Assembly (NCBI GenBank): GCA_021234155.1
Contig: JAJEKV010000014.1
Location: 10,001,563-10,065,562, forward strand
Source: Isoetes taiwanensis
Taxonomy: Eukaryota > Streptophyta > Lycopodiopsida > Isoetales > Isoetaceae
DNA: 64,000 bases
Direction: 5' to 3'
The position numbers were made by a program, and so were the translations under genes. Below the pieces are notes generated by a model that worked only from the letters and a program-made list of their open reading frames with translations, was not told the DNA's origin and did not search any database. This document shows positions 1 through 64,000 of this stretch, one piece after another (the stretch's first letter is position 1; the number at the start of each line of letters is the position of its first letter).

Positions 1-1798
1 TTGAAAAGTTTGATGAGTTTAGAGAAAGGTTGGCACATACCCTAATCGCAGTCTAAAACTGCTAAGTAGTTATGGCGACACATAGAAGATTGAAATACAG
101 TCTATTTGCTGTGTATAATTAGGTTTCCATGGGGAGCATATAGGAGGAAACCAACAATTTCAAACAAGAAACTTAACCGGAGAGTAAACAATACCCATTG
201 CACTGGTTGTCATTTGATGAGAAAAGACTTGGAGAGACGGAAGACTCCCATTGCAATTTTGCAATTCTTAATTTGACAGTTAACTCAAATTTTGTGTCAT
301 TTTAAATTGTTGTAACGTTTTCTAGGGTAAATCTATTGAATAAACTTAAATTATTTGGGCAATCGATACTTGCTTGATGGATCTTCACAACCACAATACA
401 TATTCACAAGATAACTTAGATTGTATTGGTAAACTTAGACTGTGTCGATAATCTATACTTGCTTCATGTAGCTTCACAACCTCCTCAAGAAATATTCATA
501 AGATATAGACGCAACTTGAAAGAAACGATGTTAACAACAATATGAACAATCCACGACAAGAGTACTCAAATGTAAAAAAATTAATAAACGTGGAGTCTAC
601 AAAACAATATAACGAGATTTATATTCTGCATGCTTACGATGTTAATACTCTGATTTTGATGGTTCCAGCTAAGGTGACTTCGTGTCCTTGCTTATATGTC
701 TCCACATCAACATAAACGTGTTAAAAGCATGGGGTTAGGCGACATAATGTCAAAATTGAAGATTATAAAGGAACAATGTTCTAGAGTTCTAGACCTACAT
801 GTTTCTCTATGTGAGAATAACCATATTGTTTTTTTTTTAACAAGGCAAATTAACCCTATTTGATCCATCTCCATGACTACATAATCTACAAATCTATTTA
901 TGGCATTAGCCATTGCCCAATGCTAGCGATCCGAGCCCTCGGATCGACATTCTAGAAGGAGCGAGCATGCATGTCTTGCATGCATGCATGCCTTCTCTGG
1001 GTGATCGCTATATTAAGCGGGGTTCTTCGTCGACGTCTCATCGGCGCCTCTCGCCAGCATTCTATTCTTTTTTTCTTTGAAACCCACCTCCCCTTTAATT
1101 GTTTAATGTATTTGTCGCCTCGGGCACGCATGACCAGCCCCTCTATTTGAAGAGGTTTTTATTTTTTTGTTGTCAGCGCGGCACGATGATCAGCCCCTCC
1201 ACTTTGGGAGGTTTGTTTTGTCACATTTGTTCTCGCGGTTGGGTTGTGCAGTATTGTGTTGGCAAGCTGGCAAGCCGCTTCACTTCCATTCGTGGTTTTT
1301 TGGGAGTGAATTCTCAGCCTTTACATTTGTCCAGCCCCCGGTCAAGGTTTATCACTAGGGTTTTCCTCGAAAACCCGAAAAGGGTGGGATTTTTAATCCC
1401 GGTGATAAGCTTTCGGCAGGTACACAAACAAACATCTATTAGCATTGTATTTCATGGGGTCCAAGTTGTATAATTGGTGGATAGCGGCTACCCACTATCC
1501 ACTATTGTAGAAAATCTGCTGAGATGAATGAGAAGCCTATTTATCGGGAGGTTTTTGTCGTTTTCATGCGAGCTCCTTCTAGAATTTGGTATTAGATTAT
1601 AATTGATGGATCCAAATCATTACAACCACTTTATGCAATCCATTTTTACTAGAACACATAGTGTATTTATATCGTTCCTCTCTCCTAATTAGAATATAGA
1701 AAGGCATACAAGCAGTTCAAGTATTTGAATACAAGAGGATATAGGAGGTTTGATATTTCACACATATAAACTCTATATGCTATAACATGACAAATGGT
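1..1798. other. Gene-poor stretch with no supported gene
   Basis: No open frame here resembles a known protein. Around 960-1000 there is a run of GCATGC/CATGCATG motifs, followed by a TATA-like TATATTAAG near 1010, which could be an old promoter. Two diverged direct repeats of an AGCCCCTC-containing sequence lie at about 1128-1210. The short open frame at 1099-1473 has no recognisable domain, and I do not call it a gene. Confidence 0.5.
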
Positions 1799-1805
1799 TG
1801 CTAAA

Positions 1806-1833
1806 GCCCGGCAACGCCGGGCGCCATTATTAG
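1806..1833 (+). mobile_element. Helitron-like 3' terminus (diverged)
   Basis: A perfect 7-bp hairpin (GCCCGGC, loop AAC, GCCGGGC) at 1806-1822 is followed 11 nt later by TTAG and then T. Helitrons end in a short GC-rich hairpin about 8-12 nt upstream of CTRR, with a T from the target after it. Here CTAG has decayed to TTAG. The same hairpin sequence occurs in inverted orientation at 2345-2361. The 5' TC end was not located. Confidence 0.4.
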
Positions 1834-2332
1834 TATTCTTTATTTTATCATGAATGATATGACCCATGGCACTTATTATTTTATGTTCTAGATAAGACCA
1901 AGCATAAGAAAGCATAATGTTGACTGAGGAGAAAACAAAACTGTTATCCTAAAAACTTGCTACATAATTTGAACCAAGCTATTCATTAACAAAATGTCAA
2001 AAATAATAAACATTCAAAGACCATTGATGATAATGCTCAAGCATGGTAACATGTTTCCAACTGCTATGCTTTTTCCAATTCCTTGAGAACCTTACACAAT
2101 CTAATACGAACATTAGAAACGATCAACAAAATCTAATATATACTAGAAAAGATTTATACTAGCTGTTAGTAATTGTGAGATTAGATAGGTGAATTTACCT
2201 AAATTTGATAAACTAACATAGGTAGATTTGCCTTCATTGTAGTACATGTGTATTGACTCTCCAAAAAACCTCATTGTTCTACTTACCCTTTAGAGGGTAT
2301 CTATTGTACATAATTTTGCTACTTTATATAAA

Positions 2333-2361
2333 CTAGTTATGGGTGCCCGGCGTTGCCGGGC
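2333..2361 (-). mobile_element. Helitron-like 3' terminus, minus strand
   Basis: Read on the minus strand, the hairpin GCCCGGCAACGCCGGGC is followed by CACCCATAA and CTAG, then T. This fits the Helitron 3' rule (hairpin, 8-10 nt spacer, CTRR, insertion between A and T). The element body would extend to the right and may contain the repeats at 2420-2860. No Rep/helicase coding was seen, so any element here is non-autonomous. Confidence 0.45.
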
Positions 2362-2424
2362 CTTAGCACCAACTTGAGAAGCCTTTTCCAACCAAAATGA
2401 CTTTGGAGAGCAAGTGCAACAACG

Positions 2425-2572
2425 AAATGCAACTTAGGTTGCATTCTGCCGTATTTATGCCAATGGCACCACGCCATCTGGCCTAGTACTGAAGCTTTAG
2501 CAACAACGTAAATGCAACTTAGGTTGCATTCTGCCGTATTCGACAATGGCACTACGCCATCTGGCCAAGTTT
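2425..2572. repeat. Two-copy tandem repeat of about 85 bp
   Basis: Two near-identical copies share the palindromic ATGCAACTTAGGTTGCAT core, followed by CTGCCGTATT and CGCCATCTGGCC. A third diverged copy of the core (ATGCAACCTAAGTTGCAT) lies at 2721-2739. A separate short duplication around the words CTGGTTCT and TTTTACCCCGGATT spans about 2632-2702. Confidence 0.7.
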
Positions 2573-2745
2573 CTTTTCCAGGAACCTCTATCAAGCTGCA
2601 ACGGCGTTCTTCAAGTTACCTTGCTTCTATTCCTGGTTCTAAAGATTTTACCCCGGATTCAGATGCTTCTACCCCTGGTTCTGAAGATTTTACCCCGGAT
2701 TTCGGAGCTCCAAGGTGCAGAATGCAACCTAAGTTGCATCCACAT

Positions 2746-2856
2746 TAAGAGAATGCCCTTTTGGCCAACATTCTGGGTTTGTCAGCCACGCCTCCCCGTT
2801 CCATGCGTCGGCATGGCTTCCAGACCCAGAATGTTGCCCAAAAGGGCATTCTCTTA
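2746..2856. repeat. Foldback element with 33-bp arms
   Basis: The arm at 2746-2778 starts TAAGAGAATGCCC and is matched in inverse by 2824-2856 (ending GGGCATTCTCTTA), with one clear mismatch. The centre of about 45 bp is GC-rich. The size and structure resemble a small MITE or a palindromic insertion. No clear target duplication was identified. Confidence 0.65.
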
Positions 2857-5800
2857 TACATGAACAACCTACTCTTATCAAAATGGGCATTGGGAGGGAT
2901 TGCAATTTGTGTCAAATATATGGTGACAAAGTGATAATGTATAAAACTCTTACTCTCCATGAATACATGAATAGTTTGATGAGCGGCTTTGGGTTCGCAA
3001 GTTCTTGTATGTACTATATATGAAGGGTATATATATCATTAAATGAAGCTTTTATTTTCTAAAAATAGTAGTTGTTATACATAGTATTACATAGAACATG
3101 TCCTTAGCTATTTGGAGTTTGTTATTGTTATATAATTGTTTCCTTTCCATGGACGTTAAAATAAACTTCCTTCCTTCCTTCCTTCCTTATGGGCTAACCA
3201 TAAGATTTGCAAGGCTTTTCAATTTGGAAAAACTAAGGAGCCATAGCAACAATTTGGGACTTGGCTACTCGATCAACCAAAACCACATGGCCCATCGCTA
3301 AGGTGTGTAACTCTAATTTGAATGCAGTTATGCCTTTACATATTCATGCCTTTGACATATATGATAAAGAGCATTCTTGACAATATTGCTGATTGAGGTG
3401 TGTAGCAATACCTGTATCATATAGGATATTGCTATATGTAAATAATTTATGTCCACTATTACTTAGAATGTCTTATATAGAAAATGGCAGATATATATTC
3501 ATTTGATTGCTTTTTGGTAGTATCATTAAGTTTGCTTAGTCCTAAAATGTGGTTGACCTTAAAAGTTGCAATGGTTAGGGTTGAGCATTAGGGAGTGCGA
3601 TTGTCAAGATAGAATAGAGGCAATAAGCTCATAAATCTTTGCTTGTTACACACATCCAGCATTTGTCAAAAGTAAATTGCAACCTCAAGAGACCATAAAA
3701 GACATTAATACAATGGTATGGTCTATTTAAGCATGCATTCTTAAACAAATCAATTTTAAGAGTCTTAACCTTTGAAATTGCATGTAGCATTCAAAAAATG
3801 CATCAATCTAATGTAACACTTGGTACAAATCAGCCCACAACGAAACACCAAGAAAAAGAAATTTATGCAGACTTTAAAAAAGCAACTCAAATCCAAAATC
3901 ATTTTAAAAACATATCCTATTGTAGATGTCACCAACAAATATCAAATATATGCTTTGGTTCAATTACTTCAACTAAACCCTATGCCACTCAAAACTAAAA
4001 AGCTCCAAACTGTGCAACTTACCTAACACCTTGAAGCTCCATTTATCATCATTGTCCAGAGGTGACGTTGACTATGTCCAAATGTTTTAAATTGCTTTGC
4101 ATGGTTCTCACCCATTTATTGTGCATGTCTAACGTGCATGAACAGAGAAGTAATGTAATTTTATCAAGTAAATTAAAACCTAAAGAAAAGGGCAGAAAAC
4201 TAACCATTGTACTTGGAACTGTATTATCAAACAAAATAGGTTGCCTGTTGTGGTTTACCTTCACATTTAAAATAACAAATTTGCAAGTTGTGCATGTTAC
4301 ATCAACTTCCTACTAAGGCCAATAGAGACACCCTGTGTGTTCTTATAGACATGTTCTTGCTCATTACACCATTCAATACAATGTTATCCTTGCAAGCCTG
4401 CTCCAAACAGCCCCAAGGGCCAGGTCAACAGAGACATCATGTGTTATACAATACGATGTTATCAGGCCAACAGAGACATCATGTGTTATTCAATACGATG
4501 TTATCTGTGCAAGCTTGCTCCAAGCAGCCCCAAGGACAAATAATAGAACCAGTACAAACAACAATAAATGATAACAATGCTTTAGAGAAAAGTACCTCAA
4601 TTCCAGATTGTGCATACTATTAAAGGAGCAGGGCCTTATCATACCAAAAAAAAGAGGTTCTAATCCTTGTCGAATGTAACCTCTACGTTGCTTTCAAACC
4701 CAATAATACAAATGAAGTACCAATTCTTGAAGCAATAAATCAATTCTGCACCTGATGCAGCTAGTCCTGACTCTACTTAGCCATCCCTATTAGTTGAAAA
4801 CTGTACTATGCATGGCTAGTATGCACCTGGCAAGCGTTATGGTTATCAGAGTTTGAGAGTTACACAATTATGTGGGGATGCAATCAATCAAGAAATTGAG
4901 CCCAAGGAATACCATGACAGCACATAGACCTTAGGACTAAACTCTGCAACACAGGACTAAATCCAAGGCTAAGACCTTATCCATCTTAGCATCATAAAAT
5001 GCAGCCAATACTGCATCATTTCATATAGGTTGTCAATCTGCCACAAAAAGCCCTGTCCTTGCCTCCCCTATGTACAACCCATATAAATTGGTATCCTTCA
5101 ACGGCCTTCTAACAGCAATGGCCACACTGTGTTCCATGCCCTGATCCATATCTTGCATTTTCAGAGCTTTATGTATCCACGATTCACGTCTCCTCTACGG
5201 TAAGACCTTACTCCTTAAGTTTCTTGCATATATTACCTTTTTAACTTTCCAACGATCTTCTTTGGCTTCTGCAATACTCTAATAACCCATTACGATGTAT
5301 GTGCATCTGATCCCAATGATTCCAATGAAATGGTTCATCCCCCTGTTGCTGCACATCCCTTTTTGGAATGGTTACAGGGAAGAAGGGACTAACCATAGGA
5401 TACTTAGCCTGAGGATTCAAAGAACTAAATTTTAGCTAGCAAATTAAAACAGTGCCTGAAGAACTTTACTTGAAGAAATGTACAGATAAGGAGTACATTG
5501 ATAATGTACAGTATCCTCATAGTGCCAACGTAGATCCATCCAGTGTTCTACTTCCAGCATATTCACTTCAGATTCTACCTTTTTATGTTGAAATACTTCA
5601 GTTAAGCCTGAAAGCAGAAAGATACAAAAATGATTGAATTGGAAACCAAAGACGCCCAAAGACATTAAGTCTACCAGACTATGCAATTTTGTCAAGTTAC
5701 CAGCAAGAATTTGGATCATAACATATTATTATATCAACGTCCTTTTTATAGATGGCAATTTCAAGTAATATTACAAAACATGAACATTGAATAAAGCATG

Positions 5801-8739
5801 TTATTTTAGAAAGTCGTCTATGGTGCTACTTTAGAGCAATATGAAGCACTGTCCACACATCAATGTTCAATTCTAATGTTCCTTCTCCATGATCAGTAGA
5901 GATTTTTATTTATCTTACCTTTTGTGAAGTTGATGAATTTGAGAGGCTCCATCTTACCTTCTCTGTCGAACATAATTGCTCTTCAAGAAGCTTCCTGTTG
6001 CATATAGTACAATTGAAGAGAATTTTGTTATCAACACAAAAGAATAAAAATACAGATTAAGCAAGCTATAGACACCTTGCTAGTCAAATGCTCCTGCTTA
6101 TATTCTAGTAAGCATGACCAGTGAATAGAATGCCCAAAATCTAAATCCAACACAGTGCAATGCACAGGCAAAGCTGCAAGCACAGAATTCTCAACCATCA
6201 TACTTTCAAGAAGCTTCTTACAGAGCAATAATAGCATGCAACTTCTTGGCCGATCCACATAAAACATGGATTAACTTTAGCAAAGTTTGTGCCAAATCAG
6301 CCCCGGCTTACAAATCCCTCTGAAGATATGCTCATGGATGCCATGGAGATGCATGCAGATTACTATGTGGCATGCCCTTAGAGCGAAAAATTGTTAAGTT
6401 TTGCTCCACCTTCGATCCCTGATGAACTAAAAACTTCAATTCCATCAGTTTTGCAGCTCCAAAGCAATTGCAGCTCCATGCAGTTTTTATCCATCATCTC
6501 AATATGTGACCTACTTACCGCTGTTGACATCAACATATCTGAACAACCGAAGAGTTACGCTCATGCAAGCAAAAGTATTCTAAACCTTTCATCAAATACA
6601 TATCAAAATTATAGAAAATGTCCTACAACCACCATAAATAAAGGATAAAATACACGTAGCTCGGTGTCATTTTGAAGAGATGGTTCAAGCATCATGTTCT
6701 TGAACAATATCTATACTAATAAGAATTTCTAAGAGTAATACCTGTCATAGTTATCTACCATTCGCTTGTTTTGATGATGCAGCCATTTTCTACTGCAAAA
6801 ATCAATCCAAAAGTAAGAATTTTGAAGAGAACATACCAAGGTTGTAGACTGTAAAATCTTACCTTGCTTCAAAAGGGACTGGTGTGCACCGAAAGGTAAC
6901 AGAAAAAGGGTTGAGAAGATGAACAACTTTTGTGTATGCAAATGTTCCAATATTTTGCTGTTTAAGAAGAACATTTGTTTGACCTTGGAAAAACGGAGCT
7001 AAGGATAGCTCAAACTGAGTGCTGCAAGTGCTTTCAATGAGAAACTCTTATTTGTTCTGTACAACCTCAAATAGAAAAAGATCTTCCTGGAACTCTTTGT
7101 GAATATGTCTCAAATAACACGATGGATCATTCTTGAGTCAGTTGAATGGGAGTGGCAAGCCATTGATCGTTAGATCACAGGTAGTTTACACAGGCGCGAA
7201 TAACCAATTTGCTTCTCCATAATTAATATGTCTAACTGGACTTGTGAAGAGGAACTCATGCATAAAGATTTCTGTAGCAGACATATGTGTGTGACATTTG
7301 GGATCTTTCGCAAACAGTAGATAAAAACCTTAAGCTTGCCCAATGGATCATTTTCAAGCACATCTCTCCTATAAAATGCATTTTGTTAATTAAGTAAACT
7401 GAATTATTGGCATTTACAAATCATTTGAGGTAGTATCCAAACGATGGAAGTAGCTATAAACAGAACCAACAAAGTGGGTTTGATCAAGCTTAAAATAAAC
7501 CTAAAACCTAAGGATCCATGATGAAGTGAAGGAGAATTGTCAAACCTGATATCCGTTCATGTTGTTGATGTTGCTCTGCTCCTACAGCTAACACCATAGC
7601 CAGGCCACCATAATAGCAAAACTTTTACGGTCTCCCATGTCAGAAACATACTTTATTGTTGTACATTTGGATGCTCCAATCATAATCAATCACAACTCTT
7701 TCAAATCTGCATGCCTAGACTATAAGATACAACCGTGTCAAAATATACATATCTACCAAAGATATATAGATGATTACTTCCAAATCATAGACGACTCTAG
7801 AATGTTAAAACATCTACAACAAATTCTTGAATCACCTGTTGGGCATAACATATACTACGAAAACGTCTATGGCTTGCAGCTCCCTGCAACTCTTGAGCAA
7901 ATGAAAATATTCTTCCCTGACAAATTCGCAACTTGCATCCAACAGCCAGAACACAACCACAGAATCTTATACCCATCAGCAAACTAATCTGGTGGTCAAA
8001 GCCCTCTTTGCAAATACAGATGAATAGAAGACAAAAAACCCTTGTAGATTGAAGGCAAACTTGAACTGAACCATTTATACTACCAAAATTGATAACGACG
8101 ACCAAAAATCGAGTTTTGGAGACTTTAGAAATGGTAAAAGCATAAAACTAAGACTGGAGGGCAGGAAAGCCAGAGCTGCCTGCATATAAACGCTCAAATG
8201 CGCCTTGGAGCTTGTCAAAATAAACGAACACAGTGGTCGGAATTTCAAAATAGAGACGGATCTATACTTTCCAGAATAATAATAAGGTGATAACATCCTT
8301 TGATGCTTTGCTTATAGTGCAAGGATTCATGCCACGACAATGCTCTGATGCTCTGGTGGTGCAAGGATTCGTGGCACGGCATGCATCCGGTTGGAACGCA
8401 GAAATAGAAATACGTTGAAGATTTCTAATCACACCCAAAAATAAAAATCATTTTTGGAACATCGGCTATTCTTCCCAATAGCCAAAACTTCCAAAACCTT
8501 AGAGAAATCACCTTAAAAAATTCCAAAAAAAAATTCTACCAGGCCGGAAAATTTCAAATTAAAAAGGTTGATATATATATATATAAACCTTACCCTCAAA
8601 GAAAAAAAAAGATTTGCCTTCATTTGATAAACTGTTGTAAATGCTTTTCTTGCTTCATCACCTATGTAATTTTTTCTAGCACGGTGTATAAATTATATTA
8701 AGGTTTATAAATTTTCAATCTAGAAAATCATTTACATTG
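2857..8739. other. Intergenic; possible exon remnants, no confident gene
   Basis: No recognisable protein family was found. A (TTCC)n microsatellite lies at 3166-3188, and short tandem duplications at 4372-4537 (see separate entry). On the minus strand, several short open stretches end at good donors, for example 6267 down to about 6085 (read LLESMMVENSVLAALP and onward, then AAG|GTGTCT) and a 41-bp candidate exon near 5962-6002. They could be pieces of a decayed or low-expressed spliced gene, which I could not identify. The open frame 7637-7987 (116 aa) is unrecognised. An (AT)n run lies at 8571-8584. Confidence 0.35.
4372..4537. repeat. Nested tandem duplications
   Basis: A 42-bp unit beginning CAACAGAGACATCATGTGTT is repeated at 4426 and 4468. 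It is flanked by two copies of a block of about 49 bp containing TTCAATAC, GATGTTATC, GCAAGC and CTGCTCCAA at 4372-4420 and 4489-4537. The pattern looks like two rounds of unequal duplication. No coding function is evident. Confidence 0.6.
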
Positions 8740-9560
8740 ATGAAGTAGAAGAATGGCTTAACAAAAATTGCTATGATGCAAGATACATTATCATGCTTCT
8801 TCTATATATAGATGATATAGTGCTCCTTGCATGAACAACAAATGGTTTGCAACAACATATAAATGTGCTATCATCCTTTTGTGATCAAACAGGTATGTAA
8901 GTCAATCTCGATAAAACAAAAAATAATGAAGTTTGGCACGAGGAAGAAACATGTTTTTCAAATTAAAAGTAAGCCCATTGAGCATGTTCAAAGCTATAAA
9001 TATTTGGGAATTGAGATAACAAAAAATAACGGATGGAATACAGCCGTGGATAAGAGGATCCGTCCAAAAGCATTATCTAATGGATGAGCTCGGAGCTAAA
9101 CTCCAAACACCATATGCCATGATGCTTATTGAGGCTAGTATGCTATCATTGGAGGGAGAGGCACTCTATCAGTATCTTGTCGATGTAACCAGACTTAAGG
9201 CCTTACCACATGCTAGGCTACTATATAAGGCAATGGAAAAAAGCAAAGAAAGTGGTTGGTATGCAGAAGGAATACTATGGCTACAAAGATGGGAGATTAA
9301 TATGGAGGATCTGCCATCACAAGCGGAAGCTATTCGGGACCTTGTTAGAACCAAAGTCATTGAGAAACTATGGACCAATCCACAAGGAAAAATGGACTTT
9401 TACAGGCGAGAAGTAACCCCGTGGTGATGTACACCACAACAATACTCAATAGACCATTTGCCGATGTTATCTAAACACCAGATTTGTCAAATGAGGGTTA
9501 GCTTCCATCGCCTACAAATCGACAGTGGCAGGTGGCATAAGATACTGCGGTCCAATCGCA
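8740..9560 (+). pseudogene. Broken non-LTR retrotransposon reverse transcriptase (3' part)
   Basis: Across frames and stops the sequence reads LLLYIDDIVLLA, then GLQQHINVLSSFCDQTG, VNLDKTK, and a YKYLGIEI motif. This matches the catalytic YxDD region and thumb of CR1/Jockey/RTE-type LINE reverse transcriptases. It continues as an open stretch (9080-9427) consistent with the C-terminal part of such an ORF2. Stops and frameshifts show it is dead. The copia element at 9602 lies just beyond it and may have inserted into it. This fragment is unrelated in subfamily to the L1-type LINE at 12730. Confidence 0.6.
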
Positions 9561-9601
9561 CATGTCAAATATATAGGACAGGGGAAGTAGGGATGAACAT
9601 C

Positions 9602-10269
9602 TGTAAAAAATAGAATGATTCATGCTCAAATTTATGGGCAAGAGGGTAGTTGAATATCATGACCCTTGGGCAAAAATTAGAGCTATGATACATTGGGTTC
9701 AGAAGTTAAATAACAACTAAATATTAAATAAATGGTGATTCAATGGTTAAGACCATTGGAAAATTTGCAAGTAAGAAAATAGAATGAAAGTTCGGTCGAA
9801 TATAATGCAAGCTAGTGGAGCAATAGAGGGAAAGTTGATCCCAAAACTGACTCCGGTCAGTTTAGATCCAAACTGATAAATAAACCAAGGAGTAGATGTT
9901 GATTTGTGGTGGATTTACAAGGTGATCGATCCAGAATACAGACACGTCGAGGTTTTAAATCCCAAATGTAAGTTTGAATATGGTTCGGTCAATAAATATT
10001 CAATAGTCTATTGACCGAGATGCACAATCAATTTACTTCTATGAATTTAAGTTTCGATAGTTGATCTAACTTAATGGATAGAAGTATTTTTGTTGTGATT
10101 GGATAAGGATTAATGCATTGTGTGAAATGCATGATCACTTAGAATAGACATCAATGCATTGTCTGAAATGCATAGTATAGTTGGTTGCAAATGAATTTGT
10201 TTAAGGTCTAAGAAGGGGAAACCTGTTGCTGTTGTTGACATTCTAATAGTCTGTGTGGAAATATTAACA
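9602..10269 (+). repeat. 5' LTR of the copia element
   Basis: It begins TGTAAAAAATAGAATGATTC and ends ATATTAACA (TG...CA). It aligns along its length with 21176-21810, with scattered substitutions and small indels. Confidence 0.85.
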
Positions 10270-10270
10270 T

Positions 10271-10282
10271 TGATATCAGAGC
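10271..10282 (+). other. Primer-binding site of copia element (initiator tRNA-Met type)
   Basis: TGATATCAGAGC differs at one base from TGGTATCAGAGC, the usual plant copia site complementary to the 3' end of initiator tRNA-Met. It lies 1 nt after the 5' LTR. Confidence 0.75.
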
Positions 10283-10284
10283 TA

Positions 10285-11354
10285 ATGATGGCAACCAGAC
10301 TTGGATCTTCATTATTGAGTGGTGTAGACACATTCCAATAAGAAGTTAGTTTTCAAGCTTGGAAGGAGAGGATGAAAGATGTTCTACAGGCTGAAGATCT
10401 TTGGGATCTCGTTGAAGGGGAAGAGCTTGATGAGGGTGACATTAGTGCAACCTCAAGAGAAAATACTGCAAGTGAAGGCTCTGTTAATGATGAAGCAAGT
10501 GGAAGAGAAGAGCCCAGCATGCAAGATGCATCATATCTAGTAAGCTCAGTTTGAGTATCATGTTCAAACTCAAGGGTAAAACCCCAAAACAGATGTGGGA
10601 TTTTCTGCTGAAGAACTATGAGGTAAAGAAGGGGATTGAGGAAGCTAAAATTCAGAGAAGATGATAATTTGACACATTTTTTCAAAAATATGACAACATA
10701 GTTACTGATATGGATGCAGCAGGAGTTCCCATAACCAAATACTTCCATGTCCTTTTTTTGTCTCGAGCCTTTTCTAAATTTGACCAGCTCTCCACACTGG
10801 TAAGAAGTGTTGCTAGAAACCGAGAAAAAGCTAAACTCATGATACGAACTGAAATAGAACAAAGAAAGATTATTAAAGGATAAGAAGAAGAAAATGCAGA
10901 AGTTAGTTATGCAGGTACAAGGAAGGGGCACTCAGACAAAAGCAAACTAGGACCTTGCGTTATATGCAAGACATATGGCCATCTAAAAAGTAATTGTCCT
11001 AAGGCAAAGGAGAAGGAAAGCAGGTGCTACAATTGTGAGGGGTTCGGATATATGTCTGCAGCATGTCCAAGTCCAAGAGGGTTAGCAAGGAACAAATGTA
11101 AAAATGGTGGTTCAATTAAAGAAAAAACGAACAGTTACAAACCAAGGAATGAAGGACTAGCCAGTGTGAACTTGGCACAAGAGACCAACCCTGAGGAAGA
11201 TGATCCAGATGCAGAGGTAATGACTCATACAATTTGCTCTGTTTTAGAAAAGAAGACTAATAAAGCTGATGATATGCTTATACTAGATAGTGAAGCTGAG
11301 AAATTTGTAGTAAATACTATTGATACTCTCAAGGAAAGAAAAAAGAAAAGTTGA
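10285..11354 (+). pseudogene. Copia gag and start of protease, disrupted
   Basis: The ATG at 10285/10288 opens a short frame that stops at TAA after about 19 codons. The gag sequence then continues out of frame (SFQAWKERMKDVLQAEDLWD). A CCHC zinc knuckle reading CYNCEGFGYMSAAC is at about 11025-11070. Near 11275 the sequence MLILDSEAEKFV resembles the start of the copia protease active site (LDSGA), with Gly replaced by Glu. Several frameshifts make this a pseudogene. Confidence 0.75.
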
Positions 11355-11360
11355 GTATTC

Positions 11361-12400
11361 GTGCAAATGGGAGATGGAGAACTGCAGCAAGTAGAAGAAT
11401 CTGGAATTTTAGAAGTTTTTGATCTGCATGGTCAAGTAGTCAATTTAAGTAATGTTCTATGTGTACCAAATTTAGTCAGGAATCTAATTTCTATTAGTCA
11501 GTTAGTAGACATGGATTACAGGGTTTGCTTGGACAAACTATCATGTAAAATTTATTTTAATGGTGAATTGAAATTCATTGCAAAACGCTTTGGTAACTTA
11601 TTTGGATTTCGTTAACCGTGCATTAAATGGAAGCATACACTCGATTCAATTCCCAACCCTGAAACTATGGCATGAAAGATTGGCACATACACATGTTGAA
11701 AACATTAAGTTCTTGGCAAAAAAGGGACTAATTTGTGCAGCAGATAATGAAGAATTTATGTGCCATGGTTGCATGTTGAAGAAAAGCACAAGAATCCCAT
11801 TCAATAGGTCTGAAAACAGGACAGGAATCCTTTTAGAATTGGTGCATAGTGACCTTTGTGGTCTCCTCAATGTCAGAAGCATGTAAGGAAGGAAATATTT
11901 CGTCACTTTCATTGATGATCATTCCAAACGAACAAATTTTTTCTTTCTCAGGACAAAGGACCAAGTATATAAGGCATTCAGAGCATTTGAAGCAGAAGTA
12001 GAAAGAGACACTGGAAAGAAGATTAAGTGCCTCGGGTCAGATCGAGGTGGAGAATATATCAATGATATGTTTAAGAATTATTGTAAGGCACAAGGAATTA
12101 AAAGGCAGGTTACTTGTAGTCATACTCCTCAGCAAAATGGAGTTGCTGAGAGGAAAAACAGGACTATTCTAAATGGAGTAAGGCCCGTGCTGAAATATAG
12201 CGATTTGTCCAATTACTTATGAGGAGAAGCAACCAAGATAGTTGTACACGTACAAAATTTATTGCCATCTTCTAGCCTTGATGGAGGAATTGCAGAAGAA
12301 ATTTGGAGTCAAAAACCAGTAAGGTATGACTACCTTAAAGCATTTGGTTGTATTGCTTTTGCACACATTCCAAAACAGCTTAGAAAAAAGCTTGACGACA
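11361..12400 (+). pseudogene. Copia protease C-terminus, GAG-pre-integrase and integrase, disrupted
   Basis: The 11361-11615 frame has the typical copia segment with NVLCVPNLVRNLISISQL. It is followed by the GAG-pre-integrase domain (LWHERLAH, then CHGCMLKKSTRIPF) at 11660-11830. The integrase core follows across stops: FVTFIDDHSKRTNFF, LGSDRGGEYINDMF and HTPQQNGVAERKNRTI supply the D, D and E residues of the DDE triad. In-frame stops (for example at 11884 and 12222) break it. Confidence 0.8.
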
Positions 12401-12715
12401 GATCAACTATGGGATATTTGATTAGCTACGATGACATGTGAAAAGCTTATAGGATTTTTTATTCTACCAAGGGGAAAATAATAATAACAAGGGATGTAAG
12501 ATTTAATTAACGAAATATTATACAAGAATAAAAAAGATTTGAATAACAGAAATGGTCTTTTATCAGAAACAAGGGTGAGCATGGTACAGCCAGAAATAAT
12601 GCAAGTATTGACTCTGAATATGATGAGGAGGAGGCTGAACATGTGTCTCAAGAGACTAACCAAGTAAAAAACTTGAATATAAATGACAAAGAAAATGGTA
12701 CATCTAGAAATAATG

Positions 12716-12729
12716 GAAGTGTTGAATCT
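12716..12729 (+). repeat. Target-site duplication of the LINE, left copy
   Basis: GAAGTGTTGAATCT is identical to 19797-19810. The copia reading frame resumes after the right copy. Confidence 0.9.
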
Positions 12730-13218
12730 GACCATAACCTAATTTTCGGGGAGGACGGCTGAAGGCCTTTGGGCTTGGCCACCCCCTACGATCATGTTTA
12801 AACCTTAGTAAGGTTCTATCACGATCAGGCTCGATAATCGAGGTAAGCAGATAAGGTAATCTACATTACATATTTAGATCTTGGATTTCTTGGGTCCCAT
12901 CACGTCCATGGAAAGGCATCTTCGTCCCTGCAAAAATCTTTTGTACCCCCCCCCCCTCTACCATTTGCCAATTTTCCCCTTTTTCTGACTTCCAATCATC
13001 TTTATTCTCCTTCTCACGCCCTTCGAGAAACCCTGCAACGTTCTATTTCCATGGGACCCACCGGATCTAGCGGACGGATTATCTCCCCCAATGCACTCCA
13101 TCTTAAATACTTTCTTCTCCTTAAGTCCTGAAGAACAGAAACAGAACAATAGCTTTTGCTTCAAGGAGATCTAGCTCCGATTCAATTTGGTCAATTCAGT
13201 ACATTCGTTCCAACGTCG

Positions 13219-15366
13219 ATGGCGCCTAAGAATGCACTTCCTTCATCTTTCCCGGATAGACCGTTTTGGGACTGCTATGCTCCCTTGAATGTGAACTCAA
13301 GCAACACTTTTATCCGGAGAACTCAACCCTTTAAGGAAGACAATGCTATAAAGCAAGATATTCTGACGATGAAGAAACATAATCCACCGACATACCGCCA
13401 TTCCAGAGGTATTGAATTGAATCCTGATCTCTGTCATTCAAGATTTGAATTTCTTTCCTCGCATGCTGTTATCTGTTGGACTGAAAAAGAAGGTATTATA
13501 CTGGGGAATGTTTCCAAACAAATCTGTGCTCTGTCTAAATCGATTCAAATCTCTTCTATCTACTGGACCCGCTTCCCATACTTTATGATCGAGTTTTGCT
13601 CGGAACAAGCGGCTGAACACATTCTGAAAATGGGTCACCTTACCCATCTTGATTTTAGAATCAAATTCCAGAAGTAATCTTATCAATTCAACCCCCTAAG
13701 ACCATCTACCCTCATGCACACTGCCTATGTCCATCTGCATGATCTAAATCCGGTCTTTTGGGAACTTCACTGCCTAAAAATAATCTATATCAACGCAACG
13801 CAGGCCTGACATGCCTCCCACCGTTTTCATGCAATTGGATCTTCTCAAACCTATCCCACTTGAATTGACCTTCCAGGATATGTTTGCGACTGATCAATCC
13901 TTGCTCCTAAGATGGAATGGGTTGCCCCCTGTTTGTCCTATCTGCAGGAAACGTCTGCATGGTGGAGAAAAGTGTACCCCGATACCTGTTCAGCAAATTA
14001 GCACAGAACATGCTAACTCATTTGCAGAATGTCGTGTTGCTGCCCATCACTGGGGCAATCTCAATGGTAGCTCTAGGAGAATTCGAAGAAGACAGATCAT
14101 CAGGGAGAAAATTGCCCTAGCTAATAAAGAGCTAGAAGAGACTCTCAAGAACCATGAGCTGGAGTCCCAGACTGTTGGAGGTTCTGTTAAGGTTTTAAAC
14201 AAAGGAGTTACCACTAAAGGTGTCTCCTTTAATCTTTCGACTATGGTTAAAACCTTCGATAAACATAAGCCTTCATAACAGGTTCAATTCGACAAAGTTA
14301 CAGTAATTAAGGCCAAGGATGACTGAGTCCAAGATGGGGTTTATCTGACCTAGCGAACTTCTGACCTAGAACTCTCTGATAACTCGGTCAGTAATGTTAT
14401 AGAAGAGATTCATCATTCCTCACCAGAACAGGACCCTCCTGTGAGGCCTGCTTATTCACCTGAAAGGGAGGAATTTAGCTCCCCCCTACTTTGCAAAAAC
14501 AGGTTTAAAGTCCTAGAGGACTCTACAGATGATCTTGAAGAAGACTTCACTGGTCTCGTGATCTCACAAGGAAATGGTAAAGGAAACCTACAGGATAAGG
14601 CTCAGACGCCACATCAGACCCAAGAAACTGGATTATCAACTTCAGTCACCCCTCCTCAAGTCAACCCCCTTTTATGGCTGACCAAATTCTTGTTGATCTC
14701 TCAGTTGATCCCACCTCCAATCATACCCTCATGCGCCTTGTTGCCCCGCATTCACCCCCCTCCCACCACACCCCTTTGCCTGTCCTTTATGGAAAATATG
14801 GAAAGTCTACTATGGACCTTATGAGCAGGATTGTTTCTGAAGCAGTGGATGCAAATTGTCTGCAATTGAAGGTTGTCTCCCCCAAGGCCAACAAGCGTGC
14901 TGAAGAGATGGATGCTGGGCGAATCCAGGTAAGTGATCACTCCCCTGTTTGTCATAGTCCACGTCTTGATTCTTAGACAATCCAATGGTGTGATCAGCAG
15001 AAGGAATTTCTTTCCCCTACACAAGAAGGCCTTAGTTCTGATGCTGACAATGACTGTGTTAAATCAACCTTCCAAGATACTAAGAAACATAGCATTGAAC
15101 TTGGTCTTCAAGCTCTGGAACTGAACCTTGACACCATGGATGATGCCCCTGAACCAAGTCAACTTGATCTGATTGTTCCTGATTCAGAAGAGGATGTAAG
15201 CTGCAGTCCGTTGCATGATATCTCCAACACCTCTCTTAGATCCTTAAAAAAAGGAATAAAATGTAGGGCCTCATCTAAATCCCCTCTGAACAATGAGAAT
15301 ATTCCTCCTATCTATAACACTCGAAGTAAGGCCTCACCTCATGGTCTAAGGAGACTCGATTATTAA
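13219..15366 (+). pseudogene. LINE ORF1 (gag-like RNA-binding protein), disrupted
   Basis: The likely start is ATG 13219 (MAPKNALPSS). The first part (to 13677) resembles the DUF4283-type domain of plant L1 ORF1 (WTRFPYFMIEF, LTHLDFRIKF). After a frame change, 13811-14278 carries WNGLPPVCPICRKRL and GEKC, a Cys-rich motif in the position of the plant L1 zinc knuckle. The rest (14441-15366) is low-complexity, Pro/Ser/Asp-rich linker sequence, also broken between frames. The role expected from the family is binding LINE RNA in the retrotransposition particle. Confidence 0.7.
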
Positions 15367-15401
15367 GTCCCTCCCCTTATTTCTCTCCTGCTTACCTATC
15401 T

Positions 15402-18400
15402 ATGAGGATCTTAACCTGGAACTTGAGGGGCATTAAGGGGCCCACTAAAAGAAGGCGTTTTATTGCCTCTGTGAGGGATTTCAGGGCGGATATTATCATG
15501 ATCCAAGAGCATAGACTCTCCAAGTTTGATTCAGCAAATCTGGGGGAATGGATCCATCCTGGTATGGCCTCTTGTTATATCCCTGCAGATGGTACTAAAG
15601 GGGGGATTGCCACCTTGTGGTACAACCAGAAACTCATTGGTACTTACATCAGTCCCTCCAACAGATGGCTCTGTGTCATCCTTCAAATTAAGGACTGCCA
15701 AGTTGCTTTCATAAACATCTATGCCTCAACTGATCCCTATGAAAGAGAGCCTTTGTGGTCTGAAATTAACAATTGGATGAGTCAGCAACAACATATTGAG
15801 AATTGGGTGGTCACTGGTGACTTTAACAATACCCCTCATAGTGACATGAAACTTGGTAACAAAATTAACATGTCTAAAAATGAGAGATACTCTTGGGATA
15901 AGTGGTTGACCAACCAAGATCTTATTTATATTCCTTCCTCAAATACCAAATTCTCTTGGAGCAATAAGAGAAAAGGAGACTAAAGGACTTTCTGCATGTT
16001 GGACAGATTTTACATCCACAACTCTGCCAACTGGTTGGACAACTGTATTGTTACTGGAGATATTGCCAATACCATCTCTGACCACCAACCCCACTTTCTT
16101 GACACCAAGGATCTGAAATCTGGTCCTAGGGGTAAGAACACTCCCTTTAAGTTCAATACTTCTTTCCTCCAAATGAAATCCTTTTGTCAAGACTTTACCT
16201 CCTTTTATTTATCCTTGCCCAAAATTGGCCAACACCAGTCTATGAGGAGCTTCAATGACAAAATGCAAAAAGTCAAAACTTGGATTAAGCAGTGAAGTAA
16301 GGACTTAGCCCAGAAAAGGAAAGCTATTAAGACTAGCCTTCTGGAACAGATTAAAGACATCAGATCTTTACTTGAAAACAACCCCAAGGATGACTCTCTG
16401 CACTTGAAAGAAGATCAGCTGGAAATTCAGATCAAGACTTTAGAAGAACACCAAGTTAAAGGTATGGCTCTCAGAAGTAAAGTCAAGATGTATAATCAGC
16501 TAGACCAGGAGAGCTCTAAAATGTTCTTCAGAATTGCTAGGAATAGATTGGTTAACACCTCTATTACCCAGTTGGAATCAGACCAAGGTCTTATTCACAC
16601 AGATGAAAGTGAAATTGCTTCAGCTTTTCTTAAATTCTACACTAATCTATTTAGGGATGAGATGGTTGAGGATAGGAAAATCCAAGAAGTTTTTGATATT
16701 GTTGGCCCCCCTAATGAGGTGATGGATGATGATTAGATTGAGGTCCCTGAGCTCCCTGAGATTTTTAAAACCCTCAAGAAGATACAGCATGGGAAAAGTC
16801 CTGGCATTGATGGCTTTCAGCCAGAATTTTTTGTGGAATTTTGGCCTATAATGAAGGATGACATTGTTCACTTTGTCCAAGGGGTCTGGAGAGCCAGGAC
16901 TATATACCCCACCTTCAATGTTGGTGTAATCTCTCTCATTCCTAAGACTGATTCCCCCACTAAAACCAATGAGTGGCGCCCTATTTCTCTGACTACCACC
17001 CTCTACAAACTAGTGGCAAAAATTATTGCTGGTAGGATAGTGGTTCATCTCCACAATAAAGTGAATGCTTGTCAGTCTGCATTCCTATCCAATAGATCCA
17101 TTCTGGACAAATACATTGCTGCTAATGAGGCCTTGCATTGGAATAGATTAACCAAACAAAACTGTATCATTCTTAAGTTGGACTTCAGAAGGACCTATGA
17201 TTGCATCTCTTGGAAATTTTTGGAGAAATCTCTCGTCCATATTGGTATTCATCCTGCCCTTATTAAGCTTATTATGGGGTTAAATCAAAAGGCTACTTCC
17301 TGTGTACTTATTAATGGAACTCCCACGGATTTCTTTCCCATTCAAAGGGGGTTAGACAAGGGTGCCCCTGGCCCCCTATCTTTTCATAATTGCAGCAGAA
17401 ATGCTTACTAAGATGATCCTCTCCTACCAAGATAAGGGTCTTCTGCAAGGTTTACAAATGCCTGATTCTAATAAACAGCTTTCTATCCTCCAATATGCTG
17501 ATGATACCTTCACCATGATTAAAGCTTATAATAGCAATATGGACAATTTTATGGACTGCATTACTAAATTTGGTGCTGCTTCAGGAATTCATTTGAATTA
17601 TGACAAATGCTCCATTCTTACTGATGGATCCTATCCTGACCTTAATACTCATGGTATCAAATTTGTCCCTAATGGTCAGTATTTGACCTTGTTAGGGCTC
17701 CCCCTTGCAGTTCATATGTCCCATAAGATTGCTTGGCAGCCAACTCCTTCTCCTTAAAGGATCCCTCTCTCTTGCTGGGAGAATTCTATTGCCAATTCGG
17801 TGTTTGCAAGTAGCCATGTCTACTTCTCTTCTGCTCTGATTGCTGATAAAGCCTCTTACAGTAAGATTGAACAATGCATCAAAGAATATATCTGGCAAGG
17901 CACTCATCTGACTGCTTGGGAGGAGTTGACTCATAATAAAAGATCTGGGAGCCTGGAATGTAAATCTCTATTCCTTCAGGCCCAAGTGCTAGGTGCTAAA
18001 AATATTTGGAAAGCCATCTCTGGCTTCCAATCTCCTGCTATGGATTTTATTAGGTTCTGGTTTAATAAGAGTAAACCTCTGGGAAGTCCCTCTTTAAAAC
18101 ATCAACTTCCAGATTCTGCCTTTTATGAGTTCCACCGTGCTGCTAATACTTCCCCCCTCCTTAGGAACATTTTTAAAGCCTGGGAGAAAGTTGCTATAAA
18201 TTTCACTCATGATAAAGTGTCTAATTCTGTCAGAGATACTTCTATCTTCTGGTCCCCGGTTATGCCCCCCCCTCTTTTTCTGCAATGACCATTTGTCATC
18301 CTACCTATTATAAGAAATGGCAGTCTACCAATATCTTACATGTTAGGGACCTCATAGATAACAGTGATAATTGGATCCCTTGGGAGATGATCAAGAGGAG

Positions 18401-19225
18401 AGTAGGTGGTGGAGCCACTCACAGATCGATTTACAAGCATATAGTGCTGACCTACCCCTTTTTGGGCAAAGATGATAATGGGGAAAGTCACTCTCCTCTG
18501 AACTGGTTTTTCAAAGTCAAAAGGAATTATAAAGTTTCCAAAATCTACCATGCTTGTCTTCCTCAAGAAAAACAAGAAGCATGCCTCTCTTCAGGGTCTC
18601 TCCCTCAAGAATTTCAAGAAGACTCTTCTATCCAACTGGAAATCCTACTCTTGTCCTAAGATAAAAGTGTTCTCCTGGCTTATCCTTCACAGTGCTATCT
18701 TGAGCAATACTAATATGATCAAGAGGAACTTCAAGTCTATTTAGAGCGCTCTTTGCCAACTTTGTAATACCCAAGATGAGTCTGTGCTCCATATTTTTAC
18801 TTGCCCGAGGATCCAGGACTTTTGGAGATGGTTGGCTCGGTCGGGTCTGAAAATCCCTGATCTAGATTTTGTATCTAATATTTCCCAGGATCTTTCTGCT
18901 CCAGGACTCCAATGTCAATTCTACTGTTCTTCAATTAGCCTTTTGGATTTCCTGGAAGCATAGAAATAATGTGGCTTTGGCAAACAGGAAGTGTGACCTC
19001 AACTGGATGAAGCTCAATTTCCAATTTGAGCTCATTAGATGTGCTATGGCTCATAAGGCCCTAAAATTGGAGAAATTTGATACTGATTGGTTGCTTTGGG
19101 GATCCTTCAAGTCTAATTTCTTTACTGTTCGTTTTGACTCTCTGATTGATCTGAATTCCTTTGTGTATTGCAGCCTTTTTAAACAGTGTGGTGCAGGTCT
19201 TCAGGAGGACCACTCTACGAGATGA
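15402..19225 (+). pseudogene. LINE ORF2: endonuclease, reverse transcriptase, zinc-finger tail; disrupted
   Basis: The endonuclease begins at ATG 15402 (MRILTWNLRGI) with the hallmark segments IIMIQEHRL, FINIYAST and VVTGDFNNT. A stop at 15981 separates it from the following frame. Reverse transcriptase motifs run from about 16790: GKSPGIDGFQPEFF, NEWRPISLTTTLYKLVAK, AFLSNRSILD, KLDFRRTYDCISW and, after a frameshift near 17370, QYADDTF (the catalytic YADD). A RNA-binding-type finger, CQLCNTQDESVLHIFTC, is at about 18754. The KLDF motif has RRTYD instead of the usual EKAYD. The product would nick target DNA and prime reverse transcription; this copy cannot make it intact. Confidence 0.85.
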
Positions 19226-19796
19226 TATCCCTACTCACCATTCAGGGACCCCTAGACAGGTTGTAAGGGCAACCTTTCGACTGAAATTCCTGCTCAAAGA
19301 GGCGTATAATGCTCATATCCTTCACAAGTTCATTGGAGCCCATAATCGGCTTCTTACAGAAGGTCAATTCTCATGCTTACGGTCCATGTATTACTACCAC
19401 AAGGGTAGATGTGAGGCAGCTGCAAGTGTTCAGCTGGACATAACTCAGGTCCCCCTTGATGAGCTGTTGTTGCTCACCCCTTCTTGGGCTGAGATCAATT
19501 GGATTGCCCCCCGCTACACAATGCTCCTCTCTGCTGCACATTCTTTCCCCGATCTCCATACCATCCCGGCGTCCCTGCTGAATCTGTCATCCCCTCCAAT
19601 CCATGATGCTTCCCCTGTTCAGATCTCTGGCCCCTCTGGTGGAATATGGCTTTGAAGATAATCCTTGATCAGAGTTTAAACTTTGTTCTAGATGGTTGAC
19701 TGGGTTTGTTGCTATAGTTCGGATTTTCTCTATATAGGCTCTGAGTTTAATTTATGAGTAATACAATCCTTCCTTTTCCTCAAAAGAAAAAAAAAA
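19226..19796 (+). other. LINE 3' region and poly(A) tail
   Basis: An open frame of 164 codons (19161-19655) overlaps the end of ORF2. It could be the C-terminal extension or untranslated region of the LINE. The element ends in AAAAGAAAAAAAAAA before the right target duplication. Confidence 0.55.
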
Positions 19797-19810
19797 GAAG
19801 TGTTGAATCT

Positions 19811-21160
19811 AAAGATGATGAGGAGGAGGTTGGACATGTGCCTCAAGAGGCTGACCAAGTAACAGACTTGAATGCAAATGACAAAGTAAAAAGAAATCAT
19901 AAGCATACAGAAGCTCAGCTTTTGAGGGATGAAAACAAGAACTTGATTGAAGGGGAGTATGGAAGAAGTATGACTGGAAAAAGCAAAAGATTTCAGAAAA
20001 GTAATGTTGAAATTAATGAAATGATGGTTATACTAGATCCAGATGCACCCAAAAGCTTTGAGGATGCAATAGGAGGAGAAAATGCAAAAGAATGGTGGTT
20101 GGCAATGGAGCGTGAGATGGAGTCTTTTGAGAAGACGGACACCTACGACATTGTTGAGAAACCATAGGGAAGGAATATTATGGGAAACAAGTGTATTTTC
20201 AAGATAAAATTGGGCAACAATGGTGAAAAAAATTCAAAGCTAGACTGGTCGCACAAGGATTTTTACAAGAAAAGGGGATAGACTTTGAAGAAACTATTTC
20301 CCCTATTGTTAAGATTATAAGTTTGAGGATTTTGCTTGCATATGCAAATGCTTTAGATTTATAAGTGCACCATATAGACGTGCGAACTACCTTTTTAAAT
20401 GCAAGACTGGATGAAGAGATATATATGAAGCAAGCACCGGGTTCGAACGAGGCTAGAACAAGGTATGGAATCTTAAAAAAGCTGTACATGGATTGAAGCA
20501 ATCAGCAAGGCAGTGGTATTTATGCATTGATAATTTTCTTAAGGAGAAGAGCTTTGAAAAATTGCAAAATGATGGTAATCTGTACATGTTTAGACAAAAT
20601 GAACAATTCTGCATTATTGCTCCTTCCTTCCTTTATATGTTGATGATAACATTATTATCTCGCATCAGATTGATTGTTTGAACCATTGCAAGCAAGTCTT
20701 GAGCAGCAGATTCAACATGACAGACCTGGGACCGAGAACACAAAAGAACGACACTTACTCAAGCAAAGGATGCATAGCTATGTCTACAGCAGAGGAAGAA
20801 TACAATGCTGCCTCTTTAACTGCAAGAGAAATTATTTGGCCTAAGAAGAATGCTAAATGAGCTTGGTGCTATTCAGAAAGGTCCCACAATCTTATATATA
20901 GAGAGTATGAGTTGCTTAGAAATCATGAAAAATCTAGTCCTTCATGAAAGGACTAAGCATATTGAGCTTCACGTACATTATATCAGAGATATGGTGGCCA
21001 AAGGATACATTAAGGTTGAATACAAACACGCAGATGAGCAAACAACAGACATTCTCACCAAGATATTACCAGTTCACAGATTTATAAATTTGCAAAAGGA
21101 AATTGGTGTTGAAGAAGCAGAAGCATCAAAGGAAGCTAAGAAGATATCAGAAATAAATTG
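19811..21160 (+). pseudogene. Copia reverse transcriptase and RNase H, disrupted
   Basis: 19811-20166 continues the host element and ends AKEWWLAMEREMESFEKTDT, the classic start of the copia RT region. Beyond it, across frames, come KARLVAQGF, GIDFEETISPI, LKQSARQWYL and a partial stretch near 20600. The catalytic YVDD block and the region after it are damaged or deleted. RNase H remnants include AMSTAEEEYNAAS and, at 20850-21161, HIELHVHYIRDMVAKGYIK, with the copia C-terminal DILTKIL motif. Confidence 0.8.
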
Positions 21161-21175
21161 AACATGAAAGGAGAA

Positions 21176-21810
21176 TGTGAAAAATAGAATGATTCATGTT
21201 CAAATTTATGGGCAAGAGGGTAGTTGAATATCATGACCCTTGGGCAAAACTTAGAGCTAGATGGTATATTGGGTTGAGAAAAACAACTAAATATTAAATG
21301 TTGATTCAATAATTAAGACCATTGGGAAATTTGCAAGTAAGAAAATAGAATGGAAGTTCGGTCGAGTAGAATGCAAACTAATGGAGCAATAGAGGAAAAG
21401 TTGATCCCAAAACTGACTCCTCGGTTTGGATTCGAATTGATAAATAAACCACGGAGTAGATGTTGATTTGCGATGGATTTACATGGTGATCAATCTGGAA
21501 TACAGACACATTGAGTTATTAAATCCCAAACGTAAGTTTGAATATGGTTCGGTCAATAAATATTCAATAGTTTATTGATCCAGATGCACAATCGATTTAC
21601 TTCTATGATTTTAAGGATCTAACTTAATAGATAGAAGTATTGTTGTTGTGGTTGGATAAGGTTAAATGCATTGTGTGAAAAGCATGATCACTTGGAACAG
21701 ACATCAATGCATAGTATAGTTGGTTGCCAATGAATTTGTTTAAGATCTAAGAAGTTTATCTGGGGAAACCCATTGCTGACATTCTAATAGTCTATGTGGA
21801 AATATTAACA
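21176..21810 (+). repeat. 3' LTR of the copia element
   Basis: It starts TGTGAAAAATAG right after the purine tract AAAGGAGAA and ends AATATTAACA. It is 635 bp against 668 bp for the 5' copy, because of several small deletions. Confidence 0.85.
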
Positions 21811-22479
21811 CATCACTTTTCCTTAGCTGTATAGCTTATACATCTGTAAGAGAGCAACACAAGATCCAGACAACAGAGCGTGTGAATGTCTACACTCTTT
21901 TTCAGTTGCCATCATGGAAACTAGCACATTTCCTCACGAAAATGTTGCTTGTTCATGATGCATAACTATATAAGTAACCTAGTCATACGGTTTTCAGAAG
22001 AGCTTTTATTCCATAAATATTTTGTCTCCTAGACTGCAAGATCTCTAAGAGATCGTGAATAATCAATTACAATTACACAATCTTTTGTCCTTTAAATTTC
22101 TCAACTTATCAGTTTTCAAGCTATACCCGAGGAAAAAAGCCAAGCTACGTTGGGCACTCTTTCTAGTCTTATATAATAAAACTTTAGTATGTTTGGAAGG
22201 ATCGAAGCAAAAAAGTTCATTAATCAGATATAAAAATTACAAAATATACATGTCTCATCTAACCATATAAGCACAAGAAGATGCCACATGAACACGAGCC
22301 TGAAGCACAATGTACTTACTGCATAATAGGAGACTAATGATAAGAGCCGATTTGAAGATATTGAAATACGTTCCAGCACCTCTACTCATGAGAGAAACAC
22401 TCGTAAGCTATCAACATCTTCGCCTGGGCCACAACAATAACACCTCAAGTATGTGAGTAGATGCCTTGAAAAATGTGAC

Positions 22480-22760
22480 GTCGGAGATGCTCCTATATCA
22501 GCCACAGGAGCCAACCATAACCAAGATGGAATGACCTCTGTCTAGTTGGGGGCCATGCATTCGGGTAGGAAGCCAAGAGGACGCATTGGCAGTCCAATGT
22601 GGTGTTAAATAAACCTTGTAGCCAGGATCATGCCTGCCGAACCTTTGGACAAGAAAAAATACAATGCTCAAGGGTCTCAATGTCTGAAAGGATATACTGC
22701 ACATGTGCGAAGATCATAGCGATGCCGGGAGGAGTTTCAGTTTATGTCTGTTGTGAATCC
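22480..22760 (-). pseudogene. Fragment of a LINE ORF2 C-terminus
   Basis: On the minus strand the sequence reads ILSDIETLEHCIFSCPKVRQ, stop, then SWLQGLFN. The ETLEHCIFSCP pattern is the C-terminal zinc-binding motif found after the reverse transcriptase in plant LINEs. It is short and interrupted by stops. Confidence 0.5.
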
Positions 22761-23986
22761 ATCCCTAGACCAGACTACTATGATTTCAATCTAAGGGATG
22801 ATATTAAGGATTACTCCTGGCTGATAACGGGACCCTTAAACAATCTTGAACAAATGAATTTATGTACGGTTCATTCTCACCAATTTGATATGCTCGAAGC
22901 TAGTAGTGGGGAGCACTAAATCGATCAAACTCTTCCATTGACTATCTAGACCTCCAATAAACCTGCCCTGCACATTTCAGGCAAATCGTGCTATAGTAAG
23001 AAATCTCAGATCTGAGCTCTGCCCTTCTGAATTCACTTGTTCGACTGCTCTAGATGATCAACATCTGTCACATTCCTATAAGACATCCTCCAAGAAATAG
23101 TTCCCAAACAATCTGGAGTTTTTTTCAAAGACCCCAATTCGTTCTCAACGCATGCCGCCATTCCCAAGAAATGGCTTTGGAATTGTCTCTAGACTATTTT
23201 ATAGTCTTAAGTAGCCCATTTCGTGCTACCCTTACCTCTAGATGGCATCCCTGATGCTTCTAGATGGATCCCGGCATCCATATTCATTTACGGATGCCAA
23301 CACTGCTCATCCATTCGCCAGAAGGGACTCCTTCGAGCTCTTGGGAAGTAACTATAGCTTGTCACCTTAGCCCTTTCTCAAACCATTACCTAATATTTAT
23401 TCTATCAATGCTAAATAATAATGCCAGGATTCTGCCAGCTCGACAGCCAAGATTACGCCACTTAAGACCAGGAAAAAAAAGAAAAAAGGAAAGGACATTG
23501 GGCGCGTACCCTAATCGCACCAGATTTGCTAAGGTGCAAGATCTGCTTGATGGATCTTTAAGCCCGACATTTTTCTTCTCTAGGCTATGGCGATGCCATA
23601 TCTCCTCACCTTTTTCTTCAGCTTCAACGTATCATTTTCAAACTTAAATAATGCATTGGTTGCAGAACTTGGATGACTTCAGGTTTCTGCAAGAGGTACA
23701 AATTGCTTCTATATTTGTTCATCTTTATTTTTATTTTTTCTTGTAATATAGGGTTTTTAAATCTTTCGGCCCGTGCAATTTTTAAGTGCTACAGAAGGTC
23801 TTTGGACAACTCAGACACCTAGCACCTTAGATTGAGTAGTTAGATTCATGCCTAGGTTAAATTTTGACTAATTGGAACAATAATGGCATATATATAATGA
23901 TGTATGACATAACTTCTAAATAACATGTCACAAATTACTACTAATATATTCAAGCTCTTCATTTACAAGTTCCAACATTTAGAGAA

Positions 23987-24024
23987 CCCAGGCATTGCTC
24001 AGCAAAGCTGGGCACCGTTTCTAG
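23987..24024 (+). mobile_element. Helitron-like 3' terminus
   Basis: An imperfect hairpin, CCCAGG...AGCTGGG (23987-24012), is followed by CACCGTTT, CTAG and then T. Spacing and sequence parallel the ends at 1806 and 2361, including the CACC that follows the hairpin. The element body would lie to the left, within 21.8-24.0 kb. Confidence 0.45.
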
Positions 24025-24398
24025 TGATGGAATAATGTGAAATGGGAGCTAAAATGAATCCAACTTGCTGCAGAGTCTCTGTAAGTCTATGTAAGAGTCC
24101 ATTGATGAACAAATACGTATTATATGCACACCAAGTTCTATAAGCAAAATCAGATGGTTGTCTAGGCCGTCAATTTTTTGATGAGGACATCCAAGGGTTC
24201 ATGTTCGTCCAGATCAACGTTGCCCTAACATGACTGCAAGGTGGGCAGTGCCACTGGCATTGCTAATTGACTGGCTCCATTTAGTGCCATTGGTTCCACC
24301 AACCAAGGAGTCCCTTTTCATTGGTAAGTAGTTTATGTACGCATAGGCTAGATCTGTCGAATTGTCACGAATTTTGTTATAGTAGTGGAGAAACAGAG

Positions 24399-27300
24399 AT
24401 GAGGGGAGGCCGATTTCAACAGAGAGGCAATGAGGATGCCAATAGCCGCAATGCAGAAGCGCTCTTCGAGAGCCGGTCTGTTGGTGAGATTCGCGAAGTG
24501 GAGGTACTTACGCGCAAGGAGATTCAAGGAAAAAAAGAAGAATTGAAGCAGCTTGTGGGAGCGAGCTATCGAGACCTAATCGATTCAGCAGATTCGATAT
24601 TGGCGATGAAAAGGTGTTGTGAATTAGTAACATACAATATTGCAAAAATGGAAGACGGTTTTAACTCCTTGAGAGGGAGCATTAATTGGGCGCTTGCGTC
24701 TTCGAATATAGATAGAGAGCGGAAAAGAAGAGAGATTTTGTATGCGATTGGTAGCAGGGTTAAGTACTTAGTAGATACTCCAGAAAAGATCTGGGGTTGC
24801 CTTGACGAGCACATGTATCTAGAGGGGGCTGAGCGATATTTACGAGCTCGTGAAGTACATAGTCTTCTTTGGAAGGACGAAGAAAATAAGGAATGTTTTG
24901 CTAATTTTGCTCTCTTGAAGCACCAATGGCCCTTGGTTGAAACTTTCCGTTCTCAGATATCGCAAAGAAGCAGAGACAGACTTCAAGATCCTGATTTACC
25001 AGTTCGTGATTACGGAGTTGCACTTGCTTCAATAGCTATTATGGAAAATCTATCTTCCATTCAATGCTTTCAGCTCTTTCTAGAAACCCGCAAGTCTTGG
25101 ATCAAGACACACCTGCGCGAGATGTCAAAAAGGGAAAACCCTGAAATGAAGGAAGATGAAGGACATGAAAAGAAAACAAAGGTTAACGGGCAGAAAGTGA
25201 AACTTTCAAATCCTAATATTGTAAATCTAGCTAATATACTTGGCAAGTTAGTACGCATGATCCAAGCAACATTGTGCCATGCTGGAGAGCTCTTCTTGGA
25301 GCTTTCAAGTGGTACTAAACCTCTCTTTTTTCAGACAGTTTTGACAGCTCCACCAGTTTCGCAATTATTTGGGGGAATTCCTAATCCGGAAGCTGAAATA
25401 CAGCTCTGGAAGTCTCATAGAAAAAACCTGGAGAAAAGAATGAGTCACCTTCATGGAAATTTTATCACGGAGGCGAGTCTTGACTGGCTTCGGGCTTGTG
25501 CAGAAGAGATACACTTGGAAGAGAAGTCACTTTTTCGTTTTGTGTCAAGTTGCAGTGAGCTGACAGAAATAGAATGCCTGACCAATGAAGCAATTAATAG
25601 TCATGAAGCTTTTAAGGACAGTATGATCTGGCTTAGAAATTTCGGACAGGTATTGAATCTTCCGTGGGAACTATTGAGTAACTTACTTTTGAAGGAGTCT
25701 ATAAATTTATGGGATTTTCTCTTTGAGAGTATCTTTGCTGCAAAAGCAAAAGACATCATAGATGCCAATTTAGCTGGCATAACAATCCAAAAAATGATTG
25801 ATGACTTAGTGTATTCACCCCCAAAACTTGGAAACAAAGTACATTCTAAGCATTTATCCAAAGGTAGAAATTTAGATCAGAATAAAAAACAGATACAGGG
25901 GGATAGAGAATGGTTTGGCGGTGTTATTTCGTACTTCGGGCAAGAGGTTAATCAGCTAAAAGACAGTATTAACACAGCACTTAAGAGCATCCATCAGGAT
26001 CTTCTGAGTTTTCTGCAATCTCCATGCTGTGCTGAACGGGCTAATGAGTTGGGCCCTTACCTGCAGGAACAATCTTTTCAGTTTATGTTGCAGATTGCAC
26101 ATGGAGTTGAAGCAAGCCTGTCGAGTCTTTCAGAATGCCTAAGAGAAGCCTCATTTGAGCAAGTCAAAGATGTGACAAAATTTAAGGATATTTTGAGAAG
26201 TCTATTAAAGTACACAGATGAGTTTGAAGGTAATAATTATATGGAAATGTCTGTAAAAATAGAGCGGGCAATTTTGCTTGGCAAGGTGTCATTGGCTTTG
26301 GGACAGTATCTTCCAGCCCTATCTCTCATTTTGAGCCCCATTAAATCATGGGAGCTTGAAGGGAAAATGTTACCAACAAAAACACCAGACAAAGTCTGCA
26401 TTTTGCCCCTTAGTCTATCTCGGTCAGCGACAGGAGACAAGGACGAAGTCCATGGAATGACCAATGGGAAGCAAAGAAACAACAACTGCTTCACTGAGAC
26501 AGATAACGGACATTCCAGATATAGGGAGTTGCAATGCAGATTCAAACGTCATTGCATTTTTGCACACAGTCTATGGGTTTCATGGAGTACACGGGGGTTG
26601 GTGGAATCATTTAAAAATGATCTGCACAAAGATGAACGCCTAGCTAGTCAGTTCTCCTTGAAGGTAAGGCACTGGTATCTTCCCAGATTTATTTCTCCAA
26701 GTCCGGCTGAATGCTATAACTTTATAATGTTATATGCATGCAGGGATGGGAAGACACAATCATCCTTCAAGAAGGCGGAGAAGGGGAGAAACCTGTTGAG
26801 ATCAAAATGTCCTTGCCAGCTTTACCATCGCCATATACAATTCTTTTTCTTTTTTTAGCATGCCAAGAAGTCTATCATATTGGTGGCCATGTCCTCGATA
26901 GGATTATTTTGAAGTTGTTTGCTTTAAACCTTTTGGAAGAGGTCAGTATTTGACCCGTAAGGAGCAATAGACTTGTGGATCTAGGCATTGCAAATTTAAG
27001 TAGCCAAGAATTCGGATAAGATTGTTCGTTTTGGCTGTAAGATAGCTTGCCGAACACGTTGTTGCAATTTGCATAGAAGATACGCACATGCTCATAATTC
27101 TTTTCTAAATATAAGAAATTGTAAAGTTTATCTGCAAGCATTTATGCACAAAGATCTCTTTCAGTCTTCCTGTCATGCAGGAGGAACCAAATGCGATTTC
27201 AATCCTTCTGTAATATTATCGACGTGTACCTTCTGAAATAAGATGCTACATTTCTAGATGCCATCGTTTTTGTTTGTGATTTTAACTGTTAAAGTTTACT

Positions 27301-29386
27301 TTTGCAGGTGCTAACTGCATATGAAAACTTTTTGAAAATGCCATCTGTTCCCCTATCTGAGAAAGGATTGCTCCAGTTGATTTTTGATGTCCGTTTCCTA
27401 GGAGATATGCTTTCTGGCGGCCATGCCAGGCCATTACATATTGAGACCATGTTTTTGGATGATAATCAATATACGGCAAATGAGACAGCAAATCCAGATG
27501 GAAATTCATCTAGTGTGTTGAGAACACGGATTTCTAATCTTCTTTTATGTTTATCTGGCAAACTTGATCCCATTGACTGGGAAACGTAAGTAAGATCTCA
27601 AGTATTTAAGGCAATACAGTACATGGTGAAACTTGAGATGCATACACTCTTGTTTTAAACATACACAAGTTTCCATATACTCAGTTCTTGCTTCAGTTTG
27701 TTTATATGCTGCCTTGATTGCATTTTCTTCCTGTGCACATCCATTGTGATTTCATGAGTCTCTGTATCCTGAGTGCCTGGTTCTTGATGCATATGCGGGT
27801 GCTTGGTTCCAAGTCCAAGGTTCCTTTCCCTCCTGTGTTTTCCTTCAACATCGTGCCATTACCATGTTTCAATCAGTGGTTCATTATCTTTTTTCTCGAT
27901 GGTGTGAAATACCAGACTAGTAATTAAGCTTTTCTGTTCTAATATATGTATTGGCGTCTTTGACTACCCCAGATACGAGTCATATTTATGGGATAATGAA
28001 CGGCGTTCCTATCAGCGGTGTGCAGTACTATTCGGACTTATTACGCAGCTGAATCGTCTTTATACTGATAATGTGCATAAGATACAGCCTGGTGGCGACT
28101 CAAATACATTAAGCATGTCTGTCTCTGTTCCACGGTTCACTTATCTACCAATCAGGTATTTTGTTTATCTATGAACGTAAAAATTGATAGGGTAATGTGT
28201 GTAGAGACATCATATCGAGCCTAATGTACCATGGGACCATGTGGTTTGTAGCATGTACAAATACCTTTTATTTCAGATTGTATTCTTCTATATCCCTTTC
28301 ATTCATTGCTAAATGGGAAATAATTTGGAAAGTCAGCATGGAACTTGGTAGCAGAATCAAAATTGTGTTGAGATACAAAATTGTGGACTTGGATGAAATG
28401 CTGATAGGTTGGTCTAGAATTGGGCTAAAAAGTGCTGTGTATTATTGTGTCAATGCAGGCTAGAAAGAGAAATCATGTTTGTTCCTCAATGACAAACTGT
28501 AATATGCCGTGTTCATAGTGCTTGGTTAGCCTAGGCTTTATAAACATTAGTTTCAAGAGACCAGAGGCTTTGCTTCCTGCAGTGTGTTTATACATAACTG
28601 GGGTTTCTGACATGTAAAAGTCTGCAGACCAAAACAACCATTTCTTAGGTGCCACTTTCGGTCCGTTATGGTAGCTTTAGAGGGAAGTATATAGTTTGCT
28701 ACATGTTTCTACTCATAGATCTAAGGAACAAATGTTTTTTAATTTGTCTTCCCTTGTACCCAAAATTTCATTTGCAAAAGCACTGGTTTCTCTCCAAAAT
28801 CCTAATTTGGTCTAACAGACTAAAATCCATGGAGAGGTTACATTAACAGCCCCCTGATGTACTTTTAGACGTTTTTCTATATTAGTATGTGACAGCGGCA
28901 AAGCATGTAACGACAATACTGTTTTAGTTTGCCTGCAGTTCCAGGTAATGGAGCAGCTCAGTCTTTTTCCAGAACCAATGGTTCATATGATGAAAGAAGT
29001 CCTAGTTCTAGGAAGAGTAGCATGGATGGCAAAATTACAGCTAGATATGAAGAATTTTCTAACCTAGCATTGGGTTCGCAGCCTCTGTTAAAATCTCTCA
29101 TTGATCAGGTGGGTTACTGCACTTCACTTGGGAGAATTCATCTTTAATGAGCCAACTAAAAGACATATTTTAACACACAATAATAAACTTCAATGGGAAA
29201 GATTGTATGGCCTGCTTACCTACTTCTGCTTTACAGGTTGGAAGTAAGTTTGGTGAGGGTACACTAAAGTTTCAGTCAATGATAATTGATGGTCGATTGA
29301 AAGATAAATCGGCAGTGGCAATTTCCACTATTGGAGATATTCTTCCAGTCCAAGCAACAGGCTTATTATCATCTCTCACCCTGTAA
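24399..29386 (+). CDS. COG1: Conserved oligomeric Golgi complex subunit 1 (six exons)
   Basis: COG1 is a subunit of lobe A of the COG tethering complex, which captures retrograde vesicles at the Golgi and supports glycosylation. The exons I infer are 24399-26663, 26744-26941, 27308-27585, 27973-28155, 28928-29108 and 29237-29386. All junctions are GT-AG, the frame is kept throughout, and the predicted length is 1084 aa, close to the plant family. The N-terminal Vps51-type region reads [16 protein letters not shown] and [15 protein letters not shown] (about residues 26-72). Next comes the conserved [20 protein letters not shown]. The C-terminus [18 protein letters not shown] matches the end of plant COG1. 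I chose ATG 24399 because homology begins just after it. The upstream in-frame ATG at 24321 would add 26 unlikely residues. The identification rests on remembered Arabidopsis COG1 and is firm; the exon edges are predictions. Confidence 0.92.
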
Positions 29387-29868
29387 AGTTGTTGGCTTCA
29401 AAGAAGCATCATGTTTCTACACTTCTGAAAGAGGTCGTCTCCAGATAACGTGGCAACAGTGTATCCTTAATGCATTTCTAAGGGGATCATCTTTGCACTA
29501 AACTCGTGCCCAGTAGGGTAGGAAGAAACCCATGTATGTAATGTGAATTATACTAAAGCAGTTGATATGGTGTTAAGGGATAAATGAACCCTTAAAGCAT
29601 ACCATTGTGCGTTGGTCTAGTTCTATGATGATGGTTCTGTTGGATGAATAGGTGTTTTTTATCTACAAACGCTGTGCCTTACCCCGGTATTCTTATGGCT
29701 CCCATCTTCTCTTTGGCTCATCTCCGTTCTTGTCCGTCCCAGGTAAAGAAGTTTTCTGATTGACATGGCAAAATTTCGGCTTCAAGGTATTCCAATAATC
29801 AGGAACACGAGCTTCTTTGGTAAGGTCTAAAGGTGTTTCTTTGGTATGGCCTAAAATTTTCCTGACAC
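29387..29868 (+). other. COG1 3' untranslated region and downstream spacer
   Basis: No open frame of note. It probably holds the 3' UTR and polyadenylation site of COG1 and is cut short by the MITE at 29872. Confidence 0.4.
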
Positions 29869-29871
29869 TAA

Positions 29872-30069
29872 GGCTACGTTCCCATGCGCCTCCGACCGGA
29901 CTCCAAGATTCAAGGCAAAGGCAAATAACCGGAGAGTTCAGAAACCCCCCTCCATTTCTGAACCAAGCCAGACTTGGAAGTTGACCTCAAAATATGAACA
30001 TGGGAACTGGCTCGACTTCAGCTTTGACAAGAAATTTCGAAGTCCGGTCTGTTTCATGGGAACGTAGCC
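29872..30069. mobile_element. Tourist-like MITE, 198 bp
   Basis: The terminal inverted repeats are GGCTACGTTCCCATG (29872-29886) and its complement (30055-30069). They are flanked by TAA at 29869-29871 and TAA at 30070-30072. A 3-bp TWA duplication and a GG-starting TIR are the signature of PIF/Harbinger-derived MITEs. It has no coding capacity. Confidence 0.8.
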
Positions 30070-30109
30070 TAAGGGCCATTCCACACTATGTTAGGTTAAA
30101 TTTTTAATC

Positions 30110-30430
30110 TAACAGATGCTCCTTTATGTTAATCTAACTACAAGATTTCACTTCACACTATCCGTTAGATTAAAAATTAACTACAAGATTTCACTTCACA
30201 CTATCCGTTAGATTAAAAATTAGCATAACGACAACCGTTATAAAACACTTCGCACTGCAAGATACCGTTAGGTTACATTACACTTAATCTAACGAAAATC
30301 GTTACAAATTATTTTACACTGCACGACACTGTTAGGTTATGCTATACCTAACCTAACGGAATCCGTTATAAATCACTTCACACTACATGACGTCGTTAAG
30401 TTACATTACACCTAACATAACGAAAGTCTA
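30110..30430. repeat. Subterminal degenerate tandem repeats
   Basis: Copies of about 55-65 bp are built from CACTTCACACT, CCGTTAGATTA and CTAACG words. Two adjacent copies (about 30130-30225) are nearly identical. They lie at the left end of the Harbinger-like element, and related words recur near its right end. Confidence 0.65.
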
Positions 30431-31080
30431 ACATAAGTATCTTGCATTGTTGAACTTGCATGATCTATAGAAGAAGTGCAAATGGTTATTTACCTACAAA
30501 AGTGATTTTAAGAACAAAATAGAATGTTATTTTATAAAGATATTGCAAATGATTATTTACCTACAAAAGTGATTTTAAGAACAAAATAGAATGTTATTTT
30601 GTTAATGGTATTTTGCTATGGTTTTATTTCATTGCTTTTTTGTGATATTTCCATTGTTAAGTGAACCGAAATTATGAAAGTGAAGAATTTAGAAGTGAAA
30701 AAGTTTTGTGTTCTGCATCTCGGTGGAAGATTGACCATGTAAGCCGTTTCCAGAAAATTAATCTATAAGCTGAAATTTAAGTGCAAGTGGGTTAGCAAAT
30801 GGAGCCAACATGTGAATAATATTTGGTTCAGTCCCAAATGAACAGTAATCATAATTGGGCTAGAACTTGGCTTCTAGCTTAGTGAGCTCTTTTGATCAAC
30901 ACGTTTTTGTCTTCTAGATCCAATCCAGCCTTCAATTCTTAGCATTTATGCATCAGATTTTGTGTTCCTCATCCATGTTCAGTTTGCTTTCAATGTCTTC
31001 TCCTCCAGCTCTCCAAAACCTGCCAAATTACTGACGTCCCAATATTTTCAATATTTCCAGAACAACTACAGCAAATATTT

Positions 31081-31165
31081 CCATGGCTGTGACAACTACA
31101 GCATGGCTGCAACAACTTCAACCATGCAATATTAGCATGGCTGTGACAACTACAGCATGGCTGCT
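31081..31165. repeat. Two-copy tandem repeat (period about 60 bp)
   Basis: The block containing CATGGCTGTGACAACTACAG and then CATGGCTGC occurs twice. It lies inside the Harbinger-like element, with no recognised coding role. Confidence 0.6.
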
Positions 31166-32338
31166 CCTTGGTTTCACCCACCATGACGTGTGTGGACTAA
31201 CCAATAATATGGAAAGAATGGTATGCATCATCATGTCATCATGCATTCTCGCATCTCGTTGTAATGTTCGTGTTCTAGATCATTTGGGCCTCCCATTGTA
31301 TAGGATACGCATTTGCGGCATCATGAAGACTGTGTAAACCATGATCATTGTAAACAACATTAGATTATATAGTTCGGACTATGGTCATCTCGGACTCATC
31401 AAACAGATTTGAAGATGAAGCTGCATGAGAATCAATTGTAATTGTTAAATAATAACACATTGACATCATCAAATTTGAAGCAAGTTACATACCTATATTA
31501 TCCATTGCAATCAAAAGCCTGTGCTTGAAAACATAGTATGCTTCCTGTTATTTTGTACCCATGTCATCTATGAACAGAAATGAGTTACTGGAGTTCTATT
31601 TTATTTATTATTAAACTTAGAATGATCATAAAGGAACCAAACAACTTACAATGATTATAAAGCATGCTCGTCAAACTATCCGAGACAAAAGAATGACCTT
31701 ACATTAAATGATCTGATCTAGCAACATGCTCTGATCTAAATCATGCTCTGATCTAAATCTTGAAGCCATGAAGCTTCTGAACTTCTATATCTAGTAACAT
31801 GCTTTGATCTTCTCTGGAGATTACAATTCTAGAAAAAGGAATGGGAGCAATAATTTGTTGTACAATGCAGCGTACATCATGTGGGCAATACTGTCTCTTG
31901 TTTTCAACGGCCAACCTGTTTCCTAACCTCCAAACTTTTCTAATATAGCCTCTATTCCCAATGCTTTGATCAGTACAATCAACTGACCACTAGCCGTATA
32001 TCATTTTTTTTCTCGATCTCCATTCTGTATGACCAATGGAGAACCTGCAAATACTGCTAGTTCGTCATTAATAATGCTGCCTACTCTTTTCTAGAAATGT
32101 GATTCTTAACATCTTCTTCCTAGGCTTATCTGCTGCATTTACACCTTTGCCATTGTCATCTCCTTAACAATGTCCTATTGCATTGATGGTTGTTTGTCAG
32201 CTCTAAAAGCCATCTTTTCAGGTTGGAGATCATATTAGACAGTGAACGTTGACAATTAGGAAGAAGGCCTGCATTGTTGCACTGTTCTCTTCTAGTGCTT
32301 GTTAAGTAATTATTCGTGAATCTGTTTATAACTTGCAG

Positions 32339-32476
32339 GGCAATTGCTCCAGGGGTAATGGACTCGGAGTTATTTGGGCTACAAACCTTGCAGCATATCA
32401 TGTCTGTCACTCGGAGTTGGGATGCAACTATGTCTATGCTACCAAAAGGAGGAGAGGCAATCTGGGGAAATATTGA
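32339..32476 (+). pseudogene. Captured exon fragment of phospholipid:diacylglycerol acyltransferase (PDAT)
   Basis: Directly after an intron-like acceptor (ACTTGCAG at 32331-32338), the frame reads AIAPGVMDSELFGLQTLQHI and then SVTRSWDATMSMLPKGGEAI, WGN. This is the conserved PDAT segment around RAIAPG...LQTLQHVM...TWDSTMSMLPKGG. PDAT moves an acyl chain from phospholipid to diacylglycerol to make triacylglycerol in the ER. Only this exon is visible. Homology stops after WGN, and neither the upstream lid/serine motif nor the downstream Asp/His region is present. It sits inside a TIR-bounded element, so I read it as captured DNA rather than a gene. Confidence 0.75.
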
Positions 32477-32844
32477 GAGAGAAATGCATACTTTAGCTCT
32501 ATATATACCCTTCTCCTTCCCTGATATAGCAGAGTTCCTTCCTGCATCTTTCTTCTGCACCTTTCTTGTGCTTCTGGATCTAATCTAAAAGCCTATTATC
32601 TGCTTGTGTTTGTCTTTGAAGAAAGATTTTCATCTGCCATTTGAATCAGTGGTAGCCTGCCAAGAAAACTGTTGGTTGGCCCTTTCTGGTGGTTGTTCCT
32701 CCAACCTGACCATTTTTGCTATAGAGAATATTGTATTTTGGTGTTTCTTGCTCAGTTCTGGTATCCTTCCAGTTGCTTCTTGTTAGAAGCCAGACCATAC
32801 CTCTTCATAAATCCTTAAATATGTCTGTATTTTCTCTGCTTCAG

Positions 32845-32967
32845 GTGCTATTCCTGCTGGTCTTCGTATTGAAAGCCTCCGCTTGTAGGCCTCTGTTGAA
32901 GCCAGAAAAAAGTATGCCTGTTGATTCTGGATCTGAAAATAAGGACAACACCAATCTATCTTCCAGG
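32845..32967 (+). pseudogene. Exon-like fragment of unknown origin in the Harbinger-like element
   Basis: A pyrimidine-rich tract and GCTTCAG precede a stretch that ends at a donor-like CAG|GTGAATA (32968). One frame is open (VLFLLVFVLKASACRPLLKP). Another begins GAIPAGLRIESLRL before a stop. Which frame was ancestral is unclear, and I do not recognise the source gene. Confidence 0.3.
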
Positions 32968-33732
32968 TGAATACTACAACATACTGTTTGAATTAAAACT
33001 CAATACATCATTGTTCCTGTTTGAATTAAAACTCGATACAACACCTGTACCGTGCTATTTGTAGCATCTACCATCTTGGTGCATGGCATAAACATCTAGT
33101 ATCATACGAAAGCTTAAATGCATTTAAAATATGAAGATTCATCAAAACAGTGGAATGAATATATACAGATTATGAAACAAATGGTGGGGGACAAACAGAA
33201 GATGAGGGAGGATGACCATTCAAACCCAAAACAATCCAGAAAAAAAATCTTGGATATGAAATGGTGGAGGGCAAAAGGAAGATGGTAGAGACGATCTCTC
33301 AAACCCTACTGAAAATGATTTTGAAAAAAGCCTTTGATATACAAAGAATCGATTCCTTACCTGGAAAAAGCAAGTTGCACTCTGGAAGTTCGGCTGTAAC
33401 CTTCACAAGCTCCAAGCCGGAAGCAGCTGGTATGCTCTGAGAGATGGAGAAACGCGATTTGACGCCTTCGAGCTTTGGTAACGGTGCTTAAGGGATGCTC
33501 GATGGGAGGGGTTAACTTACGTTAGCATTTTTTCGAGTCTGTTAGCTCCGTTAAATCTTAACCTAACATAATGCATATATGAATCACTGCTAAGAGGCAC
33601 CATTAACTAAACCGTTATCTTTTAACCCTCTCTTAACTTAACAGAATCTCCTAACGACACCTATGTGAAGGCTAGATAGCTAGTTTTTCCTAGCATAACG
33701 GAGTTTAACCCCCTAGTGTGAAATGGCCCTAA

Positions 33733-34038
33733 GCCCAATATCAATAACTAGTTGTGGTGCCATCGTTGATGGGCATGAGTTGATAACCTGTCTAACGCCC
33801 CTATGAATTTGAAGGCGAGCTACCTTGACCGTTAGATGTATGGGGTTTGCTATCTGAACCGTCCAACTTTCAAGTCAAATTTAGGCGTTGAGCTTTTAGA
33901 GTTTGATTCATTACATACGGTCGAAAATTATAATAGAAAGATGTACGGGGTTTGATTTCGTATACAAGAACATTCTAGGGGTTGACTTCACATCTCGGGA
34001 TAAGACAAAACGTATACTACATATGCATGCTAAAGCAT
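33733..34038. other. Spacer between Harbinger-like element and old LTR
   Basis: No gene, repeat or regulatory signal was recognised. Confidence 0.4.
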
Positions 34039-35993
34039 GTTAGCATGGAGGGTGGCTTCCTTGGAGGGTGTCTAAAACACGTGTGTAAGTACTAGAAGTT
34101 TAAAGACTCTCATCTTTGAAGATCACAAGTTGACACCTTTGTTGAAGAACCAAGGGAAGGACATTCATTGGATATCATGCAAGCATAGCAAGGAGGAAAA
34201 GATTCAAGCAAGTATAGTTGAGTTTGAAGTTTGGAAGACCCCTCAAGATTGAAGTTCGGAACACCCCTCAAGATTCTTTGGTATGTGGCTAGTTCCAAAT
34301 CATTTTGGCATGAGTTCTATTTCTCAAGAGTTCTTACATGACCTTACCACCTCAATCCCATCCATGGACACCTTACATGCTTCATAACTCATATTTTCAT
34401 GCCTCACCATCAATTTCCCTAGCTCAAGTTGGCAAAGAGTCCTTTTTCTAGTCAAAACACACCATAAATGCATCACACACCCATCATACATTCACCACCT
34501 TTGAAAAAAGCAAAAATTCCCACCAAATTTGGCTATTTCCATGGTCTAAGATCATCTTCTCTCTCTAAAAGCTAAGCTAGAAAGAGAAAGTGCACATTTT
34601 ATTCAAACAAGTGTTGAGAAGTAAAATATACAAGTTATTGCACATAAGAACTAGTGCCAAATTTGTTGCTAAATAGTCCACATCACCCTCAAAAATGCCA
34701 AATACCATCGTGGCACATCCATGCCATCTTACGACCTACCACAAAACTTTTTTTTTTTCAAAATTTTGATCTAACTAGTCATTTTGATACCCTAGGTGAC
34801 ATGTCATCATTCCATGGTGCTACATCATCCCCAAGAGCTTCCACATCATCATACATATGTCATCCACATCATCTCCACTTCATAAAAAGTTTTGACTAGA
34901 AAAAAGTCATTTTGCCACCTTCCTTGACACATCATCATCCCATAATGCCATGTCACCACCCATTTGCCAAATCACCTCACCAACTTGCCACTTATCAAAT
35001 TTGACTTCCATTTCCAAAAAGTCAAATGCTCTTTTTTGCAAAAAGATTCTTCCATCTTATAAAGCATCAAAAAATATTCCTTGTGAAAAAAAGAATTTTT
35101 GAAAAAGACCCCATATTGCCCTTCATTTTTAACTTCTTGGAATTCGTGCAAAATTTGAAAAAAAAAAAATCCTATCTCCCTTTCTTCCCTCCCCCCCAGG
35201 GCCCCTAAACCTAGTCACTCCCCCATCCAATCTCCCCCCATCACGTGGTATACCCGGGCATGTGGGGCGGCAACAGGCCGAATCCCACGTGGGCATAGCA
35301 TGCTTGATTTAATAATAAAATTTTTTGCGCCTTATATACCCAAGCTGACTTTTTTGAAAATGCATGTGGGATATTTCGGCGGAAAACCTCAAGAACCCTA
35401 AAAATGATTTCATGCCAAGATCCAGATTTAGAGATGGATTTAACAGCCTAATCATAGCTAAACACCCCGGATCTACCTATTCTGAGCCAAGAAACTCAGA
35501 ACTAAGCTAAAAGACAAGGATTTGGGCCGGATTTGCCAAGAATGGGCCAGAAACAGAGGATTATGAAAGAGGAATTGACTTTCTGAAGAATTCGAGGGCT
35601 TTGGGCGCAAGAACTGATCAAGATATCTCTGGTAGAGACCGGATTGATCGACTGTTGCTTGAATCTGCCTTCCTTGCTTCACAAATCCATGGATTATTTG
35701 AGGCAAATTGCTTGATTTCTATTGTATGACTTTTTGATCCTGTGCCCAAGACATCAGAGCTTGGGAATGATTTGATTGACTGTATGCTATTCACATGAAT
35801 GAAAATCCGACCCTTGGCACAAAAAAAATTCTTTCTATTTGCATTCAACATTGCAAAATGAGGTTTAGTGAAGAGGTAAAAGCGATATTTGAATAAGCAA
35901 AATATAAACCTGGCTTAACTTAGGCAAATTGCATCTCATACTGCATTCTGAACAAATTTCATACGGAAAAAAAAAAAAATTAGAATAGGCTAC
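34039..35993 (+). repeat. Old LTR, left part (split by later insertions)
   Basis: The segment follows the same order of landmarks as the LTR at 35994-38410 but is clearly diverged. It has GAAGAACCAAG near the start, GTTTGGAAGACCCCT, dense CATCATCC/CCACATCATC tracts, a GGCATG/CACGTGG block, a TTATATACC TATA-like box, AAGAACCCTAAAA, GCCAAGATCC and TGAATGAAAATC. The proposed left end is TGTTAGCATGG (34039). Its right remainder is at about 56620-57321. No matching internal region was seen, so it may be a solo LTR. The exact left edge is uncertain. Confidence 0.6.
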
Positions 35994-38410
35994 TGTTGCC
36001 CTGCTATGGCAACATGGCAAGGTGCCATCAAATCTTATTCATGTTGCAGGAAAAAGGAAGACACTATGTTGAAGAACCAAGTGAAGACATTGAACTGGAA
36101 TCAAGGTCACACATTGAGAGGATCTAAGCATCTAGAAGTTTGGAAGACCCCTATGAAGTTTGCAAGCTATGAAGTGGTATCTTTTCTCCTTCATGTTGTC
36201 ATTTCTATTCCACTCCCTCACATCTACCTCATTTCCAACATACCATCACCCTATACCATTATGCATCTCACACATAGCCTTTTGTTCCATAGTTGACCTA
36301 CCACTACCTAAGGCACATTTTCAAAAAGTTGTTACACCAAAAAGATTGCCTAAGCATCAAGTTTTATATCATCATTTTTCATCACACCATTCCATTATCA
36401 CACACTTCACACCAAGTGGCTAAAGCCAAAAAGCATTTTATGCTAGCCAAAATACAAAAAAGGGAAGGAAAAGCTAAACACGAGCTCTAAGTGACATGGC
36501 ATGATGACTAGATACACATGTCATCACTTACAAAGCCACTTTGGTCCACTCATCAATTGCCACTTCCATATGTCATCCACCAAGTTGCCACCTAAGCAAC
36601 AAGTGTCCACATCATCACATCACTCCACACCATTACATCACTCAACATCATTACATCATTCCACATCATCACATCACCTTACATCATCAAATGATGACTA
36701 GGCAAGTTTTGACCAAACCCAAAAAGTTGGTCAACCATAAGATTGAAATGCTTGGAAAATGAGCCTATTAGCCTTGTTCTTCCTCCTTGCCACCTCATTC
36801 TAAACCTATTGCCAAAAATCATTTTGACTAAGGGAAAAGATGGTTACCAACCCTTAAGTGCCACATCATCATCATTTTTGCCACCTCACCAAGTCCCATG
36901 CCTATTCACTCCATTTATTTTTCCCACAAAAAAATCAAAGTATTGCATTTGAAAATTTGATGATACCACCTGGTAGCCCTCATGAAATCATGCCACGTGG
37001 CACAAACATTTTTGAAAAAAGAGTTTATATTGACCTTCTAAATGACTTCCTTGGGAAATGTGCCTCATTTAAAAAAATGGTAAAACCTACCTACATCTAC
37101 CCCCATCTATCTACCCTCTCATCCCTCGCCAAGTGGCGTCCCCCGGCATGCCAAGTCTAAACACGAGCCGAGCTTGGCGTGGGAGGAGACCACGTAATCA
37201 ATAAACAGAGAAATGGATCTCAGTATTTATACCTTGGCCCATTTTTTTTCATTCGGGCTGTGGGATAATTGTTCGAGAAAAACTCCAGAACCCTAAAATT
37301 TAACTTGCCAAGAACACTTTTTTTCTTCGATCGAACTGAGCAATCATTGCATTGGCTGACTATTTTGTCCTGCTGCACACAAAGAAACACCTAAACCGAC
37401 CAGAATCATAGCCAAGACTCTGAATTTGCCAAGATCCGGCCGGAAACAGAGATTTTAAAAAGGGGTTTTGTTCGACAGTAAAAATGGTGGGCTTTTGCGC
37501 GATTCGAAGATGAAGTACCTGAAGAGTGAAGTCGGAATTGATGCTGAGAGATCCTCCTGCCTTAAGAAATCAGTCTTGAGGCATATTATGATCAATTTGT
37601 ATCCAAAAAATTCATGATTTGTGTGTTTTTAGAGATGTCCTGTTGATTGATCATCTTGATCATTAACATGATATCAAATGTGATGACTCTGATTCCAGTT
37701 GAATGAAAATCTGACCTTGGAAAATATCATTTGTAGCATTTGCATCTGAATTAACTTGAAAAATAAAAAGAAAAAACTACATATCTGTATCTGGTTGCAT
37801 CCGAGGCTCTAGTTGCATTTAGTACAATCGTTTGGGAAAGGAAAAGTTAAAAAAGTAAAAAAAAAGGGGGGAAAGATCAATCTCCTAATGTTTCAAAGTC
37901 TGTCTCATTCTTTCTATAGATATTAGATGCTTAGACATGTTTTTAAATCACACACTGAATTTTTGACCTTGGAAATAGCATGCACTTATTGTGCAGGTCC
38001 CGTGTTCACTGTCAAAATTTAGTTGGATCAAAAATTCATCATCGTTTTCATTTGGCAAAATTTAGTGCACTGTCCAGTCCATTGACTAGTTTCTGACTTA
38101 GTCAAGAATCAATATTCCTCACCAACTGTGGAGATTCTTTGCATAGACTTTCTACAACACTTTTTTCACATATCATTGTATCATGCTATGCTTACTTGGG
38201 TTCAAAATGTCGAGTGCATTGGTTTCTGTGCCTGTTAGAACAAGACTAGCTTTTTTTGCTTTAGGGAAACTAGTGAAATCTTGTTTTCTGGAGGTCTAAA
38301 CACAGATATTCCAACACAGAGTGATCACCTCAAGTGATCTGGAGGTCCTAGACCAAGATTATTACTTCTTTGACCTGAGGTTGGTGGTTTAGCCAGGTTT
38401 GCCATCAACA
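35994..38410 (+). repeat. 5' LTR of the gypsy element
   Basis: It begins TGTTGCCCTGCTATGGCAAC and ends GGTTTGCCATCAACA. A TATA-like TATTTATA at 37224-37231 probably marks the transcription start region. The U3 part has dense CATCATCACATCACT-type tracts. Confidence 0.92.
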
Positions 38411-38413
38411 TTT

Positions 38414-38432
38414 TGGAGGTCCTACCGAGATT
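38414..38432 (+). other. Primer-binding site of the gypsy element (tRNA-Gln type)
   Basis: TGGAGGTCCTACCGAGATT begins 3 nt after the 5' LTR. Its complement, AATCTCGGTAGGACCTCCA, matches the 3' end of plant tRNA-Gln as I remember it, with at most one or two differences. This assignment should be checked against a tRNA set. Confidence 0.65.
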
Positions 38433-38450
38433 TCCACCTGGTTTTCGATC

Positions 38451-39725
38451 ATGGCTCCTAGAGGAAGAAGTGAACAACAAGAAGCCCCAGAATCATTGGA
38501 ACCACAAGGAGTACCTGTTGCAACTGTGGTGCAGCCAAATTGTGCAATCCCACAGTATTTTGAGCTAAGTTTGCCCATTACTCCACTCATATTTGAACCA
38601 ACTATGAATGCTAACCATTTTCTGAAAGTATTTGATGAATATTATAGAGATTATGGTTGTAAAAAGGGCTGTAGATTCTCCGAGTTTAAGAGATGCATGA
38701 AATCAGATGAGGCATATGCTTGGTGTGAGCATGTGACCTCAGTTATGGGTACTGATACATATGAGAGTCTTGTGCAGCAATTTTTGGCTAGGTTTGGCAA
38801 ACTATCTGCCCCTCAAGAGTTAGCAAATGAGCTACAAACTTTTTGCATAAGGGCAGGTGAAAGTATCAACCACTATGTGGAAAGGTTTAGTGCATACTTG
38901 AGAAAATGCCAAAAGAGTCAGGTACCTACTCCCACACTCTATTTCGTGGCTGCTTTCATTAAAGGACTGTCACCAAGGCCTAAGGTGCACAGAAAGATGC
39001 TAAAGATTCAAAATCAGGAAGGTTTTGATACCATACACAAGGCTTTTGAAAAGGCAACTAAAATCTCTAATGATATGTCTTTTTTACCTGATAATCATGT
39101 AAACCATTGTGCTGACCCTTTTTATCCAGATTATGAGCAGGAGTATGAACATGTGCCTGTATATGCAGTGCAAAAAGAAAGAAGAAAATCCAAAGATGAA
39201 GAAGCTACACCTAAAATCAGTGAATCCAAGAGTGAGATGGCCAAAATGTCTGAGACCATTGCAGAGCTAACCAAACAACTTTTGGAGTTGAAGAACATCA
39301 AAAAAACTTATCCTCCTTGTGCACATTGTTTCAAAGATACTCATCCTTCTGATATTTGCTATTACAGGGCATGCTTGAAATGTGGTAAGAAAGGTCATTT
39401 TGGAAAGATCTGCCCTGTGTGCAATTTCTGCAAGGAAATAGGTCATCTTGAGGACAAATGTTTTGTTAAAGAATACTTTGACAAGCAGGACAAAGGCAAG
39501 AAATTGGAGGGAACATCTGCCATTAGGTTTGTAGAGGAATATGAGGAGCAGGAAGAGATCATGGTGGTGCAAACAAGAAAAATGGTGGAAAGTGGAACAC
39601 CTGCAGATAAAGGTATGAGCAAGAACATTCCTGTCAACAAAGAAGTTCAGGTGATAGCTCCACCTCCTTTTGAGAAGTTTAATAAAAAGGACAAAGAGTT
39701 AGATGAGCTAGATATGATCCTATAA
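38451..39725 (+). CDS. Gypsy gag (capsid and nucleocapsid), 424 aa
   Basis: The ATG at 38451 lies 19 nt after the primer-binding site. Residues about 55-210 form a retrotransposon gag (capsid) domain, with FDEYYRDYGCKKGC, LVQQFLARFGKLS and FIKGLSPRPKVHRKML. The C-terminal part has three consecutive CX2CX4HX4C zinc knuckles (CAHCFKDTHPSDIC, CLKCGKKGHFGKIC, CNFCKEIGHLEDKC; about residues 290-339). The product would package element RNA into virus-like particles. The frame ends in TAA but stays open in the same frame beyond it into protease, so gag and pol are separated by a single in-frame stop. Confidence 0.88.
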   Translation: MAPRGRSEQQEAPESLEPQGVPVATVVQPNCAIPQYFELSLPITPLIFEPTMNANHFLKVFDEYYRDYGCKKGCRFSEFKRCMKSDEAYAWCEHVTSVMGTDTYESLVQQFLARFGKLSAPQELANELQTFCIRAGESINHYVERFSAYLRKCQKSQVPTPTLYFVAAFIKGLSPRPKVHRKMLKIQNQEGFDTIHKAFEKATKISNDMSFLPDNHVNHCADPFYPDYEQEYEHVPVYAVQKERRKSKDEEATPKISESKSEMAKMSETIAELTKQLLELKNIKKTYPPCAHCFKDTHPSDICYYRACLKCGKKGHFGKICPVCNFCKEIGHLEDKCFVKEYFDKQDKGKKLEGTSAIRFVEEYEEQEEIMVVQTRKMVESGTPADKGMSKNIPVNKEVQVIAPPPFEKFNKKDKELDELDMIL

Positions 39726-40386
39726 AGTTCTAAAGTAAGCATAGATCTCCTCACGCTTCTCAGAATTGCACCTAGCTATAGAGAGAAAATATTGAGGTCT
39801 AATAATGTTGAACAAATTTCATTTGCTGATGTGCATGAGACAGAGAAGGTTATATTAACTCAAGAAGAAAAAGATCCAGGTGCCTTCACTTGCTCAGCTA
39901 GTTTAGGTAACTTGCATTTATCTAGGGTCTTGCTAGATGGAGGCTCTCCACTAAATGTCATGCCTCAAAGATGTAATGAAGAAATGTGGTCTTCTTTGTC
40001 ACTCAACCATCACCGTCATATTAAGGTCATTCTCCAATGCTAAGATAAAACCCATAGGACTAGTGACAAAGGTGCCAATAGAAATTGAAGGTATAATTGT
40101 TGAGGCCAGTTTCATAGTTGTGGCTTTTGAAGATAATTGTGATGTGACTGACATATATGACTTGTTGTTGGGAAGGAGATGGTTATCCACTGTAGATGCT
40201 AGACCTGTCTGGTCCAAAGGGCAGTGTACCATTTCAAATGGAGCAAGAACTGTAACTCTATACAACAAAACAGGTGATGCTAATCTGTACAACTTTATAG
40301 AACAAGACATGTTGATTGAAGATGAGCCAGGTGTGTTAAAATGCGTTTCGCTTTTGCAAACCAATAGAAATCATACCTACATTTAG
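39726..40386 (+). pseudogene. Gypsy protease region, frameshifted
   Basis: Right after the gag stop, the same frame continues through LRIAPSYREKIL and EEKDPGAFTCSASLG to LLDGGSPLNVMP, the retropepsin active site in the DGGS form common in plant gypsy elements. Near 39990 the frame shifts, and the domain continues in another frame with KIKPIGLVTKVPIEIEGI and YDLLLGRRWL, the usual C-terminal protease motif. At least two indels disrupt it. Confidence 0.75.
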
Positions 40387-40397
40387 GTGACCTTGGC

Positions 40398-41588
40398 ATG
40401 GAAGCAAATCTCAATAAAGGTGTGTTGTGGTTTGATGGAGGGATTTCAATCAAATTGAATATAGCATCTTCTGCAGCTGTGATCAGAAACTGTGCCAATA
40501 AACTCTTATCCAAAGTTGGTAGAGTGCATGAAGGAATCACTTCAAATATGGCCGAATATAAGGCACTCATAGCTGGCTTAGAAGAATCTTTGGCTTTAGG
40601 TTTGACTGACGTATCTATCTTTGGTGATTCTCAATTGATATGCACAAAGCAGTCCGGAGAATATCAGACCAAAAACCAAGACATGTCAGAGCTCAAAGAA
40701 AGGGTACTGCAACTTCTAAGCAAGTTCAAGGCTTGGGAGATCAAACATATACCTAGGGAGGAGAATTGTGAAGCAGATGCACTTTGCAGAACCGTGCTCC
40801 TTGACTATTTGGCTGAGGGAGCTATAAATGAAGATGAATTGAACAAAGAAGATGCAACACAACTTTATCCTATTCTGGTGATAGATGCACAGCAGGAGAA
40901 AGAGGTAAAAGAGTTAACCATCAACAAAAATGGACAGGTAAGAACACTTTTCCTTGGAGATCTTTTTGATAGCAAAGATGAGGCTTCCTTAAAAATTTTC
41001 TTTGAGAACTGGAAAGATGTATTTGCCTGGGATTACACAGAATTAGTAGGAGTGAGGACTGATATCTGTGAATTTGAAATAAAGATAAAAGAAAATGCTA
41101 AACCTGTAATGCAAAAACTCAGAAGAATAAATGCATCACTGCTTACCTTGATCAGAGAGGAATTATTGAAGATGAAAGAAGCTGAGGTTATTAAAGAGAT
41201 AACAAATCCTGACTGGCTGTCTTGCATTGTTCCAGTAGAAAAGAAGAATAAGAGCATTAGGATTTGTATAGATTACAGGGATCTAAACAAGGCCACTATT
41301 AAAGATTGTTATCCATTACCATTTCTAGAAGAAGTGTTACATGCAACTGCAGGGAAAGAAATATACTCTTTTCTAGACGGATTTTCAGGTTTCAATCAAA
41401 TCAAGATAAAAGAGGCAGATCAAGCTAAGACCTCTTTCATAACCCCTTGGGGTACCTTTGCCATGATGAAAATGCCATTTGGCTTGATGAATGCATCTGC
41501 TACCTTTCAAAGAGCAATGGATTTCAAAGCATGCCTATGTCAAACTTTAGAGTTTTCTTGGATGATCTATGCCTGGGAACTTCTCTAA
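40398..41588 (+). CDS. Gypsy pol: archaeal-type RNase H plus N-terminal reverse transcriptase
   Basis: Residues about 1-135 are an archaeal-type RNase H with all four metal ligands visible: D in WFDGG, E in MAEYKALI, D in FGDSQLI and D in EADAL. RT follows from about residue 215, with VEKKNKSIRICIDYRDLNKA, YSFLDGFSGFNQIKI and MPFGLMNASATFQRAMD. The frame is lost near 41525, before the catalytic YVDD-equivalent block, which continues in the next frame at 41447-42253. The RNase H placed before RT, rather than after it, is noteworthy. This is one part of a broken polyprotein. Confidence 0.85.
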   Translation: MEANLNKGVLWFDGGISIKLNIASSAAVIRNCANKLLSKVGRVHEGITSNMAEYKALIAGLEESLALGLTDVSIFGDSQLICTKQSGEYQTKNQDMSELKERVLQLLSKFKAWEIKHIPREENCEADALCRTVLLDYLAEGAINEDELNKEDATQLYPILVIDAQQEKEVKELTINKNGQVRTLFLGDLFDSKDEASLKIFFENWKDVFAWDYTELVGVRTDICEFEIKIKENAKPVMQKLRRINASLLTLIREELLKMKEAEVIKEITNPDWLSCIVPVEKKNKSIRICIDYRDLNKATIKDCYPLPFLEEVLHATAGKEIYSFLDGFSGFNQIKIKEADQAKTSFITPWGTFAMMKMPFGLMNASATFQRAMDFKACLCQTLEFSWMIYAWELL

Positions 41589-42240
41589 CCAAACACATGG
41601 AGTTGCTGACAATGACAATGGAGTTGTGCAGGAATGGTGGAGTGTGTTTGAATCCAAAGAAGTGTGTATTTCTCTGTTCTAAAGGCGAATTGCTAGGTCA
41701 TGAGGTATCTACTCAAGGGATCAAAGTATCTGAAGGAAAAATGGAGGCTTTGAAGAAATTAGCTCCACCTAAAACCCTAAAACAGGTGAAGAGTTTCATG
41801 GGCTTGACAAGTTTTTTGAGAATGTATGTGCCTAACTTTTCACACATGATAAGTCCTTTGGCAGCTCTGACACGTGTTGGCAAGTATAATAAGAGTGAGA
41901 GCAGATTTATTGCAATAGAATGGACAGATGAATGCCAAGCTGCATTTGACCTGTTGATAACTTCCATATGCCAATCAGAGATTTTGAAACCACCAGACTT
42001 TGCTCAACCATTTCAGGCATATACCAGTGTCACTAGCAAAGCTGTAGGCATAGCACTCATGCAGAAACATGGGATAATATATTTTGCCAGCAAAATTTGG
42101 TCTGATGCTGAGAACAGATACCCTAGAATGGAAAAAAGTGCAGCTGGAATAATGTTTTTTCTGCAAAGGCTTGGTCATATAGTTCAACACAATGAGGTGA
42201 AAGTAATGATACATCAAAATCCTATTCCCATCTTTGTTCG
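41520..42240 (+). pseudogene. Gypsy RT C-terminus and degenerate RNase H
   Basis: It continues RT in a second frame with NFRVFLDDL (catalytic FLDD), NPKKCVFL, GHEVSTQGIKVS and VKSFMGLTSFLRMYVPNFS. The gypsy RNase H follows but reads AYTSVTSKAVGIALMQ where active enzymes have YTDAS, and VMIHQNPI where they have TDH. Both of those Asp ligands are lost, so this domain should be catalytically dead and may only have a structural (connection-like) role. Confidence 0.8.
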
Positions 42241-43560
42241 AAAACTCGAGTAAGGCTAAATTATGTAGATGGGCATGCAAGATCACGGGATTACAATTTA
42301 AAGGTTAGCACTGTCAAAACAATTAAGAGTCCTAGTGATTATTTGACCAATAAGGTGTTTGAGTTTGAGGATTTTAATGGTTTAAGTACTGATGAAGTGT
42401 GTGACATTGCTACTAACCTTGTGCTATCTAGTAAGATGCAAGAGGACTGGCAGGATGAAATCATCAAGTTTCTCAAACATGAAGAGGCACCAGAAAACTT
42501 TACAAGCAGTCAGTTGAGAAGATTCAAAGAAAAAGCAAAAACATACAGAATGATTGGAGAGGTATTATGTAAGATTGATCAATCTGGTGTTCTACTAAGG
42601 TGTGTTGATAGGTCAGAAGCTGAGTTGATTCTAGAAGCTTGCCATGAAGGAATTTGTGGAGGCCATTATGCAGCTGATACAACTGCAAAGAAGATACTCA
42701 GGTCTGGATATTACTGGCCCAGCTTGTTTAAAGATTGTTATGAGACTATCAGGAGATGCCATAAATGCCAGATACATGGAAAAAGAATTCTTCAGCCTGC
42801 TGCCTTGACTAGCATCACGTCTCCAGGTCCATTCCAAACTTGGGGACTAGACTTCATAGGGCCTATACATCCAAATTCTCCCTCTCAGCATGAATACATA
42901 CTAGTGGCAACAGATTTTTTCACCAAATGGGCAGAAGCTGTCCCATTAAGACAAGCAAATGCTTTAACAACTACTAGGTTCCTCCATGAAAACATTTGCA
43001 CTAGATTTGGTATTCCTCTGAAAATAGTTTCTGACAGAGGCACACAGTTCATAAATGATGTGATCAGCAACCTCCTAAAAACCTTGAAAGTAAAGCATGT
43101 GAAAAGCTCAGCATACTACCCTCAGGGCAATGGCCAAGCTGAATCCACCAACAAAGTTCTAAAAGGTATTCTCAAGAAGACAATAGAGGTACATAAAAAG
43201 GATTGGCACCTTAAATTGCATGATGCACTTTGGGCATATAGAACTACAGTTAAAAATGCTACTAATCATACTCCTTTTGCTCTTGTCTATGGTGTTGAGG
43301 CTGTTGTTCCAGTGGAACTAGAGTTGCCTTCCTTAAGGTTAGCTCTAAAGATTCAAATGCAGATGGAGGAAGCATACAAAGATAGGTTTGATAGGTTGCT
43401 CCATCTAGAAGAAGAGAGATTTGAAGCAGAGAATGCCATCTTGCTGAAGAAGGCAAAAGATGCAACAGCATTCAAAGCCATTCACAAATTGCAAGGAAGT
43501 TTCAAAGAGGGGGAACATACAAAATCTGTGGACAAGCAGGTACAAACTCTTACTTCCTAG
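42238..43560 (+). CDS. Gypsy integrase region
   Basis: The frame is open from about 42238 (RVRLNYVDGHARSRDY) with no required ATG, so it is the end of pol after another frameshift. The zinc-binding HHCC domain reads HEGICGGHYAADTTAKK and CHKCQIHG. The catalytic core has D in WGLDFIGPI, D in IVSDRGTQF and E in QAESTNKVLKG, giving a complete DDE triad. The C-terminal part includes HTPFALVYGVEAVVPVELEL. The expected role is insertion of the element's DNA with 5-bp duplications, as seen for this copy. Confidence 0.87.
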   Translation, partial: SKTRVRLNYVDGHARSRDYNLKVSTVKTIKSPSDYLTNKVFEFEDFNGLSTDEVCDIATNLVLSSKMQEDWQDEIIKFLKHEEAPENFTSSQLRRFKEKAKTYRMIGEVLCKIDQSGVLLRCVDRSEAELILEACHEGICGGHYAADTTAKKILRSGYYWPSLFKDCYETIRRCHKCQIHGKRILQPAALTSITSPGPFQTWGLDFIGPIHPNSPSQHEYILVATDFFTKWAEAVPLRQANALTTTRFLHENICTRFGIPLKIVSDRGTQFINDVISNLLKTLKVKHVKSSAYYPQGNGQAESTNKVLKGILKKTIEVHKKDWHLKLHDALWAYRTTVKNATNHTPFALVYGVEAVVPVELELPSLRLALKIQMQMEEAYKDRFDRLLHLEEERFEAENAILLKKAKDATAFKAIHKLQGSFKEGEHTKSVDKQVQTLTS

Positions 43561-43721
43561 AAGATATCACAACAGGACAGCAGCTCATGAACCCTATTAA
43601 CATATTACATCTAAAAAGATATTGGCAACAACATATTTGTATGAGTTTGTTTGAATAGAATAGCCATTTGGATAGTTAGCCACTTAAATTATTAGAGATA
43701 CTAGCTTTAAAATTAAGAGGC

Positions 43722-43984
43722 ATGTTCCTTAAAGATGTGGATGCTTGTGCTCTTTTGATGTTATTTTGAAATTACTTTCATAAAATAAAAAAAAGAGAAA
43801 AAAAGGAAAAAAGAGAAAATAGGTTTTAACTTTGATATCTTCTGTGTATTTATGTTCCTTAAAGATGTAGATGCTTGTGCTCTTTTGATGTTATTTTGAA
43901 ATTACTTTCATAAAATAAAAAAAAAAAAAGAGAAAAAAGGAAAAAAGAGAAAATAGGTTTTAACTTTGATATCTTGTGTGTATT
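43722..43984 (+). repeat. 130-bp tandem duplication in gypsy 3' non-coding region
   Basis: Two copies with a period of 130 bp begin ATGTTCCTTAAAGATGT, share a long A/G-rich tract, and end TTTTAACTTTGATATCTT. They differ mainly in poly(A) length. Confidence 0.85.
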
Positions 43985-44716
43985 ATGATGTTGCAGGTTG
44001 AGTTCACAGTCATGAAAGCATAGGAGGAGTTGTTTTCTAACATATGTAGAACTTGTCATGACAGGTTCACCAGTCTGAATAATCTCCACCTGAGCAAATA
44101 GTTGCCCTCCAATTCATATCAGCCAGAATTCTTCACTGATGCAGGATCCCAAACAGCTAAACATTACTACAATTAGCTGGGAGAACGTGGTACTAACATT
44201 ATATTTTTTCCACACTTGCAGGTTCACCTGATACATTCCATTCATTTTCATCTGCCTTTGTTCCATTCTCATCTAGCCCTTGCTTCCCAAATCATTTTCA
44301 AAAAAGAGAACTGACCTCCTACCTTCCATAGCCTTCCATAGAGGTGGCTTAAGTCTCAAAAAATTCCCAACTCAAGTCTCTGTTCCTGCTCCATACATCT
44401 TTCAAATGAAGTCAAGCAAGTCAAGTCAAGTCACTAGTCAAATCACTCTCAAGACAAGTCACTATTCCAGCTCCATACAAACACCCTTGAAGACATTCAC
44501 TCAAGCATCATTCACATCACCATATCCATCTGCACAGATTTTCTCCAATACCATTTCCATTTTTTCTTTCTTACATCACCTTTTGCTGCCCATATTCTCA
44601 AGTTTTTTCATTCTCTTGCACGACCACCATCACGCTTTTGTCACATTCCATTCTCTGTTTTTTTTTCACTCACAAGGCTGAGGGGACCAGCCATTCCTTT
44701 TCTTTGTTTAGCATGA
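43985..44716 (+). other. Gypsy 3' non-coding region with polypurine tract candidate
   Basis: No conserved coding sequence was seen between integrase and the 3' LTR. The best purine run, AAGGCTGAGGGGA, is about 30 bp before the LTR rather than adjacent to it, so the true polypurine tract is uncertain. Confidence 0.4.
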
Positions 44717-47150
44717 TGTTGCCCTGCTATGGCAACATGGCAAGGTGCCATCAAATCTTATTCATGTTGCAGGAAAAAGGAAGACACTATGTTGAAGAAC
44801 CAAGTGAAGACATTAACTGGAATCAAGGTCACACATTGAGAGGATCTAAGCATCTAGAAGTTTGGAAGACCCCTATGAAGTTTGCAAGCTATGAAGTGGT
44901 ATCTTTTCTCCTTCATGTTGTCATTTCTATTCCACTCCCTCACATCTACCTCATTTCCAACATACCATCACCCTATACCATTATGCATCTCACACATAGC
45001 CTTTTGTTCCATAGTTGACCTACCACTACCTAAGGCACATTTTCAAAAAGTTGTTACACCAAAAAGATTGCCTAAGCATCAAGTTTTATATCATCATTTT
45101 TCATCACACCATTCCATTATCACACACTTCACACCAAGTGGCTAAAGCCAAAAAGCATTTTATGCTAGCCAAAATACAAAAAGGGAAGGAAAAGCTAAAC
45201 ACGAAGTTTGCCTAGTCACCACCTCTAAGTGACATGGCATGATGACTAGATACACATGTCATCACTTACAAAGCCACTTTGGCCCACTCATCAATTGCCA
45301 CTTCCATATGTCATCCACCAAGTTGCCACCTAAGCAACAAGTGTCCACATCATCACATCACTCCACACCATTACATCACTCAACATCATTACATCATTCC
45401 ACATCATCACATCACCTTACATCATCAAATGATGACTAGGCAAGTTTTGACCAAACCCAAAAAGTTGGTCAACCATAAGATTGAAATGCTTGGAAAATGA
45501 GCCTATTAGCCTTGTTCTTCCTCCTTGCCACCTCATTCTAAACCTATTGCCAAAAATCATTTTGACTAAGGGAAAAGATGGTTACCAACCCTTAAGTGCC
45601 ACATCATCATCATTTTTGCCACCTCACCAAGTCCCATGCCTACTCACTCCATTTATTTTTCCCACAAAAAAATCAAAGTATTGCATTTGAAAATTTGATG
45701 ATACCACCTGGTAGCCCTCATGAAATCATGCCACGTGGCACAAACATTTTTGAAAAAAGAGTTTATATTGACCTTCTAAATGACTTCCTTGGGAAAGTGC
45801 CTCATTTAAAAAAATGGTAAAACCTACCTACATCTACCCCCCCATCTATCTACCCTCTCATCCTCTGCCAAGTGGCGTCCCCCCTGGCATGCCAAGTCGA
45901 AACACGAGCCGAGCTTGGCGTGGGAGGAGACCACGTAATCAATAAACAGAGAAATGGATCTGTATTTATACCTTGGCCCATTTTTTCATTCAGGCCTGTG
46001 GGATAATTGTTCCTGAGAAAAACTCCGAACCCTAAAATTTAACTTGCCAAGAACCTGTTTTTTCTTCGATCGAACTGAGCAATCATTGCATTGGCTGACT
46101 ATTTTGTCCTGCTGCACACAAAGAAACACCTAAACCGACCAGAATCATAGCCAAGACTCTGAATTTGCCAAGATCCGGCCGGAAACAGAGATTTTAAAAA
46201 GGGGTTTTGTTCGACAGTAAAAATGGTGGCCTTTTGCGCGATTCGAAGACGAAGTACCTGAAGAATGAAGTCGGAATTGATGCTGAGAGATCCTCCTGCC
46301 TTAAGAAATCAGTCTTGAGGCATATTATGATCAATTTGTATCCAAAAAATTCATGATTTGTGTGTTTTTAGAGATGTCCTGTTGATTGATCATCTTGATC
46401 ATTAACATGATATCAAATGTGATGACTCTGATTCCAGTTGAATGAAAATCTGACCTTGGAAAATATCATTTGTAGCATTTGCATCTGAATTAACTTGAAA
46501 AATAAAAAGAAAAAACTACATATCTGTATCTGGTTGCATCCGAGGCTCTAGTTGCATTTAGTACAATCGTTTGGGAAAGGAAAAGTTAAAAAAGTAAAAA
46601 AAAAGGGGGAAAGATCAATCTCCTAATGTTTCAAAAAGTCTGTCTCATTCTTTCTATAGATATTAGATGCTTAGACATGTTTTTAAATCACACACTGAAT
46701 TTTTGACCTTGGAAATAGCATGCACTTATTGTGCAGGTCCCGTGTTCACTGTCAAAATTTAGTTGGATCAAAAATTCATCATCGTTTTCATTTGGCAAAA
46801 TTTAGTGCACTGTCCAGTCCATTGACTAGTTTCTGACTTAGTCAAGAATCAATATTCCTCACCAACTGTGGAGATTCTTTGCATAGACTTTCTACAACAC
46901 TTTTTTCACATATCATTGTATCATGCTATGCTTACTTGGGTTCAAAATGTCGAGTGCATTGGTTTCTGTGCCTGTTAGAACAAGACTAGCTTTTTTGGCT
47001 TTAGGGAAACTAGTGAAATCTTGTTTTCTGGAGGTCTAAACACAGATATTCCAGCACAGAGTGATCACCTCAAGTGATCTGGAGGTCCTAGACCAAGATT
47101 ATTACTTCTTTGACCTGAGATTGGTGGTTTAGCCAGGTTTGCCATCAACA
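44717..47150 (+). repeat. 3' LTR of the gypsy element
   Basis: 2434 bp, nearly identical to 35994-38410 over its whole length, with a TATA-like TATTTATA near 45963. It is followed directly by the target duplication GCTAC. Confidence 0.92.
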
Positions 47151-47206
47151 GCTACTCAAGTTTAAATTTGTCTTAGAAGATTAATTTTCTTAAGAAAGTT
47201 GAGCAT

Positions 47207-47234
47207 TCATTAGGGCGGATTTGGGGTCTCAAAA
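47207..47234 (+). repeat. Left terminal inverted repeat of the 9.4-kb element
   Basis: About 28 bp match the right end in inverse, apart from one extra G. Scattered similarity (CCACGTCA, GCTTTGCGCCTC against TTTTCGCTCC) continues for about 70 bp more. Confidence 0.8.
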
Positions 47235-47862
47235 TGGCTCATATCTTGAGTTAAAGATTTCCACGTCAGATTTGCCACGACTAATCAGCTTTGCGCCTCT
47301 TTTACGAAAGTCAGTATTAGCTGGCAGGTAGAAGAATGAGCATGCTTACTTGGCATCCACATGGCGTATTTTCATAGGGGATGCCTGCGCTTTTGTTGCA
47401 ACCATTTTAATGGCTCGTATTTTTCGGGAATCACTTCGCCGTCCAAAATAATGGTGACTTTGACTGCCTACTGTCAGCGTCACCAACTCCCTTGTCAAAT
47501 TTTGGCGCCAAACTTCTGTACTATCACTCCGGCGCCTGTAGTGCATCCTCTCCGCCTTCACTCCTCATCTGCAATCCATGTCTCCTATAATTTCTGTGTT
47601 CTCGCCTCATTTACAGAACTCCCAAGGTGAAGAAGTGGGAGGTTTTGTCTCAATAGTATGTTGCCATCAACGAGGGGCGAGCATAGAGTTAAGCGACAAA
47701 GACGATCAGACGTGCGGACACATTGGATAGGTAGGATAAAAGAGTTCAAGTTGAATTCTAGCGGCTGGAAAGTGGAAAGTATAACAATATGACATGCATA
47801 TACCCCTTATGATGTGGCCAAAGAGCTAATGTCGTGCCCGCAAATGGTAACCACCTTAATCG
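47235..47862 (+). other. Left non-coding part of the TIR element
   Basis: Open frames here (for example 47361-47630) show no recognisable protein. It may contain the promoter for the first gene. The first palindromic hairpin follows at 47863. Confidence 0.35.
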
Positions 47863-47929
47863 GATCACACGACGCGAAACTGTCTGTTAGCTATTTAAGT
47901 GCGTAGAAACAGTTTCACGTCGTGTGATC
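47863..47929. repeat. Palindromic hairpin 1 of the TIR element
   Basis: The left arm GATCACACGACGCGAAACTGT (47863-47883) and right arm (47909-47929) pair over 21 bp with one mismatch, with a 25-nt loop. It is the longest and cleanest member of the hairpin family in this element and lies upstream of the first ORF. Confidence 0.9.
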
Positions 47930-48087
47930 TCCTTATCTTTTCATTTCTTTCGTTGACACGTGTTTACAAACAAATTTATTGTGCAGGTTTATGTTTATCA
48001 GACGTCGTGGATGTCGTTCCGGCCGAAAGCATTAGTAGTGTCCTTGTCGTGTATCACATAGACATTGGAATTGTCCTTTTCTAAGGT

Positions 48088-48831
48088 ATGGATGTCGTGA
48101 CCTTGCGGGGTATAGGCATCTGGTTTTACGGACATGATTACAACGTAAAGGTCAGGAAACCGAGCTTGAGGCTGGTTGAATTGCCCCCTTTAAGTGAACT
48201 TTGTAAGCCACAGACTAATGAGAACAATGTAATTGCAATGAAGAAAGGCCTGACTGACGAGGTGCAAGCGGGAATGTCTGAAAACGGAGGCGTGAGGATG
48301 AGTTTCAAAATCTTCACACCGTTTGAGGTATTTGCTAACATATTCCAGATGGCGCAGGAAGTTCGAAAAGCTCTGAAGACATATACGTGCTTCCTCCCCC
48401 CTGCCGATTTTGTGGGTGGCTTATTTTTGGTTCCGACCTGGGATGTTCGATTCCACGAATCATCCGGTCAACTAACACAGTGCCGCGTAGTTAAGTCCTC
48501 CTTTAAGTTCAGATACTTTCTTCCAAAACAATATTTATACGTTAATTGTCAACTAGAACGAAGGAAACAGAAAAAGAGAGGCTGCACAACTTTTTGGGAG
48601 CCGTTTGAGGACCATAACAGACACTCCGATGCGGTAGATATTCGAGTATGGCGATGGGAGGAAGTCATTTATACAGCCACCATGGAAATCGAATGGCCAT
48701 TATCAGAGCTAAGAGTGCTAATGGAGACATATCTGAAGTATCTGATAGAGATTCTCCTCCTCCGACCATGCGTAACAGAAGCTGCAGAAAACAATGACAG
48801 ACGGTGGGAGAAGCAGCTCGGCAGTAAGTAG
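48088..48831 (+). CDS. Unknown 247-aa protein, first ORF of the TIR element
   Basis: ATG 48088 opens a 247-codon frame with no family I recognise. The middle has [19 protein letters not shown] and [19 protein letters not shown]. The C-terminal part is rich in Trp, Glu and Leu ([19 protein letters not shown]). No signal peptide or membrane span is evident. A canonical-looking intron (GCA|GTAAGT at 48823/48824 to a pyrimidine-rich tract and CAG ending 48959, 136 nt) would join it in frame to the histone H3-like ORF that follows. It could therefore be the N-terminal part of a fusion protein. If unspliced, it overlaps the next start (48794) by 38 nt. Confidence 0.55.
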
Positions 48832-49455
48832 GGAGGTGCACTCCGGTTCGGAGATGGAGGATGAAAATGTGAGAGATCGCCGAGCAGAATATGACGCCAG
48901 ATTAATTATTGGGCAGCTGCCTCTTCTTGCTCTTCCTGCTCCTCCTGTGGATGCGCCAGGACCTTCAAATCAAAGGAGGAGGCCCAATGCTAGAAAGGAG
49001 AAGGCGAACAAAAATGTGAGGAGACAGCCGGAAGAGTCGGCCGAGCAACAGCCTGCAAATGCTGAGGTGGGTGAGGGTAGTGGCCGGAAGCGGAAGACGA
49101 AGCCTGGCATTAAAGCGCTTCGTAAGATTAAGAAGTATCAGAAGAGCACTGAGATGGTCATTCCGCGGCTCCCATTTGCGAGGCTCGTGAAAGAGATTCT
49201 GCAAGAGTGTGGTGCGATATATCATACCAGTTACAGAATTCAAGCAACTGCCTTAAATGCTCTTCAAATGGCTTCGGAAGCAGTTGGTGTCGGTCTGTTC
49301 GAGGACTCGCAGCTTATAGAAATACATGCCAAGCAGGTGACTGTCATGCCAAGGACATGCGCCTGGTCTTACGCATAAGGGATCCTGAGTACTATGGTCA
49401 AAATTTTATGGCTGAATACAACAAAAAGAAAGACCCCCTAGAAAAAAGGCCGTGA
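48794..49455 (+). CDS. Divergent histone H3-like protein with N-terminal extension (one frameshift)
   Basis: The C-terminal half is a histone H3 fold: [54 protein letters not shown] and [12 protein letters not shown] align with H3 helices alpha-N to alpha-2. The alpha-3 segment, [15 protein letters not shown], follows in the next frame, so one base is missing near 49350 (the frame as read stops at 49378; the restored frame ends at 49455). Loop 1 (about 12 residues between KEILQE and the alpha-2 region) is about four residues longer than in canonical H3, a feature shared with centromeric H3. The canonical H3 tail lysine motifs are absent. Instead there is an extension of about 90 residues that is acidic, then basic (RKRKTK before the fold). 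The start is uncertain: ATG 48794, or splicing from the upstream ORF. Confidence 0.8.
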
Positions 49456-49593
49456 AGTGCCTTTGTGTTTTTTTCATATGTATAATATTCTTTAATATAA
49501 TGGCTTTCCTTATAAGCTTCATCTCTTAGTCCATTTCTTTCTTAGAAGCCTAGGTTCGCACTTTGTATTTTTTTTTTTTAAGGTTATACGTGA

Positions 49594-49662
49594 GGATCAC
49601 ACGACGCCAACAAGCATTGTGCTTTTTTTTTTGCACATACTAGTTTTTGCGTCGTGTGATCC
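49594..49662. repeat. Palindromic hairpin 2 of the TIR element
   Basis: GGATCACACGACGC (49594-49607) pairs perfectly with GCGTCGTGTGATCC (49649-49662). It lies between the H3-like gene and the acidic-protein gene, with poly(T) runs on either side. Confidence 0.88.
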
Positions 49663-49809
49663 AACCCTAATCCTAACCTTAAAATGTACGGACAAATCTC
49701 CCCACAACGGCTATGTCCCCTTTCATAATTGACAACGGCTACTTGAGTTCAGAAGTGACAGCGCCTTACCGCTCCGAAACATCTTCTTGCATTCGTCGTC
49801 TGCTTCGCC

Positions 49810-51261
49810 ATGGATTGTTATGTGAAGTTCTTGGAATGGTATGCATCTGTCCCACATGACAACGAGGAAGTTGTGCCGACTGCGATTTATCCATTCTATT
49901 GTAAGGAGTTGGACATCATGGGAAACAATAGCGAGCTTAAATGCTATCGCGAGGTTGCTTTAGCTTTCAACCGGACCGCTTGGTCTCATCGGACGTCCTT
50001 TGCAGATGTTCCTGGGTCGTGGATTCCAAAACCAGCTCTAGAGGAAGCGGCTTCCCATTTGCAAGCAGCGAAGACGTTTTTCAAGAATGCTGTGCAGTGG
50101 GCTCCTCCTGGCTGCGTCCTTGTACTTAAGAAGGTAACTTATTTCTCTTTGCCGTTTGCATTCGCTAGTTATTGCATTCTGCTCGGCCAAACCGAAGATA
50201 CACTGGAAACAATGAAATCTTTAAGCCAAGGGGGGTTAGTTATGTGTGATGATGCTGACTATGACGTAGAAATGGAGATAGATCTACAAGAAGAAGAGCA
50301 AGAATCTAGGAGTTTTGGCATCGACGCACTGGCCTTAGGTGAACCAGAGGAGGAAGATGATTCTGAAGGTGATGAGGATGAGGATGAGGATGAGGATGAG
50401 GATGAGGATGAGGATGAGGATGAGGATGAAAAGAAGTTGTCTGACATAACGCCAATTTTAGTGGAAGGCAAAGAATACTTATTGCTAAGTGATATACTGA
50501 GGAACCCGTCTTTGTTACGAATGTGTGCTAGGGAAGACGAGCTTATCAGTACCTTGGCCGAATGGGTAAACCTAGGCCTAGATTTTGAAGAGGACTTGGA
50601 CAAAGAGATATTGGAAGTGTCTTCTTATACCGGCAATGCTATAAAGCTTAAAGAAGCCTATGAGAGGCTGGAGACTCGATATGCTCAAGAAGAGGCGAAT
50701 CTGCCAACGGAAGAAGAATTCCAGCGTCTCCATGCAAAGCTGCGAACAGGATCTACAGGTTTGGCAAGCCCTTCAGTCAATCGCGGCAGCATAAGCCTCA
50801 TGGATGAGGAGAAATGTGAAGAAGATAACCTTGAGGGATCTCATTTGTGGGAAGTAAATGATTTTTCTTGCCGACATGCACGCGTGGGACAGGAAAGATT
50901 GAAGGACTCGACATTGTTACGATATATTTCAAGATTCGTTAATGGGGAGATTATCGTCTTCAGCAGAACTTTCAGTCCAAAAGGTGCAAAGTTTGTCTAT
51001 TACATCCGTGCATTATGCATGTTCGGGAACCATTCCCAATTGGCATCAAACACTGAAAGGGTGATAGCAATTCAGCGGGATGTTGTGTTACAATATTTTG
51101 ACGACCAAGCCGGTCTGCGGGCGAGCAATATGTTAAATTTTTTAGCTGCTGGCTTGACTCACCCAAGGTTGGAAGCTGGGGTCGATAACATGGGAGTCAT
51201 TGCCTTGTTGGATCAGTGCGGCAGGGAATTGAAAGAGCATGAAATTGACGACGAAGCTTGA
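49810..51261 (+). CDS. 483-aa protein with long Asp/Glu tract (candidate histone-binding protein)
   Basis: The frame opens at ATG 49810 (MDCYVKFLEWYASVP). I recognise no family. From about residue 145 the protein becomes acidic, with DDADYDVEMEIDLQEEEQE and then an uninterrupted Asp/Glu run at about residues 182-212, encoded by a (GATGAG)n repeat (about 50365-50430). A helical, charged segment follows (SSYTGNAIKLKEAYERLETR). The C-terminal 120 residues look like a folded domain (FVYYIRALCMFGNHSQLA, VLQYFDDQAGLRASNMLNFL). Long acidic tracts are typical of histone chaperones such as nucleoplasmin- and NAP-type proteins. With an H3-like gene next door, that role is an inference and not a family assignment. 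A donor-like AAG|GTAACT at about 50133 means an intron is possible. Confidence 0.6.
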   Translation: MDCYVKFLEWYASVPHDNEEVVPTAIYPFYCKELDIMGNNSELKCYREVALAFNRTAWSHRTSFADVPGSWIPKPALEEAASHLQAAKTFFKNAVQWAPPGCVLVLKKVTYFSLPFAFASYCILLGQTEDTLETMKSLSQGGLVMCDDADYDVEMEIDLQEEEQESRSFGIDALALGEPEEEDDSEGDEDEDEDEDEDEDEDEDEDEKKLSDITPILVEGKEYLLLSDILRNPSLLRMCAREDELISTLAEWVNLGLDFEEDLDKEILEVSSYTGNAIKLKEAYERLETRYAQEEANLPTEEEFQRLHAKLRTGSTGLASPSVNRGSISLMDEEKCEEDNLEGSHLWEVNDFSCRHARVGQERLKDSTLLRYISRFVNGEIIVFSRTFSPKGAKFVYYIRALCMFGNHSQLASNTERVIAIQRDVVLQYFDDQAGLRASNMLNFLAAGLTHPRLEAGVDNMGVIALLDQCGRELKEHEIDDEA

Positions 51262-51362
51262 AAAATTGGAAGTTATATATTTTCCAACTTATATCAGTAA
51301 AATTACTTATGTATAGATTGTATCACCGAAATTATTAATAAAAAATATTTTATTTGTATTTA

Positions 51363-51426
51363 TTCACACCACGCGAAGTACATCAGTCTGATTTTCTGAC
51401 GAACACGAGCATTCGCGTCGTGTGAT
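51363..51426. repeat. Palindromic hairpin 3 of the TIR element
   Basis: The left arm TTCACACCACGCGAA and right arm TTCGCGTCGTGTGAT pair with mismatches. The loop contains GTCTGATTTTCTGAC. It lies in the spacer after the acidic-protein gene. Confidence 0.8.
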
Positions 51427-51483
51427 ATTTCTCTGGAAGAAATGAAATATTATTGGAAAAAAAACAATTACTTTATTTATTCC

Positions 51484-51545
51484 TCACACGACGCCAGAAG
51501 CAACGGTCTATTTTCCTGACCGACGGCATCCTTCGCGTCGTGTGA
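51484..51545. repeat. Palindromic hairpin 4 of the TIR element
   Basis: TCACACGACGCCAGAAG pairs with CTTCGCGTCGTGTGA. It lies 58 bp after hairpin 3 and just before the promoter of the first coiled-coil gene. Confidence 0.8.
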
Positions 51546-51569
51546 CTCAAGCTACGACGAAATCTATGT

Positions 51570-51577
51570 TATAAATA
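51570..51577 (+). promoter_or_regulatory. TATA box of the first coiled-coil gene
   Basis: TATAAATA lies about 110 bp before the ATG at 51680. It is followed by a leader rich in CCTTCCGCCTTC repeats, as in many plant Pol II 5' leaders. Confidence 0.65.
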
Positions 51578-51679
51578 GAAGACCTTCTATCTTGCCTTCG
51601 ACCTCCGATCCTCTTCCGCCTTCCGCCTTCCGCCTTCTGCTCATTTTCCACTTCCGCCTTCTGCATTCTCATCGCTCCG

Positions 51680-52078
51680 ATGACATCTCCATCTTCCTCT
51701 AGCAAGCGACCACGCCAAGATAGCACTCCCCCACGCCAAGAGCTCCCCGTGGACATCACCCTTGCAGTGGTGATGAAGAGATTCAAGGAGATCCACGATG
51801 AAAACAGCCATCTCGTCACCGAGAATATCGAGGCGGTAGACAGATTAGCCTTCACGAGGGCGCTGCTGCATGAGCGAGACATTGAGCTCGCCGAAACGTT
51901 CGCCATGTACCAAGAGGCGACTAGCCGAAGGGCCGAGGCAGTTGAAACTGCCCACAATATTTCGCAGGCCTTAGAAGAAATGGAGAAGAAGCTCCGAGCT
52001 GCGGAGGATGAGAATGCAGCTTTACCGCTTCAGCTAGAGGATCATGAAAATCAGCTAGAGGATCATGAAGATCCCTAG
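51680..52078 (+). CDS. Short coiled-coil protein 1 of the TIR element (132 aa)
   Basis: ATG 51680 follows a TATA box and a CT-rich leader. After a Ser/Pro/Arg-rich start, the motif ELPVDITLAVVMKRFKEI (about residues 21-38) is shared with the two following genes (IPAEILSQVLVKEIKN; LPSDIVLGVLMKRLKK). The remainder is predicted coiled coil with charged heptads (AVETAHNISQALEEMEKKL) and ends in a duplicated QLEDHE motif. No known family. The shared N-terminal motif and gene structure suggest a tandem paralogue family, perhaps oligomerising partners of other element proteins. Confidence 0.6.
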   Translation: MTSPSSSSKRPRQDSTPPRQELPVDITLAVVMKRFKEIHDENSHLVTENIEAVDRLAFTRALLHERDIELAETFAMYQEATSRRAEAVETAHNISQALEEMEKKLRAAEDENAALPLQLEDHENQLEDHEDP

Positions 52079-52084
52079 CCATTG

Positions 52085-52420
52085 TATCTATGTATTTTTT
52101 GCTTCAATGAAAAGTTTTCTCTATTTTTTGCTTCTATCTATTCTCTTGTTCAAATGTATGTTTTGTTTTATTAAAAGATCGCACGACGCGAAATGCCTTG
52201 CTTGCAATTAGGTAGCAATCAATGGATTTCGTGTCGTATGATCTCCATGCCGTTCTATTATTTTTTGCTTCAATGAGAAGTTCTATCTATTTTTTGCTTC
52301 TATATATTCTCTTATTCAAATGTATGTTTTGTTTTATTAAAAGATCACACGACGCGAAATGCCATGCTTGCAATTAGGTCGCAATCAATGGATTTTCCGT
52401 CGTATGATCTCCATAATGTA
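52085..52420. repeat. Direct duplication containing hairpins 5 and 6
   Basis: A block of about 166 bp, with TTTTTTGCTTCAATGA, CTATTTTTTGCTTCTAT and ATGTATGTTTTGTTTTATTA, occurs twice in tandem. Each copy ends with a hairpin (GATCGCACGACGCGAAATGC at 52177 and GATCACACGACGCGAAATGC at 52343), with right arms ending at 52243 and 52409. The hairpin and the sequence 3' of the gene duplicated as one unit. Confidence 0.85.
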
Positions 52421-52821
52421 CACCTCGTTGTATGTACAAATTCCTGATTTATTAATAGAAAACTATCTGTAACACAAACATCTAGCTAGATTATGTGATG
52501 TCTTGCAGGTAAATGCGAATTAGTCATATCTAGGGTGAAAGCACGTGGCATGCGGATGACAACGTCTACTCACATACGTGGCATGCGGATGACAACGTCA
52601 TGCCAAGGACGTGGCATGCACTTCCACAATAATACCGTCTTTTGTACGACCAAAGGATTGATTAGATGGATCTGCATACCGTACGGCTAGGATCTAACGG
52701 ATCCGATGATGCGAACATAGGCTACCGTTGCCTAATTGCATGCTATAATTTCGCCTCGTAGGATTATTACACGGACTTTATCGGTACTCGCAACCGTAGA
52801 TTCCAACGTATCTGTAGTTTC

Positions 52822-52829
52822 TATATAAA
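52822..52829 (+). promoter_or_regulatory. TATA box of the second coiled-coil gene
   Basis: TATATAAA lies 93 bp before the ATG at 52922, followed by a pyrimidine-rich leader (CTCCTATCCGCCATCTGC). Confidence 0.7.
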
Positions 52830-52921
52830 ACGTCGGATGCCATTCTGTTTTCTCCTATCCGCCATCTGCTGTTCTACCACATCCGCCCTCAGCCATCTCC
52901 CCTTCGTTCTCATCTCTTTCA

Positions 52922-53287
52922 ATGGCCTCCAGCTCCAGTTGCATCCCTGCCGAGATTTTGTCTCAAGTTCTGGTGAAGGAAATTAAGAACATTCGTGATG
53001 AAGCTGAGGAACAGATCCGCCTTCTGAAAGAAAAGAATGATGAAGACGTTGCCAAGCTGGTTGCGGCAGAGGTGATTCTTGCGCGCGACAATCAGCGGGC
53101 TGCCATAGACCGCGAATTGCGCGCCACGAGATCTAATCTACAAGAGAGGCTTAGGGCCGCAATCGAAGCGGGCGAGGCTGCCCGAGCTCAACTAGATGAG
53201 CGGAAAGATAAGGTTGCAGAGTATGAGAACATGGTTGCAGCGCAGGCAATCATGTTGGAGGAGCAGAAAAAAATTATCAGATCATAG
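52922..53287 (+). CDS. Short coiled-coil protein 2 of the TIR element (121 aa)
   Basis: ATG 52922 starts MASSSSCIPAEILSQVLVKE, carrying the family motif right after a Ser-rich start. The rest is a nearly continuous charged helix (EEQIRLLKEKNDEDVAKLVA, ERLRAAIEAGEAARAQLDER), typical of a coiled coil, with no other domain. The size, promoter layout (TATA box, CT-rich leader) and N-terminal motif match the genes on either side. The function is unknown. Confidence 0.65.
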   Translation: MASSSSCIPAEILSQVLVKEIKNIRDEAEEQIRLLKEKNDEDVAKLVAAEVILARDNQRAAIDRELRATRSNLQERLRAAIEAGEAARAQLDERKDKVAEYENMVAAQAIMLEEQKKIIRS

Positions 53288-53435
53288 GCATCGGGCTCCT
53301 CCTAGAGGGGCCCGTCTTTTTTTAATGTTTGTAATTATTTTGTTTCGCAATGGAAAAAGTTTTTCAAAAATGTGCCGAATATTACGTTTCCTATTTTTAA
53401 TTTTCAATATCAGTGGTAGAGAGAATGACAAGACA

Positions 53436-53453
53436 GATCACACGAAGTGAAAC
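53436..53453. repeat. Decayed hairpin arm 7 of the TIR element
   Basis: GATCACACGAAGTGAAAC matches the left-arm consensus with few changes. The right arm is hardly recognisable (TCGCGTGGTA near 53487). It lies between coiled-coil genes 2 and 3. Confidence 0.55.
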
Positions 53454-53632
53454 CCTTCATAAGCTTTTAAAGCGCGTCTGCAGATCTCGCGTGGTATTAT
53501 ACAGTGTACTTAGAATAGTTAATGTGTTCCAGCGGACAGTACCATTAATGTGTTCTAGCAGACAGCCGACAGAATCCGCTCGACACGTGCGACAGCAACC
53601 GACTGTATTTAGTATGTTCAAGCGCTAATATG

Positions 53633-53640
53633 TATAAATT
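53633..53640 (+). promoter_or_regulatory. TATA box of the third coiled-coil gene
   Basis: TATAAATT lies 88 bp before the ATG at 53728, followed by a CT-rich leader, the same layout as its two paralogues. Confidence 0.6.
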
Positions 53641-53727
53641 GAGGTCCTTGCATTGTGCTCCTTTCGCCGGTTAGAGTCTTCGCTCCCTTCACTTCTATAA
53701 TCTTAACGTCCCTCCCATTTGTCATCT

Positions 53728-54179
53728 ATGGCCTCCACATCCTCTACCGCTGATAGGGAAAACGTCCGCAGATAGAACTCCCTTCTGACATAGTGTTGGG
53801 TGTTCTAATGAAGAGGTTGAAGAAGCAAGACGATCTTCTAAAGAGGAATGCCGTTACAATTCAGCAGAAAGAAGAAGAAAATGAATTCAACCTTCTCATG
53901 CTTCGTAGCCAGGAGAGGCATATCAGGCGGTTGAACAGAAAACTGGACAGGAGGGGAAGGTTATGCCCCAACAACTGCACTGAGGTGGTTATGACAGCAA
54001 CGAGGTTGCTAATTCAGGCAGAAGAAAACGTTGTGGCAGTGGGACAGGAGCGGGACATGTACAAAGAGATGGTAGACAGATTGGAGGAACGTTTGGATAG
54101 GGTGATTGCTGGCTTGAGGAGAAGAGACGAAGACGAAGATGAGGACCAAGCTGATGATGATGATGATGAAGAGATCTGA
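53728..54179 (+). CDS. Short coiled-coil protein 3 of the TIR element (frameshift near start)
   Basis: ATG 53728 reads MASTSSTADRENVRR and stops. The family motif LPSDIVLGVLMKRLKK continues in the next frame from about 53775, so one base has been gained or lost near 53770, unless translation begins at ATG 53793-53808 within the motif. The C-terminal part is charged coiled coil (NEFNLLMLRSQERHIRRLNR, ERDMYKEMVDRLEERLDRVI) and ends in an acidic tail of Asp and Glu. It converges with, and overlaps in antisense, the decayed end of the minus-strand transposase-like gene. Confidence 0.6.
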
Positions 54180-54189
54180 ACCCTCTCTA

Positions 54190-55640
54190 ATGGAATGGGG
54201 AAAATGCCATGGAACTTGGGATCTTTTTCTCCTCTATTAGGCGCATTTGCTTGGTTAAGGGACAAGGTTGAAACAATCTTTTCAGTACTTGACTTCCTTG
54301 CATGATTGCAGTACAGACAACTTTTGCATGTTCCTTGTCCTCCTCCACTTATGTTGTACATTGCTTTCTCAGTTTTTAAATCAGACGCCAAGTGAAAAAT
54401 TACTTTGTAAAATCCATAGTGATCTACTTGCAATTTTTCCCCTCCCTCGAATCTAGATATTAGACTCGGGATGTCAATTTGATTGAACACCCATTTCAAT
54501 ACCTCGTGGGTTTCTTTCTGAACTTTAAAGAGACCTAACCACCAGGTGTCGTCTTCAGATTGACATGAGAACCATTTTTCGGCACGCTTCTTCTCCTCGT
54601 CCGTCACCTCTACATCTTTTTTATTATTCTTGTTGCTCTTTGATTTAGCATGTGCAATTGCATTCTCAATTGCTCTATTCATGATGACAACGGATACCCT
54701 CTCATACTTCTCAAACTTGGTCAGTTCCATTTCATCCAATTTTATGCAAACTTCAATCTCACCATTAGTTTTACGCGAATCTGTTAAGTCATAATATTTG
54801 ACAATGAATTGTAAGAGACTAACCAGGTCAACCCAAAGATTATTGCGTTCATTCATTCCAACTATATCACAACAATCCTTGCCATTCTTATCTTTTATGG
54901 CTATGGAAGGACCAGCACATTCAACGTGGTGCATCTCTCCTAATATGGCATACACCATCTTTGTCCTAGTAACCCTTGTATTCTCAACAATTTGTGGACG
55001 TGGAGCGAATACTTTTTTTGTGCCCATTCTTTTCAACGCTTCGTGGAATGGCTTGAATAGAGAATGGTAACCAAGCCTACTTATGCCTACATCATCACAA
55101 ACAGTCTGTACATTTGTCGCTTCTAGCTTCTTGTAGATCTCTCCTAGTACCATTTCCAATACCATCTTTTTGAGAGAAGAGTTGTAGGGCTGACAAATCA
55201 TGTCCACTATCTCCCTGTTTGTCGCTAGGTTCTTCACTACGTAACCAAGATTGCTTCTAGTTTTCTCAGATCTTGATTGGCCTTTGCTAGTGTTGTAAAC
55301 GGACCTTATGGCCGTGACCCTGCGCCTGAATGCACCTGATCCAAACTTCAGTTCCTCTATCGGTCGAAAGTGCTTCTTCCTTTCAAATAGAAGCCAAGGG
55401 TGTTGTTTTCTTCAAATTCTTTAACCTACATTGAAGCCCAAAGTTTGCTCTTTCGAGCTCTTGGATCTTTTCTTGCAGCTGCCCTATCACCAATTTGGAC
55501 TTGTCCGCTTCGTATCTCAAAGAGGTTTCCCTCCCCAAGCCGTCATTCCTTTCCTTCATTACAGTAGAGTAATGAAGCGAGAGAAAAAAGAGCTGCTGGT
55601 TTAAGTTATAATTCTCTTGTGACAATCGGAAGCAGCTCAT
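54190..55640 (-). pseudogene. Transposase-like gene with N-terminal coiled coil, frameshifted and truncated
   Basis: Read leftwards from 55640. An 85-codon coiled coil (LVIGQLQEKIQELERANFGL) is followed by a frame change near 55400 (KQHPWLLFERKKHFRPIEEL, no ATG needed), then a long open frame down to about 54190. Features include CIKLDEMELTKFEKYERVSV, a likely first catalytic strand with Asp, FHLASDLKTEKAMYNISGGG with a second Asp, and a Cys pair CKSCLYCNHA. The layout resembles a transposase-like family with an RNase H fold that I remember from invertebrate and fungal genomes. The third acidic residue and the C-terminus appear missing: the frame runs into antisense of the coiled-coil gene. 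It is the best candidate for the element's former mobility gene. Confidence 0.55.
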
Positions 55641-55729
55641 CTCAAGGAACTGATTCGATTCCGAATGCCTTCATCCTCTCTCAATCTCTCACAATATCCC
55701 AGGAGGCCAGAGTTACCGTCACCACAAAA

Positions 55730-56071
55730 TCAGACTAAACTTGAAACGTCCCGAAATGACGGTTTCTTGCCACTCAATGGATCCAATGGATATAAATTGC
55801 CATCCGCCCAGATGTCGACACTTTTTGAGCCTGCAAGACGCAACACGTCGAGGTCTAAGTTCTTATTTTTTAGACCTCGTTTTTTGCGATTGAAGACTGG
55901 AGCATATTCGTGAGTCAGTTGGATCCTTATCCACACATCATTTGGAGCTTCCATACTGCGTGGATCGCACGGCGCGAAATTAAGGTGTACAATTTGTATG
56001 CCCCAGCCCAATTCGCTTCTTGTGAGCCGAACATCCGTACTAGCCTCGTTTTTGAGATTTACAACATGCAT
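55730..56071 (-). CDS. Hypothetical 113-aa ORF on the minus strand of the TIR element
   Basis: It reads MHVVNLKNEASTDVRL, then VWIRIQLTHEYAPVFNRKKR and VDIWADGNLYPLDPLSGKKP. It has a protein-like composition but no family I recognise. It lies upstream of the transposase-like gene on the same strand and could be its first exon or a separate small gene. A decayed hairpin arm (GATCGCACGGCGCGAAA, 55963-55979) lies inside it, which argues against strong conservation. Confidence 0.3.
   Translation of the reverse strand: MHVVNLKNEASTDVRLTRSELGWGIQIVHLNFAPCDPRSMEAPNDVWIRIQLTHEYAPVFNRKKRGLKNKNLDLDVLRLAGSKSVDIWADGNLYPLDPLSGKKPSFRDVSSLV
55963..55979. repeat. Decayed hairpin arm 8 of the TIR element
   Basis: GATCGCACGGCGCGAAA matches the arm consensus at 15 of 17 positions. 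No clear partner arm was found nearby. Confidence 0.55.
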
Positions 56072-56588
56072 ATGGAAATCGAAAAGTCCATTCTCCTACA
56101 ATCCATGCTTTTATACATTAAGCAAATTCAAATTTCGAATTGTAGGGGGCGGGAAGCCTGTATTGGGATGAAGTAAAGATCCCGATTTACGAACTTTTAA
56201 GGCGCAGTCGCAGCGCCTCGAAATGAAAGTCTGATACAAAGCTTCAATCTACACATTCAAATTTTGAAATGTAGAAGGCGGGAAGCTTGTATGGGCATGG
56301 CCTCTAAATGAAAATAGCACAAGACAAGAATCGGTGACACGCACGCTTGGTATCTGACAAACCAAGAGACACCGTCATGTGTTGCCAGTATGCTATAATG
56401 CAAGTGGCTTTTTAGAAGCGCCACGTGTTGCATCAGTCTGTCTGACAACCAACAGAATTAAATACATATGGCAAATAAATATTCTGGGAGAATAGTCCAA
56501 GGAAATCTGTAATTATGAGAGTTTGGTATCCTAGGTGGCATGGGAAAAAAGGAGCGAAAATATGACGTGGAATGGCTGATAAGAGGCT
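56072..56588. other. Right non-coding part of the TIR element
   Basis: It contains a two-copy repeat (AAATT(C/T)(C/G)AA(A/T)TGTAG(G/A)... with GGCGGGAAGC) at about 56130-56160 and 56255-56295. No gene was recognised. Confidence 0.4.
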
Positions 56589-56616
56589 GTTTTGAGACCC
56601 CAAATCCGCCTAATGA
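56589..56616 (-). repeat. Right terminal inverted repeat of the 9.4-kb element
   Basis: In complement it reads TCATTAGGCGGATTTGGGGT and on through CTCAAAA, matching the left end with one indel. It is followed by the putative 3-bp duplication CAT. Confidence 0.8.
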
Positions 56617-56619
56617 CAT

Positions 56620-57321
56620 TCTGAGTTGTACATTACATGCAAGACGACCAGAGTGATTAGGAAGTGTCAAAGGTGAGAGAGAGTGTCGAAAATTATTTTA
56701 CAAAAATCTGTTTGCTGTCATTTGCAAAAGTACAACATTCTAGCCAAAAACCATCAGTTCTGACCATTTGAGCATTGATTTTCATCCAAAAGTTCATTTC
56801 CCTTGCTTTAAGACCTATCAGAGGTGTCAGGAGTTGTCAAAAGTTAAAAAAGATCATTAGAACTCGAAATACAAAAATTTGTTTGTTGTTTTTGCTTTGT
56901 GATAGTCTTTGAGCAACAGAGCATTCTAGCATATTTCTTTGCCAAAAAACTTATTGATCCTTGTGTGCAGACCTGTCAGAGATAGGATCAAGTGTCAAAA
57001 ATTAAAAAGGACTTGGCCAGGGATATTGACCAAGTTTTGGCTTGGTCAGGTTTACAAATTTGTGAGATCTCTGCAAATCTACTAGCATCTGACTTTTGGC
57101 CCCAGATTCCTTGAGTCTTAGAGCAGCTTTATAAATTGAAATCATGTCAAAATTCGAATTTGCTGGCAAATGGCCTTATTTTTGCTAAGGCCACCTTTTT
57201 CTTGTTTTGGGAAAGTAGTGCTAACTTATTTTTTGAGCCTTCTTTTTGCAATTTTCTTGCACAGAGTGGTTGCCTAAAGCAACCTGGAGAGGTTGAAGGT
57301 TTGCCAGGAACACCTTCAACA
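56620..57321 (+). repeat. Old LTR, right part
   Basis: It follows the order of the last third of the young gypsy LTR: AGTTAAAAAAG-type runs, TTGACCAAGTTTTGGCTT, a GGGAAA(G/C)TAGTG block, and an end GGTTTGCCAGGAACACCTTC, AACA, against GGTTTGCCATCAACA in the young copy. This places its end at about 57321. No clean target duplication with the left end at 34039 was found. Confidence 0.5.
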
Positions 57322-58347
57322 GGCACATACCTTTGTATATTTTCAATTCATCACTAGCTTTCTTGGTCTTCTTTACATGTCCTTCTTTTCTACTTCAGTA
57401 CTATGTCTCCATTCTTTGCTTGGATATTGTTATAGTATGAATTTTGTTCATATCCCCACACCTTGCGCTACGAATTGCCCCAATACCATGGACAATAGTG
57501 TGTATCTTTTAACTAAAGATACACACTATAAAAGATACACACTATTGTCCCTGGTATTGGGGCAATTCGTAACACGTCAGTAGCACCTTGTTTTTCTTAG
57601 CATTCCAACACATGCAATATGAGACCTTTACATTTAGCCTAGTTCTCAAGTCTATACTTCCAACTAAAAGTAAAATTGTTCTCAATGCAACACAGAATTT
57701 GTCCATACATAGATAAAGACAAGGCTGTGAACATAGTTTTACTAATTATATACAATCTCTACAACATGTGTTATAATATGCATACATATGTCTACTAACT
57801 AGAGACAATGCAATCACACCAAACACTTGATGGATATTATATATATGCATATATGAAAGTCTATTTATGGGACTTTCCTGCTGTGGAAACCTGTCGATGG
57901 GTGACAATGCAGAGGCAGGTTGACACAGGAAGGTTACTTCCTCTGTAATGTGGAGGGTGTTTAGGTGTTCGTTCCGCACCACGTGTTGCCAATGGAACCA
58001 TCACATAAAAATCAAGTATGTAAGTATTTGCATTTTCTGGGAAAGAAAGTGTGCCACATGGCGGCACACCACTGAATGCAAGGCAAAATGACCCCAACCG
58101 GGAAAAGCAAGATGGGAACTTCGATCTTTGCCAACATTCGAGTGCGCATTAAACCATTACATTGCTGCCAACTAAACATCTTGTCTCCTAATGCTCCATG
58201 TTCCATGTGAAAATGTTTCTCCAAAAAACAAATATCTTTGCATGCCACCTTATGACCCAATTTGTGGACACGTTGCTGGGAAGACAACTAGATTACTGGG
58301 AATGAGGGTCGGTCGAGGGATAAAAAAAGAGGTGGAGCAGAAGTGGA
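57322..58347 (+). other. Upstream region of the alpha-amylase gene
   Basis: No coding gene was recognised. It holds the foldback element at 57469-57571 and presumably the amylase promoter. I could not place a TATA box or gibberellin/sugar response motif with confidence. Confidence 0.4.
57469..57571. mobile_element. Foldback MITE, 103 bp
   Basis: The arms of 42 bp (57469-57510 and 57530-57571) are perfect inverses apart from one mismatch, with a 19-bp centre. The arm starts TACGAATTGCCCCAATACCA. If TA is the target duplication, the TIR starts CGAATTGCCCC, which would suit a Tc1/mariner-type MITE, but the family is uncertain. Confidence 0.75.
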
Positions 58348-60138
58348 TTGATCTACGCGGCGATGGAAGGAGCAGCTATGGCGCAGTGCATTCAAGGCAT
58401 GAATGCAATGGGCAACAAATGGGGAAATGAAGGATTGAAACATGCAAAATTGGGGCAAATTTTTAAGCTCAGCTGTTGTCATTCATCTCGCCAAACGGAA
58501 TACAAGAGGAGGAGGGGATTTGTTGTCATAAAATCAGTGGCAGAGTCGGCATCTGTGACAGAGAAAACGGTTTTGGAGGGAAGCAGGGAGCAAGAAAATT
58601 TAGCAAGTGTACTGGGAGAGGTAGAAAGTGCCAAAATCCGGGCCCCATCTCAACTAGAGGAGCGTGAAATATCGAAATCGAGAGGAGGAAATATACCATG
58701 CGATCCGCTGAGGGTTGTGATGTTCCAGGTGAGTTGAAATTAGGGCTTTTTGATTGGCAGCTGTAAAATGGTGTACATGTAAATTAGGGTTTCAACTGGG
58801 AATCGTGGAGGAATCCATGCTGGTACGATGTGCTGATGAAGAGCCCAAAGGATCTGGCAGAAGCTGGAGTGACGGATATATGGCTGCCACCACCAAGCCA
58901 CTCGGTTGCGCCACAGGGTTAGTGCAGGACTGACTTACTCTGTGATTCTTGAAGTGCTCTGTTTTTAGGTCTCTGTTTCAATTTTTGCATAGCCAGGGTA
59001 CATGCCAGGCAGATTGTATGACTTGGATTCATCAAAATACGGCAATGCGGAGAAGCTGAGGCAATTGATAGACGAATTCCATGCCAACAAGATCCGGTGC
59101 ATAGCAGATGTGGTGATAAACCACCGCTGCGGCGATTCGCAAGACAGCAGAGGAGTGTGGTGCATATTCGAAGGAGGGACGCCGGACGAGAGGCTGGATT
59201 GGGGTCCTTGGGCCATCACCAAAGACGATTACCAGTTCAGCGATGGCTCCGGCGCTCCCGACACCGGCGAAGATTTTGGGGCAGCCCCCGATATCGATCA
59301 CACCAATCCCAAGGTCCAGGAAGATCTTAGCAACTGGTTGAAATGGCTCAAGGAATCCATCGGCTACGATGGCTGGCGATTTGATTTTGCAAAGGGCTAT
59401 GGCGGAGAATATGCAGGCTTATACATCGATAAAAGCCAGGTTGAATTCTCCGTTGGAGAGGTATGGACTACTCTCAATTATGGCGACGATGGTCCTCAAT
59501 ATAACCAGGATAGCCATCGCCAGGATCTGGTGAATTGGGTTCATGCTACTGGAGATCGATCCACTGCTTTTGATTTTACCACCAAAGGAATTCTTCAAGA
59601 GGCTGTAAAAGGTCAGTTTTGGAGGCTCCGAGACTGCAATGGTAAACCCCCTGGCATGATTGGATATTGGCCTGAAAAGGCTGTTACTTTTATCGATAAC
59701 CATGATACTGGATCTACACAGAAGCACTGGCCTTTTCCTTCTGACAAGGTCATGCTTGGATACGTTTACATTATCACCCATCCTGGTATTCCTTGCATTG
59801 TAAGTTCCTTTATTACTTTTCCCTTTTCCTCAGGTTTTTTTCTTTTCGACTGAAAGGGTTAAATTTGATCTGTGCAGTTTTATGACCATTACTATGACTG
59901 GGGTCTCAAGGAAGACATTAAGAAATTGCTGGAGGTCCGTCACAGCAATGACATTAAAGCCAACAGTCAGTGCCGGATTGTGTGTGCAGAGAATGATGTT
60001 TATGTTGCTTATATTGATGAGAAAGTAGTGGTGAAGATGGGAAGCAGATTTGATATTGGCGATCTGGCTCCCAATCCTCAAGAATACAGAGTCGCAGCAT
60101 TTGGCACTGACTACTGTGTCTGGGAGAAGTCTTTGTAA
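58348..60138 (+). CDS. Alpha-amylase, GH13 family (four exons)
   Basis: An endo-acting starch hydrolase cutting alpha-1,4 links. The exons I infer are 58348-58728, 58788-58917, 58997-59799 and 59878-60138, all GT-AG and in frame, giving 524 aa. The catalytic domain starts at VMFQGFNWESW (about residue 124). Conserved regions are [18 protein letters not shown] (nucleophile Asp, about 300), VGEVW (acid/base Glu, about 325) and FIDNHDTGS (transition-state Asp, about 407). The C-terminal beta domain ends YCVWEKSL, as in plant amylases. The sequence is closest in memory to the secreted AMY1-type clade, but the first 120 residues are unusual: Met-Ala-rich start, few acidic residues before [10 protein letters not shown], basic RRR. 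They resemble a plastid transit peptide rather than a signal peptide. The true start may be ATG 58363 or 58378. Confidence 0.93.
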
Positions 60139-61773
60139 AATTGCTGAAACAGAATATGCTGCTTCTTTGAATATTAAATGCTTTATACTATAAAAAAAAA
60201 AAAATGCCAGCTGAAGATCGAGTTATTCCTGAGTTCAGGCCACTAAATTTGGCTAACTCTGAAAGAAAGGCTGTAAAAAGCATGCCGTGCAAATTTTCTA
60301 CGTTCATTTTGATCGTCAAGAATTGTGTTTTGGTTGTTTGTGTTTTGCTGGTTTTTTTATAAGGTCGTGGAGAAAAGGAGAAAAAAAGAATTAAGATCAA
60401 CATCAATGACAAATATGAAAAAGGGATATTTGTACAGAGGAAAGGCAACCAACTTAAAGGTCATGTAAATTGCCTTTCTTGTAACATTGTAACATGTAAA
60501 TTGCCATTCTTGTTATGTGGAAAGTAAACAAGGAGAGCATTCTTGTCGTGGAATGGGATTCCACCCATTTTGGACAAGAAAGCTCCCATTCCACCCATTC
60601 TAGACAAGAATGCTCGACCTGTTTATGCTCCACGATGTCAAGGAAAGAATTGAGGAAGTGGAATGGGATTCCACCCATTCTGGACAAGAAAGCTTCCATT
60701 CCACGATGTCAAGGAAAGAATTGAGGAAGTGGAATGGGATTCCACCCATTCTGGACAAGAAAGCTTCCATTCCATCCATTCTAGACAAGAATGCTCAACT
60801 TGTTTCTGCTCCACGACGTCAAGGAAAGAATTAAGAACCGGATGCAACAGGTAAACTCCAAGAATGAAAGTCCATGCTTTCATTCTTGATTAGAATTAGC
60901 AATTCTGTTTCCATTCTGCGGCAGTAACAATCTTCAAAATATAGAGTAGATCGTGAGAATGCTAGCTAAAATGTCGGAGGTGCAAATAAATCTTGGTCGA
61001 GATGAAGATGAACCTAGCACCAAAATTTTATATATATCTCTTATACGGTTCTAAAATTGTGGAAAGGTACAAGTTTATCATATGCTTTTATATGGTTTAG
61101 TATAGGTATTCGTATGTGTTGGCGTAGATTGCTGATGGTGGAGATAGGGTTTCACAGCATCATAGGTTCTTCTATACTTTCTACTTAGACCTTGCGGACA
61201 GGGCGAGGCATGTTGAGGCGGTCGATATGTTGGAGCACATAACTCGGTTGGATTTAAGGAAGTAGATGGCATGATTTTTTGGATTTCAACAGAGTTGTTG
61301 TAATTAAATCGCATTTAATTAAAGTGGGTCAGATCCTGACGTTTGGATTAAATTGAATGCTTGTTGAGAATTACACATCATACACCAGGAACCGGGTCAC
61401 TTGTTTTCCTCATAAATATTACAAACCACGAGTTGAGAAAGTTTTCAAGCTTCTCAATTTTATCTACCCTCATACAATGCTATAGCATGGAGGTTGCTCA
61501 TGGCTTTGTCCATATCCCTTTTGAGGACTTGTGGGTCTTGTCCTTTGAAATGTGACAAGTTGGATATGACTACACCACACACTCCACCAATTCCCTCCTT
61601 TGAGGATCAGCATGATTTGTCCTCCACTTCTTCTCCCAGCAGTCGAGGTATTGCTCTTTCAAGTTGCCCCTCTTGTGCCTTCCAACGGGCTCCCAATATT
61701 AAATCTAGAATCCATGACGCAACTCCTCTCCATCAAGCGTGGTGGTGGTAACATCAGAGAGTGCCACCCCTAA
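60139..61773. other. Downstream of alpha-amylase; no gene
   Basis: It contains the amylase 3' UTR (an A-rich run at 60191-60204 may be a decayed poly(A) insertion or microsatellite) and the tandem repeats at 60548-60835. From 60840 to 61773 I see no gene or recognisable element. Confidence 0.4.
60548..60835. repeat. Tandem array built on a palindromic GGAATGGGATTCC core
   Basis: Three copies of GTGGAATGGGATTCCACCCA, followed by TTCTGGACAAGAAAGC, are separated by segments with CATTCTAGACAAGAATGCTC and CACGATGTCAAGGAAAGAAT. The unit is itself partly palindromic. It could be an expanded MITE remnant. Confidence 0.75.
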
Positions 61774-63902
61774 CTAAATTGGACAATCCTCATTGTCAGG
61801 CCTTACTAGCACAAAGTATCCTTCCTTGATGTCCTCAAAAGGATCCCACTCAAGAAGATCAAACCACTTCGGCTTTGAGGCCTTGCTTCCCACAAACCAC
61901 TTGGAGCCATTGTTAGGACCCAAGTCAACTTTCTTAGATGTACTTGCTCCATGAGAACCCTCCCATCTAGACTCTGGTAAGAACCCGTCTCTCAGCTTTC
62001 CCCCGCATGGTTGTTCTGTTTCTAAGCATGTCACAACTTTCTCCCAATAATTGATTAGGGAGTCCATGTGATTTTTCTTCAGGGTGAAGGTGTGCTTTCC
62101 ATTTCGAACATCCTCCCAGTGCGTATATAATTCTTGATGCCCCTCACTAATTGGCTAGTGTCTTTAACAGTCTTGAAGGGAGGAAGTGGTTTTGGCTCCC
62201 CTCTAAGAATAAAAACTTCACCTGTAGCTCCCTTGCCACACTCGATTCCTTGTACAGGCATCCACAACTTATCACCTGGTCTCCATTTATATTGCATGAT
62301 CGGTATTCCATCCATGACCCAAAACTTGAACTGAAGTGGCTTTGTGTGTCCTATCAACTGATCCTTACCATCTAGCAAGTATCCCTCGACAAATGATTTC
62401 CAATCTGTAACCTCATCCATCAAAAAAGCCATTGGGTTGGGGTCAATGCAGCTCTCAAACACATCCATTAGTTCAGGGAGACTAGTCATGTTTTCTCTCT
62501 TGAGCTTGATAGAGAAAGTTCTGAAGAATGCATCTATATCATCATGTGTATACCCAACCATCATGAACCCCACCTTCACAGTCTTGAATACTCCCACTGT
62601 TGTCAAGTATGACATTGCCCCACACATCCATCTATTCTTGTTTTCTTTCCAATAGTTGTCCAATTGAACATATAGCTCCTCTAACAGTTGTTTCTCAAGT
62701 AAGGGGAACTTATCCCAAGTCCTCCTTGTTTCTTTCGACACCTTGGATATGAGCTCCTTTATCGGCATTCGGTAACAAAGCGGTTGAGCATCCATCAAAG
62801 CCTCAAATATGGGTGCTGAGGGATAATACATCATCACTTCTATCGATCCTCTCTCTAGCGTTCTCAAGCACTTGAAAATAGAACTTACATGGAGATTCAG
62901 ATCATCCCTCCATAGATCAAGTATAAAATAACTATAGGTGCCAGTTCCATGCCCATGTGTCAAGATACCCGCCAGGCTTACTTTCATCTGAAAAGCGTTT
63001 TGACAACGCTTGGGCAAAGGATCTAGCTTTGGGAAGAATGTTCTCCGCTGCCAATACAGTTGTCTACATGATATTTGGTCTAATTGGTGATCTGCAAATT
63101 GCTCCCTGATTGCCATTCTTTCTTTCTTTATTGCAGTTGATGCAAGTGTATCTTTTAATTGAATGCAAGTGTTGCACTTTGAGAATGGCATATGTTGCAA
63201 GACACATGCGTTTGAGAAGTAGTTTTCCATAATCTGCTGAAAGATGATTGAGAAAGAGGCCGACCTCCAGTAGTTTCTAGAATGATGTTGATCTCTTTAA
63301 GGCACTCTTTTTGTATATAATGTTGTGGCAACACCTTTTGGACCACTCTTACACCGTGCTCGTTCGCCTTTGACTTATGCGGCATAGATTGAGACATGTA
63401 TCTCACAAAGCTCTCGAAGACTGCAATGGCCTTCAAAGTATTTGCTCTAGGGTTCAAAGTCAGTGCATTGCCATGCAGGAACAACCTATGCCCTTTTCTG
63501 ACATGCTCCCAGTATCTGTAAAATGATGTCTTGCTCAGGCCAAAAATCCATCTTAATGCTCTCATACATACCTTCAGGCCTCTCAATTGATAAAGCAATA
63601 TTCCTGTGTATTTCCACAAGGTCATCCATACTATACTGAACTGTGCAATCTAGAGTGCAACACTCTTGTCCCCTAATTGCTTCTAGGTTTTCTTTGGTTG
63701 GTGCCATACTTTCCATCCTTTGTAAATATCTGTCACTTTTAGCCCTTTTGGGCACCCTTGGCTGCCTTTTATGAAACATGTAGCGCCTCTTCCTCGTAAT
63801 CAAAGGATGCTCATCCACCACCAAACCTTCCACATTGCCTGGGCTAGGCCTCAGGGTATCTACTTCAGTTGGGCCTTCTAGGTTCTCACCCTAATTGGCC
63901 AT
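61774..63902 (-). pseudogene. DUF7869-like transposon-encoded gene, frameshifted
   Basis: Read leftwards in four overlapping frames (63902-63486, 63625-63155, 63230-62079, about 62105-61774), joined by single-base shifts. Segments include RKRRYMFHKRQPRVPKRAKS, ECCTLDCTVQYSMDDLVEIH, FGLSKTSFYRYWEHVRKGHR, HMPFSKCNTCIQLKDTLAS, HGHGTGTYSYFILDLWRDDL and GYTHDDIDAFFRTFSIKL. The (G)HTHDDID-type motif and Cys pair recall the DUF7869 family, many of whose members appear mobile-element derived and probably transposase-like. This is from memory and not firm. The first codons (M-A-N) are followed by an in-frame stop, so this copy is inactive. Confidence 0.55.
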
Positions 63903-64000
63903 CTTAACTGAGTTTGAGACTCAAGCAACCCGGAGCACACAATGCAGTCACTGAAGATTTCATGGGACATGATTGTATCAACCTGGATAAGAAGCTTCCC

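Follow-up and report, generated by a model that had tools for sequence, protein, structure and literature searches.

Histone H3 variants carried by a multigene DNA transposon family in Isoetes taiwanensis

The window analyzed here, a stretch of 64,000 nucleotides from contig JAJEKV010000014.1 of Isoetes taiwanensis, contains between positions 47207 and 56616 a histone H3-like gene enclosed by inverted ends. The question is what kind of element carries such a gene and what the histone does for it; the preliminary description had offered either a transposon with an acquired cassette of chromatin-protein genes or what is left of a larger mobile or viral genome.

The region was found to be a transposon copy, in line with the mobile-element view, with inverted ends of 26–27 bp and many same-ended copies in the genome. 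A perfect inverted pair of 21 bp (47214–47234 and 56590–56610) extends to 27 bp on the left and 26 bp on the right, close to the 28 bp estimated earlier. The left terminal inverted repeat (47208–47234, plus strand) was delimited by inverted-pair search and comparison with other copies, and the right one (56590–56615, minus strand) falls short of the remaining right ends examined by one base. The end sequence is CATTAGG(G)CGGATTTGGGGTCTCAAAA. When the host assembly was searched for further copies by these ends, as had been proposed, the exact 27-bp end occurred 766 times (379+387; reversed-pattern control 0), and 40 left and 40 right ends were scored out of 1247 and 1285 candidates, respectively. 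The terminal inverted repeats are common to dispersed copies, as in TIR DNA transposons. Fuller copies measure ~11–12 kb, and derivatives form a size series in which ~4 kb forms recur among the end pairs listed.

The window copy is a dead, decayed member of this large family. It is an internally deleted derivative, sister copies being longer by ~0.4 kb at the H3 start and by ~1 kb at the transposase end. Besides H3, the other genes listed earlier were recovered, namely one for the acidic protein, three coiled-coil ORFs and a transposase that is broken. ORF1, coding for an unknown protein (48088–48831, plus strand), has lost its 3' end by a deletion near 48730; at this junction (48730–48731) the sisters hold ~0.3–0.4 kb extra, and the sister H3 start (MARTKQTAR...) is absent here. 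The H3-variant remnant (48794–49378, plus strand) keeps the histone fold, its N-terminus being deleted and its frame lost at the C-terminal end, where an H3-like C-tail continues in another frame to about 49457. The acidic protein of 483 aa is encoded at 49810–51261 (plus strand). Its structure model was useless (pLDDT 31.9). The coiled-coil ORFs 1 (51680–52078; paralogy by eye), 2 (52922–53287; from the ORF list and sister comparison) and 3 (53808–54179) follow on the plus strand, the 5' part of the third being broken in the window copy and open in the copy L026. At the second deletion junction (54170–54171) the sisters hold ~0.8–1.1 kb extra, and the C-terminal part of the transposase is absent here. 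What remains on the minus strand is a RAG1/Transib-like core (54170–55411) with, by eye, the first two acidic residues and the first cysteines, the final E being missing, and an N-terminal part (55383–56071) in two pieces (ORFs 55383–55640 and 55730–56071).

Along the window copy, seven paired palindromic units of 65–67 bp (GATCACACGACGCGAAA and its inverse) and two lone half-sites were located, mostly between genes. The units lie upstream of ORF1 (47863–47929), upstream of the acidic gene (49595–49661), at 51362–51427, upstream of coiled-coil ORF 1 (51482–51547), at 52177–52243 and 52343–52409, and at the transposase start (55963–56027); the half-sites are at 52749–52765 (minus strand, four mismatches) and 53436–53452 (plus strand). 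In nine copies including the window copy, 43 of the 52 adjacent plus/minus pairs were 49–50 bp apart, with up to four mismatches allowed.

The transposase of the element looks RAG1/Transib-like and of the DDE type, as far as its predicted fold indicates. In the Foldseek search the sole matches at E ≤ 0.001 were RAG1 (two entries) and HzTransib (6oem, 6cil, 6pqr), obtained with a low-confidence model (pLDDT 46.7) at TM about 0.2 and rmsd 24–26. The best 15 PDB matches of one C-terminal transposase ORF were all RAG1 (E = 0.012–0.083), while a 565-aa transposase ORF reached only E = 0.51–0.88 against RAG1 and had three relatives in ENA/Logan contigs (33–44% identity). Pfam RAG1 was matched by one transposase ORF below the cut-off and by none in a further Pfam scan. 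RAG1 was not found with transposase profile A1 against PDB, nor did a protein search with a transposase piece give matches. The RNase-H-like DDE core of the CMCT/RAG1–Transib kind is thus indicated by the fold and the matches of one ORF, with weaker or absent signal elsewhere. Also C(2)C and H(3–4)H between the second D and E, which PMC12730594 gives for this supergroup, were recognized by eye in the L055 and L023 ORFs.

The terminus was placed at CATTA (47208) because the base preceding it differs among copies, and the flanking CAT, earlier suggested as a target duplication, therefore belongs to the element end. At none of the 16 end pairs did the bases next to the termini show a target duplication, as TIR transposons make, of any length between 3 and 10 bp, nor was there an exact 5-bp duplication, the length made by Transib. 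A 2-bp repeat was present in one of the 16 pairs, with 1.0 expected by chance. When one mismatch was allowed, the window copy matched over 5 bp (GCATT/ACATT, 4 of 5 matching) and one other pair over 4 bp; the Transib-type duplication hinted at by the window copy alone was rejected, as the other 15 pairs disagree. Apparently, a RAG1-related transposase here inserts without target duplication.

The H3 gene was found within 25 kb, on the expected side and strand, at 34 of 89 transposase places, the chance expectation being 0.11 and the maximum 1; the test took in 129 places from 206 H3 matches. Many of the genomic H3 matches are partial or contain stops. At the single family-C locus read, in a far-diverged relative of the element, the H3 gene precedes a homologue of the acidic protein (E = 1.7e-23 for the 2.5 kb searched, at 31% identity). 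Around divergent transposases (58 places from 68 matches, known family-A places and split pieces excluded), no H3 start or fold was detected within 30 kb, a comparison of low power made against 23 family-C/D starts, 135 other H3 folds, 22 hand-picked of the 100 K9 starts listed, and two placeholder entries. The H3 frame was absent in 7 of 20 copies examined and in both ~4-kb derivatives read, so H3 is not needed in cis, a requirement that the two derivatives rule out. The element is a multigene DNA transposon with inherited chromatin-protein cargo, as seen from its family, copy number and structure. The first of the two earlier readings, the acquired cassette, agrees with the many same-ended copies, the RAG1/Transib-like transposase, the non-autonomous derivatives and the conserved H3–transposase arrangement.

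That the protein has an H3 fold was upheld by Pfam (PF00125, E = 1.6e-25), and the best 60 solved-structure matches were all histone H3 chains. The same fold was found in sister L023 (PF00125, 1.4e-29), one family-C H3 (1.7e-25) and one family-D H3 (7.8e-27). Identity to canonical H3, of which at least 15 full-length host genes were scored, is 55–64%. The element H3 has neither the K9 nor the 136-aa length of canonical H3, sister copies reaching about 270–290 aa. It starts with MARTKQTAR like host H3, and with MARTKQTARI in both subfamilies A and B. Read position by position, residues 1–8 (ARTKQTAR) are kept, K9 and other modifiable lysines are gone, residues 10–11 are H-P instead of S-T, and residues 14 onward are also changed. 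Isoleucine occupied position 9 in 23 of the 25 starts read, which resembled one subfamily-A start. Starts of the MARTKQTARI kind numbered 314 genome-wide (control 0), but K9I is not general, because 1051 starts in the genome retain K9. The family-C and -D starts were chosen by the K9I pattern and therefore give no independent sign of I9 conservation. 

Judged from substitution ratios, the H3 fold is under purifying selection between subfamilies. The dN/dS comparison across copies, suggested earlier, gave 0.21 for the fold between subfamilies A and B (60 pairs; 0.11–0.39 for one pair bootstrapped). Within subfamily A the ratio was 0.96 for the tail, and within subfamily B 0.74 for the fold, as expected from decay after insertion.

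The reading that we tentatively prefer, at a little less than an even chance, is that this decayed RAG1/Transib-like transposon, with its cargo of H3, acidic protein, ORF1 and coiled-coil proteins, supplies its own H3 variant to counter chromatin silencing. The variant would enter nucleosomes on the element copies or close to them; the acidic protein may serve as its chaperone, and the coiled-coil proteins may bind the palindromes. With K9 and other modifiable lysines lost, element chromatin would be harder to silence via H3K9 methylation, and the K9-to-I tail may, in the manner of K9M, tie up the H3K9 methyltransferase as well.

Packaging is a possible but distinctly less probable role, in which the H3 variant, acidic and coiled-coil proteins would form a special nucleoprotein on excised or donor DNA, as a transpososome scaffold or a mark for target choice, instead of opposing silencing. 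The cassette is inherited with the transposase, and at one locus across deep divergence, the palindromes are repeated along the element, the long loop 1 and the lost canonical tail would alter nucleosome surfaces, and the missing target duplications hint at an unusual insertion route. However, ~4 kb derivatives recur and the two that were read lack H3, so that the packaging proteins would need to be supplied from other copies.

Somewhat less likely again is a natural inhibitory histone of the K9M type, with a tail bound by host H3K9 methyltransferases and unmethylatable, so that the silencing mark would be lost from element chromatin or from the whole nucleus. If so, long-tailed mobile H3s of K9I and K9 types may have radiated within one genome to hundreds, perhaps more than 1000, copies, in an arms race fought with histones. 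K9M traps Clr4 and binds G9a (PMC5030085), and K27I inhibits PRC2 (PMC6061380); the literature search found no direct effect of K9I. By this analogy K9I suggests interference with H3K9 methylation, but methyltransferase binding of the element H3 is uncertain because its residues 10–11 are H-P and S10D relieves K9M trapping, according to PMC5030085.

We consider it improbable that a host H3 was merely taken up and amplified by the transposon without function for it, for which Pseudocercospora fijiensis gives a precedent in a fungal hAT (PMC6710886). The many partial or stop-containing matches would fit such a passenger, but the constraint on the fold across subfamilies, an identity to canonical H3 unlike that of recent copies, and the persistence of H3 next to the acidic-protein gene in one far-diverged relative disfavour it.

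Still more doubtful is an H3 that mimics CENH3 and steers the element to centromeres, a mimicry already raised in the preliminary description. The extended loop 1 would speak for it, being real in subfamilies A and B (+4 residues) and, by eye, absent in family C, as would the alpha-N of family C, EIRHFQ, which resembles that of CENH3. In the proposed H3/CENH3 tree, however, the element H3s stayed apart from CENH3, a weak result because the alignment is short and the branches long (with a long-branch warning, and two CENH3 rows included). The loop-1 tryptophan is absent by eye, and the spread of copies over many contigs would also speak against it. A remnant of a histone-carrying DNA virus is very improbable, since a histone among several unknown genes and fuller copies of about 11–12 kb would suit it, but the transposase, the inverted repeats and the derivative size series do not, and the Pfam scan of nine element ORFs showed no viral gene or family.

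The evidence suggests that the transposon uses its own histone to shape or resist silencing chromatin. If true, a constrained core histone supplied by a transposon would be a different anti-silencing weapon, the rewriting of nucleosomes by a parasite would become a testable question, and heterochromatin studies would gain a natural H3K9I-type histone.

Other transposons are known to counter silencing with genes for SET, VANC or demethylase-type proteins; VANC is not a histone, whereas the cargo here is one, with anti-silencing as a proposal. VANDAL/VANC of Arabidopsis likewise combines element-encoded extra proteins with repeated non-coding sites, and VANC proteins bind the repeats of their own elements (PMC10398659). 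The CMCT transposons (EnSpm/CACTA, Mirage, Chapaev, Transib, ESTA, Plavaka) and RAG1 resemble the element in transposase fold and C-terminal sequence matches; it differs in its multigene chromatin cargo, its CATTAGGG termini and the lack of target duplication in 16 pairs, against 5 bp in a RAGL element (PMC9435367), 3 bp in TET-bearing EnSpm and TA in ESTA (PMC12730594). TET/JBP or SET transposons of fungi and oomycetes also carry a chromatin or DNA-mark gene (PMC12730594), there an enzyme and here a structural histone. The literature search on transposon-borne histones found one case, a Dothideomycete hAT that captured H3 and reached hundreds of copies; according to PMC6710886, RIP inactivated all of these except the original, whereas here a divergent, constrained variant has its own tail and partners. 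The K-to-M/I mutant histones likewise have a hydrophobic residue in place of a methylated lysine, with ARTKQTAR otherwise intact; the element H3, in contrast, is natural and transposon-borne, with residues 10, 11 and 14 onward changed and a putative inhibition.

Inverted ends flank the element at window positions 47207–56616. Genome-wide counts, made on the host assembly of 1.658 Gb in 1110 contigs, found the exact 27-base end 379 times in forward and 387 times in reverse orientation and the reversed control pattern not once, bearing out the proposal in the preliminary description of a mobile element with other copies sharing its terminal inverted repeats. Among the 100 places listed, paired ends were spaced by about 0.1, 0.6, 4, 6.5, 7–8.5 and 11.6 kb, most frequently by 4 kb. 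Two 4-kb elements were read whole: both retain both ends and lack H3, and one of them clearly retains the transposase start. A size series of this kind is typical of a transposon accompanied by non-autonomous derivatives. The target duplication also proposed at the ends was not recovered, none of 16 end pairs having one of 3–10 bp, where chance alone would give 0.25 at 3 bp. Two loci on different contigs, L024 and L028, have identical eight bases preceding the left end and may represent a duplicated segment.

Elsewhere in the window, putative retrotransposon ORFs, LINE-like and Ty3-like by eye, are present at 7592–20167 and 38379–43560, and ORFs resembling COG1 and alpha-amylase by eye at 24285–26858 and 58993–59853, the latter beginning about 2.4 kb past the element end. 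A transposon-like gene with DUF7869 (PF25273, E = 1.8e-40), with another ORF before it, lies on the minus strand at 62079–63890.

The window copy was aligned with 20 sister copies, the best 20 of the 40 left ends listed after the window itself. In 12 of them the match breaks at element position 1523 (window 48730) and restarts directly after it, about 0.3–0.4 kb farther on in the sister copy; in five, it restarts beyond window 54170 after 0.8–1.1 kb of extra sequence. The H3 gene lost its start in the first gap, and the transposase lost its end in the second. The window H3 ORF also loses its frame close to the C-terminal end. Thirteen sister copies have H3 frames or fragments, and several of the remaining seven diverge from the element early in the alignment.

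Where a sister copy has a long open frame, its H3 protein has about 270–290 residues, starting with MARTKQTAR-IHPGG and continuing through a long tail with many charged residues to the H3 fold. The H3 of sister locus L023 matched Pfam Histone (1.4e-29), in agreement with the H3-fold protein described earlier inside the element. Relative to canonical H3, loop 1 of the window copy has four additional residues, an insertion also present in the rows of subfamilies A and B. Compared position by position with canonical H3, residues 1–8 of the tail are the same, followed by the changes K9I, S10H, T11P and K14V. Similarity matches to one subfamily-A start gave 25 starts in the fetched loci; 23 carry isoleucine at position 9 and two carry threonine, and three of the 25 have a stop at Q5. 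The MARTKQTARI pattern gave 314 genome-wide matches (control 0). In the proposed mechanism, this variant would enter nucleosomes.

Selection was analyzed from 17 open frames picked among the sister copies (12 of subfamily A, five of B), a choice possibly biased toward constraint, while decay after insertion biases in the opposite direction. The dN/dS check proposed earlier revealed constraint on the fold between A and B (mean dS 0.526, dN 0.109, ratio 0.21; 60 pairs), with a tail ratio of 0.49 (36 pairs). Within A the ratios were 0.34 for the fold and 0.96 for the tail (66 pairs each), and within B 0.74 (10 pairs) and 0.55 (three pairs), respectively. Between the single loci L046 and L033, the fold ratio was 0.21 (bootstrap 0.11–0.39) and that of the tail after the first 21 codons 0.43 (0.27–0.68); the first 21 codons gave 0.16, being too few for a firm value.

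The search of the host genome for the element H3 gave 206 matches (141 of 8033 candidates scored), of which 129 places entered the co-location test, and that for the transposase 94 matches, with 89 places entered. An H3 lay within 25 kb of the transposase, on the expected side and strand, at 34 of the 89 places, the shifted controls having a mean of 0.11 and a maximum of 1. On contig C205, a homologue of the window acidic protein (49810–51261, plus strand) is encoded in a 2.5-kb stretch 3' of an H3 of the more distant family C and on the strand of that H3, with 31% identity over residues 215–455 (E = 1.7e-23 for that stretch). Because of this locus, the only one concerned, the gene order H3–acidic protein seems older than the split of these families. 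The acidic protein could act as a chaperone.

The half-site GATCACACGACGCGAAA matched the window 12 times at up to three mismatches (0.03 expected), and all 12 matches are within the element. At up to four mismatches, half-sites form seven pairs and two lone sites in the window copy and nine pairs in L023, and in nine copies, the window included, 43 of 52 adjacent plus/minus pairs are spaced by 49–50 bp. The units are mostly intergenic, for three genes 133–159 bp 5' of the start codon, and might be bound by the coiled-coil proteins.

Pfam scans of the transposase gave no family above the cut-off. The 15 best PDB matches of a sister-copy C-terminal ORF were all RAG1 (E = 0.012–0.083); a longer ORF of 565 aa found RAG1 only at E = 0.51–0.88, and an eight-row transposase profile did not find RAG1 in PDB. 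With a poor AlphaFold model of the transposase (mean pLDDT 46.7), Foldseek returned at E ≤ 0.001 only two RAG1 entries and HzTransib, with TM about 0.2. By eye, the ORFs include CKSC/CLYC and YLHIFWAH..SAQGMEKSHK, i.e. C(2)C and H(4)H, the motif described as common to EnSpm, Mirage, Chapaev, Transib and RAG1 (PMC12730594). That none of the 16 end pairs has a target duplication of 3–10 bp does not fit Transib. Transib-like proteins have already been reported from plants (PMC9435367). A search of the host genome that scored 61 of 3822 candidates gave 68 matches, relatives with 32–51% identity to the transposase protein P0121 and open frames of up to 931 aa; ENA/Logan contigs gave three further relatives.

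Among 100 listed MARTKQTARI starts, 23 chosen by eye differ at 4–11 of 30 bases, and the nine of these fetched led to the distant long-tailed families C and D. The H3 fold was found 3' of five of the nine, both of the two scanned matching Pfam Histone; in one, L085, the start is present and the H3 tail not recognisable. The family-D H3s (L088, L090, L094) have this start, very long charged tails and partly broken frames, and their fold ends in HIKGERP as read in L090/L094. The canonical-H3 search (150 of 9022 candidates scored) found at least 15 full-length genes with 96–98% identity and 135 further folds with 71–86% identity to canonical H3, many of these in open frames of 400–567 aa without stops. 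MARTKQTARK, with K9 kept, matched 1051 times (control 0), a contrary result that carries equal weight. Based on these matches and the extra folds, the host genome has further H3s beyond the canonical genes, many of them long-tailed and many probably retaining K9; no co-location with transposases was detected in a test on small samples. On contig C217 (120970–132589), three MARTKQTARK starts follow one another on the same strand at spacings of about 5.8 kb, possibly a tandem histone gene cluster. A public-database H3, P0043, starts with MARTKQHARM, with M at position 9, and may be a pseudogene.

The family, its ends, cargo, co-location and constraint are demonstrated steps, and the element proteins would further affect silencing. 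In fission yeast, K9M H3 is reported to trap Clr4 and block H3K9 methylation, K9M peptide to bind G9a with SAM, and S10D to lift the K9M effect (PMC5030085); K27I is reported to inhibit PRC2 (PMC6061380). A literature search on K9I itself found no paper. Plant mobile parasites are known to attack the H3K9 silencing pathway: as described, geminivirus TrAP inhibits KYP (PMC4606454), and VANC binds repeats of specific element copies, where silent marks are then lost (PMC10398659). Because of the K9M/K27I, TrAP and VANC precedents together with the K9I tail, an anti-silencing role is the best supported reading, at slightly less than an even chance; trapping of a methyltransferase would be a bolder sub-case of it.

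Among the papers covered, the literature search for transposon-encoded histones listed no case besides a fungal hAT. This nearest case found is a Dothideomycete hAT element with a captured H3, of which in P. fijiensis every copy except the original is reported as inactivated (PMC6710886). The nearest functional parallels are the transposons described as bearing TET/JBP or SET genes (PMC12730594).
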